From: Klebsiella pneumoniae | GTDB taxonomy: Bacteria > Pseudomonadota > Gammaproteobacteria > Eutrophobiales > Eutrophobiaceae | NCBI GenBank assembly: GCA_945870865.1 | Contig: CAMBTO010000005.1 | Span: 1 to 53,816, forward strand | Length of the DNA: 53,816 nt | Reading direction: 5' to 3' | Part shown: positions 1 through 53,816 of the stretch, in pieces | How the letters are laid out: each line of letters opens with the position of its first letter | Numbering within the stretch: the stretch's first letter is position 1 | Made by a program: the position numbers and the translations under genes | Notes under the pieces: generated by a model | Database searches by the model: none | What the model was told of the DNA's origin: nothing | What the model saw: only the letters and a program-made list of their open reading frames with translations

Positions 1-319
1 TGGTACCAGTTTGAAAAACGGGGGGTGGGGTACCGGTGGGGTCTGGCTGACGCAGTTTGCTTTTGTGTGAGCCTACACGCTCAGAATGTATACGGGTGTA
101 TGCCCGTAATAAATTGCCCTTCGCTTGGTAAACGCTAGTGAGACCGCAAGAAATAATTCCATAAATACGCTATTCTATCGGCCTTTCCGGGTAGCCGGAC
201 TATTCCGAGAAATAGATGCAATAAGCTTACTCAGACTATACGAATTGCGGGTATATAAGCGGGTATGTTTACTATACAAAACAATATAATATTATAAATA
301 TCAATATATTACAGTTTTT
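1..319. other. Gene-free leader upstream of trpG
   Basis: No gene is recognisable here. An open frame runs from the left edge to a TAG near 136 on the plus strand, but its translation resembles nothing I know. The last 80 bases are very AT-rich and contain several TATA-like stretches, so the trpGDC promoter probably lies around 230-300. I cannot assign -35 and -10 boxes with confidence. No trpE end is visible, so trpE must be elsewhere. Confidence 0.4.
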
Positions 320-904
320 ATGCTGTTAATGATCGACAACTACGATTCGTTTACCTACAACCTGGTGCAATATCTGGGTGAGCTGGGTGAGGACGTGCGC
401 GTTTACCGTAATGACGGGATCAGCGTGGACGAGATCGTGCGGCTGAATCCGGCGCGTATTGTCATCTCGCCGGGGCCGTGTTCGCCGACCGAGGCGGGTA
501 TCTCGCTGGAGGTGATCAACCGCTTGCAGGGGCGCTACCCTATCCTCGGTGTGTGTCTCGGTCACCAGAGTATCGGTCAGGCGATGGGCGGCAAGGTATT
601 GCATGCGCGTCAGGTCATGCATGGCAAGACCTCAAAGATTTATCACAATAATACCGATGTGTTTACCAGTCTCACCAACCCGTTCACGGCGACGCGTTAT
701 CATTCGCTCGTGGTCGAACGCAGCAGCCTGCCGGATTGTCTGGAGGTCACCGCGTGGACACAGGACGAGAATGGCAATATCGACGAGATCATGGGGCTGC
801 GCCACAAGATGCTGCCGATCTATGGCGTGCAGTTTCATCCGGAATCTATCCTGACCGACGCCGGTCACCAACTACTGCAAAATTTCCTGAACATCACGGG
901 CTGA
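320..904 (+). CDS. trpG: Anthranilate synthase component II (glutamine amidotransferase)
   Basis: This is the glutaminase subunit of anthranilate synthase. It releases ammonia from glutamine and passes it to TrpE to convert chorismate to anthranilate. The 194-residue protein is a class I glutamine amidotransferase of normal length: the nucleophile elbow GVCLGHQ places the catalytic Cys at 79, and FHPES supplies His173 and Glu175. The start [11 protein letters not shown] matches the usual start of the family, although no strong ribosome-binding site is visible. It opens a trpGDC operon, with 7 bases to trpD. The partner trpE is not in the window, which is common in gammaproteobacteria with a split trp pathway. 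The same subunit can serve folate synthesis (PabA role). Confidence 0.96.
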
Positions 905-911
905 CACCGGC

Positions 912-1940
912 ATGAACATACAACAGGCACTGAACAAGTTATTAAAACGGGAAAACCTCAGCGGCGCAGAGATGCAGGCGGTCATGCGCAGCATCATGAC
1001 CGGCGAGACCACCCCGGCACAGATCGGTGGCTTCCTGGTCGGGCTGCGGATGAAGGGTGAGACAATAGACGAGATCGCCGCAGCGGCGACCGTCATGCGT
1101 GAATTCGCACTGAAGGTCGATATCCAGACCGCCAACATGGTCGACATCGTCGGTACCGGCGGTGATGGTATGCACACATTCAACATCTCCACGACGGCGG
1201 CATTTGTGGTTGCCGCCGCCGGTGCGCAGGTGGCAAAACACAATAATCGCTCGGTCTCCAGTCGCAGTGGCAGCGCCGATGTGCTTGACATGGCCGGGGT
1301 GAAGCTCGGACTGCCGCCGGAGCAGGTAGCGGCGTGTATCAACCAGGTTGGCGTCGGCTTCATGTTTGCCCCCGCCCATCACAGTGCGACCAAATATGCG
1401 GCAGGACCACGCAAGGAACTCGGGGTACGTACCATCTTCAATATGCTCGGACCACTGACGAACCCGGCCGGTGCGCCGAACCTGGTTATCGGTGTGTATG
1501 CCCGCGAGCTGGTCACACCACTGGCCGAGGTGATGAAGGCGCTCGGCAATAATCACGTGTTGATCGTGCACTCGGAAGACGGGCTGGACGAGATTAGTAT
1601 CGCCGCCCCGACCTCGGTCGCCGAGCTGAAAGACGGCAAGGTCAACAGTTATACGATTACACCGGAACAGTTTGGCCTGAAGCGCGGCAAACTAACCGAC
1701 ATTACGGTGCAGACAATTGAAGACAGCTGCCGGATCCTGCAAGCCGTACTCGCCAATGAGCCGGGCACGGCGCGTGATACGGTCGTGCTGAATGCGGGCG
1801 CCGCGATTTACGCATCGAATATCGCAGCTTCGATTGAACAAGGTGTGCGGCTTGCTGAAAAGGCTCTGGCGGATGGTTCGGCCAGAAACAAGCTGGAGGC
1901 CTTGATCAGTCTGAGCACCAGGCTGGCACGCATACAATAA
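912..1940 (+). CDS. trpD: Anthranilate phosphoribosyltransferase
   Basis: TrpD transfers phosphoribose from PRPP to anthranilate, the second step of tryptophan synthesis in the cytoplasm. The 342-residue length is typical. The helical N-terminal domain is followed by the PRPP-binding GTGGDG motif around residues 79-84, then the [15 protein letters not shown] stretch that binds anthranilate and PRPP. The ATG at 912 follows the trpG stop by 7 bases, so the genes are almost certainly cotranscribed. trpC starts 14 bases after its stop. Nothing unusual is seen. Confidence 0.97.
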
Positions 1941-1954
1941 CGCATAAGGACAAC

Positions 1955-2758
1955 ATGAGCACATCGACAGGATCAGACATCCTCACCCGCATCCTGAAAC
2001 GCAAGCAGGAAGAAATCTCGGAACGGCGTGCCAAGGTAACGCTGGAGCAATTGAAAGCTCAGATCGCCAGTGCGTCAGCACCGCGCGGATTTTTTTACGC
2101 GATCAGCAAGGCGATAACCGCCGGTAAATCTGCCGTGATCGCCGAGATCAAGAAGGCCTCGCCAAGCAAGGGCATTATCCGTGCCGACTTTGACCCGGCC
2201 TGGCTTGCAGACTCTTATGAACAGGGTGGTGCAACCTGTCTGTCGGTCCTGACCGACCGCGACTTTTTCCAGGGCGATGATGCGTTCCTGATGCAGGCGC
2301 GGGCGGCTTGCAAACTGCCGGTGTTGCGCAAGGACTTTATGATCGATGCATATCAGGTCTATGAGGCGCGGGTCATCGGCGCAGACTGCATATTACTGAT
2401 CGTGGCCGGGCTGAATGACACGCAGCTGCAGGAGCTGGCCTGGCTGGCGATTGAGCTTGGCATGGACGTGCTGGTCGAGGTGCATAACCGTGAGGAACTC
2501 GAACGGGCGCAGATGTTGCGCACGCCGATGATCGGCATCAATAACCGTGACCTGTATACGTTCAAAACGAATCTGGACACAACCATCGGTCTGTTAACCG
2601 ACGTGTATCCGGACCGGCTCGTCATTACCGAAAGCGGTATCCATACCAGCGAGGATGTGGCACTGATGCGCAAACACGGTGTGAATTCCTTCCTCGTAGG
2701 CGAGGCTTTTATGAAAGCAGACAACCCCGGGCAGAAACTCACCGAACTGTTTGCCTGA
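1955..2758 (+). CDS. trpC: Indole-3-glycerol phosphate synthase
   Basis: TrpC closes the indole ring, converting carboxyphenylamino-deoxyribulose phosphate to indole-3-glycerol phosphate. The 267-residue protein is a monofunctional TIM barrel with the expected [12 protein letters not shown] signature around residues 62-73, a catalytic lysine in VLRKDFM, and the phosphate-binding GINNRDL and ESGI segments. It is not fused to TrpF, in line with most non-enteric gammaproteobacteria. It is the last gene of the trpGDC operon. The next gene begins about 190 bases later in an unrelated cluster. Confidence 0.97.
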
Positions 2759-2946
2759 ACTGTCGTTATGAGTTTAATGTTACTACGCTGACGCTGGATT
2801 AACCACCGCGGGCAGTTACTGTAATTTTCAGCCCATAGGATGTCCTGATCATTTCAATTGTCATCGTCATGAAATCTTCTCATGTAACATTTGATATAAT
2901 TTTCCAGTATCATTTGTGTAAACCCCAACCGGAGTACCACCGTACC

Positions 2947-3402
2947 ATGTCAGAAGACAGCGCGATTATCGCCATCGGCCATGTCATCCAGCTGGCTGTC
3001 GCCCCCACCTTCATGTTGACGGCGATAGGTGCGATGCTCGGCGTGATGACGAATCGCCTGGCGCGTATTATCGATCGTTCCCGTGTGCTGGAGGTGCAGA
3101 ACCCGATTGATCCGGGTGCACGTGAGGTGCTGGATGCCGAACTGCTGGCGCTGGGTCGTCGCGGTAAATATGTGAACCGGGCCATTACGCTGTGCACGCT
3201 GACGGCCTTGCTGATTTCCTCGGTCATTGCGGTGCTTTTTCTCGGGGCATTTGTCGATTTTAATGCCTCCATCCCGGTTGCGGTACTGTTTGTGGCCGGC
3301 ATGCTGTCACTGATAATTGCATTAATCTTTTTTCTGAAAGAGATCATGATTGCCACTTCCAGTATCCTCATCGGCAGGTGTCAAACCACACATGAACCAT
3401 GA
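2947..3402 (+). CDS. DUF2721 family membrane protein
   Basis: Small integral membrane protein of unknown function. The frame is open from 2869, but I chose the ATG at 2947 (MSEDSAI) because a GGAG motif lies just upstream and the protein then begins where the DUF2721 family usually does. The 151 residues show a hydrophobic segment near the N-terminus (VIQLAVAPTFMLTAIGAML), a charged middle with the typical NRLARIIDRSR segment, and two adjacent C-terminal membrane spans. It overlaps the next gene by 11 bases and probably heads a small operon reaching 4484. The family link rests on the NRLARIIDR motif and topology; the role is unknown. Confidence 0.8.
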   Translation: MSEDSAIIAIGHVIQLAVAPTFMLTAIGAMLGVMTNRLARIIDRSRVLEVQNPIDPGAREVLDAELLALGRRGKYVNRAITLCTLTALLISSVIAVLFLGAFVDFNASIPVAVLFVAGMLSLIIALIFFLKEIMIATSSILIGRCQTTHEP

Positions 3403-3874
3403 TGAACTGATCATGAATGTGTTTGTGGCCTTTGCCACAGACATGAAACAGCGCCCTGCGTTGACGTTGCGTGGCGGCAATGATCTCGACGAGTATCGTA
3501 CAGCGTCTGCCTATGACAGTCAGACAGATACCATCGCGGACGCATATCTTGAACAATACTGCTGGGGCATCGGCTATCTGGATGCGGATTCCTGGCGCCA
3601 CTATCTGCCTTACCTGATCGAATTTAGCTTGCGCCACCTGAAACAGGACAACAATGTCGTGGATGCACTGTTAAACAGCCTGCGACCACCAGATCGTGAT
3701 CCACCGCGACTGGAGTCGCTAACAGAACACCAGCAGGCCGTCATCCGGCGCTTTCTGGAATTACTGGCCTTTACTGAACAATCGGCACATCAGGATCTGG
3801 CCTGTGTGGTGCTGGAAGAAAGATGGATACCGGATGCCATTTATCGGGATGACACAGGCCCGTACACCCACTAG
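3392..3874 (+). CDS. Conserved hypothetical protein, DUF6714-like
   Basis: Soluble acidic protein of about 160 residues with no signal peptide or membrane span. The ATG at 3392 overlaps the end of the DUF2721 gene by 11 bases, which suggests translational coupling; an upstream ATG at 3350 is in frame but would lie deep inside that gene. The middle carries aromatic-rich segments such as YCWGIGYLDADSWRHYLPYL, followed by LTEHQQAVIRRFLELLAF. This layout resembles DUF6714-type proteins, which often sit in immunity or polymorphic-toxin contexts, although no toxin is seen here. The next gene starts immediately after its stop. Confidence 0.6.
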   Translation: MNHDELIMNVFVAFATDMKQRPALTLRGGNDLDEYRTASAYDSQTDTIADAYLEQYCWGIGYLDADSWRHYLPYLIEFSLRHLKQDNNVVDALLNSLRPPDRDPPRLESLTEHQQAVIRRFLELLAFTEQSAHQDLACVVLEERWIPDAIYRDDTGPYTH

Positions 3875-4285
3875 ATGAAAACTGAACAGTATGCTGTTCC
3901 TACCCCAAAAGCCCGGATTGCCGGGCGCGTGCTGCTGGTATCCAGTGTATTGTCGCTGTTGCTGATCCTGCCGTTTTCGCACTGGTATGTGCACATGCTG
4001 AATGATATTGAGGATATCGAACAGACCCGACGGATCCTGATTGCCTCCAGCCTGTTACCGACAGTGTTGTTTGCCTCACTGACATCCTGGCTGCTGGCGC
4101 TGGGCCACAGGACAATTTCACTGAAACACTGGCCACCGGAAGGCCTGCCGATATTATACCGAACGACTATATATACCGGCCGTATGGCCATCACCAACGG
4201 TCTCATCTGCCTTTTCGCAAGCGGATTCACCGGCGTGATTGCGATATTCTGGTTTTACATGACCTGGAATTCCTGGAATCTGTAG
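3875..4285 (+). CDS. Hypothetical membrane protein
   Basis: A 136-residue protein with three likely membrane spans, near residues 13-32, 58-77 and 107-130. It begins with the ATG directly after the preceding stop codon, so it is very likely cotranscribed. I recognise no family. A loop of about 28 residues with the segment HWPPEGLPILYRT lies between the second and third spans. The arrangement DUF2721, soluble protein, membrane protein, lipoprotein suggests one envelope-associated unit, but this is inference from spacing only. Confidence 0.6.
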   Translation: MKTEQYAVPTPKARIAGRVLLVSSVLSLLLILPFSHWYVHMLNDIEDIEQTRRILIASSLLPTVLFASLTSWLLALGHRTISLKHWPPEGLPILYRTTIYTGRMAITNGLICLFASGFTGVIAIFWFYMTWNSWNL

Positions 4286-4289
4286 CCTG

Positions 4290-4484
4290 ATGCAAAGCCG
4301 ACCTTTACTAAAGATTATAACGTGTATGATTGCAGTGACCTGTCTACAGGGCTGCCTCGCTGGCGCCGTCGTTGAAATTGCTGCCGAAACTATCGAGGCC
4401 GGTGTTGAGATCACCGGTGCCGCTGTCGGTGGTGTTGTCGATATTGTGACGCTGAATGACGACGAGAAAGAGGATGACCAGTGA
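4290..4484 (+). CDS. Small predicted lipoprotein
   Basis: A 64-residue protein beginning 4 bases after the previous stop. It has a short positively charged start, a hydrophobic segment and a lipobox LQGC placing the lipidated Cys at residue 22. The mature part is a low-complexity, glycine- and valine-rich amphipathic stretch with an acidic tail (DDEKEDD). Tiny lipoproteins of this composition are common in gammaproteobacteria and none that I know has an assigned function. It is probably the last gene of the small operon that starts at 2947. Confidence 0.65.
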   Translation: MQSRPLLKIITCMIAVTCLQGCLAGAVVEIAAETIEAGVEITGAAVGGVVDIVTLNDDEKEDDQ

Positions 4485-4558
4485 CTATCCGAGACATATT
4501 TATTTACTCCTGGTTCAGCATGGCTACGTTATTTATTCCTGATTATACTTGACACACT

Positions 4559-4676
4559 CATCGGGGAGTAGCTTACCGCCAGCTGTTCGGCAGGGCCTAT
4601 GTCAACACACTTGATCGACAGATCATGGCACAGGTGGCATTGTTCGCCAGGCAAGACCTTTGACTACATTGCCCCG
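4559..4676 (+). promoter_or_regulatory. yybP-ykoY manganese riboswitch
   Basis: The leader of the downstream transporter carries the hallmark pieces of the yybP-ykoY Mn2+ riboswitch in the right order: GGGGAGTAGC at 4563-4572, GCCTATGTCAACACACT around 4595-4611, a GGCACAGGTGG segment, and AGGCAAGACCTTTGAC at 4649-4664, closed by GCCCCG, which can pair with the opening CGGGG. These are the two conserved loops that bring the Mn2+ site together. The element ends about 60 bases before the ATG at 4735, so either translational or transcriptional control is possible. Manganese would be expected to raise expression. Confidence 0.93.
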
Positions 4677-4734
4677 GACTGGCCGGGATCGATGCGGTCA
4701 TTCGTCTTTAATCTGGCCAGGGAGTATCAAAATA

Positions 4735-5310
4735 ATGGAAGCCTTCCTCGTCTCAACCGCCATCGTTGCACTCGCCGAGATTGGTGACAAAACCCAGTTA
4801 CTCGCGTTCATCCTCGCGGCCCGTTTTCGTACACCCTGGCCTATTATCCTCGGCATATTGGTCGCCACGTTCGCGAACCATGCCGTAGCCGCTGCACTCG
4901 GCAGCTGGATCACCTCGCTACTGGCACCGGAGACACTGCGCTGGTTACTGGGACTGGGCTTCATCGCGATTGCAATCTGGGTATTGATACCTGACAAGCT
5001 GGATGACACGAAGGCTACGCTGACCCGTTACGGCGTATTTGGCACCACACTGGTAACCTTCTTTCTCGCAGAAATCGGCGACAAGACCCAGATTGCCACG
5101 ATTGCACTGGCCGCGCAGTACCAGACGCTGATTGCCGTTGTGCTCGGCACTACCTTCGGCATGATGATCGCGAACGTGCCGGCGGTGTTGCTCGGAGAAC
5201 GGATTGCCAACCGCATCCCGGTGCGTACCGTACACATGATCGCAGCAGCGATCTTTTTCGTACTGGGAGTCGCCACCCTGTCAGGGATGGGTAGCCGGTT
5301 CGGATTCTAG
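4735..5310 (+). CDS. GDT1/TMEM165 (UPF0016) family cation transporter, probable Mn2+ exporter
   Basis: A 191-residue integral membrane protein with two repeats of the family signature: ALAEIGDKTQL near residue 11 and FLAEIGDKTQI near residue 111. Each E-x-G-D-K-T motif contributes acidic metal ligands, and about six membrane spans are present. Bacterial members export Mn2+ (MneA type), while eukaryotic ones handle Ca2+ and Mn2+. I chose the ATG at 4735 because a purine-rich AGGGAG lies upstream and the protein then begins at the usual MEAFLVS-type start. The upstream frame from 4660 belongs to the riboswitch. That riboswitch strongly supports a manganese role. Confidence 0.93.
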   Translation: MEAFLVSTAIVALAEIGDKTQLLAFILAARFRTPWPIILGILVATFANHAVAAALGSWITSLLAPETLRWLLGLGFIAIAIWVLIPDKLDDTKATLTRYGVFGTTLVTFFLAEIGDKTQIATIALAAQYQTLIAVVLGTTFGMMIANVPAVLLGERIANRIPVRTVHMIAAAIFFVLGVATLSGMGSRFGF

Positions 5311-5374
5311 TAACGGATATTGATCGTGTATAATCTGACGTAACAACTGCATCTGTTCTATCAGGGGTTTCGTC

Positions 5375-5923
5375 ATGTTTTTATCCGTGCTGATTGCTGT
5401 CATTGTTACCGCAATCGTTTTTTCTGTATACCAGATAATTAAATTCCCGGGGTTCCGGGTTTCACGCTCGATCATCATCGCCGCACCACGTTCGACCGTC
5501 TTTGCGCATGTAGATGATCTGCGTAACTGGAACAGCTGGTTGCCCTGGGCCACGCTGGATACAGACGCTCAGGTCCGTTTTGAAGGATCAACCTCGGGCA
5601 GTGGTGCCACACTCGGTTGGTCCGGCAATGCACAGGCTGGTACAGGCAATATCACCATACTTGATAGCGTGACCGATGAATCGATCCGGCTTCGGCTCGA
5701 ATTTGTGCGCCCACATCCGGGTGTGACGACTACCGAATTTGTATTCAGTGATGCCGATGACCAGTGTCGGGTGACCTGGACCATCAGTGGCAGAAATAAC
5801 CTGCCGGCACGTCTGTTCGCACTGTACATCAACCTCGACAAGTCAGTAGGCGGCCCGATAGAAGACGGTCTGACCATGCTGAAAAATACGCTGGAACACC
5901 GCCCGGAGGCACATAGCGCCTGA
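5375..5923 (+). CDS. SRPBCC (START-like/polyketide cyclase) family protein, membrane-anchored
   Basis: A 182-residue protein with one N-terminal membrane span (residues 2-22) followed by an SRPBCC-type ligand-binding fold. The fold starts at FRVSRSIIIAAPRSTVFAHV and includes the characteristic W-x-x-WLPW segment soon after. Such domains bind lipophilic ligands in a deep pocket, and single-span members are common in Proteobacteria without a known ligand. It stands alone between the GDT1 gene and a decayed multicopper oxidase on the other strand, whose reading frame ends only 2 bases from this stop codon. Confidence 0.8.
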   Translation: MFLSVLIAVIVTAIVFSVYQIIKFPGFRVSRSIIIAAPRSTVFAHVDDLRNWNSWLPWATLDTDAQVRFEGSTSGSGATLGWSGNAQAGTGNITILDSVTDESIRLRLEFVRPHPGVTTTEFVFSDADDQCRVTWTISGRNNLPARLFALYINLDKSVGGPIEDGLTMLKNTLEHRPEAHSA

Positions 5924-5924
5924 C

Positions 5925-6532
5925 TCAGGCCTGCGCCAGGTAGTTACGCATCATGCCGAGGTCCTCATGTTCAAGGATATGGCAGTGATAAAGATACAGA
6001 CCGGTATGGTCGTTATAACGCAGTCATACCCGCACCCGTTCTCCCGGCATGACAATCACAACGTCCTTCCAGCCTTCATCGACCAGTCCATCACGCATGG
6101 TCTGGTAAATCCCTTCCTGTGCGGCGTCCTGTTGGCGTTCAATCACCTGAAACTGGACATTGTGGATATGCATCGGGTGCGACATGGCCATGTGATCAGT
6201 GCCTCCGGCAGTGAATTCTCCAGTGTTATCCGGAACCGGTCACCCTTACGCGAACGGATATAGGGTGATGGCAGAGATACATTCAGTAACCACGCAGTCG
6301 ACTTTACACCCGTGCCGATATCCACTTCGTTGATCGCCGCATGTAACAGCAGCCCATCCGGGACGACAGCACTCATCTGCTGCAACGGATTCCATACACC
6401 GAACAGGCCGGAGGTCACGGGCAAGGGTTCGGCTTGTGCGTAGGCTCGACCTGACCAGCACAACGGAACAGACATCATCGCCAGGCTCGTCGTTGTCATC
6501 GTTTGCAGAAATTTTCTTCTGCTGGAATTCAT
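5925..6532 (-). pseudogene. Decayed multicopper oxidase (Tat-exported), internal deletion
   Basis: The start at 6532 encodes a Tat signal (SRRKFLQ) and the first cupredoxin strands of a multicopper oxidase, ending at about residue 110 with LENSLPEA. The frame then jumps, near 6200, directly to the C-terminal copper-binding domain: HPMHIHNVQF, then [17 protein letters not shown], which carries the type 1 and trinuclear copper ligands. A normal enzyme has about 450-500 residues, so roughly 300 are missing at this junction, together with a frameshift. A further in-frame TGA lies in the C-terminal part, just before LRYNDH, around 6030. The original enzyme was probably a CueO/CopA-like copper oxidase. 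Confidence 0.88.
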
Positions 6533-6964
6533 ATAAATGGGATTCCTGTTAATCTGCTCGCTCTTTTTGTGTGTTATCGCGAAGATGTATCACTGTATCC
6601 GCTGTCAGTCATAATGACTCGTCTCAGCACTCTTTAAGGAAATGGCTCAGTTTAATAAGTATTTTACATGCGTATTATAGGCAGTATAATATTTACGCGT
6701 TTAAACAGGGTCAAGCACGGTGCAACTGACCTCACCAGTAACCGCGACAAGATTTATAACCTGTTAAAGGTTGCCTGAACGGCACCTGTTCCTATCATCA
6801 TCAGGCCGCAGACAGATTATCCCAGTCTGCGGCCATGACTTCTTGACCCAGATCACCTAGAATCCAGATCGGCAGCATGCCCCGAAACGGAGGCAGCTGT
6901 CACACATACCAACATTCAGCTGAATCCGTCACTGACAACTCCATACCTGTACAGGGAAATCATT
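6533..6964. other. Gene-free stretch between pseudogene and methyltransferase
   Basis: I see no credible gene in these 432 bases. They contain one strong hairpin (6804-6834, listed separately) and AT-rich patches near 6540-6700 that could hold promoters for either side. A 36-codon open frame starting with ATG near 6668 resembles nothing known and is not called. Confidence 0.4.
6804..6834. repeat. Perfect 10-bp inverted repeat (hairpin)
   Basis: GGCCGCAGAC at 6804-6813 is exactly complementary to GTCTGCGGCC at 6825-6834, with an 11-base loop. It lies 130 bases ahead of the methyltransferase start. There is no T-run after the hairpin on either strand, so an intrinsic terminator is not obvious. 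It may be a decayed terminator or a protein-binding palindrome. Confidence 0.5.
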
Positions 6965-8155
6965 GTGAAAAGTATCGTATTAAAGGCTGGTCGCCAGAAA
7001 TCATTGTTACGCAAACACCCGTGGATATTTTCCGGGGCGATTGCTGATGTCCAGGGTAAACCCGGCCCGGGAGAAACGGTGGCTGTCCGCGATGCCAGCG
7101 GCAACATTATTGCGCAGGCCGCATATTCACCTGCATCACAGATGCGGGGACGGGTCTGGAGTTTTGATCCGGCAGCGAAGATCGATGCAGAATTCTTCCA
7201 TAACTGTCTTCAAAATGCCATTGACCGCCGCCGCGCCCGTGGGCTGGGAATCACTCCGGACGCTGGTGTACGTCTGTTTTATTCGGAAAGTGACGGTCTG
7301 CCTGGTCTGATTATCGATCGTTATGCCGATGTACTGGTATGCCAGTTTCTCTCTGCCGGTATGGAGTTCTGGCGCGAGACGATAATCAAAATTCTGAAGG
7401 ACATCTGCCCGGGGCAAACAATCTATGACCGCTCCGACGTCGAGGTCCGGGAAAAGGAAGGCTTGTTACAACGCAGCGTTCTGGTTTGCGGTAACGAACC
7501 GGCAGACAGGATCACCATCACCGAAAATGGCATGCAGTTTCTGGTGGATATCCGCCAAGGACACAAGACCGGTTTTTATCTGGACCAGCGCGAAAACCGC
7601 CTGAAAGTACAGCAGTACGCCAAAGACAAGGAGGTTCTGAATTGCTTTTCCTATACCGGGGCCTTTGCGGTAGCGGCTCTCGTGGGCGGGGCCAAATCAG
7701 TTGTAAATATTGATTCTTCTGCGAATGTGTTAAGCATGGCAAAGGACAATATGCAGTTGAACAAGCAGGATCTGTCCACTTCAGAATTTATTGAAACCAA
7801 TGTGTTTGAAAAATTACGAGCCTATCGCCGCCAGCAAAGCCTGTTCGATTTGATTGTACTGGATCCACCAAAACTGATTGAGTCAAAAGAGGCGCTGACC
7901 CGTGGTGCCCGTGCCTACAAGGACATGAACATGCAGGCGTTCGCATTGCTGCGACCAGGCGGTATATTGATGACCTTTTCCTGTTCCGGTCTGCTGGACA
8001 CGCAGTTGTATCAAAAAATCGTTGCTGATGCCGCTCTGGATGCGGGTCGACAGGGTCGTATTATTGATCGGCTTGGTCAGTCTGCCGATCACCCTGTCGC
8101 GCTAAATTTCCCTGAAGCGGAATATCTGAAAGGGTTCTGTATACAGGTAGACTGA
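6965..8155 (+). CDS. Class I SAM-dependent rRNA methyltransferase (RlmI-like, COG1092)
   Basis: A 396-residue cytoplasmic enzyme that probably methylates a cytosine C5 in 23S rRNA. The N-terminal PUA-like RNA-binding domain spans about residues 3-70, a linker domain follows, and the Rossmann methyltransferase domain begins around residue 190. VLNCFSYTGAFAVAA is the SAM-binding motif I, VLDPPK is the catalytic motif IV, and FSCSG carries the cysteine expected in m5C enzymes. The start is GTG (6965), supported by the usual family opening with LRKHPWIFSGAI. It stands alone. E. coli RlmI is the closest well-known relative, but the exact target base cannot be read from sequence. Confidence 0.88.
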   Translation: MKSIVLKAGRQKSLLRKHPWIFSGAIADVQGKPGPGETVAVRDASGNIIAQAAYSPASQMRGRVWSFDPAAKIDAEFFHNCLQNAIDRRRARGLGITPDAGVRLFYSESDGLPGLIIDRYADVLVCQFLSAGMEFWRETIIKILKDICPGQTIYDRSDVEVREKEGLLQRSVLVCGNEPADRITITENGMQFLVDIRQGHKTGFYLDQRENRLKVQQYAKDKEVLNCFSYTGAFAVAALVGGAKSVVNIDSSANVLSMAKDNMQLNKQDLSTSEFIETNVFEKLRAYRRQQSLFDLIVLDPPKLIESKEALTRGARAYKDMNMQAFALLRPGGILMTFSCSGLLDTQLYQKIVADAALDAGRQGRIIDRLGQSADHPVALNFPEAEYLKGFCIQVD

Positions 8156-8159
8156 CATT

Positions 8160-8203
8160 CTTCTGCCTCTTGACTGAAAAATTGTCGTCAGACAGAAGTT
8201 TTT
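8160..8203 (+). terminator. Candidate intrinsic terminator of the methyltransferase gene
   Basis: Just after the stop codon, CTTCTG (8160-8165) pairs with CAGAAG (8193-8198), and an inner TGAC (8171-8174) pairs with GTCA (8187-8190). A run of five T follows at 8199-8203. The stem is interrupted by an internal bulge, so the fold is weak to moderate, but position and T-run fit a rho-independent terminator. Confidence 0.5.
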
Positions 8204-8268
8204 GCTTACGACCTCCCTTTCACCTTATATAATGAGCACATCCAATTAAACAACCCAGGGGAACCACT

Positions 8269-9375
8269 ATGTATCAATCCTTTTTCAAACTGATTGCAAT
8301 CGTGCTGCTGGCTTATTCATCAACTGCAATACAGGCGCAGACCACTGTCACACCATTCAAAGTTGGCACCTTTGACCACGCAGGAAAAACCATAGTCGGT
8401 ATTGTGCTGAATGATAATCTGGTCATTGATTTTGCCGGAGCGAATGCTGCCATTAATCAGACTGGAGCCGCGGTAGCCAGCCCTGCGGATATGAAGGCAC
8501 TGATAACCGGTTATGATTCCGGCATACGTGCCCGCATCATTGAAATCATCACTGCGGTCAATGCTATGCCGGCAGGAAATCGACCTGCTTATTTGCATGC
8601 ACTGGCAGATCTGAAAATTCTGCCGCCTGTCATGTACCCAATGACTATGATGAATGCCGCCCTGAATTACACCGAGCATGCGCTGGAAATGGAAACAGTG
8701 CGTGACGATGGTGTCGATGGCAGTGCCCAGCCTGGCATCGCTGCAAAAGACTCTACCCGGCCTGCCGGCATTTGGGAGCCTGAAGCGAAAGACCGGCGCT
8801 GGACCCCCTATATGTTCCTGAAATCCCCGTCTGCCATCATTGCCCATAACGAAGCTATCCATCTGCCAGCGAAACGCCAGCAAATTGACTGGGAATGTGA
8901 ACTCGGAGTCGTGATTGGACGCAACACCAAACGTGTAACATCAGCCAATGCAGCCGATTACATATTCGGCTACACGCTGGAAATGGACATATCCGACCGC
9001 GAAGGCCGTGGTGATACCCGTTACGGCTCGGACTGGTTGATGGGCAAATCCTATGATACGTTTGCCCCGCTGGGGCCGTTTATCATTCCGCGTGAGTTTG
9101 TCGCCAATCCTCGCGACCTTGATATCCGCTTTGTATTGAATGGTCAGGTCATGCAGGAATCCAATACCACCCTGATGGTCCATAATGTATTCGAACTGGT
9201 CGAATATGCTTCGAACATTCTCACGCTGCGAGCGGGTGATGTGATCGTTACTGGTACGCCAGCCGGCGTAGGCTCTGCCCGCAAACCACCCATATTCCTG
9301 CAGGACGGTGATAAAACCTCATGTACCTATGAAGGCGTTGGTACGCTGGAAAACAGCGTGGTGCGTGATAAATAA
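8269..9375 (+). CDS. Fumarylacetoacetate hydrolase (FAH) family protein with signal peptide
   Basis: A 368-residue protein. Residues 1-24 form a clear Sec signal peptide ending in AIQAQ. The rest is an FAH fold: metal ligands are expected from the ECELGVVIGR and GYTLEMDISDREGR segments, and the family end TGTPAGVGSARKPPIFLQDGD is well preserved. FAH-family enzymes cleave C-C bonds in beta-diketo acids, decarboxylate, or isomerise, normally in the cytoplasm, so an exported member is uncommon. The ATG at 8269 has an AGGGGA ribosome-binding site just upstream. A carbonic anhydrase gene follows 55 bases later. The substrate is unknown. Confidence 0.88.
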   Translation: MYQSFFKLIAIVLLAYSSTAIQAQTTVTPFKVGTFDHAGKTIVGIVLNDNLVIDFAGANAAINQTGAAVASPADMKALITGYDSGIRARIIEIITAVNAMPAGNRPAYLHALADLKILPPVMYPMTMMNAALNYTEHALEMETVRDDGVDGSAQPGIAAKDSTRPAGIWEPEAKDRRWTPYMFLKSPSAIIAHNEAIHLPAKRQQIDWECELGVVIGRNTKRVTSANAADYIFGYTLEMDISDREGRGDTRYGSDWLMGKSYDTFAPLGPFIIPREFVANPRDLDIRFVLNGQVMQESNTTLMVHNVFELVEYASNILTLRAGDVIVTGTPAGVGSARKPPIFLQDGDKTSCTYEGVGTLENSVVRDK

Positions 9376-9430
9376 TGAGATCCGGTTCAAACAACACGGA
9401 CCAGGATAATAAAACAAGGAAAAACCATTG

Positions 9431-10060
9431 ATGATATCTGCCAAGGATGCTCTGGCACGGTTGCAAGAAGGTAATCGCCGTTTTGTCTCAAACCTTCGTG
9501 ATGCTGATTCAATATCGGGCAGATTAAGCCCGCATATTGATCTTACGAAGGGTCAGGAGCCTTTTGCGATCATACTGGGATGCTCGGACTCACGGGTGCC
9601 AGTAGAAATTGTATTCGACCAGGGCTTGGGTGACCTGTTTGTGATCCGCGTGGCAGGCAATATTGTCGCGCCGTCGCAGATTGGCAGCGTCGAATTTGCG
9701 GCTGAGCGCTTTCACACCCGACTCGTGGTTGTTCTCGGTCACTCAATGTGCGGGGCGATACTGGCAACACTGGAAGAGCTGGCACGACCACGGGAATCCC
9801 AGTCACCCAATCTGTGGTCAATTGTTGATCGTGTCCGCCCATCTGTCGAGAACTTGCTGGAAACTGACCTCCGTCATAATCATGATGCCTTGGTCCACTC
9901 TGCAGTCCGCGCGAATATACGGGCTTCAGTCAACCAGCTTCGGCACGGATCCAGTACATTGGAGAACCTGATCCAGAACCAGGGACTGCTGGTTGTAGGA
10001 GCAGAATATTCACTGGAAACCGGGGTCGTTGATTTTTTTGATGGCCCCGGCCACAAATAA
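9431..10060 (+). CDS. Beta-class carbonic anhydrase
   Basis: Interconverts CO2 and bicarbonate in the cytoplasm. The 209-residue protein shows the complete beta-class zinc site: CSDSR (Cys51, Asp53, Arg55) and HSMC (His104, Cys107), plus the conserved RVAGNI segment. I prefer the ATG at 9431; a TTG codon directly before it (9428) is also open. A purine-rich AAGGAAAAA lies upstream. It is followed after 2 bases by a cupin gene, and the two are probably cotranscribed. There is no membrane transporter fusion and no carboxysome context. Confidence 0.93.
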   Translation: MISAKDALARLQEGNRRFVSNLRDADSISGRLSPHIDLTKGQEPFAIILGCSDSRVPVEIVFDQGLGDLFVIRVAGNIVAPSQIGSVEFAAERFHTRLVVVLGHSMCGAILATLEELARPRESQSPNLWSIVDRVRPSVENLLETDLRHNHDALVHSAVRANIRASVNQLRHGSSTLENLIQNQGLLVVGAEYSLETGVVDFFDGPGHK

Positions 10061-10062
10061 TA

Positions 10063-10383
10063 ATGGCTGACGGAGTCCGGTTAGTTTCAACACTGTATAA
10101 CACCGGCGAAGTCCGGGTGGCGGAGTTCCTGATCGAACCGGTTGCAACCGGCTCCGCGCATTATCACACGAACGTAAACGAACTTGTTATCTGTCTTGAA
10201 GGCAGAATGCTGGTCCATATGAAAGAACGTGCAAGCTTAAGTTTGTTGCCCGGGCAACGAACTACAATACCGGCGGGTGTTTTGCATACCGTGGAAAACC
10301 CTCTGACTGAACCCTGCAAATACATGGTCGTTCAAGGGCCTGGCCAATACGATCTCGTCAGGCTCCCGGCAAATTCAGCCTGA
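10063..10383 (+). CDS. Cupin domain protein
   Basis: A 106-residue single-domain cupin. Motif 1 is recognisable in HYHTNVNELVICLEGRMLVH and motif 2 in PAGVLHTVEN, which supply the His and Glu metal ligands. The small beta-barrel probably binds a metal and a small ligand, but no reaction can be assigned. It starts 2 bases after the carbonic anhydrase stop and so is likely in the same transcript. Nothing is odd about it. Confidence 0.8.
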   Translation: MADGVRLVSTLYNTGEVRVAEFLIEPVATGSAHYHTNVNELVICLEGRMLVHMKERASLSLLPGQRTTIPAGVLHTVENPLTEPCKYMVVQGPGQYDLVRLPANSA

Positions 10384-10470
10384 ACCACTACTATTAACCG
10401 GATTAGATTGCACCCGGATACTTTATATCAGTACAATTAAAGCCATTCGCTACTTAAAAGGAAGCTTCCA

Positions 10471-10923
10471 ATGATGAGAACTACTTTATTGCTTTGTCTA
10501 TTCCTTGCCATACCTCTAGTCTGGGCAGTGGATGACACATTACCGGAAGCGACAGTTTACAAGGATCCAAACTGTGGCTGTTGCTCGAATTGGGTCACTC
10601 ATCTACGCGATAATGGTTTCAGTGTAACTGAGGTCGAAGTTGATGATATCAGTGCCTACAAGGAAAAGTACGGTGTGCCTGCCAATCTTGGCTCCTGTCA
10701 TACTGCCATCATCGACAATTATGTCATCGAAGGCCACGTGCCTGCCGAGGACATAATGAAACTATTGAAGGAACGACCTGATATCACGGGGCTGACAGTA
10801 CCCGGCATGCCGGTCGGAGCACCGGGCATGGAGATGGGTGATCGCAAGGACCCCTATGATGTGATGGCGATCAGCCGCGATGGATCCGCCTCGGTGTACA
10901 ACAGCTATAACCGCAAGCAATAA
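10471..10923 (+). CDS. DUF411 family protein, probable periplasmic metal-binding protein
   Basis: A 150-residue secreted protein. Residues 1-19 form a signal peptide (ending in PLVWA), and the mature part has a thioredoxin-like opening VYKDPNCGCC with a CxCC motif, then the DUF411 hallmarks GSCHTAIID, YVIEGHVPAEDI and GLTVPGMPVGAPGME. DUF411 proteins usually neighbour copper and other metal-resistance genes, and the Cys and Met residues suit soft-metal binding. The ATG at 10471 has an AAAAGGAAG site upstream. A decayed relative lies at 15773-15922. A TerC gene follows 45 bases downstream. Confidence 0.9.
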   Translation: MMRTTLLLCLFLAIPLVWAVDDTLPEATVYKDPNCGCCSNWVTHLRDNGFSVTEVEVDDISAYKEKYGVPANLGSCHTAIIDNYVIEGHVPAEDIMKLLKERPDITGLTVPGMPVGAPGMEMGDRKDPYDVMAISRDGSASVYNSYNRKQ

Positions 10924-10968
10924 CTTTGGTTACTATCCTTCTCATTATCAACCTGGACTATATAGAAA

Positions 10969-11718
10969 ATGTTTGAATGGTTTAGTAGCCCGGAAGCCTG
11001 GATTTCCCTTGCAACTCTGACCGCGCTGGAGATCGTCCTCGGGATAGACAATATCATTTTCATATCCATCCTGGTTGGACGACTACCTGCACATCAACGC
11101 AACTACGCGAGAAACGTCGGTCTTGCCCTGGCCATGCTGACCCGGCTGGCACTCCTATTCTCAATTGCCTGGGTCATTGGCCTGGTCGAACCCTGGTTCA
11201 GTATTTTAGGCGAGGAGATATCTGGTCGTGACATCATTCTGATCGGTGGCGGTCTGTTTCTGCTTACCAAGGCCACCTCCGAGATACACAACAGTCTAGA
11301 AGGTGTAGAACATGATCATGCCGGCAACGTCGTTGCTGCAAACATGAATTCGGTCCTGTTCCAGATCGCCATTCTCGATATCGTATTTTCGCTCGACTCC
11401 GTAATCACCGCAGTGGGTCTCGCAGAACATGTATCGATCATGGCGATAGCAATCATTATTGCCGTTGCCATAATGCTGTTTGCAGCCAAACCAATCAGTG
11501 ATTTCGTCGACAAACATCCCACTCTCAAGATTCTTGCACTGTCCTTCCTGATTATGGTGGGCGCTGCCCTGATAGCAGAGGGCCTTGAATTCCATATATC
11601 CAAAGGTTACATCTATTTCGCGATGCTGTTCTCGGTCATTGTGGAAACTCTAAACATACGGATGCGCCAGGAAGTCAAACCGGTAGAGTTGCATAAAAAG
11701 CTCAGGGACCCTGACTAG
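10969..11718 (+). CDS. TerC family integral membrane protein
   Basis: A 249-residue membrane protein with about seven spans. It has the two acidic signatures of the family: ALEIVLGIDNIIFISIL near residues 18-34 and ILDIVFSLDSVITAVGLAE near residues 132-150. TerC proteins relate to tellurite resistance and, in several bacteria, to manganese efflux or metallation of exported proteins. The family is usually longer by about 70-100 residues; this short form without CBS or CorC domains is also common. It is downstream of the DUF411 gene and probably expressed with it. Confidence 0.9.
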   Translation: MFEWFSSPEAWISLATLTALEIVLGIDNIIFISILVGRLPAHQRNYARNVGLALAMLTRLALLFSIAWVIGLVEPWFSILGEEISGRDIILIGGGLFLLTKATSEIHNSLEGVEHDHAGNVVAANMNSVLFQIAILDIVFSLDSVITAVGLAEHVSIMAIAIIIAVAIMLFAAKPISDFVDKHPTLKILALSFLIMVGAALIAEGLEFHISKGYIYFAMLFSVIVETLNIRMRQEVKPVELHKKLRDPD

Positions 11719-12022
11719 AACCTACTTCTGGAACTAGAGAGCGGCTTTGTCAGGATTGTGGCCAGTCGCAGCCCGCCCCTCCCAGATGCCTGAATCAGGG
11801 GCAGGCTAACACTGACTCCCTTCAATCCATCGCTACCATAAGCAAAGTCGCCAGCACTGTGCCTATCGCTGCCGGTACACCATATTTCTACGAACTAGGG
11901 GGTCGGGAGTTCGAATCTCTCCGGGCGCGCCAAGGTTTCTAGACTCTTGAAATTATTTTCGTAAACATTGCCTGTATACATTTAGCTATACCTAAGGAGG
12001 GAATGATTACCTATAAATAATA
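11719..12022. other. Gene-free stretch with hairpin and tRNA fragment
   Basis: No gene is visible in these 304 bases. They hold an imperfect hairpin at 11771-11806 (10-base arms with one mismatch, 16-base loop) that could end the TerC transcript although no T-run follows, and the 3' part of a tRNA-Arg at 11885-11932 (listed separately). Beyond 11935 the sequence turns AT-rich. Confidence 0.45.
11885..11932 (+). repeat. tRNA-Arg(UCU) 3' fragment, probable att site relic
   Basis: These 48 bases read as the 3' half of a tRNA: a loop TTTCTAC with the anticodon TCT, a T-arm GGGAG TTCGAAT CTCTC, an acceptor strand CGGGCGC and GCCA at 11929-11932. The 5' half (D-arm and 5' acceptor strand) is absent upstream, and the variable region is slightly long, so this is not a working gene. 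Tyrosine-recombinase elements commonly leave such duplicated tRNA ends running from the anticodon loop to CCA. No integrase is seen nearby. Confidence 0.75.
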
Positions 12023-12457
12023 CTACACACTTAAAAATGCAACTATTTGAAGATTTTTTGGATTATCAGAACCAAATGCCTCATATGCCCAAAGTGTGCA
12101 CAGTCCCGCCAAAAGTATCCAAATGCCAATAATCACAGCTGTAGCGATTCGGTTCACTGGCTTTCCGCTCACCTCGACCTCGTGTACGTGAGCACGACAC
12201 TCGGCCAGAACATCTGGCGGGATAAGCTTTATGGCGACGGCTATTCCAAGGGGAATTAAGACCAAGTCATCGAGATATCCCAACACTGGCACGAAATCCG
12301 GAATAAGATCGATCGGACTGAGTGCGAACGCGGCTACGCCCGCCACGAACAACTTCGCGTACCACGGCGTTTGAGGATGCCGCGCTGCCAAATACAGGGC
12401 GTGCATCTCGCACTTGAGGTGACGTATGCGTTCCCTGAAGCTCTCTAGTAATGGCAC
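12023..12457 (-). CDS. YkvA family protein (DUF1232)
   Basis: A 144-residue membrane protein. The DUF1232 core lies at residues 30-80, with the diagnostic segment ALSPIDLIPDFVPVLGYLDDLVLIPLG. Two to three hydrophobic segments follow, the last at residues 105-130. The function of the family is unknown; members are widespread and often sit near heavy-metal or stress genes. The gene lies alone in an AT-rich stretch between the tRNA fragment and the P-type ATPase and may have arrived with them. Confidence 0.85.
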   Translation of the reverse strand: MPLLESFRERIRHLKCEMHALYLAARHPQTPWYAKLFVAGVAAFALSPIDLIPDFVPVLGYLDDLVLIPLGIAVAIKLIPPDVLAECRAHVHEVEVSGKPVNRIATAVIIGIWILLAGLCTLWAYEAFGSDNPKNLQIVAFLSV

Positions 12458-12853
12458 AACGCTTTAGTATGACGTCTAACTAGGTAATAACGTGCCATTT
12501 ACATGACGCGCTATTTTTTAATATAGTGAGCTATATTGGCTCGGTTATCTGGGAAATATCTAGTAAAACGAGCCATAAATCTTATTCTCTCCACGTAACC
12601 ATAATGTAGCTGATTGTAACTTATTCATACTAGTCTAGATTATATTGTGTCAATATTCAGTAGAGCGAGCGCTGCAAGGTATTGATTTATTTAGACAGCA
12701 TTTTCAGCATGTCCGCCTCCAGCCTAGAGACTCCATCCCCTGCAATCAGCTACACCTGCACTTGCTAGAGTCCAAGCACCCGATAGGTGATTGAATACCC
12801 AGCCTGCCGGGTCAGCGAATTCCTGTACGATATGGCCATATCATTTCCATACT
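12458..12853. other. Gene-free AT-rich stretch
   Basis: I see no credible gene, RNA or repeat in these 396 bases. The AT-richness and many stop codons in all frames set it apart from its surroundings and fit decayed accessory DNA. It separates the start of the YkvA gene from the end of the ATPase gene, both on the minus strand. Confidence 0.4.
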
Positions 12854-15694
12854 TCAGCCGTTAAGAGACGCTTGTACCTTAGCTCCTTCCGTTCCAAGCC
12901 GACTCCTGAAATAAAACTTCAGCAGTTCCATAGCAATAGGCGACACAAAGAAAAAGGGCAACATCAACAGCCAATCGTCCGTTGTGAGCGGAACGGTGTC
13001 AAAGAATGGGTTGAAGAACGGTACATAGACGACTATCAGTACCAGCAGAAACGACACGCCGACGGCCCACAGCATCCATTGGTTGGAAAATACACCAATG
13101 CTGAAGATACTGTGATATTCGGAGCGGGCGGTGAATGCGCGGATGAGTTCCGAGCTGCATAACGTGACGAATGCAATTGTCTGGGCCGCAATCAACTGAT
13201 CTGGATAACGTTCCAATGCCATTACGAAGACCGTAAGGATGGCGATTGCGTCGACTACCCCGATGATCCCGATGCCGATCGCCATGTCCCGGTTTATAAC
13301 AGGCTCCTGCGGCGACCGCGGCGGGTGCTTCATAATGTCAGGATCGCCCTTCTCCATCCCCAGCGCGAGGGCGGGGGCTCCGTCACTGACCAGATTTAGC
13401 CACAGCAACTGAACCGGCCTCAAGGGGAGCGGCAGGCCCGCCAGCATGGAGCCGAAAATAATGAGAATTTCTCCTACATTACAGGCAAGCAGGAAGTATA
13501 CAAACTTACGGATGTTGGAGTATATGATCCGTCCTTGCTCGATGGCCGCGACAATGCTGGCAAAATTATCATCGGTGAGCACCATATCTGCTGTCTGCTT
13601 GGCCACATCCGTACCTGTGATCCCCATTGCGACGCCAATATTGGCCCGCTTCAAGGCCGGTGCGTCGTTGACGCCATCCCCAGTCATTGCGACGACGTGG
13701 CCACGCGACTTGAACGCATCGACGATCCGTGTCTTATGCTGTGGCGAAACCCGACAGCACACATCAAGATTGTCCGTCCTGGCCGCCAGTTCTTCATCAC
13801 TGAGTTTTTCTATTTCCGGTCCGGAAAGTACGAGCCCACCCGGGGTCAGCAGACCGATATCCCTCGCAATGGCAATGGCGGTATCCTTGTAATCGCCAGT
13901 CACCATAACGCTCTTCAGGCCGGCACCCCGGGCAATCTTGAGCGCGTCGATCACCTCTGGCCTCGGCGGATCTATCATGCCGAGCAGTCCGATAAATACC
14001 AGATCTGTTTCAATGGATTCAATAGTTACGCTGGCAGGAACTTCCGCCAACGGGCGATACGCTACTGCGAGGACCCGTAGCGCATTACTCGCCATGTCAC
14101 GGTTTTGTTCGAGTATGGTCTCGCGCATATGCTGGGTCAGCGATGTGGGCTGTCCAGTTTCCAGATAGTGGCCGCAAAGATCGAGAATTACATCGGGTGC
14201 ACCCTTGATAAAAGCGATGACCGGCGGATAGCTGAAATCGTTAACCGCTGTCCGGGCGTGCTCAGGGTCCACACGGTGGATGGTGCTCATCCGCTTTCTT
14301 TCGGAATCGAAGGGAATCTCCTGAATCCGGGGAAGTGCCTTTTCCATCTCGTCAAGACGGTATCCGCCCTTTGCGGCAGCAACAACCATGGCACCTTCGG
14401 TGGGATCGCCAATGATCTGCCAGACGGGACTGCCTGCATCTCCCAGCTTTTCCCGCAGTTTTGCGTCGTTGCAGACAAGCGCTCCGTGTAGCAGGAGCGT
14501 CGCGTCCGGATTTGTTCGCGGTACGAATGGATCCGTGCCGAGGAAGAATTCACCTGTCGGGTTGTACCCTTCCCCGGTTAAACGGAATCTTTTGCCGCCG
14601 GCCCACGCCTGCACCACCGTCATCTCGTTCTGCGTCAGTGTACCGGTCTTGTCCGAACAGACCACTGTGGTGCAACCAAGTGTTTCCACAGCTGGGAGTT
14701 TGCGGATAAGCGCATGATGCTTGATCATACGTTGCATCCCCAGGGCGAGGCAGATTGTCACGATAGCTGGAAGTCCTTCAGGTACCGCCGCAATGGCGAG
14801 ACTAATGGAAGTCATGAACAGATTGATGATGTCCTCTTTTTCGGCACCCAGATAATTCAGGATGCCGATGTCAAATACGTCGGCAAGATGCGTATCCCGG
14901 AACAAGCCATAAATAAACACCAGCGCGCAAATGGCAAGGCACATCGTTCCGAGAACCTTTCCCAAATGCTCAAGCTTTTTTTGCAACGGTGTGTCCTCGG
15001 CTTCAAAGGACTGAATCATCTCGGCGATGAGACCGATTTGCGTGTTCATACCGGTGCCTGTCACCAGCCCCTTGCCTCGACCGTAGGTGATCACTGTGCC
15101 CATAAAGGCGGAATTCTTACGGTCACCCAGCGGTATCTCATTGTCCAGAACTACCGCCGCGTTTTTCTCTACCGGTACAGATTCGCCCGTCAGCGACGCT
15201 TCCTCAATCTTGAGATTTATGCACTCAACCAGGCGCAGATCTGCGGGAACATAATTTCCCGCTTCCAGCAGGACGATGTCACCTCCTACTATCTCGCGCC
15301 CCTGAACAGTGACCTGTTGGCCATCACGCATGACCTGGACATTTGGTGCTGACATCTTTTTCAGTGCCGCCAGTGCCTGCTCCGCCTTGGATTCCTGGAT
15401 TACACCGACCACTGCATTCAACACGACGATGAACATGATGGCGACCGAGTCTATATATTCGCCAAGCGCCAGTGAAATGAGCGCCGCAATGATTAGGATG
15501 ATCACCAGGTAATTATTAAACTGATCCCACAACAGAGCCAAGAATCCGGGCTGCGGCTGTTCGGTCAGCTCATTTGGACCGAACTTGGCAAGGCGTTCAC
15601 GTGCGTCCTGGTGTGTCAGACCTTGATCGAGGTGTGTGTTCAGCCCGCTAACTACCGCATCGATCGATTTGCTGTGTGATTCTTTATCGTTCAT
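12854..15694 (-). CDS. Cation-translocating P-type ATPase (type II, calcium-transporter-like)
   Basis: A 946-residue ion pump. Domains in order: the N-terminal cation-ATPase domain with the HLDQGLTHQDARERLAKFGPN opening, the actuator domain with TGES near residue 169, membrane helix 4 with AAVPEGLPAI, the phosphorylation motif DKTGTLT with Asp348, the nucleotide-binding domain, the hinge TGDGVNDAPALK, helix 6 NLVSDGAPALALG and the C-terminal helical domain. This is the type II pattern of Ca2+/Mn2+ pumps, and PEGL in helix 4 is consistent with Ca2+. It lies in a probable accessory patch with TerC and DUF411 genes, and a remnant of a second DUF411 gene lies just upstream. Ion specificity is inferred. 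Confidence 0.92.
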   Translation of the reverse strand: MNDKESHSKSIDAVVSGLNTHLDQGLTHQDARERLAKFGPNELTEQPQPGFLALLWDQFNNYLVIILIIAALISLALGEYIDSVAIMFIVVLNAVVGVIQESKAEQALAALKKMSAPNVQVMRDGQQVTVQGREIVGGDIVLLEAGNYVPADLRLVECINLKIEEASLTGESVPVEKNAAVVLDNEIPLGDRKNSAFMGTVITYGRGKGLVTGTGMNTQIGLIAEMIQSFEAEDTPLQKKLEHLGKVLGTMCLAICALVFIYGLFRDTHLADVFDIGILNYLGAEKEDIINLFMTSISLAIAAVPEGLPAIVTICLALGMQRMIKHHALIRKLPAVETLGCTTVVCSDKTGTLTQNEMTVVQAWAGGKRFRLTGEGYNPTGEFFLGTDPFVPRTNPDATLLLHGALVCNDAKLREKLGDAGSPVWQIIGDPTEGAMVVAAAKGGYRLDEMEKALPRIQEIPFDSERKRMSTIHRVDPEHARTAVNDFSYPPVIAFIKGAPDVILDLCGHYLETGQPTSLTQHMRETILEQNRDMASNALRVLAVAYRPLAEVPASVTIESIETDLVFIGLLGMIDPPRPEVIDALKIARGAGLKSVMVTGDYKDTAIAIARDIGLLTPGGLVLSGPEIEKLSDEELAARTDNLDVCCRVSPQHKTRIVDAFKSRGHVVAMTGDGVNDAPALKRANIGVAMGITGTDVAKQTADMVLTDDNFASIVAAIEQGRIIYSNIRKFVYFLLACNVGEILIIFGSMLAGLPLPLRPVQLLWLNLVSDGAPALALGMEKGDPDIMKHPPRSPQEPVINRDMAIGIGIIGVVDAIAILTVFVMALERYPDQLIAAQTIAFVTLCSSELIRAFTARSEYHSIFSIGVFSNQWMLWAVGVSFLLVLIVVYVPFFNPFFDTVPLTTDDWLLMLPFFFVSPIAMELLKFYFRSRLGTEGAKVQASLNG

Positions 15695-15772
15695 AAAATC
15701 TCCTGCTGGATTTCCTTGTTTTCTACGACGTCGTATCCTACCTTAAATGGATGGGCATGTCCCTAACGTTGG

Positions 15773-15922
15773 TATTTAAAACTGCTGAATGACAAACCCG
15801 ATATGCTGGGTCTGATGGTACCTGGCTTACCGCCTCATGCTCCCAGTATGGAAATGGGTAAGCACCCAGGCCTTTAAGGAATTGATAATTAATAAAGACG
15901 GTTCCAAATACATTCAGCACCT
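15773..15922 (+). pseudogene. Remnant of a second DUF411 gene
   Basis: From 15773 the plus strand reads YLKLLNDKPDMLGLMVPG and continues through APSMEMGKHP, which lines up with LLKERPDITGLTVPGMP and GAPGMEMGD of the intact DUF411 protein at 10471. After the frame breaks at 15866-15873, another frame gives INKDGSKYIQHL, matching the usual DGS-containing end of the family. The N-terminal two thirds, including the signal peptide and the CxCC motif, are gone. The similarity is at protein level; the DNA has diverged, so this is an old paralogue rather than a recent copy. Confidence 0.85.
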
Positions 15923-15973
15923 ACGACGCGCAGTAATAGTTTGTTGCGATACTGACGCAGGCCCCCCTGATTC

Positions 15974-16816
15974 TCAACCGATTTCACCGCACGGGAGTAT
16001 CTCCGGTGCCCGCCCGTGACCAAGCACGACCATATGGTTTGGTGGCACGGTCTGCCAACCCGCATCGTCTGTCAGTTTTTCAGAACTAACGATGATTTCA
16101 CTCCCGGTTCCGTTTGCTTTCAAACAAGGTTCGTACAGACTACCGCTATACCAGTACAATGACTCGGGCTTACAATCCGGATCATTGGTATAACGGGAGA
16201 TCACCGCGTTTTTGCCATCGCCAACGGCGATGTTCAGATAACACGGCTCGCCATCACCATATTTTTTAACCACGTTTACCACACGTATTATCGCGGCATT
16301 CAGCGACTCGGCAATAGCCGTGGCAGTAATGTTCTTGCGCTTTAATAACTCGTCTATCACCACTGCAAAAAAATGTTCCGAATCGGTACTGCCATACACA
16401 TTACTAAACGCCTCATCGCCAATGGTTTCGAGCAGACGGCGGCGTATCTTGAAAAAATTACCAATATCGCCATTGTGCATAAACAATAGCTTGCCATATC
16501 TGAACGGATGGCAGTTCGCCTCGTTCACACCGCTGGACTGGGTTGCTGCGCGGACATGCGCATAAATACAGGGGCTGGCAACGACACGGGCGAGATTATG
16601 CAGATTGCGATTGTTCCAGGCCGGGGTGATTGAACGGAACACCGCCGGTTCATCAGTTAACCCGGTGGCGTACCATCCCACACCAAAACCGTCCCCATTT
16701 AGCGGCTCATCCCTTTCTGTACTATTCGAACTCTGGCGGATCAGTGAATGGGCCGGATCAATCAGCAAGGAGCTGAGCAAGATAGGCGGGCCCTGATAGA
16801 GTGTAAATCTGCACAT
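15974..16816 (-). CDS. Class II glutamine amidotransferase (EgtC/YafJ-like)
   Basis: A 280-residue N-terminal-nucleophile hydrolase. Cys2 right after the initiator Met is the expected catalytic residue, and the conserved GDGFGVGWY, HVRAAT, NCHPFRYGKLLFMHNGDI and DSEHFF segments are all present. Relatives include EgtC, which hydrolyses the gamma-glutamyl bond of an ergothioneine precursor, and YafJ-type proteins of unknown substrate. It is not fused to a synthetase domain. It is divergent, with a 146-base gap, from the operon encoding the C39-like peptidase, RimK-type ligase, GCS2 ligase and FGase. A matching role in removing gamma-glutamyl groups is plausible but inferred. Confidence 0.88.
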   Translation of the reverse strand: MCRFTLYQGPPILLSSLLIDPAHSLIRQSSNSTERDEPLNGDGFGVGWYATGLTDEPAVFRSITPAWNNRNLHNLARVVASPCIYAHVRAATQSSGVNEANCHPFRYGKLLFMHNGDIGNFFKIRRRLLETIGDEAFSNVYGSTDSEHFFAVVIDELLKRKNITATAIAESLNAAIIRVVNVVKKYGDGEPCYLNIAVGDGKNAVISRYTNDPDCKPESLYWYSGSLYEPCLKANGTGSEIIVSSEKLTDDAGWQTVPPNHMVVLGHGRAPEILPCGEIG

Positions 16817-16962
16817 GGTCGTTAGTGTGGCTCCGGGTCAGATGTGCCAAGTTTAGACCAGAAAGGAATCCAGAGGGTACTGAAATTTACGCATCAAAGT
16901 ATCACGCGGGACGGACAGTGTGCATTATACTGGCGCGATGAATAACCCGAACATCTGCGCCT

Positions 16963-17682
16963 ATGGACATTGAACTGCCTGTTGCCATCCAGCCGCAACC
17001 GGACAATTCCACCTGTGGCCCCACCTGCCTGCATGCGCTTTTGAATTATTATGGCTACCGGATCAGCCTGGATGATGTCATCAAGGACATCCAGATGTTA
17101 CAGGCGGGCGGGACTCTGGCTGTATTTCTGGCTTGTGCCGCATTAAAGCGTGGGTTCGATGCGACCATATATACGTACAATTTACAGATGTTTGACCCAA
17201 GCTGGTTTGCATCTGACGATATCGATATCGCCAGCAAGCTGCGTGCCCAGGCAAAAGAAAAAACCAGCAATAAACTGAAAGTAGCCACCCAAGGCTATCT
17301 GGAATTCCTGGAACTCGGTGGCAAACTGCAGTTTGTTGATCTGACCGCCAACCTCCTGCGGGGCATACTGAAACAAAGGATGCCTATTCTTACCGGACTG
17401 AGCGCTACCTATCTATATCGGGATAAACGTGAGTATGGGCCGAAAGATGAACACGATGATATCCGCGGTACGCCGGCCGGCCATTTTGTGCTACTAAACG
17501 GTTATCATCGCGAAGGACGGACCGTGCTAATCTCCGACCCACTGGTACCGAATCCCGCCGCACCGACGCAGGTCTACCCGGCCAACATTGATCGGGTCAT
17601 CTGCTCGATATTACTGGGTGTACTCACCCATGATGCAAATCTGCTTGTTATCCAGCCACATAAACATAATAATCATGACTGA
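16963..17682 (+). CDS. C39-like (papain-fold) cysteine peptidase
   Basis: A 239-residue cytoplasmic protein with a C39-like peptidase fold: Gln12 and Cys18 in PQPDNSTCGPTC, His174 in PAGHFVLLNGYH and Asp192 in ISDP give the full catalytic set. Unlike bacteriocin-exporter C39 domains it is not fused to an ABC transporter and has no membrane segment. A C-terminal His-rich tail (HKHNNHD) is odd but short. It begins the operon whose next gene, a RimK-type ligase, starts 3 bases after its stop. It may cleave or transfer a peptide linked to the product of that ligase. Confidence 0.87.
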   Translation: MDIELPVAIQPQPDNSTCGPTCLHALLNYYGYRISLDDVIKDIQMLQAGGTLAVFLACAALKRGFDATIYTYNLQMFDPSWFASDDIDIASKLRAQAKEKTSNKLKVATQGYLEFLELGGKLQFVDLTANLLRGILKQRMPILTGLSATYLYRDKREYGPKDEHDDIRGTPAGHFVLLNGYHREGRTVLISDPLVPNPAAPTQVYPANIDRVICSILLGVLTHDANLLVIQPHKHNNHD

Positions 17683-17685
17683 TCT

Positions 17686-19158
17686 ATGAACATCCTTCTG
17701 GTAGTCAACAACCCCAAGAACTGGCCGCTGAATATACCCGGCGTTACCGTCACGTCTGCGCGTGCCTACCTGACCGACCCGACCTACAGTGAGGATCGGA
17801 CGGCCAAGGTATTTAATCTGTGCCGTTCCTACAGCTACCAGAGCAGTGGTTATTATGTCTCCCTGCTGGCGGCAGCGCGTGGTCATAAACCGATGCCGGA
17901 CATCAACACGATACAGGATCTCAAATCGCAACATGTCATCCGGGTGCTGTCAGAAGATCTGGAACAACAGATTCAGGAAACGCTGAAGCGTCTGCAATCT
18001 AAAAAATTCACGCTCAGTATCTACTTTGGCAGGAACACGGCCAAACGTTATGACAACCTGAGTTTACGTCTATTCAACCTGTTCCGCGCGCCACTATTAA
18101 GGGCCACCTTTATCAAGCAGGAGAATAGCTGGCAGCTCGATTCAGTGCGCACCATTGCGGTCAGTGACATCCCGGAATCCCATCGCAATTTTGTCATCGA
18201 GGCAGCGTCGGATTATTTCAAGGGCAGTAAGCGTCGTCTGCGCAAGCGCTCTACACCGCGTTATGACATCGCCGTGTTGCATAACCCGACCGATACCTAT
18301 CCGCCCTCGAATGCCGCGGCGCTGAAAAAATTTCAGAAGGCCGCCGAATCAATCGATCTGGATTTCGAATTGATTACCCGAAATGATCTGCACCGTCTGG
18401 CCGAGTTTGATGCACTGTTCATCCGCGAGACCACGGCGGTGAATCACTACACCTTCCGTTTTGCCCAGCGCGCTCAGGCCGAGGGTCTGATCGTCATGGA
18501 CGATCCGGACTCAATACTGAAATGTTCAAACAAGGTCTACCTGGCCGAACTGATGGCCCGACATTCCGTGCCGATACCCAAAACGCTTATCATCCATCGC
18601 AACAACATTAACAAGATTGTCGAGGTGCTCGGCATCCCGGTCATTCTCAAACAGCCGGACAGTGCCTTCTCGATGGGTGTAACCAAGATCGAACGCGAGG
18701 ATGAGCTTGAGGAGGCGGTCAGCCGCCTGCTGGAGAAGTCTGATCTGATCGTCGCACAGGAATTCCTGCCGACAGACTTTGACTGGCGCGTCGGTATCTG
18801 TGACCGCAGACCCCTGTTCGTCTGCCGCTACCATATGGCCAGCCGACACTGGCAGGTCATCAAGCGAGACGAGGCTGGCAATACCAGCGGTGAAGGCAGC
18901 GTGGATACATTGTCTATCAGCGAGGCACCTGACGAGGTCATCAAGACCGCCTTGAAGGCGGCCAACCTGATCGGAGATGGCCTGTATGGTGTCGATATCA
19001 AACAGGTGGGACAGAAATGTTATGTCATTGAGGTAAATGACAACCCGAATATTGATGCCGGTTCCGAAGACCAGGTGCTAAAGGACGCGCTGTACCGCGA
19101 GATCATGGGCACCTTCCTCAAGCGTATTGAAAACAGAAAGCGCGGCCTGAATACCTGA
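17686..19158 (+). CDS. RimK family ATP-grasp ligase with RLAN-type N-terminal domain
   Basis: A 490-residue enzyme that should form an amide bond between a carboxylate (typically glutamate) and an amine with ATP. The N-terminal part, about residues 1-190, resembles the RimK-like ATP-grasp N-terminal (RLAN) domain, and the C-terminal part from about residue 205 is a RimK-like ATP-grasp. It contains VILKQPDSAFSMGV (ATP-binding lysine), VAQEFLPTDFDWRVGI and the Mg2+-binding EVNDNPNI. It is much longer than ribosomal-protein S6 ligase RimK (about 300 residues), so S6 is not the presumed target. It shares its last base with the start of the GCS2 gene, which points to tight coupling. Confidence 0.92.
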   Translation: MNILLVVNNPKNWPLNIPGVTVTSARAYLTDPTYSEDRTAKVFNLCRSYSYQSSGYYVSLLAAARGHKPMPDINTIQDLKSQHVIRVLSEDLEQQIQETLKRLQSKKFTLSIYFGRNTAKRYDNLSLRLFNLFRAPLLRATFIKQENSWQLDSVRTIAVSDIPESHRNFVIEAASDYFKGSKRRLRKRSTPRYDIAVLHNPTDTYPPSNAAALKKFQKAAESIDLDFELITRNDLHRLAEFDALFIRETTAVNHYTFRFAQRAQAEGLIVMDDPDSILKCSNKVYLAELMARHSVPIPKTLIIHRNNINKIVEVLGIPVILKQPDSAFSMGVTKIEREDELEEAVSRLLEKSDLIVAQEFLPTDFDWRVGICDRRPLFVCRYHMASRHWQVIKRDEAGNTSGEGSVDTLSISEAPDEVIKTALKAANLIGDGLYGVDIKQVGQKCYVIEVNDNPNIDAGSEDQVLKDALYREIMGTFLKRIENRKRGLNT

Positions 19159-20411
19159 TGCCTGAGACCAAGCGACCCCTGGGACTGTTTGAGGCCTACG
19201 GTATAGAGCTGGAATACATGATAGTCGGTCGCGACACGCTGGATGTGTTGCCGGTGTCGGACCAGTTGATCAAGTCAGTGGCGGGCGAATACATCAACGA
19301 AGTCGAACAGGGACCGGTGGCCTGGTCAAATGAAGTAGTCCTGCATGTAATAGAAATGAAGTCGAACGGACCGGTGCCGTCGCTTTCTGTGCTACCGGGA
19401 CAGTTCCAGACCAGTATCAACAGCATTAACGCTATCCTCGACAATATGGACGGCAGGTTGTTGCCAACCGCGATGCACCCGTGGATGAACCCGTTCCTGC
19501 ATACCCGGCTGTGGCCGCACGGCAACTCCGAGATCTATGACGCCTATAACCGCATCTTCAACTGCGAGGGCCACGGCTGGTCGAACCTGCAAAGCATGCA
19601 TATCAACCTGCCGTTTGCAGACGATGTCGAGTTTGCCACACTGCACAGCGCAATCCGGTTGATATTACCGGTACTGCCCGCGATTGCGGCCAGCTCCCCC
19701 ATTATGGAGGGTGAACTGACCGGCATGATGGACACCCGTCTTGAGACCTATCGCCGTAATGCGGAAATTATCCCGAGCATCACCGGTCTGGTCGTCCCTG
19801 AACCTGTTACTTCACAAGCCGAATACGAACGTGTCATCCTGCAACCGATGTACCGGGACATCGCCCCGTATGATCCGGACGGGATCCTGCAGGAGGAATG
19901 GCTGAATTCGCGCGGGGCGATCGCAAAGTTTGAACGTAATGCTCTCGAGATCCGGGTGCTGGATGTACAGGAGACACCCGTCGCTGATCTCGCCATTGCC
20001 AGCCTGATCGTCGCTGTGCTGAAAAAACTAACGGCGAACGAATGGGCTGACCAGCCTGAACAACTGACGATCTCGACCGAGGCGCTGGCTGCGATCTTTA
20101 CCGACACGATCCGGTTTGCAGAACGGACTGTGATCGACAACCGTGATTTCCTGCGTCTGTTCAGATATCCGGAACATCGCTGTGAGGCACGCGAATTCTG
20201 GCAGTACCTCTATGAATCTGTAGCTTCGGGACTTGAACAGGGATACACCGGACGAGACCAGGCACTACGGTTGATCCTGGAATCCGGCCCGCTGGCACGT
20301 CGTATAGCCAAACCCCTACTGAAAGGCTACCGCCGATCCAAACTGCATGAGATCTACCGCGTGTTATCCGAGTGTCTGGCGCAGGGCCAATTGTTTGAAG
20401 GCATCGACTAG
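19158..20411 (+). CDS. GCS2-type glutamate-amine ligase
   Basis: A 417-residue protein of the glutamate-cysteine ligase family 2 (GCS2) within the glutamine-synthetase-like fold. Support comes from FEAYGIELEYMIVG near the N-terminus (metal-binding Glu residues), NEVVLHVIEMKSNGP, GWSNLQSMHINLPF and ALEIRVLDVQETP. Such enzymes ligate the gamma-carboxyl of glutamate to an amine, as in EgtA or YbdK. Its substrate need not be cysteine, since glutathione synthesis has gshB elsewhere in this window but no gshA. Its ATG follows the RimK gene with a one-base overlap, and the next gene overlaps its end. Confidence 0.9.
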   Translation: MPETKRPLGLFEAYGIELEYMIVGRDTLDVLPVSDQLIKSVAGEYINEVEQGPVAWSNEVVLHVIEMKSNGPVPSLSVLPGQFQTSINSINAILDNMDGRLLPTAMHPWMNPFLHTRLWPHGNSEIYDAYNRIFNCEGHGWSNLQSMHINLPFADDVEFATLHSAIRLILPVLPAIAASSPIMEGELTGMMDTRLETYRRNAEIIPSITGLVVPEPVTSQAEYERVILQPMYRDIAPYDPDGILQEEWLNSRGAIAKFERNALEIRVLDVQETPVADLAIASLIVAVLKKLTANEWADQPEQLTISTEALAAIFTDTIRFAERTVIDNRDFLRLFRYPEHRCEAREFWQYLYESVASGLEQGYTGRDQALRLILESGPLARRIAKPLLKGYRRSKLHEIYRVLSECLAQGQLFEGID

Positions 20412-21093
20412 TCAGCTGCTGATCTCGTGCGAGCATGGTGGAAACCGGATACCTGCCGCTTATCGACATCTGTTTGCCGTAAACACCGCTGTGCTGGATA
20501 CGCATCGCGGGTTTGATATCGGTGCGCTGGAAATCGCCAGGGCGATTTCCAAGTCACTCAAGGCACCCTTTCACTCTGCACAAACCAGCCGTTTGCTGGT
20601 CGACCTGAATCGTTCACTGCATCACCGCAAACTGTACTCCGAATTCACCCGCGACTGTGACGAGCAGATTCGCCATCAGATCTTCGAAAAATATTACCGC
20701 CCATATCGACAGGCACTGGAGCAACAAGTACGCAAGATGATCGCTGCATCCGGCAGCGTGATTCATATATCCGTACATTCCTTTAGCCCGGTACTGAACG
20801 GACAGGTGAGAAACGCCGATATCGGTCTGTTATATGACCCCGCGCGTCAACGGGAAAAGGCGTTCTGTGCAAGACTGAAGTCCGCACTGGACCAGTCCGC
20901 GATCGGCGTGACCCGGCTGAACTATCCCTACCGCGGCAACGCAGACGGCCTGACCACCTACCTGCGCCGCAGCCTGCCCGCAAGAGCCTATATCGGCATC
21001 GAGATTGAGATTAACCAGAACCGGGCGGTGGTTGATGAAAAATTGGTAAGCACGGTATTGACCCACTCACTGCGCAGCGCGATCGAACAATAA
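20395..21093 (+). CDS. N-formylglutamate amidohydrolase (FGase) family protein
   Basis: About 232 residues with the FGase signature: LLISCEHGGNRIP near the start, DTHRGFDIGALEIA, LLVDLNRSLHH, VIHISVHSFSP and YIGIEIEINQ. In the family these supply metal-binding His/Glu/Asp residues that hydrolyse N-formyl-glutamate or related amides. The start is uncertain: the domain begins almost at once, so I favour the TTG at 20395, overlapping the GCS2 end by 17 bases; the ATG at 20347 adds a stretch that does not resemble the family. As the last gene of the ligase operon it probably removes an N-acyl or glutamyl group in the same pathway rather than acting in histidine breakdown. Confidence 0.88.
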   Translation: MKASTSQLLISCEHGGNRIPAAYRHLFAVNTAVLDTHRGFDIGALEIARAISKSLKAPFHSAQTSRLLVDLNRSLHHRKLYSEFTRDCDEQIRHQIFEKYYRPYRQALEQQVRKMIAASGSVIHISVHSFSPVLNGQVRNADIGLLYDPARQREKAFCARLKSALDQSAIGVTRLNYPYRGNADGLTTYLRRSLPARAYIGIEIEINQNRAVVDEKLVSTVLTHSLRSAIEQ

Positions 21094-21095
21094 CC

Positions 21096-21494
21096 CTATT
21101 TCGCGTCCGGTTTGATCCCGAACAATTCGGCAAGTTTACGGCGAGAATCTTCTTCAGCACTCGCTGCCGGTTGCTGTTCACCCACAGCGTTACCCAGTCC
21201 AAACAAGGCATCAAGCTGGCTTTTCGCCGCACTCGCCCCAGGCTTGGCAGACTTAAGACTGGCCTCTGGGTCCGGCTGGTAGTAACCACAGAAATTACTA
21301 CGCTGTTTGTCTGTCACCTTCTCGGCGACCGGCTCGGTGCAGCTGTTACTGACAGTCGGATCATAAAAGCGGCACATCTTACACACATGCAGGTCTGCAT
21401 TACACGCCCTGCACTTTGCCAGACGCGCGACCGGCATCAGCAATTCTTCAATCGCAGTTGCGCATTTCCAGCAGCTGAATCCAGATGTCTTCAT
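21096..21494 (-). CDS. Cysteine-rich small protein, probable zinc-binding
   Basis: A 132-residue protein without signal peptide or membrane span. The first 70 residues carry about eight cysteines in paired patterns: CWKC, CRAC, CKMC and then single Cys in NSC and FC. This is the look of a two-site zinc ribbon or rubredoxin-like knuckle. The rest is a low-complexity linker rich in Ala, Lys and Ser, then a C-terminal helix RKLAELFGI. I recall similar hypothetical proteins in marine gammaproteobacteria, but no function. It lies convergently 2 bases after the FGase gene and is transcribed towards it. Confidence 0.7.
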   Translation of the reverse strand: MKTSGFSCWKCATAIEELLMPVARLAKCRACNADLHVCKMCRFYDPTVSNSCTEPVAEKVTDKQRSNFCGYYQPDPEASLKSAKPGASAAKSQLDALFGLGNAVGEQQPAASAEEDSRRKLAELFGIKPDAK

Positions 21495-21559
21495 ATTTCC
21501 AGTTTATAACAAAGACAAAGCTGCCAGCGAGTCAGAATTTGAATAACGAACCTCGATTA

Positions 21560-21671
21560 GCTCCGTAGCCCGGTATGGTCATGCAAGACCGTGTGCCGCA
21601 TGGATGCGGCACCCGAGCCTACATGGACGTATTTACGGCGTGTCTGAAACGACCATACCGGGCTGCGGAGC
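21560..21671. repeat. Hairpin repeat element, copy 1
   Basis: Arms of 21 bases (21560-21580 and 21651-21671) are complementary at 20 of 21 positions. Between them lie two smaller hairpins, each with a CATGGA(T/C)G apex: GCCGCATGGATGCGGC at 21595-21610 and TACATGGACGTA at 21620-21631. The core of about 68 bases agrees with the copy at 48822-48945 at roughly 85% of positions, while the arms are unrelated in sequence. The element lies downstream of the TSUP transporter gene and can form a three-way junction in RNA or single-stranded DNA. Confidence 0.85.
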
Positions 21672-21701
21672 AAGGACGTGGCACGATCAAGTCTAAAAAT
21701 A

Positions 21702-22454
21702 TCAGGTAAAAAACAACAACTTGATAACAAACACCACCAGTACACTGTTCAGCACAATCCTGATCATCTTCTCGCCCTTGGAGATGGTCAGATGCGTCCC
21801 CAACCAGCCACCGATCGCGTTGCCTACACCCAGACAGGCACCTAGCGCCCACAGGATCTGTACCTGTGAGGCAAACACGATTAGCGCCACGATGGTGTAA
21901 ACACCGGCAATAAAGACCTTGTGCATATTGACTCGCACCAGATCCAGACCGAGCACGCGGTTCAACACCGGCATGACGATAAAGCCGACACCGACCTGGA
22001 TAAACCCGCCATAGAAACCGACACCTATCATCAGCAGATGACCGATGATCATGCGTTTGCGTGAAACTGCCTGTGCCGAGGCGACGTTGGAGTTGCCCTT
22101 GTCGAACGCCATGATCACCATGATACCGATCATGATGATGGCGAGGATACGATTGAACCAGATACCTTCGAGCTGACTGCCAAGATAAGCGCCGGCGATT
22201 GAACCGGGTATCGTCATCATCGCCAGTGACAGGCTCAACCTGAAATCAGAAAAACCCTTGCGGAAGAAGGTGATGACGGCGGCGATATTCTGGGTGAGGA
22301 TACCAATGCGATTGGTGCCGTTGGCGACAGGACCGGGGATACCCATAAACACCATCACCGGTACGGTCAGCAGCGAACCGCCGCCGGCCATCACATTGAG
22401 AAAGCCGGACAGGATGCCAAGAACAAAAATCAGTGCTCCTTGCCAGGGTTCCAT
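21702..22454 (-). CDS. TSUP family (TauE/SafE) membrane transporter
   Basis: A 250-residue protein with about eight membrane spans. The N-terminal repeat has the family's GFLNVMAGGGSLLTVPVMVFMGIPGPVANGTN signature, and the second half repeats the pattern in GFIQVGVGFIVMPVLNRVLGLDLV. TSUP proteins export or import sulfite, sulfoacetate, thiosulfate or other organosulfur anions; substrate cannot be told from sequence. It lies downstream of ychF on the same strand, separated by 34 bases, and ends just before the hairpin repeat at 21560-21671. Confidence 0.9.
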   Translation of the reverse strand: MEPWQGALIFVLGILSGFLNVMAGGGSLLTVPVMVFMGIPGPVANGTNRIGILTQNIAAVITFFRKGFSDFRLSLSLAMMTIPGSIAGAYLGSQLEGIWFNRILAIIMIGIMVIMAFDKGNSNVASAQAVSRKRMIIGHLLMIGVGFYGGFIQVGVGFIVMPVLNRVLGLDLVRVNMHKVFIAGVYTIVALIVFASQVQILWALGACLGVGNAIGGWLGTHLTISKGEKMIRIVLNSVLVVFVIKLLFFT

Positions 22455-22488
22455 GGACGTGGTCAGTATCAGCTAGCGATCAACCGAA

Positions 22489-23580
22489 TCAGACATTAAA
22501 ACGGAACAGCATTACATCACCGTCCTGAACAATATACTCCTTGCCTTCCAGTCGCCACTTGCCCGCATCCTTTGCACCAGGCTCGCCCTTGTACTTTACA
22601 TAGTCTTCATAGGCGATCACTTCGGCGCGGATGAAGCCGTGTTCGAAGTCAGTATGGATCTTGCCAGCGGCCTGAGGTGCTGTATCACCTACTGCAATCG
22701 TCCATGCTCGCAGCTCCTTCGGTCCTGCGGTGAAATAAGTCTGCAAACCCAGCAATTTGTAACCGGCACGAATGATGCGGTTCAAGCCGGGCTCGGTCAG
22801 GCCGAGGCTGTCGAGAAATTCCTTCTTTTCGCCCTCTTCAAGCTGGGCAATTTCCGCCTCAATTGCAGCACAGACGGGAATAACAGTTGCGCCTTCCGTG
22901 GCGGCAAGTTCGTTCAACTTGACCAGCCACTTGTTGGATTCGTTGCCGGCCTCTTCCACGTTGGCGATATATAACATCGGTTTGGAGGTGAGTAGCTGCA
23001 TGTCTTGGATCTGCAACTTTTCCTCTTCATTCATCGACAACGAGCGGATCGGATTGCCCTGATCCAGATGCGCATAGACCCGCTCTAGTAAGGTCTGCTG
23101 CTTCAACGCGACCTTGTCGCCACTGCGTGCCGCCTTCTGTGCCTTTAGCAGAGCCTTATCGACCGACTCCTGATCGGCAAGACACAGCTCAGTGTTAATC
23201 ACCTCGATATCAGAGAGCGGGTCCACCTTGCCGGCGACGTGAATGATATTGTCGTCATCAAAACAACGGACGACTTGTGCAATAGCATTGGTTTCGCGGA
23301 TATGGGCGAGAAACTTGTTACCCAGTCCCTCACCTTTTGAGGCGCCCTCAACCAGACCAGCGATGTCGACAAACTCCATGTGGGTCGGGACGATCTGTTT
23401 GGATCTGACTATGTCCTGCAACACCTGCATACGCGGGTCTGGCACCGGCACGATGCCGATATTCGGGTCAATCGTGCAGAACGGGTAGTTTTCTGCCGCG
23501 ATTCCAGAGCTGGTCAATGCATTAAACAAGGTCGATTTGCCAACGTTAGGCAGTCCGACGATTCCACATTTAAATCCCAT
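22489..23580 (-). CDS. ychF: Redox-responsive ATPase/GTPase YchF
   Basis: YchF is an Obg-family ATPase that associates with ribosomes and stress responses. The 363-residue length is canonical. The P-loop GLPNVGKS is at residues 9-16 and [22 protein letters not shown] follows the switch region. The family's unusual NKxE-type position that gives ATP over GTP preference appears in YIANVEE, and the TGS-type domain closes the protein. Gene order ychF after pth on the same strand is standard in gammaproteobacteria; here 44 bases separate them. Nothing odd is visible. Confidence 0.96.
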
Positions 23581-23624
23581 ATCCCGTCCATTGCCGGTCT
23601 ATGTTGCCGGCCTGAATTGCGAAG

Positions 23625-24242
23625 TTATTTTTTTTCCGGCGGTATTGCCGCTGACGCCGGTTTGTTGATTGTGTGTAATCTCGACATAGCCTTGTTCATC
23701 TCGCAATCAAGTACCAGCGACATCACACCCAATGCATCCGCCATTGCCGTATCCAGCAGGCAACGTTCCTCAATGCCGGGCCTTTGCAAAACATAATTAT
23801 GTACCTGGCTACTATGACCCGGATGACCCACACCGAGACGCAGGCGAAGAAAATCCTTGCTGCCGATCTGTTCAATAATATCCCGCAGTCCGTTATGGCC
23901 ACCATGACCACCGCCCTGTTTCAGGCGCACCACGCCGGTATCGAGATCAATTTCATCGTGTACAACGAGGATCTCTTCCGGTTTGATATTGTAATAAGCA
24001 GTGACGGCCTGGACTGCCCTGCCGCTTTTGTTCATGAAGGTCTGGGGTTTCAGCAACCGGTAATCAGTGGCCTCCGCCACCAGACGGGCTGTCTCCCCGT
24101 GGTATTTATGATCAGCGCTAAAAGAAGCCCGGTAATCTGCTGCTAGCCGGTCCAGAAACCAGAACCCGGCATTATGCCGGGTTTCTGAATATTCTGACCC
24201 CGGATTGCCAAGACCCACTATCAGTTTTAGTGACATTGGCAC
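23625..24242 (-). CDS. pth: Peptidyl-tRNA hydrolase
   Basis: Pth releases peptides from peptidyl-tRNA that drops off ribosomes. The 205-residue protein shows GLGNPGSEYSETRHNAGF near the N-terminus with the catalytic His in TRHN, and the GGHGGHNGLRDI stretch around residues 111-122. The start is either Met1 or Met3 (MSLKL), and both fit. The C-terminus is about 10 residues longer than E. coli Pth and is low complexity (AAIPPEKK). It sits between rplY and ychF in the standard order. Confidence 0.96.
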   Translation of the reverse strand: MPMSLKLIVGLGNPGSEYSETRHNAGFWFLDRLAADYRASFSADHKYHGETARLVAEATDYRLLKPQTFMNKSGRAVQAVTAYYNIKPEEILVVHDEIDLDTGVVRLKQGGGHGGHNGLRDIIEQIGSKDFLRLRLGVGHPGHSSQVHNYVLQRPGIEERCLLDTAMADALGVMSLVLDCEMNKAMSRLHTINKPASAAIPPEKK

Positions 24243-24263
24243 GGCAATCCGGGTAACAGGTTT

Positions 24264-24914
24264 TTATGCGCCGGTCTTGCCTGGCGCAGCAGCAGGTGCC
24301 ACAGCAGCAACGGCGACTAGCTTCTCGGCTTCTTCAACCTGCGGCGGATGTACAGAGACAACGGCCTGATCGGCATCACCGCCGGAGACCAGAATTTCCA
24401 GCTCGACGCCTTCTGGCAGCTTCAAATCTGACAGATGGATAGACTGACCGACATGCAGACCGGAGATATCCACTTCGATGTATTCCGGCAGGTCTTTCGG
24501 CAAACAGATGACTTCAAGCTGTGACATCAAGCTGTTAACCAGACCCTTCTCGTCCTTCACACCCGGGCTGACAGCAGCATTAACAATATGCAGAGGTACA
24601 CGCATGGTGATCTTCTGGGACATGTCGATACGTTGCAAATCGATATGTAACAACATCGGGCGGTACGGGTGACGCTGCAGGTCCCGAAGGACGACGTCCT
24701 GCACATCCGAGCCCACCTTCAGCGTCAGAATGTGTGAATAAAACGCCTCGTTTTCCAGATGGTGGACCAGATCATTGTGATCCAGCTGGATGGAGACGGC
24801 CTCTTTTCCGGTTCCGTACAGGATACCCGGTACTTTGCCGGCACGACGTAAGCGGCGGCTCGCACCCTTCCCTACGGTCGAACGCAGCTCTGCATTCAGT
24901 TCAAAGTTTTGCAT
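24264..24914 (-). CDS. rplY: 50S ribosomal protein L25, Ctc/TL5 form
   Basis: L25 binds 5S rRNA in the large subunit. The 216-residue protein is the long Ctc-type with two domains: the 5S-binding barrel (residues 1-95, with GKGASRRLRRAGKVPGILYG) and the C-terminal TL5 domain (95-195). An Ala-rich tail follows (VAAVAPAAAPG), which is common. It is followed by pth after 21 bases and preceded by prs. The upstream gap holds a GC-rich hairpin (24946-24971). Confidence 0.95.
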   Translation of the reverse strand: MQNFELNAELRSTVGKGASRRLRRAGKVPGILYGTGKEAVSIQLDHNDLVHHLENEAFYSHILTLKVGSDVQDVVLRDLQRHPYRPMLLHIDLQRIDMSQKITMRVPLHIVNAAVSPGVKDEKGLVNSLMSQLEVICLPKDLPEYIEVDISGLHVGQSIHLSDLKLPEGVELEILVSGGDADQAVVSVHPPQVEEAEKLVAVAAVAPAAAPGKTGA

Positions 24915-24945
24915 GGGACTACTCCTTGGATTTCAGGTTGATTTA

Positions 24946-24971
24946 CCCCCCGACTTGCGACCAGCCGGGGG
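24946..24971 (-). promoter_or_regulatory. GC-rich hairpin between prs and rplY
   Basis: CCCCCCG (24946-24952) pairs with CGGGGG (24966-24971) across a 13-base loop, about 32 bases ahead of the rplY start on its transcribed strand. No T-run follows, so it is not a clear terminator. It may weaken read-through from prs or lie in an rplY leader. Evidence is limited to base pairing. Confidence 0.4.
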
Positions 24972-25088
24972 CGGGGTGGCGATTATATGACTATTTTTGG
25001 CACTACGCAGGGGTTTTTATCGGTTTGGGGCAGGAAAAATCGCCAGATCCGTGTCAGTTTGCGGGGCAGAGGCCTCGTATTGAGCGGA

Positions 25089-26042
25089 TTAATCGATAAA
25101 CATCGAACTGAGCGACTCTCCACCGGAGATACGCCGTACGCTCTCGGCCAGCATACCGGCCACGCTCAACTGGCGAATTCGAGTACAGGCGGCGGCCTCG
25201 GGCTTTAACGGGATCGTGTCGGTCACCACCAGCTCATCGAGCATGGACTTTTCAATATTACTGATGGCCTTGCCCGACAACACCGCATGGGTACAGTAGG
25301 CAACGACCTTGATAGCACCGCGCTGTTTCAGTGCGCCCGCCGCATTACACAGCGTACCGGCGGTGTCGACCAGATCGTCCACGATAATACAGGAACGGCC
25401 TTCGACATCACCGATGATGTTCATGATCTCCGAGACATTCGGATTTGGACGACGTTTGTCGATGATCGCAAGATCCGCATCCTCAAGCCGCTTCGCTATT
25501 GCACGCGCACGGACCACACCACCGACGTCCGGCGATACCACCATCTGGTTCGGGTAACGGTGTTTCCAGATATCTCCGAGCAACACGGGTGAGGCATAGA
25601 CATTGTCCAGTGGCATATCAAAGTACCCCTGGATTTGATCTGCGTGCAGGTCAACCGTCAAAACCCGGTCTACCCCGGCCGCACCGATCATATTGGCCAC
25701 AACCTTTGCGGTGATGGGCACGCGTGCCGAGCGCGAACGGCGATCCTGTCTGGCATATCCCATATACGGGATGATGGCGGTGACCCGGGCACTAGAGGCG
25801 CGCTTCATCGCATCGGTGATGATCAGCAACTCCATCAGGTTATTGTTGGTAGGCGCACACAACGACTGGATGATAAATATATCGCGACCGCGGACATTTT
25901 CCTCGATTTCGACAAAGATCTCGCCATCGCTAAAGTTTTCAACAGAAATCTTGCCCATCGGCAGGTTAAGACGGCTCGCAATATCGGCAGCCAGTTGCGG
26001 GTTGGCGTTACCGGTGAACAGCATTACATTATTCAGGGACAT
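25089..26042 (-). CDS. prs: Ribose-phosphate pyrophosphokinase (PRPP synthetase)
   Basis: Prs makes PRPP from ribose 5-phosphate and ATP, feeding the trp, pyrimidine and purine pathways. The 317-residue length and sequence are typical: [16 protein letters not shown] at the N-terminus, [16 protein letters not shown] in the ATP loop, [15 protein letters not shown] (catalytic His) and the PRPP-binding [13 protein letters not shown]. It follows a tRNA-Gln gene on the same strand with 43 bases between. This tRNA-prs-rplY order is conserved among gammaproteobacteria. Confidence 0.97.
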
Positions 26043-26085
26043 AGGATCCTGTCAGTCTGTTGAATCTAAACATTATAAAAGATTA

Positions 26086-26161
26086 TGGCTGGGGTGCCAG
26101 GATTCGAACCTGGGAATGCCGGGATCAAAACCCGGTGCCTTAACCACTTGGCCACACCCCA
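26086..26161 (-). tRNA. tRNA-Gln(UUG)
   Basis: The minus strand reads as a complete 76-base tRNA. The acceptor stem TGGGGTG pairs with CACCCCA, followed by GCCA. The anticodon loop TTTTGAT gives anticodon TTG for glutamine, and the T-arm is CCAGG TTCGAAT CCTGG. The encoded CCA and intact cloverleaf mark it as functional. It lies directly upstream of prs, in the usual place, and may share its transcript. Confidence 0.97.
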
Positions 26162-26198
26162 ATTCTGTTAATAATACCGCTCTGTTCTTGCCGGACGT

Positions 26199-27047
26199 TT
26201 AACCACCACTGTGGGCAAGCTTGTACAGTAACGGGGATGTATTTAATCCCGGACTGACAAATCCCTGCCATTTTGACGGCAGCTTTTCCAGTACCGCGCG
26301 GGCCGAACTTTCTCCGAAAAAACGGCCGTAAACACAGGATCCCGTCCCGGTCAGCCGTGGTGTAACCCATCTGTCCAGCCATCTGGCCGGGGCGGCCACT
26401 TCAGGCCAGGCATGGAATACCGCCGACTGGCAGTCATTATGACCTGCTCCAGCGAGAAAGTCGCGTATTGTGATGGGTGGGGTATTGCGTGTCAAATCAG
26501 GTAAATTGAATGCTTCGGACGTACTGATAGTAACGCAAGGATAGATAACGAGATACCAGCTATCTGACAGTGTAATCGGTACCAGTTTTTCGCCCACACC
26601 CTCGGCCCAGGCAGAGTGACCGCGGATAAAAACCGGCACATCGGCACCGAGTTGCAGTCCGAGCGTGGCCAATGCGTCGTCTGTCAGGCCAGTGCCCCAC
26701 AAACGGTTTAGCGCAACCAGCGTGGTCGCCGCACCGGAGCTGCCACCACCGAGTCCACCGCCAGCATGGATCCGTTTGTTGATCACGATACTGGCACCCC
26801 GTTTGGTTCCGGTTTTCTGTTTTAGCAGGTGTGCCGCACGGTAGATCAGATCCTGCTCGACCGGTACGAGGTCGTAGTCGCGTGACAAGGTAATCGCGCC
26901 GGAGGCAGTTATATCAAACTGCAAGTCGTCACCAAACTGTAGCAGCTGAAACGCGGTCTGCAGATTGTGATAACCGTCCGGTCGACGGCCGAGGATATGT
27001 AAAAACAGGTTCAGCTTGGCCGGTGCCGGCCAGATATCAGGATGCAT
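26199..27047 (-). CDS. ispE: 4-diphosphocytidyl-2-C-methyl-D-erythritol kinase
   Basis: IspE phosphorylates CDP-methylerythritol in the MEP isoprenoid pathway. About 282 residues: PAPAKLNLFLHILGRRPDGYH at the N-terminus (catalytic Asp follows), the GHMP ATP-binding loop GGGLGGGSSGAATTL around residues 88-102, and the C-terminal GTGSCVYG. I chose the ATG at 27047 (MHPDIWPAPAK) because the frame upstream to 27101 does not resemble IspE. This start overlaps the end of lolB by 11 bases and implies coupling. Confidence 0.94.
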   Translation of the reverse strand: MHPDIWPAPAKLNLFLHILGRRPDGYHNLQTAFQLLQFGDDLQFDITASGAITLSRDYDLVPVEQDLIYRAAHLLKQKTGTKRGASIVINKRIHAGGGLGGGSSGAATTLVALNRLWGTGLTDDALATLGLQLGADVPVFIRGHSAWAEGVGEKLVPITLSDSWYLVIYPCVTISTSEAFNLPDLTRNTPPITIRDFLAGAGHNDCQSAVFHAWPEVAAPARWLDRWVTPRLTGTGSCVYGRFFGESSARAVLEKLPSKWQGFVSPGLNTSPLLYKLAHSGG

Positions 27048-27660
27048 CAGGTAATGTCCATCGGTTGATGCCCAGACGCAGGCGTAATTGCTCACGTTCA
27101 ACTGTCATTCTGGACGGGACATCGAAACCACCTACGTTGGTATACTTTTCATAATGGATATCCCAGCCATCCTGGTGCAGACCGGCCAGACGGCCGTCTG
27201 CATCAATGTCGATATTGTCAGGTTTGCTGCCCGGATCAGGCAAGCCCCGTACCCAGTAGACCAGTGCATCTACCGGTATCTCCCAGCCCAGGTTTTGCTG
27301 CATCATCTGGTCTATACCCTGGTTTTCAAACACCTGATTGTCTGCCATCTGCAGCCGGACCTGTTCCTTATTGCCGGTAATCTCCACAGTACCCCGTCCC
27401 AACGGTGCGACGATACGCAGCTTGTAGTCGCTGTTGTCCTGCCACCAGTACAGGCTCGCACTCCAGCCTTCCTTTTCCAGTTGTACGGAGATCCGTCCGG
27501 CCAGCTCCCATATCGCGAGGCCGCCGACTTTTTGCTGCTGCAATTGCCAGCTGGCCTCCTTGCTGGATTGCGGAACCGGAGCGGTCATCGCGCATCCGCC
27601 CAGTGTCAGCAGCAGGATCAACAACAGTGGTAACAGTCTGGTTTTACAACAACAGTTCAT
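27037..27660 (-). CDS. lolB: Outer-membrane lipoprotein LolB
   Basis: LolB receives lipoproteins from LolA and inserts them into the outer membrane. The 207-residue protein has a lipoprotein signal ending LLTLGGC (lipidated Cys23), then the LolB beta-barrel core with WELAGRISVQLEKEGWSASLYWWQD and ALVYWVRGLPDPGS. The last strand runs GFDVPSRMTVEREQLRLRLGINRWTL. It lies between a TPR lipoprotein gene and ispE in the conserved order, with the ispE start inside its last codons. Nothing unusual. Confidence 0.95.
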   Translation of the reverse strand: MNCCCKTRLLPLLLILLLTLGGCAMTAPVPQSSKEASWQLQQQKVGGLAIWELAGRISVQLEKEGWSASLYWWQDNSDYKLRIVAPLGRGTVEITGNKEQVRLQMADNQVFENQGIDQMMQQNLGWEIPVDALVYWVRGLPDPGSKPDNIDIDADGRLAGLHQDGWDIHYEKYTNVGGFDVPSRMTVEREQLRLRLGINRWTLPDAS

Positions 27661-27693
27661 CAGTGAAAGAGAATCCAGATTATGACCGATTTA

Positions 27694-29469
27694 TCAACGA
27701 TTGAGACGCTCTATCACTTCCTGAAGATGGGTATTGTCCGGCGTGGCCTTCAACGCCGCATCCAGGATCTGCCTGGCTTCCTTCTGGTTACCACTGACCC
27801 AGAGCACTTCACCCAGATGGGCGGCTATCTCTGCGTCTGACACCTGTTCATAAGCACGACGTAAATAGACGATGGCCTCATCCAGCTTGCCCAGTCGATA
27901 AAGCACCCAGCCCTTGCTGTCTAGTATAAAAAAGTCGTCGGGGCGTAACGCAAGTGCCTGATCGATCAGCTTCTCCGCCTCTGCATAACGGTCGGTCCTG
28001 TCGGCAAGTGTGTAGCCCAGTGCATTCAACGCCTGTGCGTTCTGTGGGTCGGTCTCGACCACCTTGCGCAGATCGGCCTCCATTACGTCCAGCCGATCCA
28101 TTTTTTCCGCCAGCATCGCCCGCGCGTACAACAGATCCGGGTCATAGTGATTATCCAGTGCGGTATTGTAGATCTGCATTGCCTCATCAAAACGCTTCAT
28201 CTCGACCAGCAGATCCGCCTCGGCCTGGATCACCAGTGTCGCCTGTTTGTCATTTTCAGTGCGGATCGACTTCAGGTGTTTTCGGGCATCTTCCAGTCTA
28301 TCTTGCCGGGCCAGAGTCAGTGCCAGTCTGATTTGGGCATCGAAATAACTCTGTCCTGCCTGTACACCCTGATACCAGATGGCGGCCTTGGCATGATCGC
28401 CACGATCTTCAGCAATACGACCGAGATAATAATTTACCTCGTTGGTCCGGTTACTGTGGCGGGTCAGGCGCAGGAAATACTTTTCTGCCTCATCGTTACG
28501 GTTGGATTGTAAATGCAGCAGCGCAAGCGCGAACATGACATCTTCATTATCCGGGTCCTGCTTGTTGAGCATTTCAAATTGTTTTACTGAATCATCAACA
28601 CGTCTGACGTCGGTCAGCAACCTCGCATAAGCCAGGCGCAAGTCAAAACTGTCTGTCTGGTTTTCTTCGAGCGCCTTCTCCAGCCAGGCCAGCGCCTCCT
28701 CAAAACGATCCAGTCGCTGCAGGATGGAGACATAACTGAGCGCCACGGCCTCGTTATCCGGCTTCATGCTGTAGGTTTTTTCGAGCAGTGCCAACGCACG
28801 CTCGTATTCACCCAGGATCGCGGCAACGCGCGAGTAGGCAAACAAGGCCTCGGGCGAATCCTGCCGCTTCGCGGTGATCTTCTCCATCACCTGAAGGATC
28901 AAATTCTTGTCGGTCTCCCGCCCCAGCATGCTGGCTATCATCAACAACTTCTGTTCTAGGTCGCCATCGGTATAGTCGAGGATACTTTCAATATGCAGCA
29001 GCGAGGTTTCGACATCGCCGTTGCGTATGGCCATGACGGCAAGAACCTGATGCGGGTCCGGATTGCGCGGATCGCGATCGACCCACATCTGCGCCATTTC
29101 TGTCGCGGCCACATCGTCACGGGCGAAAACGGCGATACGGGCCGCCCGTTCAATAATCTTCGGATCGCCGGTTTCGCGTGCGAGCTCTAGATAGTTATCC
29201 AGCGAGACATCAATATGACCACGCTGACCGGCAAACTCGGCCTCGAGCAGCCGGGTCAGCAAGTCCCCGGTCAGGTCGATATCCGGACGTACCGGCTCGG
29301 CACGGATCAGCACCGGTTCAGGTGCAGGCGGTTCGGTCGCAACGGGTTCCTCTTTTACCACCGGTCCACTGCAGGCAGCCAGCATCAATATGGCGGTCAG
29401 GGTCAGCAGTTTTCCGGAAAAACCTAAGGGGTTGATCTTACAAATCATGTACCGCAAAGTACCAAACAT
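27694..29469 (-). CDS. Tetratricopeptide-repeat lipoprotein
   Basis: A 591-residue protein with a lipobox in ILMLAACSG (Cys near residue 33). The initiator may instead be Met8, which gives a more normal signal length. The mature part is a long alpha-solenoid of about fifteen TPR units (residues 80-590), for example NALGYTLADRTDRYAEAEKLIDQAL near the C-terminus. The equivalent gene in Pseudomonas also sits between lolB and hemA, and its precise job is unknown. It probably acts as an outer-membrane scaffold. It is divergent from hemA, with a 224-base gap holding both promoters. Confidence 0.88.
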   Translation of the reverse strand: MFGTLRYMICKINPLGFSGKLLTLTAILMLAACSGPVVKEEPVATEPPAPEPVLIRAEPVRPDIDLTGDLLTRLLEAEFAGQRGHIDVSLDNYLELARETGDPKIIERAARIAVFARDDVAATEMAQMWVDRDPRNPDPHQVLAVMAIRNGDVETSLLHIESILDYTDGDLEQKLLMIASMLGRETDKNLILQVMEKITAKRQDSPEALFAYSRVAAILGEYERALALLEKTYSMKPDNEAVALSYVSILQRLDRFEEALAWLEKALEENQTDSFDLRLAYARLLTDVRRVDDSVKQFEMLNKQDPDNEDVMFALALLHLQSNRNDEAEKYFLRLTRHSNRTNEVNYYLGRIAEDRGDHAKAAIWYQGVQAGQSYFDAQIRLALTLARQDRLEDARKHLKSIRTENDKQATLVIQAEADLLVEMKRFDEAMQIYNTALDNHYDPDLLYARAMLAEKMDRLDVMEADLRKVVETDPQNAQALNALGYTLADRTDRYAEAEKLIDQALALRPDDFFILDSKGWVLYRLGKLDEAIVYLRRAYEQVSDAEIAAHLGEVLWVSGNQKEARQILDAALKATPDNTHLQEVIERLNR

Positions 29470-29693
29470 ATATGTATCAGGCCTTTATCCAGTATGGACT
29501 ATCGCAATAAAACAGGGTTCAGCTACGGTTACAGGTTATATCGGCTCATTCTACTGCAAGGCCTGGGATTTGTGACATGGTCCGGCAGGCCCCTGACAAG
29601 AATCAATCCAACAAGTTGATATATAAATGATTTATAATGACCGATTGCGAAAATATAGCATAATTGCCATCAACTTTAGCCAAAATTATACCA

Positions 29694-30971
29694 ATGACAT
29701 TAATTGCCCTAGGCCTGAACCATACCACAGCTCCGGTGGAGATACGTGAAAAGGTCGCGTTTAGTGGCGAAATACTGCCCGGTGCATTGTCAGAACTGAA
29801 ACAGCAACACGGCATCGAAGAAGTTGCCATCCTGTCGACCTGTAACCGTACCGAGATCTATTGTTCACTGGATCAGGCCAACCAGCATGAATTGATGGAC
29901 TGGTTGTCGCGTTTCCATAATCTGAAACTGCAGGACATCCGCCCGTTCCTCTACAGCCACCCCGACGGCAAGGCGGTAAAACACATGCTGCGTGTCGCCT
30001 GCGGACTCGATTCGATGGTACTCGGAGAACCCCAGGTACTCGGCCAGTTGAAGTCGGCCTACAAAACGGCCGTCAGTGCGGGCAGCGTAGGCCAGTTACT
30101 CGGTCGTCTGTTTCAGCATTCCTTCCATGTGGCCAAGGAAATCCGCAGCAATACTGAGATCGGCAATCACCCGGTATCGATCGCCTTTGCCGCCGTTCGG
30201 CTCGGGCAGCAAATATTCGGCAACCTGAACGACCGCACGGCCCTGCTGGTCGGCGCCGGGGAAACGATCGAACTGACCGCACGGCATCTACATGACAAGG
30301 GCCTGCAACGGATGATCATCGCCAATCGCACACTGGAGCGCTCACAGCATCTGGCAAATGAGTTCTCCGCCTATGCTATCAGCCTCGATGATATCGCCGA
30401 GCATCTGGACGAGGCCGATATCATCATCACCTCTACCGGCAGCCCGTTCCCGCTGATCACCAGTGACATGATCAAACAGGCTATCCGCAAACGTAAACAC
30501 CGGCCCATCTATATTGTTGATATCGCTGTGCCGCGCGATGTCGAACCCGCTGTGGGCAAGCTGGATGATGTCTACCTGTATACGGTGGATGACCTGCAGG
30601 GCGTCATCGACGAGAACATGAAAAACCGTGAGCAGGCGGCCAAACAGGCCGAGGAGATCATCGACACGCAGGTCTCGCAATTCATGGACTGGATGTCGAC
30701 GCTGGACACGGTATCAACCATCCGCGCCATCCGCGACAATGCCGAGCTGATGCAACAGGAGGTGCTGGATGCCGCGCTGCGACGGTTGCGCATGGGAGAG
30801 GAACCGGAAGCCGTGTTACGCGAACTGGCCCGGTCGCTGTCAAACAAGCTGATCCATGCACCCAGTGTGCAACTACGCAGCAGCACCCCGGACCAGAAGG
30901 ACGAACTCGTGCGTGCCGCACGAACACTGTTTGCCATTGCACCATCCGGCAAGTCAGACACCGATAAATAA
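29694..30971 (+). CDS. hemA: Glutamyl-tRNA reductase
   Basis: HemA reduces glutamyl-tRNA to glutamate-1-semialdehyde, the first committed step of haem synthesis by the C5 route. About 425 residues from the ATG at 29694, chosen because [14 protein letters not shown] is the canonical start; the frame is open from 29664. Cys50 in [12 protein letters not shown] is the catalytic thiol. [18 protein letters not shown] and the NADPH-binding fold with [16 protein letters not shown] follow, and a C-terminal dimerisation helix closes it. It heads hemA-prfA-prmC, with 44 bases before prfA. Confidence 0.97.
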
Positions 30972-31015
30972 GCTGTACACACCCATTAATCTACAGGACT
31001 CACGGATTACCCTAC

Positions 31016-32101
31016 ATGTTAAAACCGACACTGCAACTGAAGCTGGAAAAACTGTCGGAGCGCCAGCAGGAGATCCATGGCCTGATGTCCGATGCGGGCG
31101 TCATTAAAAACCAGAACAGCTTCCGTGACCTCAGCAAGGAAGCGGCCGAGATCACCCCTATCGTCGAGTGCTTTCAGTTGTATAGCAAGAACCAGGACGC
31201 GATCGGAAATGCGCGGGAGATGCTGAAGGACAGCGACAGCGAGATCCGTGACATGGCGCAGGACGAATTGCAGCAGCGCGAGGCCGCCAGTACGCGACTG
31301 GAGCTTGAGCTGCAAAAACTGTTGTTGCCCCGCGACCCGGCAGACAATAGCAATATCTTCCTCGAAATCCGCGCCGGCACCGGTGGCGAAGAGGCCGCCC
31401 TGTTTTCTGCTAACCTGCTACGCATGTACACGCGTTACGCAGAAAGGCGCAACTGGAAGACCGAGATCATCAGCATGTCCGAGAGTGATCTGGCCGGTTA
31501 CAAGGAGATCATCATGCGCATCATCGGTGATGGTGCCTATTCGCGACTGAAATTTGAATCGGGTGCACACCGTGTACAACGCGTACCGGAAACCGAGTCA
31601 CAGGGACGTATCCATACCTCCGCCTGCACGGTTGCCGTCATGCCGGAGGCCGAGGAGATCAGTGATATTGAAATCAACCCGGCTGACCTGCGCACGGACA
31701 CGTTCCGCGCCTCCGGCGCCGGTGGTCAGCACGTCAACAAGACCGATTCAGCGATTCGTATTACCCATATCCCGACCGGTATCGTGGTCGAGTGTCAGGA
31801 TGAACGCTCGCAGCATAAAAACCGCGCGCGGGCGATGTCGCTGTTGAAGGCGCGGATCCTCGCTGGAGAACGCGAACGCCAGGAATCCGAGATTGCCGCC
31901 ACCCGCAAGTCACTGGTTGGCAGCGGTGACCGCTCTGAACGTATCCGTACCTATAATTTCCCGCAGGGCCGCGTGAGCGACCACCGCATCAACCTGACAC
32001 TGTACAAGCTCGACGAATTCATGGAAGGCGATATGGATATGATCATCGACGCACTGATCAACGAATACCAGGCCGACCAGCTGGCCGCACTGGCGAACTG
32101 A
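31016..32101 (+). CDS. prfA: Peptide chain release factor 1
   Basis: RF1 recognises UAA and UAG and releases finished proteins. The 361-residue length is standard. The GGQ catalytic motif lies near residues 236-238 in [16 protein letters not shown], and a codon-recognition segment appears in the preceding domain (TDTFRASG context). The gene lies between hemA and prmC, whose product methylates this GGQ glutamine, which is the conserved order. The prmC start follows 13 bases after its stop. Confidence 0.97.
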
Positions 32102-32114
32102 CACGGGAACGAAC

Positions 32115-32975
32115 TTGCCGCTTGCAACTACAGCCAGCACTGTCACCGTCAGGGATCTGTTACAACAAGGTCGGCAACAACTCGCACACATAGATACCGC
32201 ACTGATTGATTGCGAAGTATTGTTGTGTACTGTGCTGAACCAACAACGACACTATCTGTTTGCACATGCAGATGCGGTTGTCAGTGCCAGCGAGCTCACT
32301 GATTATAATTCACTGATTGCCAAACGTGGCTCCGGCTTCCCGGTCGCCTATCTGACCGGCACTCGAGAATTCTGGTCGCTGCTACTGGAGGTCAATCAAC
32401 ACACGCTGATCCCCCGCCCGGAGACCGAACTGCTGGTCGAACTGGCGCTTGAAGCGATCCCGACTAATATCAGTGCGAATGTGCTGGATCTCGGCACAGG
32501 CTCCGGTGCAATTGCAATAGCAATTGCACGCGAACGGCCTGCATGTTCTGTTACCGCAATCGACATCAGCCAGCCTGCACTTACGATGGCACAACAAAAC
32601 GCGGCCCGACTCGGTGTAGACAATATTCGCTTCGTCCAATCAGACTGGTTTTCCGCCACAGTGGTCCAGCCGTTTGATCTGATCGTATCAAACCCGCCTT
32701 ATGTTGAATCGAGTGACTGCGGTTTTATCAGTGGCGACATCCGTCACGAACCCCGCATCGCGCTGGACGGCGGCAGTCACGGGTTGGACGCCTATCGTCG
32801 TATCATTCCTGCGGCAGTCGGTTTTCTTGTCAGCGGGGGCAAATTGCTGTTTGAACACGGCCATACACAGGGCGAGCCGATCAGACAACTTTTTCATTAC
32901 AACCGTTACCGCGATGTCGAGACCCGGCAAGATTACGCCGGCCTGGATCGAGTCACGCTGGCCACCTTGCCATGA
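32115..32975 (+). CDS. prmC: Release factor glutamine methyltransferase PrmC
   Basis: PrmC methylates the GGQ glutamine of release factors RF1 and RF2. The 286-residue protein has the N-terminal helical domain, the SAM-binding VLDLGTGSGAIAIAIA, and the catalytic NPPY at residues 193-196 in VSNPPYVESS. The start codon appears to be TTG at 32115, with no nearby ATG that keeps the full N-terminal domain. It overlaps the next small gene by 4 bases (ATGA), so they are coupled. Confidence 0.94.
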   Translation: MPLATTASTVTVRDLLQQGRQQLAHIDTALIDCEVLLCTVLNQQRHYLFAHADAVVSASELTDYNSLIAKRGSGFPVAYLTGTREFWSLLLEVNQHTLIPRPETELLVELALEAIPTNISANVLDLGTGSGAIAIAIARERPACSVTAIDISQPALTMAQQNAARLGVDNIRFVQSDWFSATVVQPFDLIVSNPPYVESSDCGFISGDIRHEPRIALDGGSHGLDAYRRIIPAAVGFLVSGGKLLFEHGHTQGEPIRQLFHYNRYRDVETRQDYAGLDRVTLATLP

Positions 32976-33196
32976 CAACACCCAATAACCCTGGCTTTAT
33001 CGGAAGACTGCTCCAGCACCTACGCGACCACATGGCGGCCAATGAACATGAACATCAAACCGCCCAGAGTGGGTGGGACATTTATGTCCGCGATATCTTC
33101 GTCGCCCACCATCAGCAACACATCGCGCGACGTGCCCGCCAGAAACGCAAGCCCTGGCACTTGAACAAACCCACCGACAATTCGACAACAAGATAA
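32972..33196 (+). CDS. Small conserved hypothetical protein
   Basis: A 74-residue basic protein beginning at an ATG that overlaps the prmC stop (ATGA). It contains the segment FIGRLLQHLRDHMAANEHEHQTAQSGW and a lysine/arginine-rich C-terminal part. No family is recognised. The overlap with prmC and the start of moeB only 24 bases after its stop argue for a real gene in the operon, but the coding support is modest. Confidence 0.5.
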   Translation: MTTPNNPGFIGRLLQHLRDHMAANEHEHQTAQSGWDIYVRDIFVAHHQQHIARRARQKRKPWHLNKPTDNSTTR

Positions 33197-33219
33197 ACGG
33201 ATGCTTCTATACTGCCTGT

Positions 33220-33978
33220 ATGCGTGACGACCAACTACTCAGATACAGCCGCCAGATCATGCTGCCGGAGATCGATGCCGAGGGCCAGTCGCGGCTTGCT
33301 GCTGCCACGGTGATGATCGTCGGACTAGGCGGTCTGGGGTCGTCTGCGTCGATTTATCTCGCCGCTGCAGGTGTCGGGCATCTGGTATTGATCGACTTTG
33401 ATACGGTCGATCTGTCTAATCTGCAACGACAGATCGTGCATACGACCGCTGATATCGGGAAACCGAAAGTTGAGTCCGCCAGTGTACGCCTGCTCGCTTT
33501 GAACCCTGATCTGAAGCTGACGCTGATCAATCGACTACTGAATGAAAGCGAATTTGCCGCCCTGATGCAGGACGCCGATATTGTCATCGACGCCACAGAT
33601 AACTTCGACACCCGGTTTGCTTTGAACCGCGCCAGCATACAGACACTTACACCGCTGGTCTCCGCCGCCGCCATCCGCTTTGAGGCACAGATCAGTGTAT
33701 TCGACCCGCGCCAGCACGACTCGCCGTGTTATCGCTGCCTCTACGCCGAAGACAACCAGATTGACGCCACCTGTACCGCCAACGGCGTCATGGCCCCGCT
33801 ACTCGGTATCGTCGGCAGCATTCAGGCAAGTGAGGCGATGAAACTGATCATGGACATAGGCAGCACACTGCGGGGCAAGCTGATGTTACTGGATATATTG
33901 AATATGGAGTGGCACCAGGCGAGGCTGGCAAAGGATCCGGATTGCCCGGTGTGCAGTACAACCCAGCATCCGGCTTAA
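33220..33978 (+). CDS. moeB: MoeB/ThiF family ATP-dependent adenylyltransferase
   Basis: This E1-like enzyme adenylates the C-terminal glycine of a ubiquitin-like sulfur carrier such as MoaD or ThiS. The 252-residue protein starts at the ATG at 33220 (MRDDQLLRYSRQIMLPEID), the usual MoeB start; the open frame upstream is not homologous. VGLGGLGSSAS is the nucleotide loop, and ATCTANGVMAPLLG holds the candidate catalytic Cys. CYRC and CPVC are the four structural zinc ligands. It completes hemA-prfA-prmC-x-moeB, the order also seen in Pseudomonas. Confidence 0.93.
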   Translation: MRDDQLLRYSRQIMLPEIDAEGQSRLAAATVMIVGLGGLGSSASIYLAAAGVGHLVLIDFDTVDLSNLQRQIVHTTADIGKPKVESASVRLLALNPDLKLTLINRLLNESEFAALMQDADIVIDATDNFDTRFALNRASIQTLTPLVSAAAIRFEAQISVFDPRQHDSPCYRCLYAEDNQIDATCTANGVMAPLLGIVGSIQASEAMKLIMDIGSTLRGKLMLLDILNMEWHQARLAKDPDCPVCSTTQHPA

Positions 33979-34009
33979 AGCATTACACACCGCAGGGTGT
34001 GCATAAGCC
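33972..34009. terminator. Candidate bidirectional hairpin between convergent genes
   Basis: At the end of moeB, GGCTTA (33972-33977) pairs with TAAGCC (34004-34009) and CACACC (33986-33991) pairs with GGTGTG (33996-34001) around a 4-base loop. The gene on the other strand ends at 34016. The position between convergent genes suits a shared terminator, but no strong T-run is present and an asymmetric bulge interrupts the stem. Confidence 0.45.
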
Positions 34010-34015
34010 AGATAT

Positions 34016-34402
34016 TTACTGCTTCGTCCCCGTCCATTCAAACTGCGTCGAGTCTGTATAGTTTGTCCAGTACCCGTTAAAGCTGCTGAAGTCTTCCGAA
34101 AAAACCAGCACCGCCTTACCCTCTCCGTATTTATCCGTCCATTCAAACGAGTACGTCCGCCCTTCTACCAGGACCGCATTGGAAATTGTACCGTCAACAA
34201 TTTCCATCTCATCTTCCGCCGTATAGTTACCCCGCAACCTGCCATCCGACAGTACGATAAACGAAGTGAGGACTGGATCCATATCGTTACCGTTATAAAC
34301 CTCGCCGACATATCTGCCTGCCATCTTGCTGTAATCGGTATCACCGGCGGCAAAACAAATCAGCGGTATAAATAACAGTGTAATTTGTATTAGTCTGAGC
34401 AT
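34016..34402 (-). CDS. Exported hypothetical protein
   Basis: A 128-residue protein with a Sec signal peptide (residues 1-19, ending in CFAAG). The mature part is about 108 residues, acidic, rich in Tyr, Gly and Asp, and looks like a small beta-sandwich or lipocalin-like fold (GRYVGEVYNG, LRGNYTAEDEMEIVDG, FNGYWTNYTDST). No family is recognised. It is convergent with moeB and upstream of nothing obvious. Confidence 0.65.
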   Translation of the reverse strand: MLRLIQITLLFIPLICFAAGDTDYSKMAGRYVGEVYNGNDMDPVLTSFIVLSDGRLRGNYTAEDEMEIVDGTISNAVLVEGRTYSFEWTDKYGEGKAVLVFSEDFSSFNGYWTNYTDSTQFEWTGTKQ

Positions 34403-34572
34403 TTTATAAGGATCTCCAAGATCCTCGTTCTGGATCAGAACCGCGCAATATTGTAGTCGAAATTAATTATAAGATTCCCGTTCATACATACTTCAAACAT
34501 ATCCAGTTACCGCAAATGGGATTAGTAACACAATCCGCTAATTTGTAGATGTGCTTAGCTTTCCCCCGAACC

Positions 34573-35811
34573 CTACCATTCAAAGAGGTACTGGATACGC
34601 GTCCCCCAGCCATTGGTTTCATCCCCGGCAAAGGCGTGATTCTCAAACGTCGCGCGGCTGTAATTAGCGGACAGCCACAACTGGCCATTCAGATACCAGA
34701 CCAACGAGTATGTCGAGGTATTCTGGCCGCCGCCCTGTATGACACCGTCGCTGAGATCGATGGTGTCGTAGCGTGCGCCGACCTGCCAGGCACCCGGGCC
34801 GCCGTCAAATACAGAGGTCTTGACCCGTAACAGGGTAAACCCGTCACCGCCGTAATAGCGTTTTTCTCCGGTAATCGTCCAGATGCCGGAGATGTAACAA
34901 CCATCAAGATAGGAATCAGGTTCGCCCGCCTGCGGCACAGAGGCACGTACGACTGCACACTGGCCATCGAACGAGGTGGAGCCGATACTCAGGCCCAGCT
35001 CAAGACCAACCAGCCCCTCTTCATCGGCCACCTCACCGGTATCGAGATAATTTTCGCCTGTCCTCAGCATCGAGGTCACCCGGTAGCGAAACAGTTCTTC
35101 ATCCTTATCGGCCTGACGCCAGCTGGCGTAACCGCCAATATGTAACAGATAACCTTCGGGGACGTGCGGGGCGATGGTAAACCGGGTCGAATATACCACG
35201 CCGGTTTCCTCAATTTTATGCCTGTCCACCTTGTTCTTGAACGCGCCGGCAAAGAACAGCCAGTTTTCACCTTCGCGAAAATAACCGAGACCCAATTGAT
35301 TGCCGGGCGCAAAGTCTTCCATTGCGGAGCTTTCCATGAATTCGCGATAGGCCGGATCTACGGCTTCATCTATCGGATCCACCAGCCCGAGCATGAACAG
35401 GCCAAGGTCGGATTCATGGCTGAGATACAGATCGCGGATGTCGAGCTCGGCTTCATTAAATTCAGCCTTGAAATAATAGCCGATATCCTTCAAGAGGTCC
35501 CCGCGGAACGTCAGGTCCGCCCGACGCATGTATGCGTCGTTTTGCCTGCCATCTTCCATAGCCAGATCAGGCGGATCGATCGATTCAAAACTACCATAAA
35601 GACGAATACGGGCTCTTAGCGTCGGTCCTGGCCATTCCTCAGCCACGGCGTCATCGCTTTTTACCGGTTCGCAAGACTCCAGCTTCTCGAAGTCGCACGG
35701 TGGTTGCTGAGCAAATACTGCCACAGGCAGCAGCGCAACAAGAATAACGAATCCACAAAAAAGACTCCGGACCAGGGATTTGACTGGTTTATGCCGTTCG
35801 GGCGAGTGCAT
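34573..35811 (-). CDS. Porin of the phosphate-selective OprO/OprP type
   Basis: A 412-residue outer-membrane beta-barrel protein. A signal peptide with an extended, charged start precedes the hydrophobic core and cleavage near VFAQQ (about residue 36). The mature barrel carries alternating strands such as GYYFKAEFNEAELDIRDLYLSHE and ends in LFEW, with the terminal aromatic expected for barrel insertion. The middle contains GGYASWRQADKDEELFRYRV. Relation to OprO/OprP is inferred from the N-terminal RADLTFRGDLLKDIGYYFKAEF-type layout. True phosphate selectivity is unproven, as members of the family also pass other anions. Confidence 0.82.
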   Translation of the reverse strand: MHSPERHKPVKSLVRSLFCGFVILVALLPVAVFAQQPPCDFEKLESCEPVKSDDAVAEEWPGPTLRARIRLYGSFESIDPPDLAMEDGRQNDAYMRRADLTFRGDLLKDIGYYFKAEFNEAELDIRDLYLSHESDLGLFMLGLVDPIDEAVDPAYREFMESSAMEDFAPGNQLGLGYFREGENWLFFAGAFKNKVDRHKIEETGVVYSTRFTIAPHVPEGYLLHIGGYASWRQADKDEELFRYRVTSMLRTGENYLDTGEVADEEGLVGLELGLSIGSTSFDGQCAVVRASVPQAGEPDSYLDGCYISGIWTITGEKRYYGGDGFTLLRVKTSVFDGGPGAWQVGARYDTIDLSDGVIQGGGQNTSTYSLVWYLNGQLWLSANYSRATFENHAFAGDETNGWGTRIQYLFEW

Positions 35812-35894
35812 TCATGTTACCTGTCAGTTAAAAAAGTGACAATTTACCACGACATTCACTGCAATTGTTATCCAAATCAGCAGTTCTATAGTAC

Positions 35895-36401
35895 TTGAAG
35901 AATCATCTGCTTACACAGGCCAGCCACATTTTACTGAATGTTATACACCCACTGCGCAAGAACAAACACTCAATGTCCAGAGTAACAACATCCTCGGGAC
36001 CACATGCCTATATTTCGCCAAACTATTATGCAAGCGAGTTTAATGTACCGACCTGGAATTACTCTGCTGTCCATTGTCATGCGTCGATTTCATACATAGA
36101 CGATGAAGCTGGAACATGGCGTCTACTTAATGAGACAGTGACGATATATGAAGGTGCAGACGGCTGGCATCTGCCAGATGAACAACGCTACCGCAACCTC
36201 CTGAATGGCATCCGTTTCTTTGAGCTTTGTAATCCTGAATTTGAAGCGAAGCTCAAATTTAACCAGAACAAATCTGGCGATGATCTTTTGTCCGTCATTG
36301 CACATCTACGCAAAACAAATGCAAAAGCTGCCAGGTTAATGATATTGTCCCACAAGGTTGTGCACGCACAAATACTGAAAGATGCAGGTGAAACTGATTA
36401 G
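35895..36401 (+). CDS. PaiB-like FMN-binding protein, N-terminally shortened
   Basis: A 168-residue protein resembling the C-terminal part of PaiB-type FMN-binding split-barrel proteins: GPHAYISPNYYASEFNVPTWNYSAVHCH from residue 35 is the family's strongest motif, and FEAKLKFNQNKSGDDLLSVIAHL is its tail. Full PaiB proteins have roughly 200-210 residues, with this motif near residue 85-90, so about 50 residues of the N-terminal barrel are missing. The first 34 residues (TQASHILLN then basic residues) may be what remains of the region after a deletion. It may be a decayed gene or an altered short form. Confidence 0.75.
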   Translation: MKNHLLTQASHILLNVIHPLRKNKHSMSRVTTSSGPHAYISPNYYASEFNVPTWNYSAVHCHASISYIDDEAGTWRLLNETVTIYEGADGWHLPDEQRYRNLLNGIRFFELCNPEFEAKLKFNQNKSGDDLLSVIAHLRKTNAKAARLMILSHKVVHAQILKDAGETD

Positions 36402-36415
36402 AGGATTATAATTCG

Positions 36416-36964
36416 TTGATAAACTCACATCTCTCAGTGCTGGGCATTTCGCTCGACACCCTCCAGTCCCGCAATCTATGCGAATTCCCTGAGGCCATAA
36501 AACTGGAAATGGTAGAGCTCGGGGAGGATGGAAGGCAACATCTGCTGATTCCATCGGCCGCGTGTGCGTGGCGGAAACTCAAGGCGGCGGCAGAGGCTGA
36601 TAATATCATCGTATCCATCGCCTCGGCTTTTCGCAGTGTGGAATGGCAAACGGCTATCGTGCAGCACAAGCTGGATTCTGGCATGTCCATCGAGGAAGTC
36701 CTGAAATCCTGCGCCCCGCCGGGATACAGCGAACATCACAGCGGGCGGGCGGTTGATGTGGCAACACCGGGGTATCGGTTGCTTGATGAGCAGTTTGCGC
36801 AGACAGATGGGTATGCCTGGCTGGATAAAAATGCAGGGCATTTCGGCTTTTTTCTGACGTATCCTCCCGGTAATCGTCAGGGCTTTTTGTACGAACCGTG
36901 GCACTGGTGTCATCACGCAGTGGATGTGCCTGACGGGTTGCCAACCGCAGTGCGGCATAAATAG
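36416..36964 (+). CDS. M15 family D-alanyl-D-alanine carboxypeptidase (VanY type)
   Basis: A 182-residue zinc peptidase of the VanY/DacB type, which trims D-alanine from peptidoglycan peptides. The zinc ligands are visible in SEHHSGRAVDVA (His and Asp) and EPWHW (His), and AFRSVEWQTAIVQHKL precedes them as usual. No signal peptide is present, so a cytoplasmic location or recycling role is possible. The start is TTG at 36416, 14 bases after the PaiB-like gene, with AGAGGATT upstream. Cotranscription is plausible. Confidence 0.85.
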   Translation: MINSHLSVLGISLDTLQSRNLCEFPEAIKLEMVELGEDGRQHLLIPSAACAWRKLKAAAEADNIIVSIASAFRSVEWQTAIVQHKLDSGMSIEEVLKSCAPPGYSEHHSGRAVDVATPGYRLLDEQFAQTDGYAWLDKNAGHFGFFLTYPPGNRQGFLYEPWHWCHHAVDVPDGLPTAVRHK

Positions 36965-37032
36965 TATTTGACAGACGGCACATAAAACTAATTATGATGT
37001 CATCACACAGTCGCCAGTCATAAGGAGCTACC

Positions 37033-37689
37033 ATGCGCAGGATCCTCGTACTTAACCCGAAGGGAGGGTGTGGTAAAAGCACGCTCGCGACGAATATAGC
37101 GGCGTATTTTGCCACCATGGGTAAACGTGTTGCGCTTGCCGATCTGGATCCACAACAATCTTCTGCTGACTGGCTGGCGCGTCGGCCGGAATCGGCTCCG
37201 GAGATCAAACTGGCCGATATTCGTGAAGGCAAACTTGTTGCTCCGCGCCAGACCGAACTGGTAATCATTGATTCTCCTGCAGGCCTGCACGGCAAAAAGC
37301 TGGTCAACTTTGTACGCAGCAGCGAGACGATGATCATGCCGCTGATGCCATCGATCATGGATATCAGCGCGGCAGAACGTTTTATCGAGGAACTGTATTC
37401 ACTGCGAGAACTTATCAAGCGCAAGATCAAGCTCGCCACGGTGGCGAACCGTGTACGCGAGGACACGCTGTCTGCGGCGAAGCTGGATGATTATCTCAAC
37501 AGCATGAAGCTGCCCGGCGGCAAGAAGCTGCCGTTTATCACCATGCTACGCAACAGCCAGAATTATGTGCGTGCGGCAGAACTGGGGCTGGGTATTTATG
37601 AATTCACGCCGTCAAAAACCGCGCATGACCGGGAGCAGTTGCAGCCGCTGATGAGCTGGCTGGCCAGCAGCCGGAGTGTGCCGGACTAG
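37033..37689 (+). CDS. ParA/MinD-type ATPase
   Basis: A 218-residue deviant Walker A ATPase. KGGCGKST at residues 10-17 has the signature lysine, LADLDPQQS and VIIDSPAGLHG supply the Walker A' and B features, and FITMLRNSQNYV is near the C-terminus. The family positions plasmids, chromosomes or protein cargo. There is no parB or other partner next to it, so it is an orphan whose cargo is unknown. It is 26 bases from the convergent end of hemY. Confidence 0.88.
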   Translation: MRRILVLNPKGGCGKSTLATNIAAYFATMGKRVALADLDPQQSSADWLARRPESAPEIKLADIREGKLVAPRQTELVIIDSPAGLHGKKLVNFVRSSETMIMPLMPSIMDISAAERFIEELYSLRELIKRKIKLATVANRVREDTLSAAKLDDYLNSMKLPGGKKLPFITMLRNSQNYVRAAELGLGIYEFTPSKTAHDREQLQPLMSWLASSRSVPD

Positions 37690-37715
37690 ATAACTGTTCC
37701 GTATACCTGGTCGTA

Positions 37716-38942
37716 TCAGACTGGTGGCGGTAATGCGCGTGGCGCTTCGCTGACAGACATCGTCGTAATCGCCAGCGCCAGACCCTCACGGAAATATTTA
37801 CCCGCGTTTGTAGTATCACCCTGGCCCTGGTACATCGTGGCCAGTTCATAATTGGCCTCGGCCCCCGGATTCAGTCTCAGGCTCTCTTCCAGACAATGTT
37901 TCGCCCGGCCCCACAAGGCGCCGCGCTTGTACAGGCGCCCGGCCGTCAATAACAGCATCGCATCGGCCGGATGCGCGTGCAGCCGCTTTTCGATAAAGGC
38001 GAGCTGTTTGCCAGCGTCCTTACCCTGCACCAGACCATACAGCCTGACCAGTCCAGGGTCACGGGATTCGCGGATCAGATCGCGCAGCAATGGCTCGCAA
38101 TCAGTGCTGTCTGGCTGTTTCAGTCTGCCGTTGACATAGATCTGCAGCAGATAACTTTCCTTGCGCAGCCTGGCAGGTATGCTGTTCCAGAGGGTATTCA
38201 ATTGTTCCACACCCGGGGCACGGGCGGCACCAGTGAGCATCTCTCCCCAGGCCTCCATCTGTCCGGCGCGGATGTCGTAGATGGGCATGCCGCCACGACG
38301 CTCATACTCATGCAACAGCTCCAGCATCTGTTTCCAGTCCTTCAACCCGGCGCTGGTCTCCAGCAACAACGAGCGGATCAGACTGTTACCGGGATTGTCG
38401 GCGTTCAGCTTCTGCAAGGTCGCGAATGCAAATTCGGTCTGCTGTTGTTCCAGCTGCAGTTCGGCCTTGGCAATTCCAATCGACACCTCTGCGCCATTCG
38501 GGTGGTTATTGGCGAGGTTCAGGTAATAGTCACGCCGGTCCATTGCGCCCTGCTCCTGTGCCGCCTTCGCGGCCCCGAGATAATTGACCACCGGTGTGCT
38601 GCTGAAACGGGCGCCTTGTTTGAACGCCTGCTCGGCGGTCTGCCAGTTGCCCTCGGTCAGCGCGAGTATGCCACGCGACAGGTGATATTCGGCCTTGCCA
38701 TGACGACGCGACAACTGACGCCGACGCCGGGCCTCCGGCATGCTGACGACAGCAGAAAAAATACGCGTCAGCACATACAGCACCACAAAGGTCGCGAGCA
38801 ACAGGAACACAAAGATACCGAGGCTGGTTTGTACCGCATAATCGGAAAACGCCAGCACGACCTGACCGGAGTCACGAGACAACAGCACGGCCGAGGCGAT
38901 CGCGAGTAGCAGACCGAGCAGCGAATAAATGATCAGTTTCAC
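37716..38942 (-). CDS. hemY: HemY-like TPR membrane protein
   Basis: A 408-residue inner-membrane protein with two spans (residues 1-20 and 38-60) followed by a periplasmic or cytoplasmic TPR array (residues 90-390). The family is encoded at the end of hemCDXY operons and is thought to assist late haem steps, although the reaction is not established. It differs from Bacillus HemY, a protoporphyrinogen oxidase. It overlaps hemX by 4 bases and ends near the ParA gene. Confidence 0.9.
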   Translation of the reverse strand: MKLIIYSLLGLLLAIASAVLLSRDSGQVVLAFSDYAVQTSLGIFVFLLLATFVVLYVLTRIFSAVVSMPEARRRRQLSRRHGKAEYHLSRGILALTEGNWQTAEQAFKQGARFSSTPVVNYLGAAKAAQEQGAMDRRDYYLNLANNHPNGAEVSIGIAKAELQLEQQQTEFAFATLQKLNADNPGNSLIRSLLLETSAGLKDWKQMLELLHEYERRGGMPIYDIRAGQMEAWGEMLTGAARAPGVEQLNTLWNSIPARLRKESYLLQIYVNGRLKQPDSTDCEPLLRDLIRESRDPGLVRLYGLVQGKDAGKQLAFIEKRLHAHPADAMLLLTAGRLYKRGALWGRAKHCLEESLRLNPGAEANYELATMYQGQGDTTNAGKYFREGLALAITTMSVSEAPRALPPPV

Positions 38943-40135
38943 GGGGTAAGCGGCTCCGCTTCCATCTTCGCCTCAGGCATTTCGACCTTAGGGATGACCG
39001 TTGGCTGCTGCGGAGTCTCTGCTGTCGCAGGCACAGTCTCAACCGGGACTTCGACCGGTATATCGGCCGCCATTGCGCGTGACTTGATAAACACACGCAG
39101 GTTCTCCAGCGAGGAACTGATATCGGGTAATGGCGGTGCCAGTTCCAGCGCGGCCATTTGTTCCGTCGTCTGCAGGATATTACTAACTTCGCTGTTAGTG
39201 GTATCAAAATAATCGTTCAGCCAGCCCCGCACCTGTTGCAGGGAGATACGCAGGTTCTCGGTGTCCTCGCGGACCACGGCCAGACGGGCCGATTCCAGTT
39301 GCAACCTCAGGTTCTGATAGAGGAACCAGGACTCGTTCGGTAGCAGCGTCGCCCGGCCGATACTACCGGTGCGGGTGATGACAAACAGGCTACGGAACTC
39401 CTGCCACACTGCCTGGTTCAGGCGCTGCCAGGCGGGCAATGCAATCGGGTCCACCGATGGCGTCGGTGGCGCGGCCTCAACCACAGCGACCTGGTTCAGT
39501 GGCAATGAGGCCACACGTCCCGGCAGGTCGGCCAGATACAGCGACAGCCCGTCAATATCGACCGGTGTAACAGCACGTAATGCATCCATGTCTGTTGCCA
39601 GCTGCGACCGGGTCGCATCCAGCGCCGGGTCCTCCAGGCTGGCAAGACGTTGTTCAGCGGTTTCCAGGATCGTTAGCGACGTCGTCACATCGCGTTCCAG
39701 CGTTAGCCTGTGTACGGCCATGATCAGCAACTGCTCAACCTCGGCAACAGCAAGATCAGTATTGCTGACATTGATGCTGCCGGACAGTCGGCGCAGCGTC
39801 TCGGACGTGTCCGTATCAGCCTGCTCCAGCGTGGATATGCTGTCCTGCAGGTCGGCCTGCACCGCACCGAGCGCCTCCAGCTTGCCCTGTAATTCATCGA
39901 TACGCCGATCACGCTCTGCAATCTGCCCGGCCAGTGTGGTGTCAGATTTCAACTTGCTCACTTCACGCCAGCTGAGTACACCGGTACTGAGTGCAACCAG
40001 CGCCACCAGTAATGCCAGCCATACGGTGGTGCTGCCGGAGGATTTTGCCGGTGTGGCCGGCTTCGGTTCAGGTTTGCCAGCGGTCGAGGGGACAGCGGAT
40101 ACAATATTGTTCTCTGTGCTCATTACTTCATTCAC
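38939..40135 (-). CDS. hemX: HemX-like uroporphyrinogen-III C-methyltransferase family protein
   Basis: A 398-residue protein with a Pro/Lys-rich cytoplasmic start, one membrane span near residues 35-55 (TVWLALLVALVALSTGVLSW), a coiled coil (60-130) and a largely helical C-terminal domain. It carries the HemX family name, but the SAM-binding signatures of real uroporphyrinogen methyltransferases are absent, so catalysis is doubtful. It overlaps hemD and hemY by 4 bases on either side. The Pro/Glu/Val tail is low complexity. Confidence 0.9.
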   Translation of the reverse strand: MNEVMSTENNIVSAVPSTAGKPEPKPATPAKSSGSTTVWLALLVALVALSTGVLSWREVSKLKSDTTLAGQIAERDRRIDELQGKLEALGAVQADLQDSISTLEQADTDTSETLRRLSGSINVSNTDLAVAEVEQLLIMAVHRLTLERDVTTSLTILETAEQRLASLEDPALDATRSQLATDMDALRAVTPVDIDGLSLYLADLPGRVASLPLNQVAVVEAAPPTPSVDPIALPAWQRLNQAVWQEFRSLFVITRTGSIGRATLLPNESWFLYQNLRLQLESARLAVVREDTENLRISLQQVRGWLNDYFDTTNSEVSNILQTTEQMAALELAPPLPDISSSLENLRVFIKSRAMAADIPVEVPVETVPATAETPQQPTVIPKVEMPEAKMEAEPLTP

Positions 40136-40905
40136 TCCACAGTTTGTCTGATGGCCTGTAACAATCCCTGGTCTGACTGTTCACTTGCCACTTTCGCGGG
40201 GGTGACAAAACCCGCCTCGCTCGCCGCCTCGGCAATCCTCGGGCTCATTACTACCAGGCGTGTATTGAACATTATCCCCCTGTCCTGATCCGCCGTCATC
40301 TGGATCAGGTTTAACAGACCCTGTTTGCTGGTGGCCACTATCACATCCGGGCAGTTCGGGTGCCAGATTGTGCCAATTTTTGCCCTCGCACCGGCCGGTT
40401 CAGATCGGGTATACACACTGGCACAACTGACCTTCGCGCCACGTTCCTGCAAGGTCTGTTGTATCAAGTCACGTCCGTCGTTACCACAGATTATCAGGAT
40501 ATAGCTGCCACGTACGCGGGACTGTTCCAGCTCGGGCAAGTCGAGCAACTGTTCGCTGCCAGACTGTAAACCGGGAGCAACAACCTGGTAGACATCATGG
40601 CCAGCGAGTTCACGGCGGGTAGCCTCACCGACGGCAAAGATGACCTTGCCACGCATGTTCATCGCCAGATCACCGACAATCCGATCTGCGAAATAGACGG
40701 CATTGCGACTGACAAATACGATATGGGTGGCAACCACAAATAACTGCAATAGCTCACGGCGGTTCAACTCAGCGGTCAGTGTCAGTTCGAGCGTCGGAAA
40801 CGGGATCGCGGTGCCACCGTCATCCTGGATCAGACGACATAGTTTCTCACCCTGTTCATGTGGACGGGTCACCAGCACCTTGCGCCCGTTCAACACTCCG
40901 CTCAT
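40132..40905 (-). CDS. hemD: Uroporphyrinogen-III synthase
   Basis: HemD cyclises hydroxymethylbilane with inversion of ring D to give uroporphyrinogen III. The 257-residue length is typical. The protein begins GRKVLVTRPHEQGEKLCRLI, continues with FVSRNAVYFA, and contains the VIVATSKQGLLNL motif, with GFVTPAKVASEQSDQGLLQAI at the end. HemD diverges quickly, so the position between hemC and hemX helps the call. It overlaps both neighbours by 4 bases. Confidence 0.92.
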   Translation of the reverse strand: MSGVLNGRKVLVTRPHEQGEKLCRLIQDDGGTAIPFPTLELTLTAELNRRELLQLFVVATHIVFVSRNAVYFADRIVGDLAMNMRGKVIFAVGEATRRELAGHDVYQVVAPGLQSGSEQLLDLPELEQSRVRGSYILIICGNDGRDLIQQTLQERGAKVSCASVYTRSEPAGARAKIGTIWHPNCPDVIVATSKQGLLNLIQMTADQDRGIMFNTRLVVMSPRIAEAASEAGFVTPAKVASEQSDQGLLQAIRQTVE

Positions 40906-41840
40906 GCCGGGGTCTGCAACCTGAGCTGTTCGAGTATGCGGCCCGCGCCCTGATCGAGCAGTAGCTGACCGAGTTCATCTCCAAGACTGTCCGCCTGTTG
41001 ATATGGTCCGGACACGCTTGCACGCACGACGATAGAACCGTCCGGATGCCCGACCAGACCGGACAGCGAGACAGTATCCCCTTGCCGCGTGGCATAGGCC
41101 GCGACCGGCGCATGACAGCCACCGTTCAGCTGTTTGTTCACCCTGCGCTCGGCGCTCACGCACAGATGTGTGTCAGGATCGTTTAATGGGGCAATCAGTT
41201 CACGTGTGCGTGTGTCGGTTGCACGGACCTCTATACCGAGCGCGCCCTGACCGATCGCCGGCAACATCATGTCCGCTGCCAGCTGCTGGCGTATGCGCTG
41301 CTCCAGGCCGAGGCGTATCAGGCCGGAGCTGGCGAGCACGAGCGCGTCATACAAACCACTGTCGAGTTTACCCAGTCGGGTGCCGACATTGCCACGGATG
41401 TCCTTCAGCACCAGATCCGGACGCAGCAGATTCAGCTGACACTGCCGCCGCAGACTGGAGGTACCGACCACGGCGCCATCAGGCAACGACTGCAGGCTGG
41501 TATATTTACCGGAGACAAATGCATCACCCGGGTTTTCCCGCGTCAGGATCGCAGAGATGGCCAGCCCGTCCGGCAGGTCCACGGTAACGTCCTTCATTGA
41601 ATGGACCGCAATATCGGCATGATTGTGTAACAGGGCGTGTTCGAGTTCCTTTACAAACGCGCCCTTGCCGCCGAGGCTGGCCAGGGTCGAATCCAGAAAC
41701 CGGTCGGCCTCCGTGGTGATCCCGAGGATGCGGATATCCAGCCCCGGGTGGATCTGCTGCAGTCTGTCGCGGACATGGCAGGCCTGCCACATGGCCAGCG
41801 GACTTTCGCGGGTAATTATACGCAGGGTGGTGTCTGGCAT
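40902..41840 (-). CDS. hemC: Porphobilinogen deaminase
   Basis: HemC joins four porphobilinogen molecules into hydroxymethylbilane. About 312 residues from the ATG at 41840 (MPDTTLRIITRESPLAMWQA), preferred over an upstream ATG at 41855. Family landmarks are the active-site HSMKDVTVDLP, GTSSLRRQCQL and LNGGCHAPVAAYA, with the dipyrromethane-binding Cys in GGCHAP. It heads a hemCDXY operon divergent from gshB, with an 87-base gap for both promoters. Confidence 0.96.
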   Translation of the reverse strand: MPDTTLRIITRESPLAMWQACHVRDRLQQIHPGLDIRILGITTEADRFLDSTLASLGGKGAFVKELEHALLHNHADIAVHSMKDVTVDLPDGLAISAILTRENPGDAFVSGKYTSLQSLPDGAVVGTSSLRRQCQLNLLRPDLVLKDIRGNVGTRLGKLDSGLYDALVLASSGLIRLGLEQRIRQQLAADMMLPAIGQGALGIEVRATDTRTRELIAPLNDPDTHLCVSAERRVNKQLNGGCHAPVAAYATRQGDTVSLSGLVGHPDGSIVVRASVSGPYQQADSLGDELGQLLLDQGAGRILEQLRLQTPA

Positions 41841-41927
41841 TTTTTGTCCGTGCAAAACATATCTTTTCCCGGTCCTTGTGGATACACTATTGTTACGTTA
41901 CTACCTATAAAGAATACTGTGTCTGGC

Positions 41928-42884
41928 ATGAAACTCGGCGTCGTCATGGATCCCATAACCGGGATCAATATAAAAAAGGACAGTACCTTTGCCATGTTGC
42001 TCGCGGCGAGCAAACGTGGCTGGGAGCTCTGTTACATGGAGCAGAAGGACCTGTTTATCGAGGACCACGAGGCCCGGGCGCAAGTCCGTGTACTCACTGT
42101 ACAGGATGATAAATCAAATTGGTTCACGTTTCATCAGCCGTCCACCATCGCGCTGACGGAACTGGATGCGCTGCTGATGCGCAAAGACCCGCCGTTTGAT
42201 ATCGAATACATCTATACCACCTACATACTCGAACTCGCACAAAAGTCCGGCCTGCTGGTGGTAAACGACCCGCGCAGCCTGCGTGATGTGAACGAGAAGA
42301 TGTTTATCAACAACTTCCCGCAGTGTATCGCGCCTACGCTGGTCAGCCGCAACCATGAACAACTGCTCGGTTTTATCAAACAGCAGGGGGTGGCCGTGTT
42401 AAAACCGCTCGAAGGCATGGGCGGCAAGTCGGTATTCAAGGTCACCCACGGCGATCCGAACACCAATGTGATCATCGAAACGCTGACCGACAGTCACAAG
42501 CGCTACATCATGGCGCAACGCTATCTACCCGAGATCGCGCAGGGGGACAAACGTATCCTGCTGATCGACGGTGAACCGGTCGATTATGCGCTCGCTCGCA
42601 TACCGATGGCCGGCGAGAACCGCGGCAATCTGGCCGCCGGTGGCACAGGCAAGGGTGTGGCGCTGAGTGAGCGTGACCGCTGGATCTGTGCCGAGGTTGG
42701 CCCGACCTTGCGTGAACGTGGCCTGATGTTTGTCGGACTCGATGTGATCGGTGACTACCTGACCGAGATCAACGTGACCAGCCCGACCTGTATCCGCGAG
42801 CTGGAAAAGATTTACACATTAGATATCGCCGGCAAACTGATCGACACGATTGCGGCCAGAGTCAACTCCCGGCGTGGGCATTGA
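41928..42884 (+). CDS. gshB: Glutathione synthetase
   Basis: GshB adds glycine to gamma-glutamylcysteine. The 318-residue prokaryotic type starts at the ATG at 41928 (MKLGVVMDPI), a canonical opening; the frame is open from 41637 but that part overlaps hemC antisense. ATP-grasp landmarks are present: VLKPLEGMGGKSVF, YLPEIAQGDKRILLIDGEP and VGLDVIGDYLTEINVTSPTC. It is followed after 33 bases by tonB in the gshB-tonB-yqgE-ruvX-pyrR order known from Pseudomonas. There is no gshA in the window. Confidence 0.96.
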   Translation: MKLGVVMDPITGINIKKDSTFAMLLAASKRGWELCYMEQKDLFIEDHEARAQVRVLTVQDDKSNWFTFHQPSTIALTELDALLMRKDPPFDIEYIYTTYILELAQKSGLLVVNDPRSLRDVNEKMFINNFPQCIAPTLVSRNHEQLLGFIKQQGVAVLKPLEGMGGKSVFKVTHGDPNTNVIIETLTDSHKRYIMAQRYLPEIAQGDKRILLIDGEPVDYALARIPMAGENRGNLAAGGTGKGVALSERDRWICAEVGPTLRERGLMFVGLDVIGDYLTEINVTSPTCIRELEKIYTLDIAGKLIDTIAARVNSRRGH

Positions 42885-42917
42885 TCAGCACTGCTGATTA
42901 GCGATTATAATCCGCCG

Positions 42918-43847
42918 ATGTCCGAGGCAACCGCAAATACTCCTGCCGCCGCCCGACCCGTCATCACGCCGACGGACCGCCTGGTCATGACGCTGTGTCT
43001 GGCCGTGATCATACATGCGGTCCTTGTGCTCGGGGTCACCTTCACCAGCGAAGATCATCTGTTGCCGGACCTGTCGATGATGGAAATCATCCTGGTACAG
43101 TCGAAGAGCGAGGCGCCGCAAGACGCAAAAAAGCTGGCGCAGGCGAACCTGCAGGGTGGTGGTGATACCGATGAGGATGTCAACCCGGCCACGCCGTTGC
43201 CGTCTCCGTTTCCGGGTAATACCGCCGAACTGACGGCCCCGCCACCAGCCAGCAACAAACCGCCGCCGGCGCCATCTGATCCCGATAGGTCAACGCTGGT
43301 CGCGGCCGGTAATACGCCGGAAATGGCGAGAACCGAGGACAAACGCGAAAATCCACAGACAACAGCCAGCAAGGCTGAACCACTGCCGCAAACATCGGAA
43401 AAGTTGCCTAGCGCGAGCACACTGGTAACAAACAGTATGAAGATCGCGGCGCTCAGTGCCGAGATCGACCGCAGGCTGGAATCCCGCGCCCAGCGACCAC
43501 GTCAGAAATTCATCTCGGCCAGTACCCGTGAATACAAGTATGCCGCGTATATGGAGGCGTGGCGCTCGAAGGTTGAACGTATCGGCAACCTGAATTACCC
43601 GGAGGCCGCACGCAAACAGGGCCTGTCCGGCAGCCTCATCCTCGATGTCGGTCTCAAACCGGACGGCAGTATAGACGATATCATTATCCGCAAATCGTCT
43701 GGTCACAAGCTGCTGGACGATGCCGCTATACGTATTGTGGAACTCGCCGCGCCGTATTCAGCGTTTACCGATGATATCAAGTCGGAAACCGATATCCTGC
43801 ATATCACCCGTACCTGGCAGTTCCTTGATGCACAGGGATTCCGTTAG
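42918..43847 (+). CDS. tonB: Energy transducer TonB family protein
   Basis: A 309-residue inner-membrane protein. One N-terminal span (residues 25-45) is followed by a long Pro/Ala/Ser-rich periplasmic linker and a C-terminal TonB domain (about residues 215-305, with YPEAARKQGLSGSLILDVGLKPDGS). It delivers energy to outer-membrane TonB-dependent receptors, one of which is encoded at 48970. No exbB/exbD genes are nearby. The equivalent gene in Pseudomonas at this site is tonB3. Its partners cannot be told from sequence. Confidence 0.9.
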   Translation: MSEATANTPAAARPVITPTDRLVMTLCLAVIIHAVLVLGVTFTSEDHLLPDLSMMEIILVQSKSEAPQDAKKLAQANLQGGGDTDEDVNPATPLPSPFPGNTAELTAPPPASNKPPPAPSDPDRSTLVAAGNTPEMARTEDKRENPQTTASKAEPLPQTSEKLPSASTLVTNSMKIAALSAEIDRRLESRAQRPRQKFISASTREYKYAAYMEAWRSKVERIGNLNYPEAARKQGLSGSLILDVGLKPDGSIDDIIIRKSSGHKLLDDAAIRIVELAAPYSAFTDDIKSETDILHITRTWQFLDAQGFR

Positions 43848-43981
43848 CACCACGGAGCTGTGTCGGCGATACCCGACTCAAGCAGATGATAAATAGTGGG
43901 AAAACACAGACAGCTAAGGCTGGGCAGAAATTTTTCCTCAACGAGGTGGTTTTCTGGCGGTTCCAAAGTTAACATTGCCAT

Positions 43982-44548
43982 ATGAACCTAAAACCGATAA
44001 ACCTGACCAACCAGTTCCTCATTGCGATGCCAGGCCTGGTCAATCCGAACTTTTCCCAGACAGTTACCTATGTCTTTTCACACGACGATCAGGGGGCGAT
44101 GGGCATTGTTATCAACCGCCCGCTGAAAATGGACCTCGGCGAGATACTCACCCAGATGAACCTGCCGACAGGCAACAGCATGGTCAAGGACATACCGGTA
44201 TTCAACGGCGGCCCGGTGAAATCGGATCGCGGCTTTGTAATCCACCGACCCGACACCGGCTGGCAGTCCTCCATACGCGTCAGTGAACATGTGCAGGTGA
44301 CCACCTCACGCGACATACTGGAAGCAATTGCGAACGGGACCGGGCCGGACAAATGTTTTATCGCGCTCGGTTACGCAGGCTGGGAGGCCGGCCAGCTCGA
44401 ACAGGAAATGATGGAGAACTGCTGGCTGAATGCGCCTTCCGGCGCAAACATCATCTATGACACGCCCTACGACAGACGCTGGGAGTTTGCGGCGGCACAG
44501 CTCGGGTTCAAGCTGCATAACCTGTCTTCCCAGATAGGCCATGCGTGA
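43982..44548 (+). CDS. yqgE: YqgE/AlgH family protein
   Basis: A 188-residue UPF0301 protein of unknown biochemical function, linked in Pseudomonas to alginate regulation (AlgH). Landmarks include LIAMPGLVNPNFSQTVTYVFSHDDQGAMGIVINRP near the N-terminus and GGPVKSDRGFVIH in the middle. It overlaps ruvX by 4 bases (GTGA). The fixed order with ruvX and pyrR supports the assignment. Confidence 0.95.
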   Translation: MNLKPINLTNQFLIAMPGLVNPNFSQTVTYVFSHDDQGAMGIVINRPLKMDLGEILTQMNLPTGNSMVKDIPVFNGGPVKSDRGFVIHRPDTGWQSSIRVSEHVQVTTSRDILEAIANGTGPDKCFIALGYAGWEAGQLEQEMMENCWLNAPSGANIIYDTPYDRRWEFAAAQLGFKLHNLSSQIGHA

Positions 44549-45000
44549 ATTCTACGCTAACGCTACTCTGTCTTGATTACGGCAGAAAACGCATTGGTAT
44601 TGCTGTTGGCCAAACGCTGACCTGCACGGCAAGCCCACTCGAAACTGTCAACGTGAACAAGGGCGTACCGGACTGGGAAGCCATTACCGGCCTCATCAAA
44701 TCCTGGAACCCGGCGGCACTCGTAGTCGGTTATCCGCTGAATATGGATGGTACGACCCAGACTACCTCCCGTGCCGCCGTGCATTTTATGAACCAGTTGC
44801 GTCACCGCTACCGCCTCCCGGTCTATCCGGCCGATGAACGCCTGTCCAGTTATGAGGCGCGCTCTCGGATCAAAAGCACGCGTAATGTCGATGCGGTTGC
44901 CGCCCAGGCCATCCTTGAAACCTGGCTGTCAGGAAATCAGGTTTCAATCGAGAAAAATGCTACAATCCGTCAACAAACCGCAGGTTATAGGGACGAATGA
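44545..45000 (+). CDS. ruvX: Pre-16S rRNA nuclease / RuvX
   Basis: A 151-residue RNase H-fold protein (YqgF) that processes the 5' end of pre-16S rRNA. CLDYGRKRIGIAVG opens the fold with the first catalytic Asp, VVGYPLNMDGTTQT carries the next motif and DERLSSYEARSRI the third; DAVAAQAILETWL closes it. The start is GTG at 44545, overlapping the yqgE stop. pyrR overlaps its end by 4 bases (ATGA), so this is a coupled run. Confidence 0.95.
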   Translation: MNSTLTLLCLDYGRKRIGIAVGQTLTCTASPLETVNVNKGVPDWEAITGLIKSWNPAALVVGYPLNMDGTTQTTSRAAVHFMNQLRHRYRLPVYPADERLSSYEARSRIKSTRNVDAVAAQAILETWLSGNQVSIEKNATIRQQTAGYRDE

Positions 45001-45503
45001 AACTGGATGACAAAGAGATAAGCCGTCTGCTGGATCAGATCACGGACAGGTTGAAGGCTTTGCTGGACAGCACCGGCAGAAATGCTCCGCTCATTATCGG
45101 TATACATACTGGTGGTTACTGGGTTGCGCAACAGATTCAGCGGCGGCTCGGTCAGTCTGTCCCACCGGGCGAACTGAACATCGCCTTTTACCGGGATGAC
45201 TTCAGCCGGATAGGCATGCACCCGCATGTAACCCCGTCGAACCTGCCGTTTGCAGTGGAAAACCGGCACATCGTACTGATCGATGACGTACTGCATACCG
45301 GCCGCACCATCCGTGCGGCCATGAATGAAATCTTTGATTTTGGCAGACCGGCCAGTATTACCCTGGTCGTTTTGATAGACCGCTCCGGTCACGAACTGCC
45401 GATCAAGGCCGATATCGCCGGTAAAACGCTGACGCTGGGCGCGGACGAACATGCTAAACTACACGGCCCGGAACCACTGACACTTGAAATCAGGCAAGCA
45501 TAA
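44997..45503 (+). CDS. pyrR: PyrR bifunctional pyrimidine regulator / uracil phosphoribosyltransferase
   Basis: A 168-residue PRTase-fold protein with the PRPP loop [17 protein letters not shown] near residues 96-111 and the flexible loop [10 protein letters not shown]. In Gram-positives PyrR binds leader RNA and attenuates pyr genes; in gammaproteobacteria it is often an enzyme or regulator with a less clear role. No obvious PyrR-binding leader hairpin lies just upstream because it overlaps ruvX. The pyrB start shares its last base. Confidence 0.94.
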
Positions 45504-46495
45504 TGGCGGGCACGAACATCCAGCTGGACGCTAACGGTCGGCTCAAACACTTTCTGACGACAGAAGGACTGTCACGGCAATTATTGATCGACATACTGGA
45601 TCAGGCCGAATCGTTTGCCGGTGTGGCCCACCGTCCGGTCAAGAAGGTACCGCTGCTACGCGGCAAGACCATCATCAATCTGTTCTTTGAACCAAGCACG
45701 CGTACCAGCACCACCTTTGAACTCGCAGCGAAACGTCTGTCTGCCGATGTACTTAATATGAACCTCGCCACCTCGTCGACCAGCAAGGGTGAATCACTAC
45801 TGGACACACTGCATACGCTCGAAGCGATGCACACCGACATGTTTGTGGTTAGGCATTCAAGCAGCGGCGCCGCACACTTTATCGCCGAACATGTCGCGCC
45901 TCACGTCAGTGTCATCAATGCGGGTGACGGTCAACACGCTCACCCGACCCAGGCGATGCTGGACATGTTTACCATCCGTCAGCACAAACACACGTTCGAA
46001 ACGCTGCGCGTTGCGATTGTCGGCGATATCAAACATTCACGCGTCGCACGTTCTGACATCCATGCACTGAAGGCGCTCGGCGTAAACGATGTACGCGTGG
46101 TCGGGCCGAAGACGCTGATACCGGCTAATATCGAAAGACTTGGTGTACGTGTACTGGACGACCTGCAGACCGGCCTTGAGGGCGTTGATGTCATCATAAT
46201 GCTGCGCTTGCAGAAGGAACGCATGAACAGTGCGAGCATCCCCAGTGAGTCAGAATATTTCCGTCGCTATGGCCTGACCCAGGCAAGGCTGCGTCTGGCC
46301 AAACCGGATGCGATCGTGATGCACCCCGGCCCGATCAACCGTGGTATCGAAATAGAGTCCGCTGTCGCTGACAGCGCCCAGTCGGTCATCCTGCAACAGG
46401 TCAGCCACGGTATCGCCATACGCATGGCGGTGATGGCGATGGCGCTGGGCACAATCTCCGGATCAGTAAAGAACGATGAAAATACAGATAACTGA
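45503..46495 (+). CDS. pyrB: Aspartate carbamoyltransferase catalytic subunit
   Basis: PyrB condenses carbamoyl phosphate and aspartate, the committed step of UMP synthesis. The 330-residue protein has [19 protein letters not shown] and [16 protein letters not shown], the carbamoyl-phosphate and aspartate site motifs, and a final [13 protein letters not shown]. No regulatory subunit PyrI is encoded. The neighbouring PyrC'-type protein suggests a class A dodecameric enzyme of Pseudomonas type. It overlaps pyrC' by 20 bases. Confidence 0.97.
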
Positions 46496-47753
46496 CGGTC
46501 GTATCCTCGACCCGGCTAGCCGTCTGGATCAGATCGGCAGCGTGTGTATCGAAGACGGTCGCATCGCCGCCATCGGTCAGGTTCCTGCCGGTTTCAAGGC
46601 AGACCTGAATATAGATGCACGCGGCAAATGGGTCTGCCCGGGTCTGGTTGACCTGTCGGTGCGTTTCGGCGAACCCGGTCAGGTACAGGCCAGTATTGCC
46701 AGTGAGGCCACTGCTGCGGCAAGTGCCGGTATCACCTCACTGTGTTGTCCACCGGATGCCAGCCCGGTCATCGACACACCGGCTGTAGTAGAATTAATCA
46801 GACAACGTGCAGCACGCGCAGATCAGGCACGCGTCTATCCGATCGGGGCATTGACTCACGGCCTGAAGGGCGAACGCCTCGCCGAGATGTATGCCTTGCA
46901 ACAGGCCGGCTGTATCGCCGTCAGCAATGCGAACCAGCCGATGGCCAGTAATGAAATATTGCGACGCGCCTTTGAATACGCGGCCAGTACCGGACTGACC
47001 GTGTTCATCCACGCGGAAGATCATTCACTGCGTAACCAGGGCGTCATCAGTGAAGGAGAGATCAGCACCCGCCTCGGCCTGACGCCGATACCGGAAACCG
47101 CCGAGACCGTGGCTGTCAGCACCGCACTGCTGCTGGCTGAACAGACCGGTGTACGTGCGCATTTCTGTCGGCTGTCGACCGCCAAGGCTGTCAATATGAT
47201 CGCCGCCGCGCGTAAACTCGGCCTGCCGATCACCGCCGATGTGGATATCTGTCACCTTTATCTGACCGAGCATGATGTGGACGGTTATAACGCGAACTGC
47301 CACCTGATCCCGCCATTACGTCGACTGCAGGACAAGCTGGCGCTGATACAGGGACTGGTCGATGGGACCATTGATGTGGTCTGCTCAGATCACCACCCCC
47401 TGTCCGATGACGCCAAGGTAGCACCGTTCAACCTGACCCGACCTGGTGCCTCCACCATCGAAATGTTATTACCGCTGATGCTTGATATGGTTTCCCGTAA
47501 ACAGCTGAGCTTGTTGCAGGCGCTCAAAAAGGTCACCGAGAACCCGGCCCGCATCCTCGGTCTACCGGCAGGTACGCTGCATCACGGCAATGCCGCCGAT
47601 CTGATCATCATCGACCCGGATCACGCTTGGACAGTCAAACCCGTAGAACTGAAAAGTGCAGGGAAAAATACCCCGTTTGCCGACTGGGAGATGATGGGCA
47701 AGGTCACACACACATTTATAAACGGAAAACCTGTGTATCCCGAACAGGTCTGA
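46476..47753 (+). CDS. pyrC': Dihydroorotase-like protein PyrC', probably non-catalytic
   Basis: A 425-residue amidohydrolase-fold protein at the pyrB-pyrC position. The metal-binding HxH of real dihydroorotases, expected after PGLVDL, is replaced here: [14 protein letters not shown] has no His. The later ST-containing segment reads CRLSTA instead of H-x-STA. Downstream [12 protein letters not shown] is kept. This matches the inactive PyrC' that holds PyrB together in Pseudomonas class A ATCase. True dihydroorotase activity must come from another gene. Its start lies inside the last codons of pyrB. Confidence 0.9.
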
Positions 47754-47766
47754 CAGGTCAGTCGTC

Positions 47767-48645
47767 ATGGAACATCCCGATACCCGTAATACAATCAATC
47801 TTGAACAGGCACAGGTTTTATCGCACCAGGCCTTCGCCGGTGACCAGTACATCCTGCGTTTGCATAGCCCCGAGACCGCACGTGACGCGAAGCCCGGTAA
47901 CTTTGTCCATTTGCGTTGCGATGAGGCCTTGCCCATGCGCAGACCAATGTCGATCATGCGCGCCGATGCGGCCAAAGGCTGGATCGATATACTCTACAAG
48001 GCGCACGGTCTGGGCACAGGCATGCTGGCCAGACGCCGGGTCGGTGATGAGCTGAGTGTACTCGGCCCTATTGGCGTCCCGTTTCGGATGGATGGCTACC
48101 GCCGGTTTCCCCTGTTGATCGGTGGTGGTGTTGGTATCCCACCGATGGTCTATCTGGCTGAACATATGAAAAAAAATGCGCCCCGGTGCAAGCCTCTGGT
48201 ACTGGCCGGTTCTGAAGTGCCGTTCCCGTTTACCGCCGTACCCTCACAGATCATGATCGATGGCATGCCGGACGGCGTGATTGCGACAATGCCCCTGATG
48301 GAAGACTGGGGCATCCCTTGCCGCCTCGCCAGCCTGCAGGGCTACAGTGGCTGTTACCAGGGTTATGTTACTGATCTTGCCCGGGCCTGGTTATCTGCAC
48401 CGGGACGTGATGTGAGCGAGGTCGAGATCTACAGTTGCGGCCCGACGCCGATGCTGAAGGCTGTCGCCCGCGTGGCCGCTAATTTCAATATCCCCTGTCA
48501 GGTTTCGCTGGAAGAACACATGGCCTGTGCCGTGGGTGGCTGCGCCGGTTGCAATGTTGAGGTCAGCACCGAATCGGGCAAAGCGATGAAACGGGTTTGT
48601 GTTGATGGGCCGGTGTTTGAGGCCTCGACGGTTTTTGCAGACTAA
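47767..48645 (+). CDS. pyrK: PyrK-type dihydroorotate dehydrogenase electron-transfer subunit
   Basis: A 292-residue ferredoxin-reductase-like protein. RPMSIMRAD is the FAD-binding segment, LIGGGVGIPPMVYLAEHM binds the nicotinamide nucleotide, YSCGPTPMLKAVARVA follows, and EEHMACAVGGCAGCNVEV plus a later KRVCVDGP supply the four Cys of a [2Fe-2S] cluster. In PyrD1B-PyrK enzymes this subunit passes electrons to NAD+. No pyrD is next to it, and most gammaproteobacteria use a quinone-linked PyrD instead, so its partner is uncertain. It follows pyrC' by 13 bases. Confidence 0.87.
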   Translation: MEHPDTRNTINLEQAQVLSHQAFAGDQYILRLHSPETARDAKPGNFVHLRCDEALPMRRPMSIMRADAAKGWIDILYKAHGLGTGMLARRRVGDELSVLGPIGVPFRMDGYRRFPLLIGGGVGIPPMVYLAEHMKKNAPRCKPLVLAGSEVPFPFTAVPSQIMIDGMPDGVIATMPLMEDWGIPCRLASLQGYSGCYQGYVTDLARAWLSAPGRDVSEVEIYSCGPTPMLKAVARVAANFNIPCQVSLEEHMACAVGGCAGCNVEVSTESGKAMKRVCVDGPVFEASTVFAD

Positions 48646-48969
48646 GCTGTTCCTCTTGGATTAGAAAAGATTCCTGCCAGTCTGATCGGACTGTTGGCTC
48701 GGTTTGTCTAACGCTGCACTTTTACCCGCTCATTGTGGCAGGGGCGAACCTCCTGCAGCATTGATTAGTAAAGGAAAACGCTAAAAAAACAGAGTAACCT
48801 AAATAACTTTTACGAAATCCTGTTCTGATTGGCTATGTGGATTCTGTCGTGACAGACCGTTAGCCGCATGAATGCGGCGCCCGAGCGTACATGGATGTAT
48901 TCACAGCGTGTCTGGAACGATAGAATCCACATAGCCAATCAGAACTGCCGTGGATTTAGGAACATTTAT
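48646..48969. other. Convergent gap holding a hairpin repeat
   Basis: These 324 bases lie between the ends of pyrK and the TonB-dependent receptor. No gene is visible. The right part is the hairpin repeat at 48822-48945, which can serve as a terminator for both convergent genes. The left part shows nothing notable. Confidence 0.5.
48822..48945. repeat. Hairpin repeat element, copy 2
   Basis: Arms at 48822-48845 and 48922-48945 are perfectly complementary over 24 bases. The core between them repeats that of 21560-21671: two small hairpins with a CATG(G/A)ATG apex, GCCGCATGAATGCGGC at 48863-48878 and TACATGGATGTA at 48888-48899, plus the shared sequence CCCGAGC and GCGTGTCTG. The outer arms have no resemblance to those of copy 1. 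It lies between convergent genes. Confidence 0.87.
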
Positions 48970-51048
48970 CTAGAATGTCACCCGCGCTGTGACGCCACCT
49001 GACACATTCCGCAGCGGGGCCGGTTCGTAATACCGACCGAAGGTAGCATTGATGCGTACATTCGAGTTGTAATCCTCATTGAACAGGTTGTTCAGACTCA
49101 TGAACGGCGAAATGACCCAGTTGTCGAGTTCCTTTTGATAGCCAAAGCGCAGGTTTGAAACGGCATAAGGATCAATATTGACCAGATTAGCGTTGTCGGC
49201 ATAAAAATTATCCACATACAGCAGGTCTATCGTACTGAACCAGCCGGCCTGATTATCATAACGCAGCTCTGCGTGCAGATGCTGGTTGGGGATACCCGGG
49301 ACTGTCTTACCATCGAGATTTTCCGTGGCGGTGCGGAAACGCCTGAAACTGGCATCGATATAGGTCCAGGCCAGACTCGCGGTCAGTACCGGCATCAGCT
49401 GTGCATTGACACCGGCTTCTATACCCTCACGCGTCGATGTGCCTGCATTCTGGTAGAAGGTCCGGCCGGTAAACCCGTCGACCTCAAAAGGAACGATTTC
49501 ATCATCGATATCAATACGGAACAGTGCGACCTCGTAATCAAGCGACACCAGCATATCAACACCACCCTTCATGCCGATCTCATAACTGTCCGCCATCTGT
49601 GTTGTCAGATCCGAATTAAAACCGCCACCGTCGGGGTTGGCAAACTCGGTTGTGGTCGGCGTTTCGAAGGCAGTTGAATAATTCAGGTATATATTCAGAT
49701 TGTCGGACGGGTCCCACAACAGGCCGGCGCGTGGACTGAAGCGATCGAAGTCACTGCTGCCTGAGTCATCACCGGAACGATTCAGAGAAAAATAATCATC
49801 AACCTCAAAGCGGACCTTGTCATAGCGGGTACCGAGTGTCAGCTGCACGTCTTCGAGCAAGGCAAACTCCGTCTGTGCATAGACACCCTTGCTGGAGACC
49901 TGCTCCTCTTGATCGAGTGTCAGCACACCACGATTACCGCCGGCCAGATTGACATAGCGGCGGCGGTCGTCGGTCTGGAAGTCTGTTTCAAACCCGGAGA
50001 TAAAGCGGAAGCGGTAATCAAGCACATCCTGGGTGTAACTGTACTGGCCACCGAGACCGACAAAGAAACGATCGAACTCGACCTGGCCACCGTTGCTCTG
50101 CGGGATGCCACCAGCGAATGTCAGCTTGTTTTCAAAATCGAGTTGTGTGTAATAGTTGCGGAGCATTACTTCATGATGTTCACCAAACTGCTTGCGATAT
50201 AATAAACCGAGTCTTTGCTGACTGCGACCCTCGCTGCCATCGAAGCTCAGGCTGGTCGGGCTTGCCAGTGACGGATCGGTATCCACCTCGGTCTGATTCA
50301 ACGCACCGGGGTCACCCATATCGGGTATATCAAGCAGATTGATGCTGATGGTCAGATCCGAGCTGGTGTCTATATCGTAGCGTAACTTCGTATTCAACAC
50401 TTTGCGACTGATAAACGAGTTGTTACGGTAACCTTCAAGATCCAGGTCCGAACCGCTGACCACATAATTCAGGCGCTGATACTGACCGGCGGCCTTCAAC
50501 TGATACTGGCGGTAACCAAACTCACCGGCGGATACACGTGCCTGCACATAAGGCTGCGCCGGGCCGTTTTCGGTAAACAGATTAATCACTCCGCCGGAGG
50601 CGGCGCCATACAGCGATGAGGCGGCCCCGCGAATGATCTCGATACGACTGGCCGAGCCGAGGTCGATCTCGTCAACATTGCCCTGGCCATCCGGCAGTGT
50701 GGCCGGTATGCCATCAATGATCAGGCGGATGCCGCGTATGCCAAACGGTGAACGTGCTCCAAAACCACGGATCGAGATACGCTGTGCCTGGGAAAAATTA
50801 TTACGATTCTGCAAAAACACGCCGGGGACGCGGGACAGTGACTCATCCAGTGTAAGCTGCTGTTGACCGAGCTGGATGGTATCCTCACCAATGACACTGA
50901 CAGCCGCCGGAACCTTACCCAGCTGTTGTTTATCACGCATACCGGTGACAGTGACTTCATCCATCACTGTTTGTGCCTGTATACCAGCGGCAGTCAGCAC
51001 GAGGCCCACCACGAGTAACCGGTTCAATAAACTGTTGTGTATATTCAT
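48970..51048 (-). CDS. TonB-dependent outer-membrane receptor
   Basis: A 692-residue receptor from the ATG at 51048 (MNIHNSLLNRLLVVGLVL), chosen because a GGGGAA site lies just before it and a signal peptide follows, cleaved near IQAQ; the open frame continues upstream to 51171 without support. A TonB box (DEVTVTG) comes next, then the plug domain with PAAVSVIGEDTI, PGVFLQNRNNFSQAQRISIRGFGAR and IRLIIDGIPATLPDGQ, and a 22-strand barrel ending in RVTF. The plug GFGARSPFGIRGI segment is typical of iron or vitamin receptors, but the ligand cannot be told. It stands alone where pilTU usually lie. Confidence 0.92.
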   Translation of the reverse strand: MNIHNSLLNRLLVVGLVLTAAGIQAQTVMDEVTVTGMRDKQQLGKVPAAVSVIGEDTIQLGQQQLTLDESLSRVPGVFLQNRNNFSQAQRISIRGFGARSPFGIRGIRLIIDGIPATLPDGQGNVDEIDLGSASRIEIIRGAASSLYGAASGGVINLFTENGPAQPYVQARVSAGEFGYRQYQLKAAGQYQRLNYVVSGSDLDLEGYRNNSFISRKVLNTKLRYDIDTSSDLTISINLLDIPDMGDPGALNQTEVDTDPSLASPTSLSFDGSEGRSQQRLGLLYRKQFGEHHEVMLRNYYTQLDFENKLTFAGGIPQSNGGQVEFDRFFVGLGGQYSYTQDVLDYRFRFISGFETDFQTDDRRRYVNLAGGNRGVLTLDQEEQVSSKGVYAQTEFALLEDVQLTLGTRYDKVRFEVDDYFSLNRSGDDSGSSDFDRFSPRAGLLWDPSDNLNIYLNYSTAFETPTTTEFANPDGGGFNSDLTTQMADSYEIGMKGGVDMLVSLDYEVALFRIDIDDEIVPFEVDGFTGRTFYQNAGTSTREGIEAGVNAQLMPVLTASLAWTYIDASFRRFRTATENLDGKTVPGIPNQHLHAELRYDNQAGWFSTIDLLYVDNFYADNANLVNIDPYAVSNLRFGYQKELDNWVISPFMSLNNLFNEDYNSNVRINATFGRYYEPAPLRNVSGGVTARVTF

Positions 51049-51124
51049 GGATATTCCCCTGCCGGATTTTTCAGATAATTGACCAGAACCTGTCTCCGGT
51101 TTAAATGTGGACTCCTTACTGGAT

Positions 51125-51302
51125 CTAGCCAAAACTGATCTTTGCTTCAAGATTGGATCGGGAATCGGCATTACTCAAGGCCTCTTCCAGTTCGATCCTG
51201 CCTTCCTTGTACAGGTTATGTAACGCCATATCAAACGTCTGCATACCGCGCTGACCACTGGTCGACATCGCTTCCTTATGGTCCATGACCATAGACCCTT
51301 GC
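51125..51302 (-). pseudogene. C-terminal remnant of pilT/pilU (type IV pilus retraction ATPase)
   Basis: On the minus strand, the frame ending at the TAG at 51125-51127 encodes a roughly 55-residue tail: HKEAMSTSGQRGMQTFDMAL, then HNLYKEGRIELEEALSNADS and NLEAKISFG. GMQTFD and the following -LY-EGRI-EEAL-NADS pattern are the standard C-terminus of PilT and PilU. All of the ATPase domain is missing. The gene after it, yggS, is the usual divergent neighbour of pilT, so this is the left-over of a deleted pilTU locus. Confidence 0.85.
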
Positions 51303-51427
51303 AGCCTACCTACATACTGTTACGATGACAGGGTCGATGTAAATTTATGTCTGATTACTTTATCAAGGATACATGGTGTTACAGCTGTATAGTACTGATT
51401 TTTTGAATAATAGCCTACTATAAATCG

Positions 51428-52114
51428 ATGGAAAATATAGCAGAAAACCTGAAAAAAAACCGTGGGCGAATTGTGGCGGCGGAACAGGAATACAACCGTC
51501 CATCCGGCTCGGTCGGACTGCTGGCCGTCAGCAAGACCCAGCCGGCAGAGGCTATACGCCTGGCAAGACAGGCAGGACAACTGCACTTCGGTGAAAACTA
51601 TGTACAGGAAGCGCTCGACAAGATTAAGGCATTGCCCGATCCCGAACTGATCTGGCATTTTATCGGCCCGATCCAGTCGAACAAGACCCGCCTGCTGGCA
51701 GAAAATTTTGCCTGGGTACACACGGTCGATCGAGGCCGGATCGCCCGACGGCTCAGTGAGGGCCGACCAGTGCACCTACCACCGCTGAATATCTGCATCC
51801 AAGTCAATATCAGCGCGGAAGCCAGTAAATCTGGTATTGATCCTGCCGGTACGCAGTTGCTCGCCAACGAGATCATCACTTTACCGAAGTTGAAACTGCG
51901 TGGGCTAATGGTCATCCCTGCAGCGTCTCACGATTTCGATGCACAACGGCAGGCCTTCCGCCAGACCCGGTTATTGCTCGAACAACTGAATCAGACAGGA
52001 CTGCAACTGGACACACTGTCGATGGGCATGAGTGATGATCTGGAGGCGGCCGTCGCCGAAGGTTCTACCGTGGTCAGGGTGGGCACCGCCATTTTTGGTG
52101 CACGGCAGACATAA
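51428..52114 (+). CDS. yggS: PLP homeostasis protein YggS (PROSC family)
   Basis: A 228-residue single-domain alanine-racemase-like TIM barrel that binds PLP and keeps its pool balanced. LLAVSKTQPAEAIRLA carries the PLP-lysine near residue 37, HFGENYVQEALDKI follows, WHFIGPIQSNKTRLL is a conserved middle segment and SMGMSDDLEAAVAEGST the phosphate-binding end. It opens the yggS-proC-yggT run. The region before it is AT-rich and probably holds its promoter. Confidence 0.96.
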   Translation: MENIAENLKKNRGRIVAAEQEYNRPSGSVGLLAVSKTQPAEAIRLARQAGQLHFGENYVQEALDKIKALPDPELIWHFIGPIQSNKTRLLAENFAWVHTVDRGRIARRLSEGRPVHLPPLNICIQVNISAEASKSGIDPAGTQLLANEIITLPKLKLRGLMVIPAASHDFDAQRQAFRQTRLLLEQLNQTGLQLDTLSMGMSDDLEAAVAEGSTVVRVGTAIFGARQT

Positions 52115-52168
52115 GCTAACAACCCGGGTACACTTGCAAAATATTACAGCTTTTCAGGGCGTATATTC

Positions 52169-52999
52169 ATGAAAAATACCAGAATTGCATTTATCGGTTG
52201 CGGCAATATGGGCCAGAGTCTGATAGGCGGGCTGATCGCCAATGGTCATGTCCCGGCCGCCTTACGCGGTGCCGACAAGGATACCGCAAAATTACAGGCG
52301 CTTGCCGACAGGTTTGGCATCGAAATATTTACAGACAATATTCAGGCTGTCGCCGATGCCGATGTGATCGTGCTGGCGGTCAAGCCGCAGATGCTCGGAG
52401 ACACCGTGTCGCGCCTGTATGGCCATATCAACGAAGGCCAGCTGATAATCTCGATTGCGGCTGGCATACGCCTTGCCACACTGGCACAGCTGCTTGGCGC
52501 AGGACAACCGGTTGTGCGGGTGATGCCGAATACACCGGCGCTGATCCGCAACGGCGCCTCGGCCCTGTATTCCAATACCGCTGTTACACCGGGTCAGCGC
52601 GATCTCACCGAGGCTATTATGCGCTCGGTTGGGCTGGCCATCTGGCTTGACAACGAGGCGGCGATGGACACAGTAACCGCGCTATCGGGCAGTGGGCCTG
52701 CCTATTTCTTCCTCGTCATGGAGATGATGGAAAAGGCTGCTGTCCGGTTGGGCCTGCCACCCGCACAGGCCAGACTGCTGACACTGGAGACCGCGTTTGG
52801 CGCTGCCAAGATGGCGCTTGAAACCGATGTCGACGCCGCGACGCTGAGACGCCAGGTTACATCACCCGGTGGTACGACTGAACAGGCTCTGAATGTATTG
52901 ATAGAACAGGGCCAGCTGGAACAGGTATTCATGGACGCCTTGTCCGCCGCAAAACGACGTTCGGAAGAACTAGCCGCCTCGCTGGGCGACTTGAAATGA
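52169..52999 (+). CDS. proC: Pyrroline-5-carboxylate reductase
   Basis: ProC reduces pyrroline-5-carboxylate to proline. The 276-residue protein starts FIGCGNMGQSLIGGLIANG (Rossmann loop for NADPH), and has VLAVKPQMLGDTV, RVMPNTPALIRNGASAL, and the C-terminal signature TVTALSGSGPAYFFLVMEMM. The RRQVTSPGGTTEQAL segment is also conserved. It overlaps the yggT start by 4 bases (ATGA). Nothing unusual. Confidence 0.97.
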   Translation: MKNTRIAFIGCGNMGQSLIGGLIANGHVPAALRGADKDTAKLQALADRFGIEIFTDNIQAVADADVIVLAVKPQMLGDTVSRLYGHINEGQLIISIAAGIRLATLAQLLGAGQPVVRVMPNTPALIRNGASALYSNTAVTPGQRDLTEAIMRSVGLAIWLDNEAAMDTVTALSGSGPAYFFLVMEMMEKAAVRLGLPPAQARLLTLETAFGAAKMALETDVDAATLRRQVTSPGGTTEQALNVLIEQGQLEQVFMDALSAAKRRSEELAASLGDLK

Positions 53000-53574
53000 G
53001 CGGAGGCTATCTCTCAAAGGCATTTGTCTTCGTGATCAGTACAGTTTTTGACCTGTATCTGCTCGCGGTCCTCCTGCGCTTCCTGCTGCAGCAGGTCGGT
53101 GCAGATTTTTATAATCCCATCTCGCAATTTCTGGTACGCCTGACCAACCCGCCGTTGCGCTACCTACGCAGATTTATTCCGGGATTCCGGGGTGTAGACT
53201 GGTCATCACTGTTGTTGATGCTGACGATCAAGGCGGTCGAGGTTTTTCTGGTCAGTCTCACTACCTATGGGCAGAGTCCGGCGTTCGCCGGTTTGTTAAT
53301 CACTAGCATCGCACTGATCCTGCACAGGGTTATCTATCTGTTTATTATCGCCGTCTTTATCCAGGTGTTGATAGGCTGGGTCAATCCGGGCATGTACAAT
53401 CCTGCGACCGTGATACTTTACAAGCTGACTGAGCCGTTACTGCGACGTGCCAGACAGCTGTTACCCCCGGCGAGTGGTATCGACTTCTCGCCGATCCTGG
53501 TTTTTGTCGCACTGCAACTGGCGGTTATCCTGCTGGTAAATCCACTGGTGGATCTCGGCAAGGCCTGGTCCTGA
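52996..53574 (+). CDS. yggT: YggT family membrane protein
   Basis: A 192-residue protein made of two YGGT repeats, each a pair of membrane spans. Repeat 1 lies at residues 10-105 and carries FYNPISQFLVRLTNPPLRYLRRFIP; repeat 2 at 110-185 has GMYNPATVILYKLTEPLLRRARQLLP. The family (also CcmK/YlmG-like) is tied to membrane or division processes, with no reaction assigned. It starts within the proC stop and is part of the yggS-proC-yggT operon. Confidence 0.95.
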   Translation: MSGGYLSKAFVFVISTVFDLYLLAVLLRFLLQQVGADFYNPISQFLVRLTNPPLRYLRRFIPGFRGVDWSSLLLMLTIKAVEVFLVSLTTYGQSPAFAGLLITSIALILHRVIYLFIIAVFIQVLIGWVNPGMYNPATVILYKLTEPLLRRARQLLPPASGIDFSPILVFVALQLAVILLVNPLVDLGKAWS

Positions 53575-53683
53575 CCTCATTCTGATTGTTCACGCGCTGG
53601 ACAAACTGTCTCTACCCTTGGCCGCTTAGTCTGCTATATTAAGCAGGACACAATGCTCTAATCTATTTATCGGGGGATGAATC

Positions 53684-53816
53684 ATGGTCAGAAATATTTC
53701 GATTGTGTTGGGTCTGTTATTACTGACGTGCATGCCAGGCGTGAACGCCGAGCAGGCCAAGGTCTTTGGTGATTATGCCATACACTACAGTACATTCACT
53801 ACGGACATGCTGACAG
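53684..53816 (+). CDS. DUF4426 family exported protein (partial, runs off the window)
   Basis: The ATG at 53684, after a GGGGGA site, encodes a signal peptide (MVRNISIVLGLLLLTCMPGV, cleaved near NAEQA) and the start of a mature part, KVFGDYAIHYSTFTTDMLT. The FGDY-x-IHYS-F-TD opening is that of DUF4426 proteins, which in gammaproteobacteria follow yggT or metX. The right end of the window cuts it after 44 codons. Function is unknown. Confidence 0.75.
   Translation, partial: MVRNISIVLGLLLLTCMPGVNAEQAKVFGDYAIHYSTFTTDMLT

Follow-up and report, generated by a model that had tools for sequence, protein, structure and literature searches.

RLAN-RimK loci take one of two partners, GCS2 or GNAT, and never both. 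This new result comes from the follow-up of an operon found in a stretch of DNA of 53,816 nucleotides (the window), in which genes for a C39-type enzyme, an RLAN-RimK ligase, a GCS2-family protein and an FGase-family protein follow one another. We give roughly even odds (about 0.5) to the reading that this operon constitutes one small pathway which assembles and trims a glutamate-containing amide, with GCS2 and GNAT as alternative acylators of one ligase.

Layout and conservation of the operon

The open reading frame coordinates (Table 1) agree with a preliminary description of the locus, which had placed four plus-strand genes 3 bp apart or overlapping, and a divergent class II amidotransferase, now also recognised by its GATase_4 match, at a distance of 146 bp. 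By these coordinates 3 bp separate C39 from RLAN-RimK, the RLAN-RimK stop and the GCS2 start have one base in common (TGATG) and the FGase frame overlaps GCS2 by 65 bp. The true FGase start may be later than 20347, for example the TTG at 20395, because conservation begins near residue 22. A promoter in 16817..16962 is suggested by the gene layout only; promoter-like matches in this divergent region were no commoner than in shuffles, promoter and terminator scans at the locus gave no excess over shuffles, and no RNA element was found at the operon at Rfam gathering thresholds.

Table 1. Coordinates of the locus within the window
Feature	Position	Strand	Description
GAT-II	15974..16816	-	class-II glutamine amidotransferase (NTN hydrolase), EgtC-like, Cys2; optional accessory
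Divergent intergenic region GAT-II/C39	16817..16962	.	146 bp, from ORF coordinates
C39	16963..17682	+	stand-alone papain-like enzyme, Q12-C18-H174-D192; core
RLAN-RimK	17686..19158	+	RLAN + RimK-type ATP-grasp, putative amide ligase, 490 aa; core
GCS2	19158..20411	+	GCS2-family putative gamma-glutamyl (carboxylate-amine) ligase; core in GCS2 class
FGase	20347..21093	+	N-formylglutamate amidohydrolase fold, putative hydrolase; frequent member of GCS2 class

A scan of genome contigs yielded 78 RLAN-RimK loci from many phyla, with C39 immediately upstream of RLAN-RimK in 66/78, GCS2 immediately downstream in 66/78 and FGase next in order in 40/78. These neighbour counts across many phyla exclude chance and confirm that C39, RLAN-RimK, GCS2 and FGase are a real conserved unit, the order C39 > RLAN-RimK > GCS2 > FGase being held across a dozen phyla. 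Thiobacillus thioparus and Nitrosomonas communis are among the cultivable carriers. Among 58 relatives, an identical set of 13 carries C39, RLAN-RimK and GCS2, 11 of which also carry FGase, and the operon genes were gained and lost together. The proposal that amide-forming and amide-breaking enzymes make up a single-pathway unit is supported for this four-gene set, while the proposed co-occurrence of all five genes held for the first three and mostly for FGase, but not for GAT-II.

Indeed, GAT-II adjoins only one of the 78 loci and is patchy in cluster-bearing genomes, which rejects a five-gene unit. Close orthologues occur in 9 of the 13 operon-bearing relatives versus 0 of the 45 others; in 4 of the 13 the gene is absent or represented by a distant paralogue only, in at least 2 more it is unlinked to the operon, and among 34 further cluster-bearing genomes it is clearly present in no more than 2-3. 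GAT-II is an optional accessory, outside the core.

No further conserved neighbour and no small carrier or target gene was found within 8 kb among open reading frames of at least 70 aa, and the module therefore looks self-contained. Within the same limits (8 kb, at least 70 aa) there was no conserved sulfur or metal gene, no amino-acid synthesis genes recur near the operon, and none of the genes at the loci hints at a specific metabolite. Full-text literature searching for the gene combination, whose reach did not extend to the 2009 amidoligase survey, gave no match; that survey, by Iyer et al. (doi 10.1039/b917682a), reportedly covered the general class of RLAN-RimK neighbourhoods.

The enzymes and their known relatives

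All five proteins match their families above Pfam cut-offs, and the catalytic residues judged intact in the preliminary description are invariant throughout the alignments of orthologues, with the exception of a single truncated C39 row. The ligase belongs to the RLAN-RimK ATP-grasp family, with RLAN (residues 1-182; PF14401, 173.5 bits) followed by the RimK ATP-grasp (PF08443, 49.3 bits) and with K283, K322, D437, E449 and N451 invariant. As had been argued from its length, it is not the S6-modifying RimK: it scores 38.6 bits against the NF007764 equivalog cut-off of 331 and, with RLAN, has 490 aa versus about 300 aa. No match to TIGR03103 (NAGGN synthetase) was found in it among NCBIfam models at E up to 0.001. 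A duplicated pre-ATP-grasp domain as the identity of RLAN received an hhalign probability of 0.5% and was rejected, and in phage relatives the match is confined to the ATP-grasp part, at about 28%. The closest folds to the ATP-grasp part (193-482) are ArgX/LysX (Z 28.2/28.1), followed by RimK (Z 27.1); because that part dominated the search, the absence of a listed RLAN match carries no information on the RLAN fold. ArgX and LysX, of LysW-linked arginine and lysine synthesis, nevertheless differ from the window protein in being only about 18-20% identical and in lacking the added RLAN domain, and their setting differs from the operon, near which amino-acid synthesis genes do not recur.

ArgX/LysX and RimK act on protein C-termini, and their closeness to the ATP-grasp part favours reversible protein tagging, in which RLAN-RimK would add glutamate to a protein C-terminus or side chain, GCS2 would attach a gamma-glutamyl group as a branch, and removal of the tags would fall to C39, FGase and GAT-II. 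An intact cysteine peptidase in most loci and the resemblance of the sister-class GNAT to RimI, a protein N-terminal acetyltransferase, fit this too, but no conserved gene for a small carrier or a target turned up in the scan at 70 aa or more and the window ligase falls far short of the LysX and RimK equivalog cut-offs, so that we consider it a possible, though rather unlikely, explanation. The published write/erase pair RimK/RimB (PMC12239564) offers it a precedent. Like the window, RimK/RimB and RloABC pair a RimK-type ATP-grasp with a protease; theirs, however, is retropepsin-like and not papain-like, and the window has the RLAN domain, GCS2 and FGase.

The C39 protein matches Peptidase_C39/C39_2 and carries a papain-type active site, Q12, C18, H174 and D192, conserved in 46/46, 46/46, 47/47 and 47/47 of the rows with a residue there, which places it among the C39 peptidases; an ABC transporter domain is absent. 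The folds closest to its AlphaFold model (pLDDT 94.6) are double-glycine C39 peptidases and the phytochelatin synthase Alr0975, both at Z about 16. The presence of a peptidase at most loci is as compatible with a protein substrate as with a small one.

The GCS2 family takes in EgtA and plant-type GCL. The window protein (84.8 bits) has E17, E19, E59, R194, E264 and R266 invariant and gives profile matches to YbdK (1r8g) and plant GCL (9ufc). An identity as GshA or YbdK was rejected, the protein falling below every cut-off (TIGR02050, TIGR02048, NF010039; at best 48.9 versus 176.4 bits). GAT-II (GATase_4, 63.5 bits, Cys2 invariant) has 3mdn and EgtC 4zfj as its nearest solved structures, and its 199 bits against TIGR03442 lie under the EgtC cut-off of 218.65.

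These likenesses raise the question of a thiol pathway, in which GCS2 would make gamma-Glu-Cys or an analogue, RLAN-RimK would extend it, C39 would act like phytochelatin synthase and GAT-II would remove gamma-Glu as EgtC does. Alr0975 (Z 16.0) is no more distant from the C39 model than the peptidases are, GCS2 has EgtA and plant-type GCL in its family and GAT-II is EgtC-like; even so, we find such a pathway improbable in view of the canonical glutathione synthetase in the window and in all operon-bearing relatives, the absence of EgtD in the window's genome as well as in a further six of the 13, and the lack of a conserved sulfur or metal gene nearby. The operon does not replace glutathione, because the canonical GshB is present in each of these cases. 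Nor does it make ergothioneine, because EgtD (PF10017) has no match in the window's genome, which is 100% complete by the tool's estimate; its absence had already been noted from the window. The parallel drawn earlier with EgtA/EgtC, resting on a GCS2-family ligase beside an EgtC-like GAT-II, stands for the accessory and not for the core, because GAT-II is optional; moreover, unlike the ergothioneine system, the window has an ATP-grasp ligase and a C39 enzyme, and a GAT-II under the EgtC cut-off.

The FGase protein (95.7 bits; structure match 2odf, E 1.4e-18) has a putative metal site, E29, H30, H53, H140 and H144, invariant in 38 orthologues. The family is named after N-formylglutamate deformylase and operons can carry unrelated genes, which would suit histidine/formylglutamate catabolism or housekeeping genes sharing an operon without a common pathway. 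We regard both as very improbable, since the protein scores 32 bits against the HutG cut-off (TIGR02017) of 278.75 and is not that enzyme, and since the gene order recurs in a dozen phyla with joint gain and loss among relatives.

GCS2 and GNAT as alternative partners

Across 125 RLAN-RimK loci, 78 have GCS2 without GNAT, 35 have GNAT without GCS2 and none has both. FGase was found in 49/78 GCS2 loci versus 0/35 GNAT loci; some of the 29 GCS2 loci counted as lacking it are cut by contig ends. In the sister class the GNAT is RimI-like and usually fused to a C39-type peptidase homologous to that of the window (hhalign 97.3%, E 1.6e-11 between the C39 domains of the two classes). Neighbourhoods of GNAT-DUF3335 (papain-like) with RLAN-RimK come from the amidoligase survey, as relayed in part by a later article (PMC10318531). 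They have the same RLAN-RimK ligase as our class, with 42-46% identity in relatives, and their C39-type peptidase is homologous to ours, but GNAT stands where our class has GCS2 and, usually, FGase. The window does not belong among them: it has no GNAT at the locus, and the best match in its genome reaches 42 bits on another contig. Likewise, GNAT matches in the 13 GCS2-class relatives reach at most 51 bits, versus 435-816 in three sister-class genomes (G050, G051, G055).

Two loci placed inside the GCS2 clade (L106 and L115) have a GNAT adjoining RLAN-RimK, though this nested position has modest support, and in a third (L114) the GNAT lies about 2.3 kb from RLAN-RimK, not adjacent; none of the three genomes has a GCS2 match. 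These cases show that one or two lineages of the GCS2 clade have exchanged GCS2 for GNAT. Because the tree holds few switches between the partners (2), much of the exclusivity could reflect nothing more than clade history. GNAT and GCS2 need not share a target molecule.

At one further locus (L149), GNAT, RLAN and RimK form a single open frame of 667 aa, a fusion which we take to resemble the GNAT-ATP-grasp fusion of the system for NAGGN (N-acetylglutaminylglutamine amide). The NAGGN trio consists of TIGR03103, an amidotransferase and an M42 peptidase, and its logic of acyltransferase, ATP-grasp, amidotransferase and peptidase is similar; in the window, however, the ligase has no TIGR03103 match, the EgtC-like GAT-II stands alone and GCS2 would set the cap.

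A proposed pathway for a glutamate-containing amide

Under the preferred reading of one small pathway, the likeliest product is a capped short peptide or a conjugate of an amino acid; the reactions and the sequence in which they occur are all inferred here, as are the involvement of glutamate and the small size of the product. Like ArgX, LysX and RimK, RLAN-RimK would couple the amine of an amino acid, probably glutamate, to an acceptor carboxylate at the expense of ATP, and GCS2, also with ATP, would attach a gamma-glutamyl group to an amine. GCS2 would thereby take the role that the RimI-like GNAT has in the sister class, each serving the one ligase as an alternative acylator. C39 would act on an amide in the product or in a precursor of it, by cutting or by transfer. 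FGase, which occurs only alongside GCS2, would take off an N-acyl-glutamate unit, and the EgtC-like GAT-II, where present, a gamma-glutamyl unit. A more specific proposal, to which we hold only tentatively, is that RLAN-RimK is the constant ligase of undescribed N-capped glutamyl peptides or conjugates across phyla, the cap being set interchangeably by GCS2 (gamma-glutamyl) or GNAT (acyl), and that C39 finishes the product by transfer and not by simple proteolysis.

The RLAN-RimK module is kept in hundreds of genomes, and its four-gene form in a dozen phyla. The interchange of GNAT and GCS2 beside the same ligase makes the question of the product testable, and a comparison between the classes would aid in solving the structure of the product by difference.

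Conservation of the operon and its neighbours

A profile scan for RLAN-RimK, covering one genome per species, recovered at least 586 relatives, of which the best 80 were taken on and, after two duplicated relatives had been dropped, 78 loci remained. In these loci, from the best 80 of at least 586 relatives, C39 lies directly upstream of RLAN-RimK in 66 and GCS2 directly downstream in 66, FGase follows 3' of GCS2 in 40 and the class II amidotransferase (GAT-II) stands beside the operon in one, a conservation biased to near relatives because the loci were picked by similarity to the window. Loci with GCS2 as partner occur in Planctomycetota, Pseudomonadota, Bacteroidota, Thermodesulfobacteriota, Myxococcota, Nitrospirota, Verrucomicrobiota, Spirochaetota, Balneolota and other phyla. 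Save for local synteny within the window's own family, no further protein family held a fixed place near the operon among open frames 70 residues or longer, a threshold that a small peptide substrate may have escaped. These conserved neighbours, with no other recurrent family, establish C39, RLAN-RimK, GCS2 and FGase as a real and self-contained four-gene unit. GAT-II, scarce beside the operon and with a good match in only two or three of 34 operon-bearing genomes outside the window's family, is therefore an accessory in a few lineages.

The preliminary description had treated all five genes as one cluster. Among 58 related genomes, this stood for C39 and GCS2, whose orthologues occur in an identical set of 13, all with a full-length RLAN-RimK, and for FGase in 11 of the 13, but not for GAT-II, a close orthologue of which (at least 46% identity) is present in only 9 of the 13 operon-bearing relatives versus none of the 45 others. 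GAT-II lies on a separate contig in G019, G023 and G040, and its flanks prove it truly unlinked in the latter two. Three more distant relatives (G050, G051 and G055) have RLAN-RimK without C39 or GCS2. No FGase was found in G016 or seen in G027, where the contig stops inside GCS2, and the homologue in G023 is on another contig, unlinked to the operon and broken across two reading frames. All 13 operon-bearing relatives encode a canonical glutathione synthetase, as does the window; EgtD was found neither in the window's genome nor in six others of the 13.

Convergent with FGase is a small cysteine-rich protein without a Pfam or NCBIfam match, and a similar frame adjoins the operon in G002. On Legionella adelaidensis plasmid 27, genes annotated as RimK family, GCS2 family and FGase follow the operon's order.

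Coordinates of features and scores against NCBIfam models
Feature	Location	Coordinates	Strand	Model	Bits (cut-off)
yybP-ykoY riboswitch	window	4551-4725	+
EIGDKTQ membrane protein	window	about 4735-5310
GAT-II	window	15974-16816	-	EgtC	199 (218.65), below
C39	window	16963-17682	+
RLAN-RimK	window	17686-19158	+	S6 RimK	38.6 (331), below
GCS2	window	19158-20411	+	YbdK subfamily	48.9 (176.4), below
FGase	window	20347-21093	+	HutG	32 (278.75), below
Cysteine-rich protein	window	21096-21494	-
Glutathione synthetase	window	41928-42857
Similar cysteine-rich frame	L022 (G002)	about 11614-12108
FGase homologue	L040 (G023)	7750-8375
RimK, GCS2, FGase	L121 (L. adelaidensis)	41-3232
RLAN-RimK homologue	L122 (pZYPA1927)	7905-9494
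GNAT-RLAN-RimK frame	L149	5056-7056	-
FGase, YbdK-like GCS2	L151 (G035)	9160-11167

GCS2 and GNAT as alternative partners

In an even draw over the phylum, RLAN was found in 72 of 398 genomes, from which one or two loci per family were taken. In nearly all of them a RimI-like GNAT, most often fused to the C39-type domain DUF3335, replaces GCS2 beside RLAN-RimK; this draw is a fairer sample of RLAN-RimK overall than the window-similarity set, and the GNAT class dominates. The 125 classified loci comprise 78 with GCS2, 35 with GNAT, 12 with neither and none with both, and FGase accompanies 49 of the 78 GCS2-class loci versus none of the 35 GNAT-class loci. The C39 domains of the two classes are homologous to each other. 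A passage of one review, citing Iyer 2009, describes DUF3335 proteins as frequently joined to GNATs, enzymes that might be peptide ligases or might acetylate (PMC10318531).

The exclusivity depends on few switches, with two partner changes in the ligase tree. Loci L106 and L115 fall inside the GCS2 clade, yet have a GNAT directly downstream (the nested position has a modest SH-aLRT of 66-73), and L114, sister to a GCS2 locus (support 99), has its GNAT about 2.3 kb off with two genes between. None of these three genomes has a GCS2 match, and GNAT matches in the 13 GCS2-class relatives are weak only and ordinary RimI-like. What is new here is the partner swap and the census only, as the operon may already be drawn in the 2009 amidoligase survey of Iyer et al.

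At L149, GNAT, RLAN and RimK form one 667-residue reading frame, and RLAN frames of similar length occur in two genomes of the same genus (G411 and G415). A plasmid of Pseudomonas aeruginosa, pZYPA1927, has an RLAN-RimK homologue, which we take to be PA1345, without GNAT or GCS2 nearby and with gamma-glutamyltransferase and glutamate transport genes near. PA1345 has been listed with a motif-predicted CpxR site that DAP-Seq did not show (PMC12802237).

Protein families and a possible pathway

The coordinates and spacings first proposed for the five window genes were borne out. All five proteins exceed Pfam cut-offs (GATase_4; Peptidase_C39/C39_2; RLAN and RimK; GCS2; FGase), and none reaches a named NCBIfam model; the S6 RimK score agrees with the earlier view that the ligase is not the S6-modifying enzyme. 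The catalytic residues described as intact do not vary among the 10 to 57 orthologues aligned, except in one truncated C39 row. Elsewhere in the window, a yybP-ykoY manganese riboswitch (64.6 bits) directly precedes the gene of a small membrane protein bearing the motif EIGDKTQ, probably a UPF0016/GDT1-type manganese exporter, an ordinary pairing.

In the RLAN-RimK model (pLDDT 89.7), the ATP-grasp part is closest to ArgX (Z 28.2 over 267 residues, 2.4 A), LysX (28.1) and RimK (27.1), which join an amino acid to the carboxylate of a protein, so that similar chemistry is likely, though the motif that follows the metal ligands, EVNDNPN, is presumably unlike theirs. For the C39 model (pLDDT 94.6), double-glycine peptidases (Z 16.2 over 135 residues) and the gamma-glutamylcysteine transferase phytochelatin synthase Alr0975 (Z 16.0 over 161 residues) are equally close matches; hydrolysis and transfer would thus both be possible.

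The simplest account is a single pathway with two amide-forming enzymes, in which RLAN-RimK would extend a carboxylate, GCS2 (GNAT in the sister class) would acylate an amine and C39 would cut or transfer. Judging by their families, FGase would reverse the product of the RimK-type ligase and the EgtC-like GAT-II that of GCS2. The named chemistry of FGase is hydrolysis of an acyl group off the amine of glutamate, and across the 125 classified loci FGase tracks GCS2 more closely than it does RLAN-RimK. In G035, a relative without RLAN-RimK, FGase and YbdK-like GCS2 genes are adjacent, so this pairing exists outside the operon too. That the closest fold relatives of the ATP-grasp part act on proteins would suit a protein modification, which we favour less; because the module is self-contained and has no conserved target gene, the favoured product is a small molecule.
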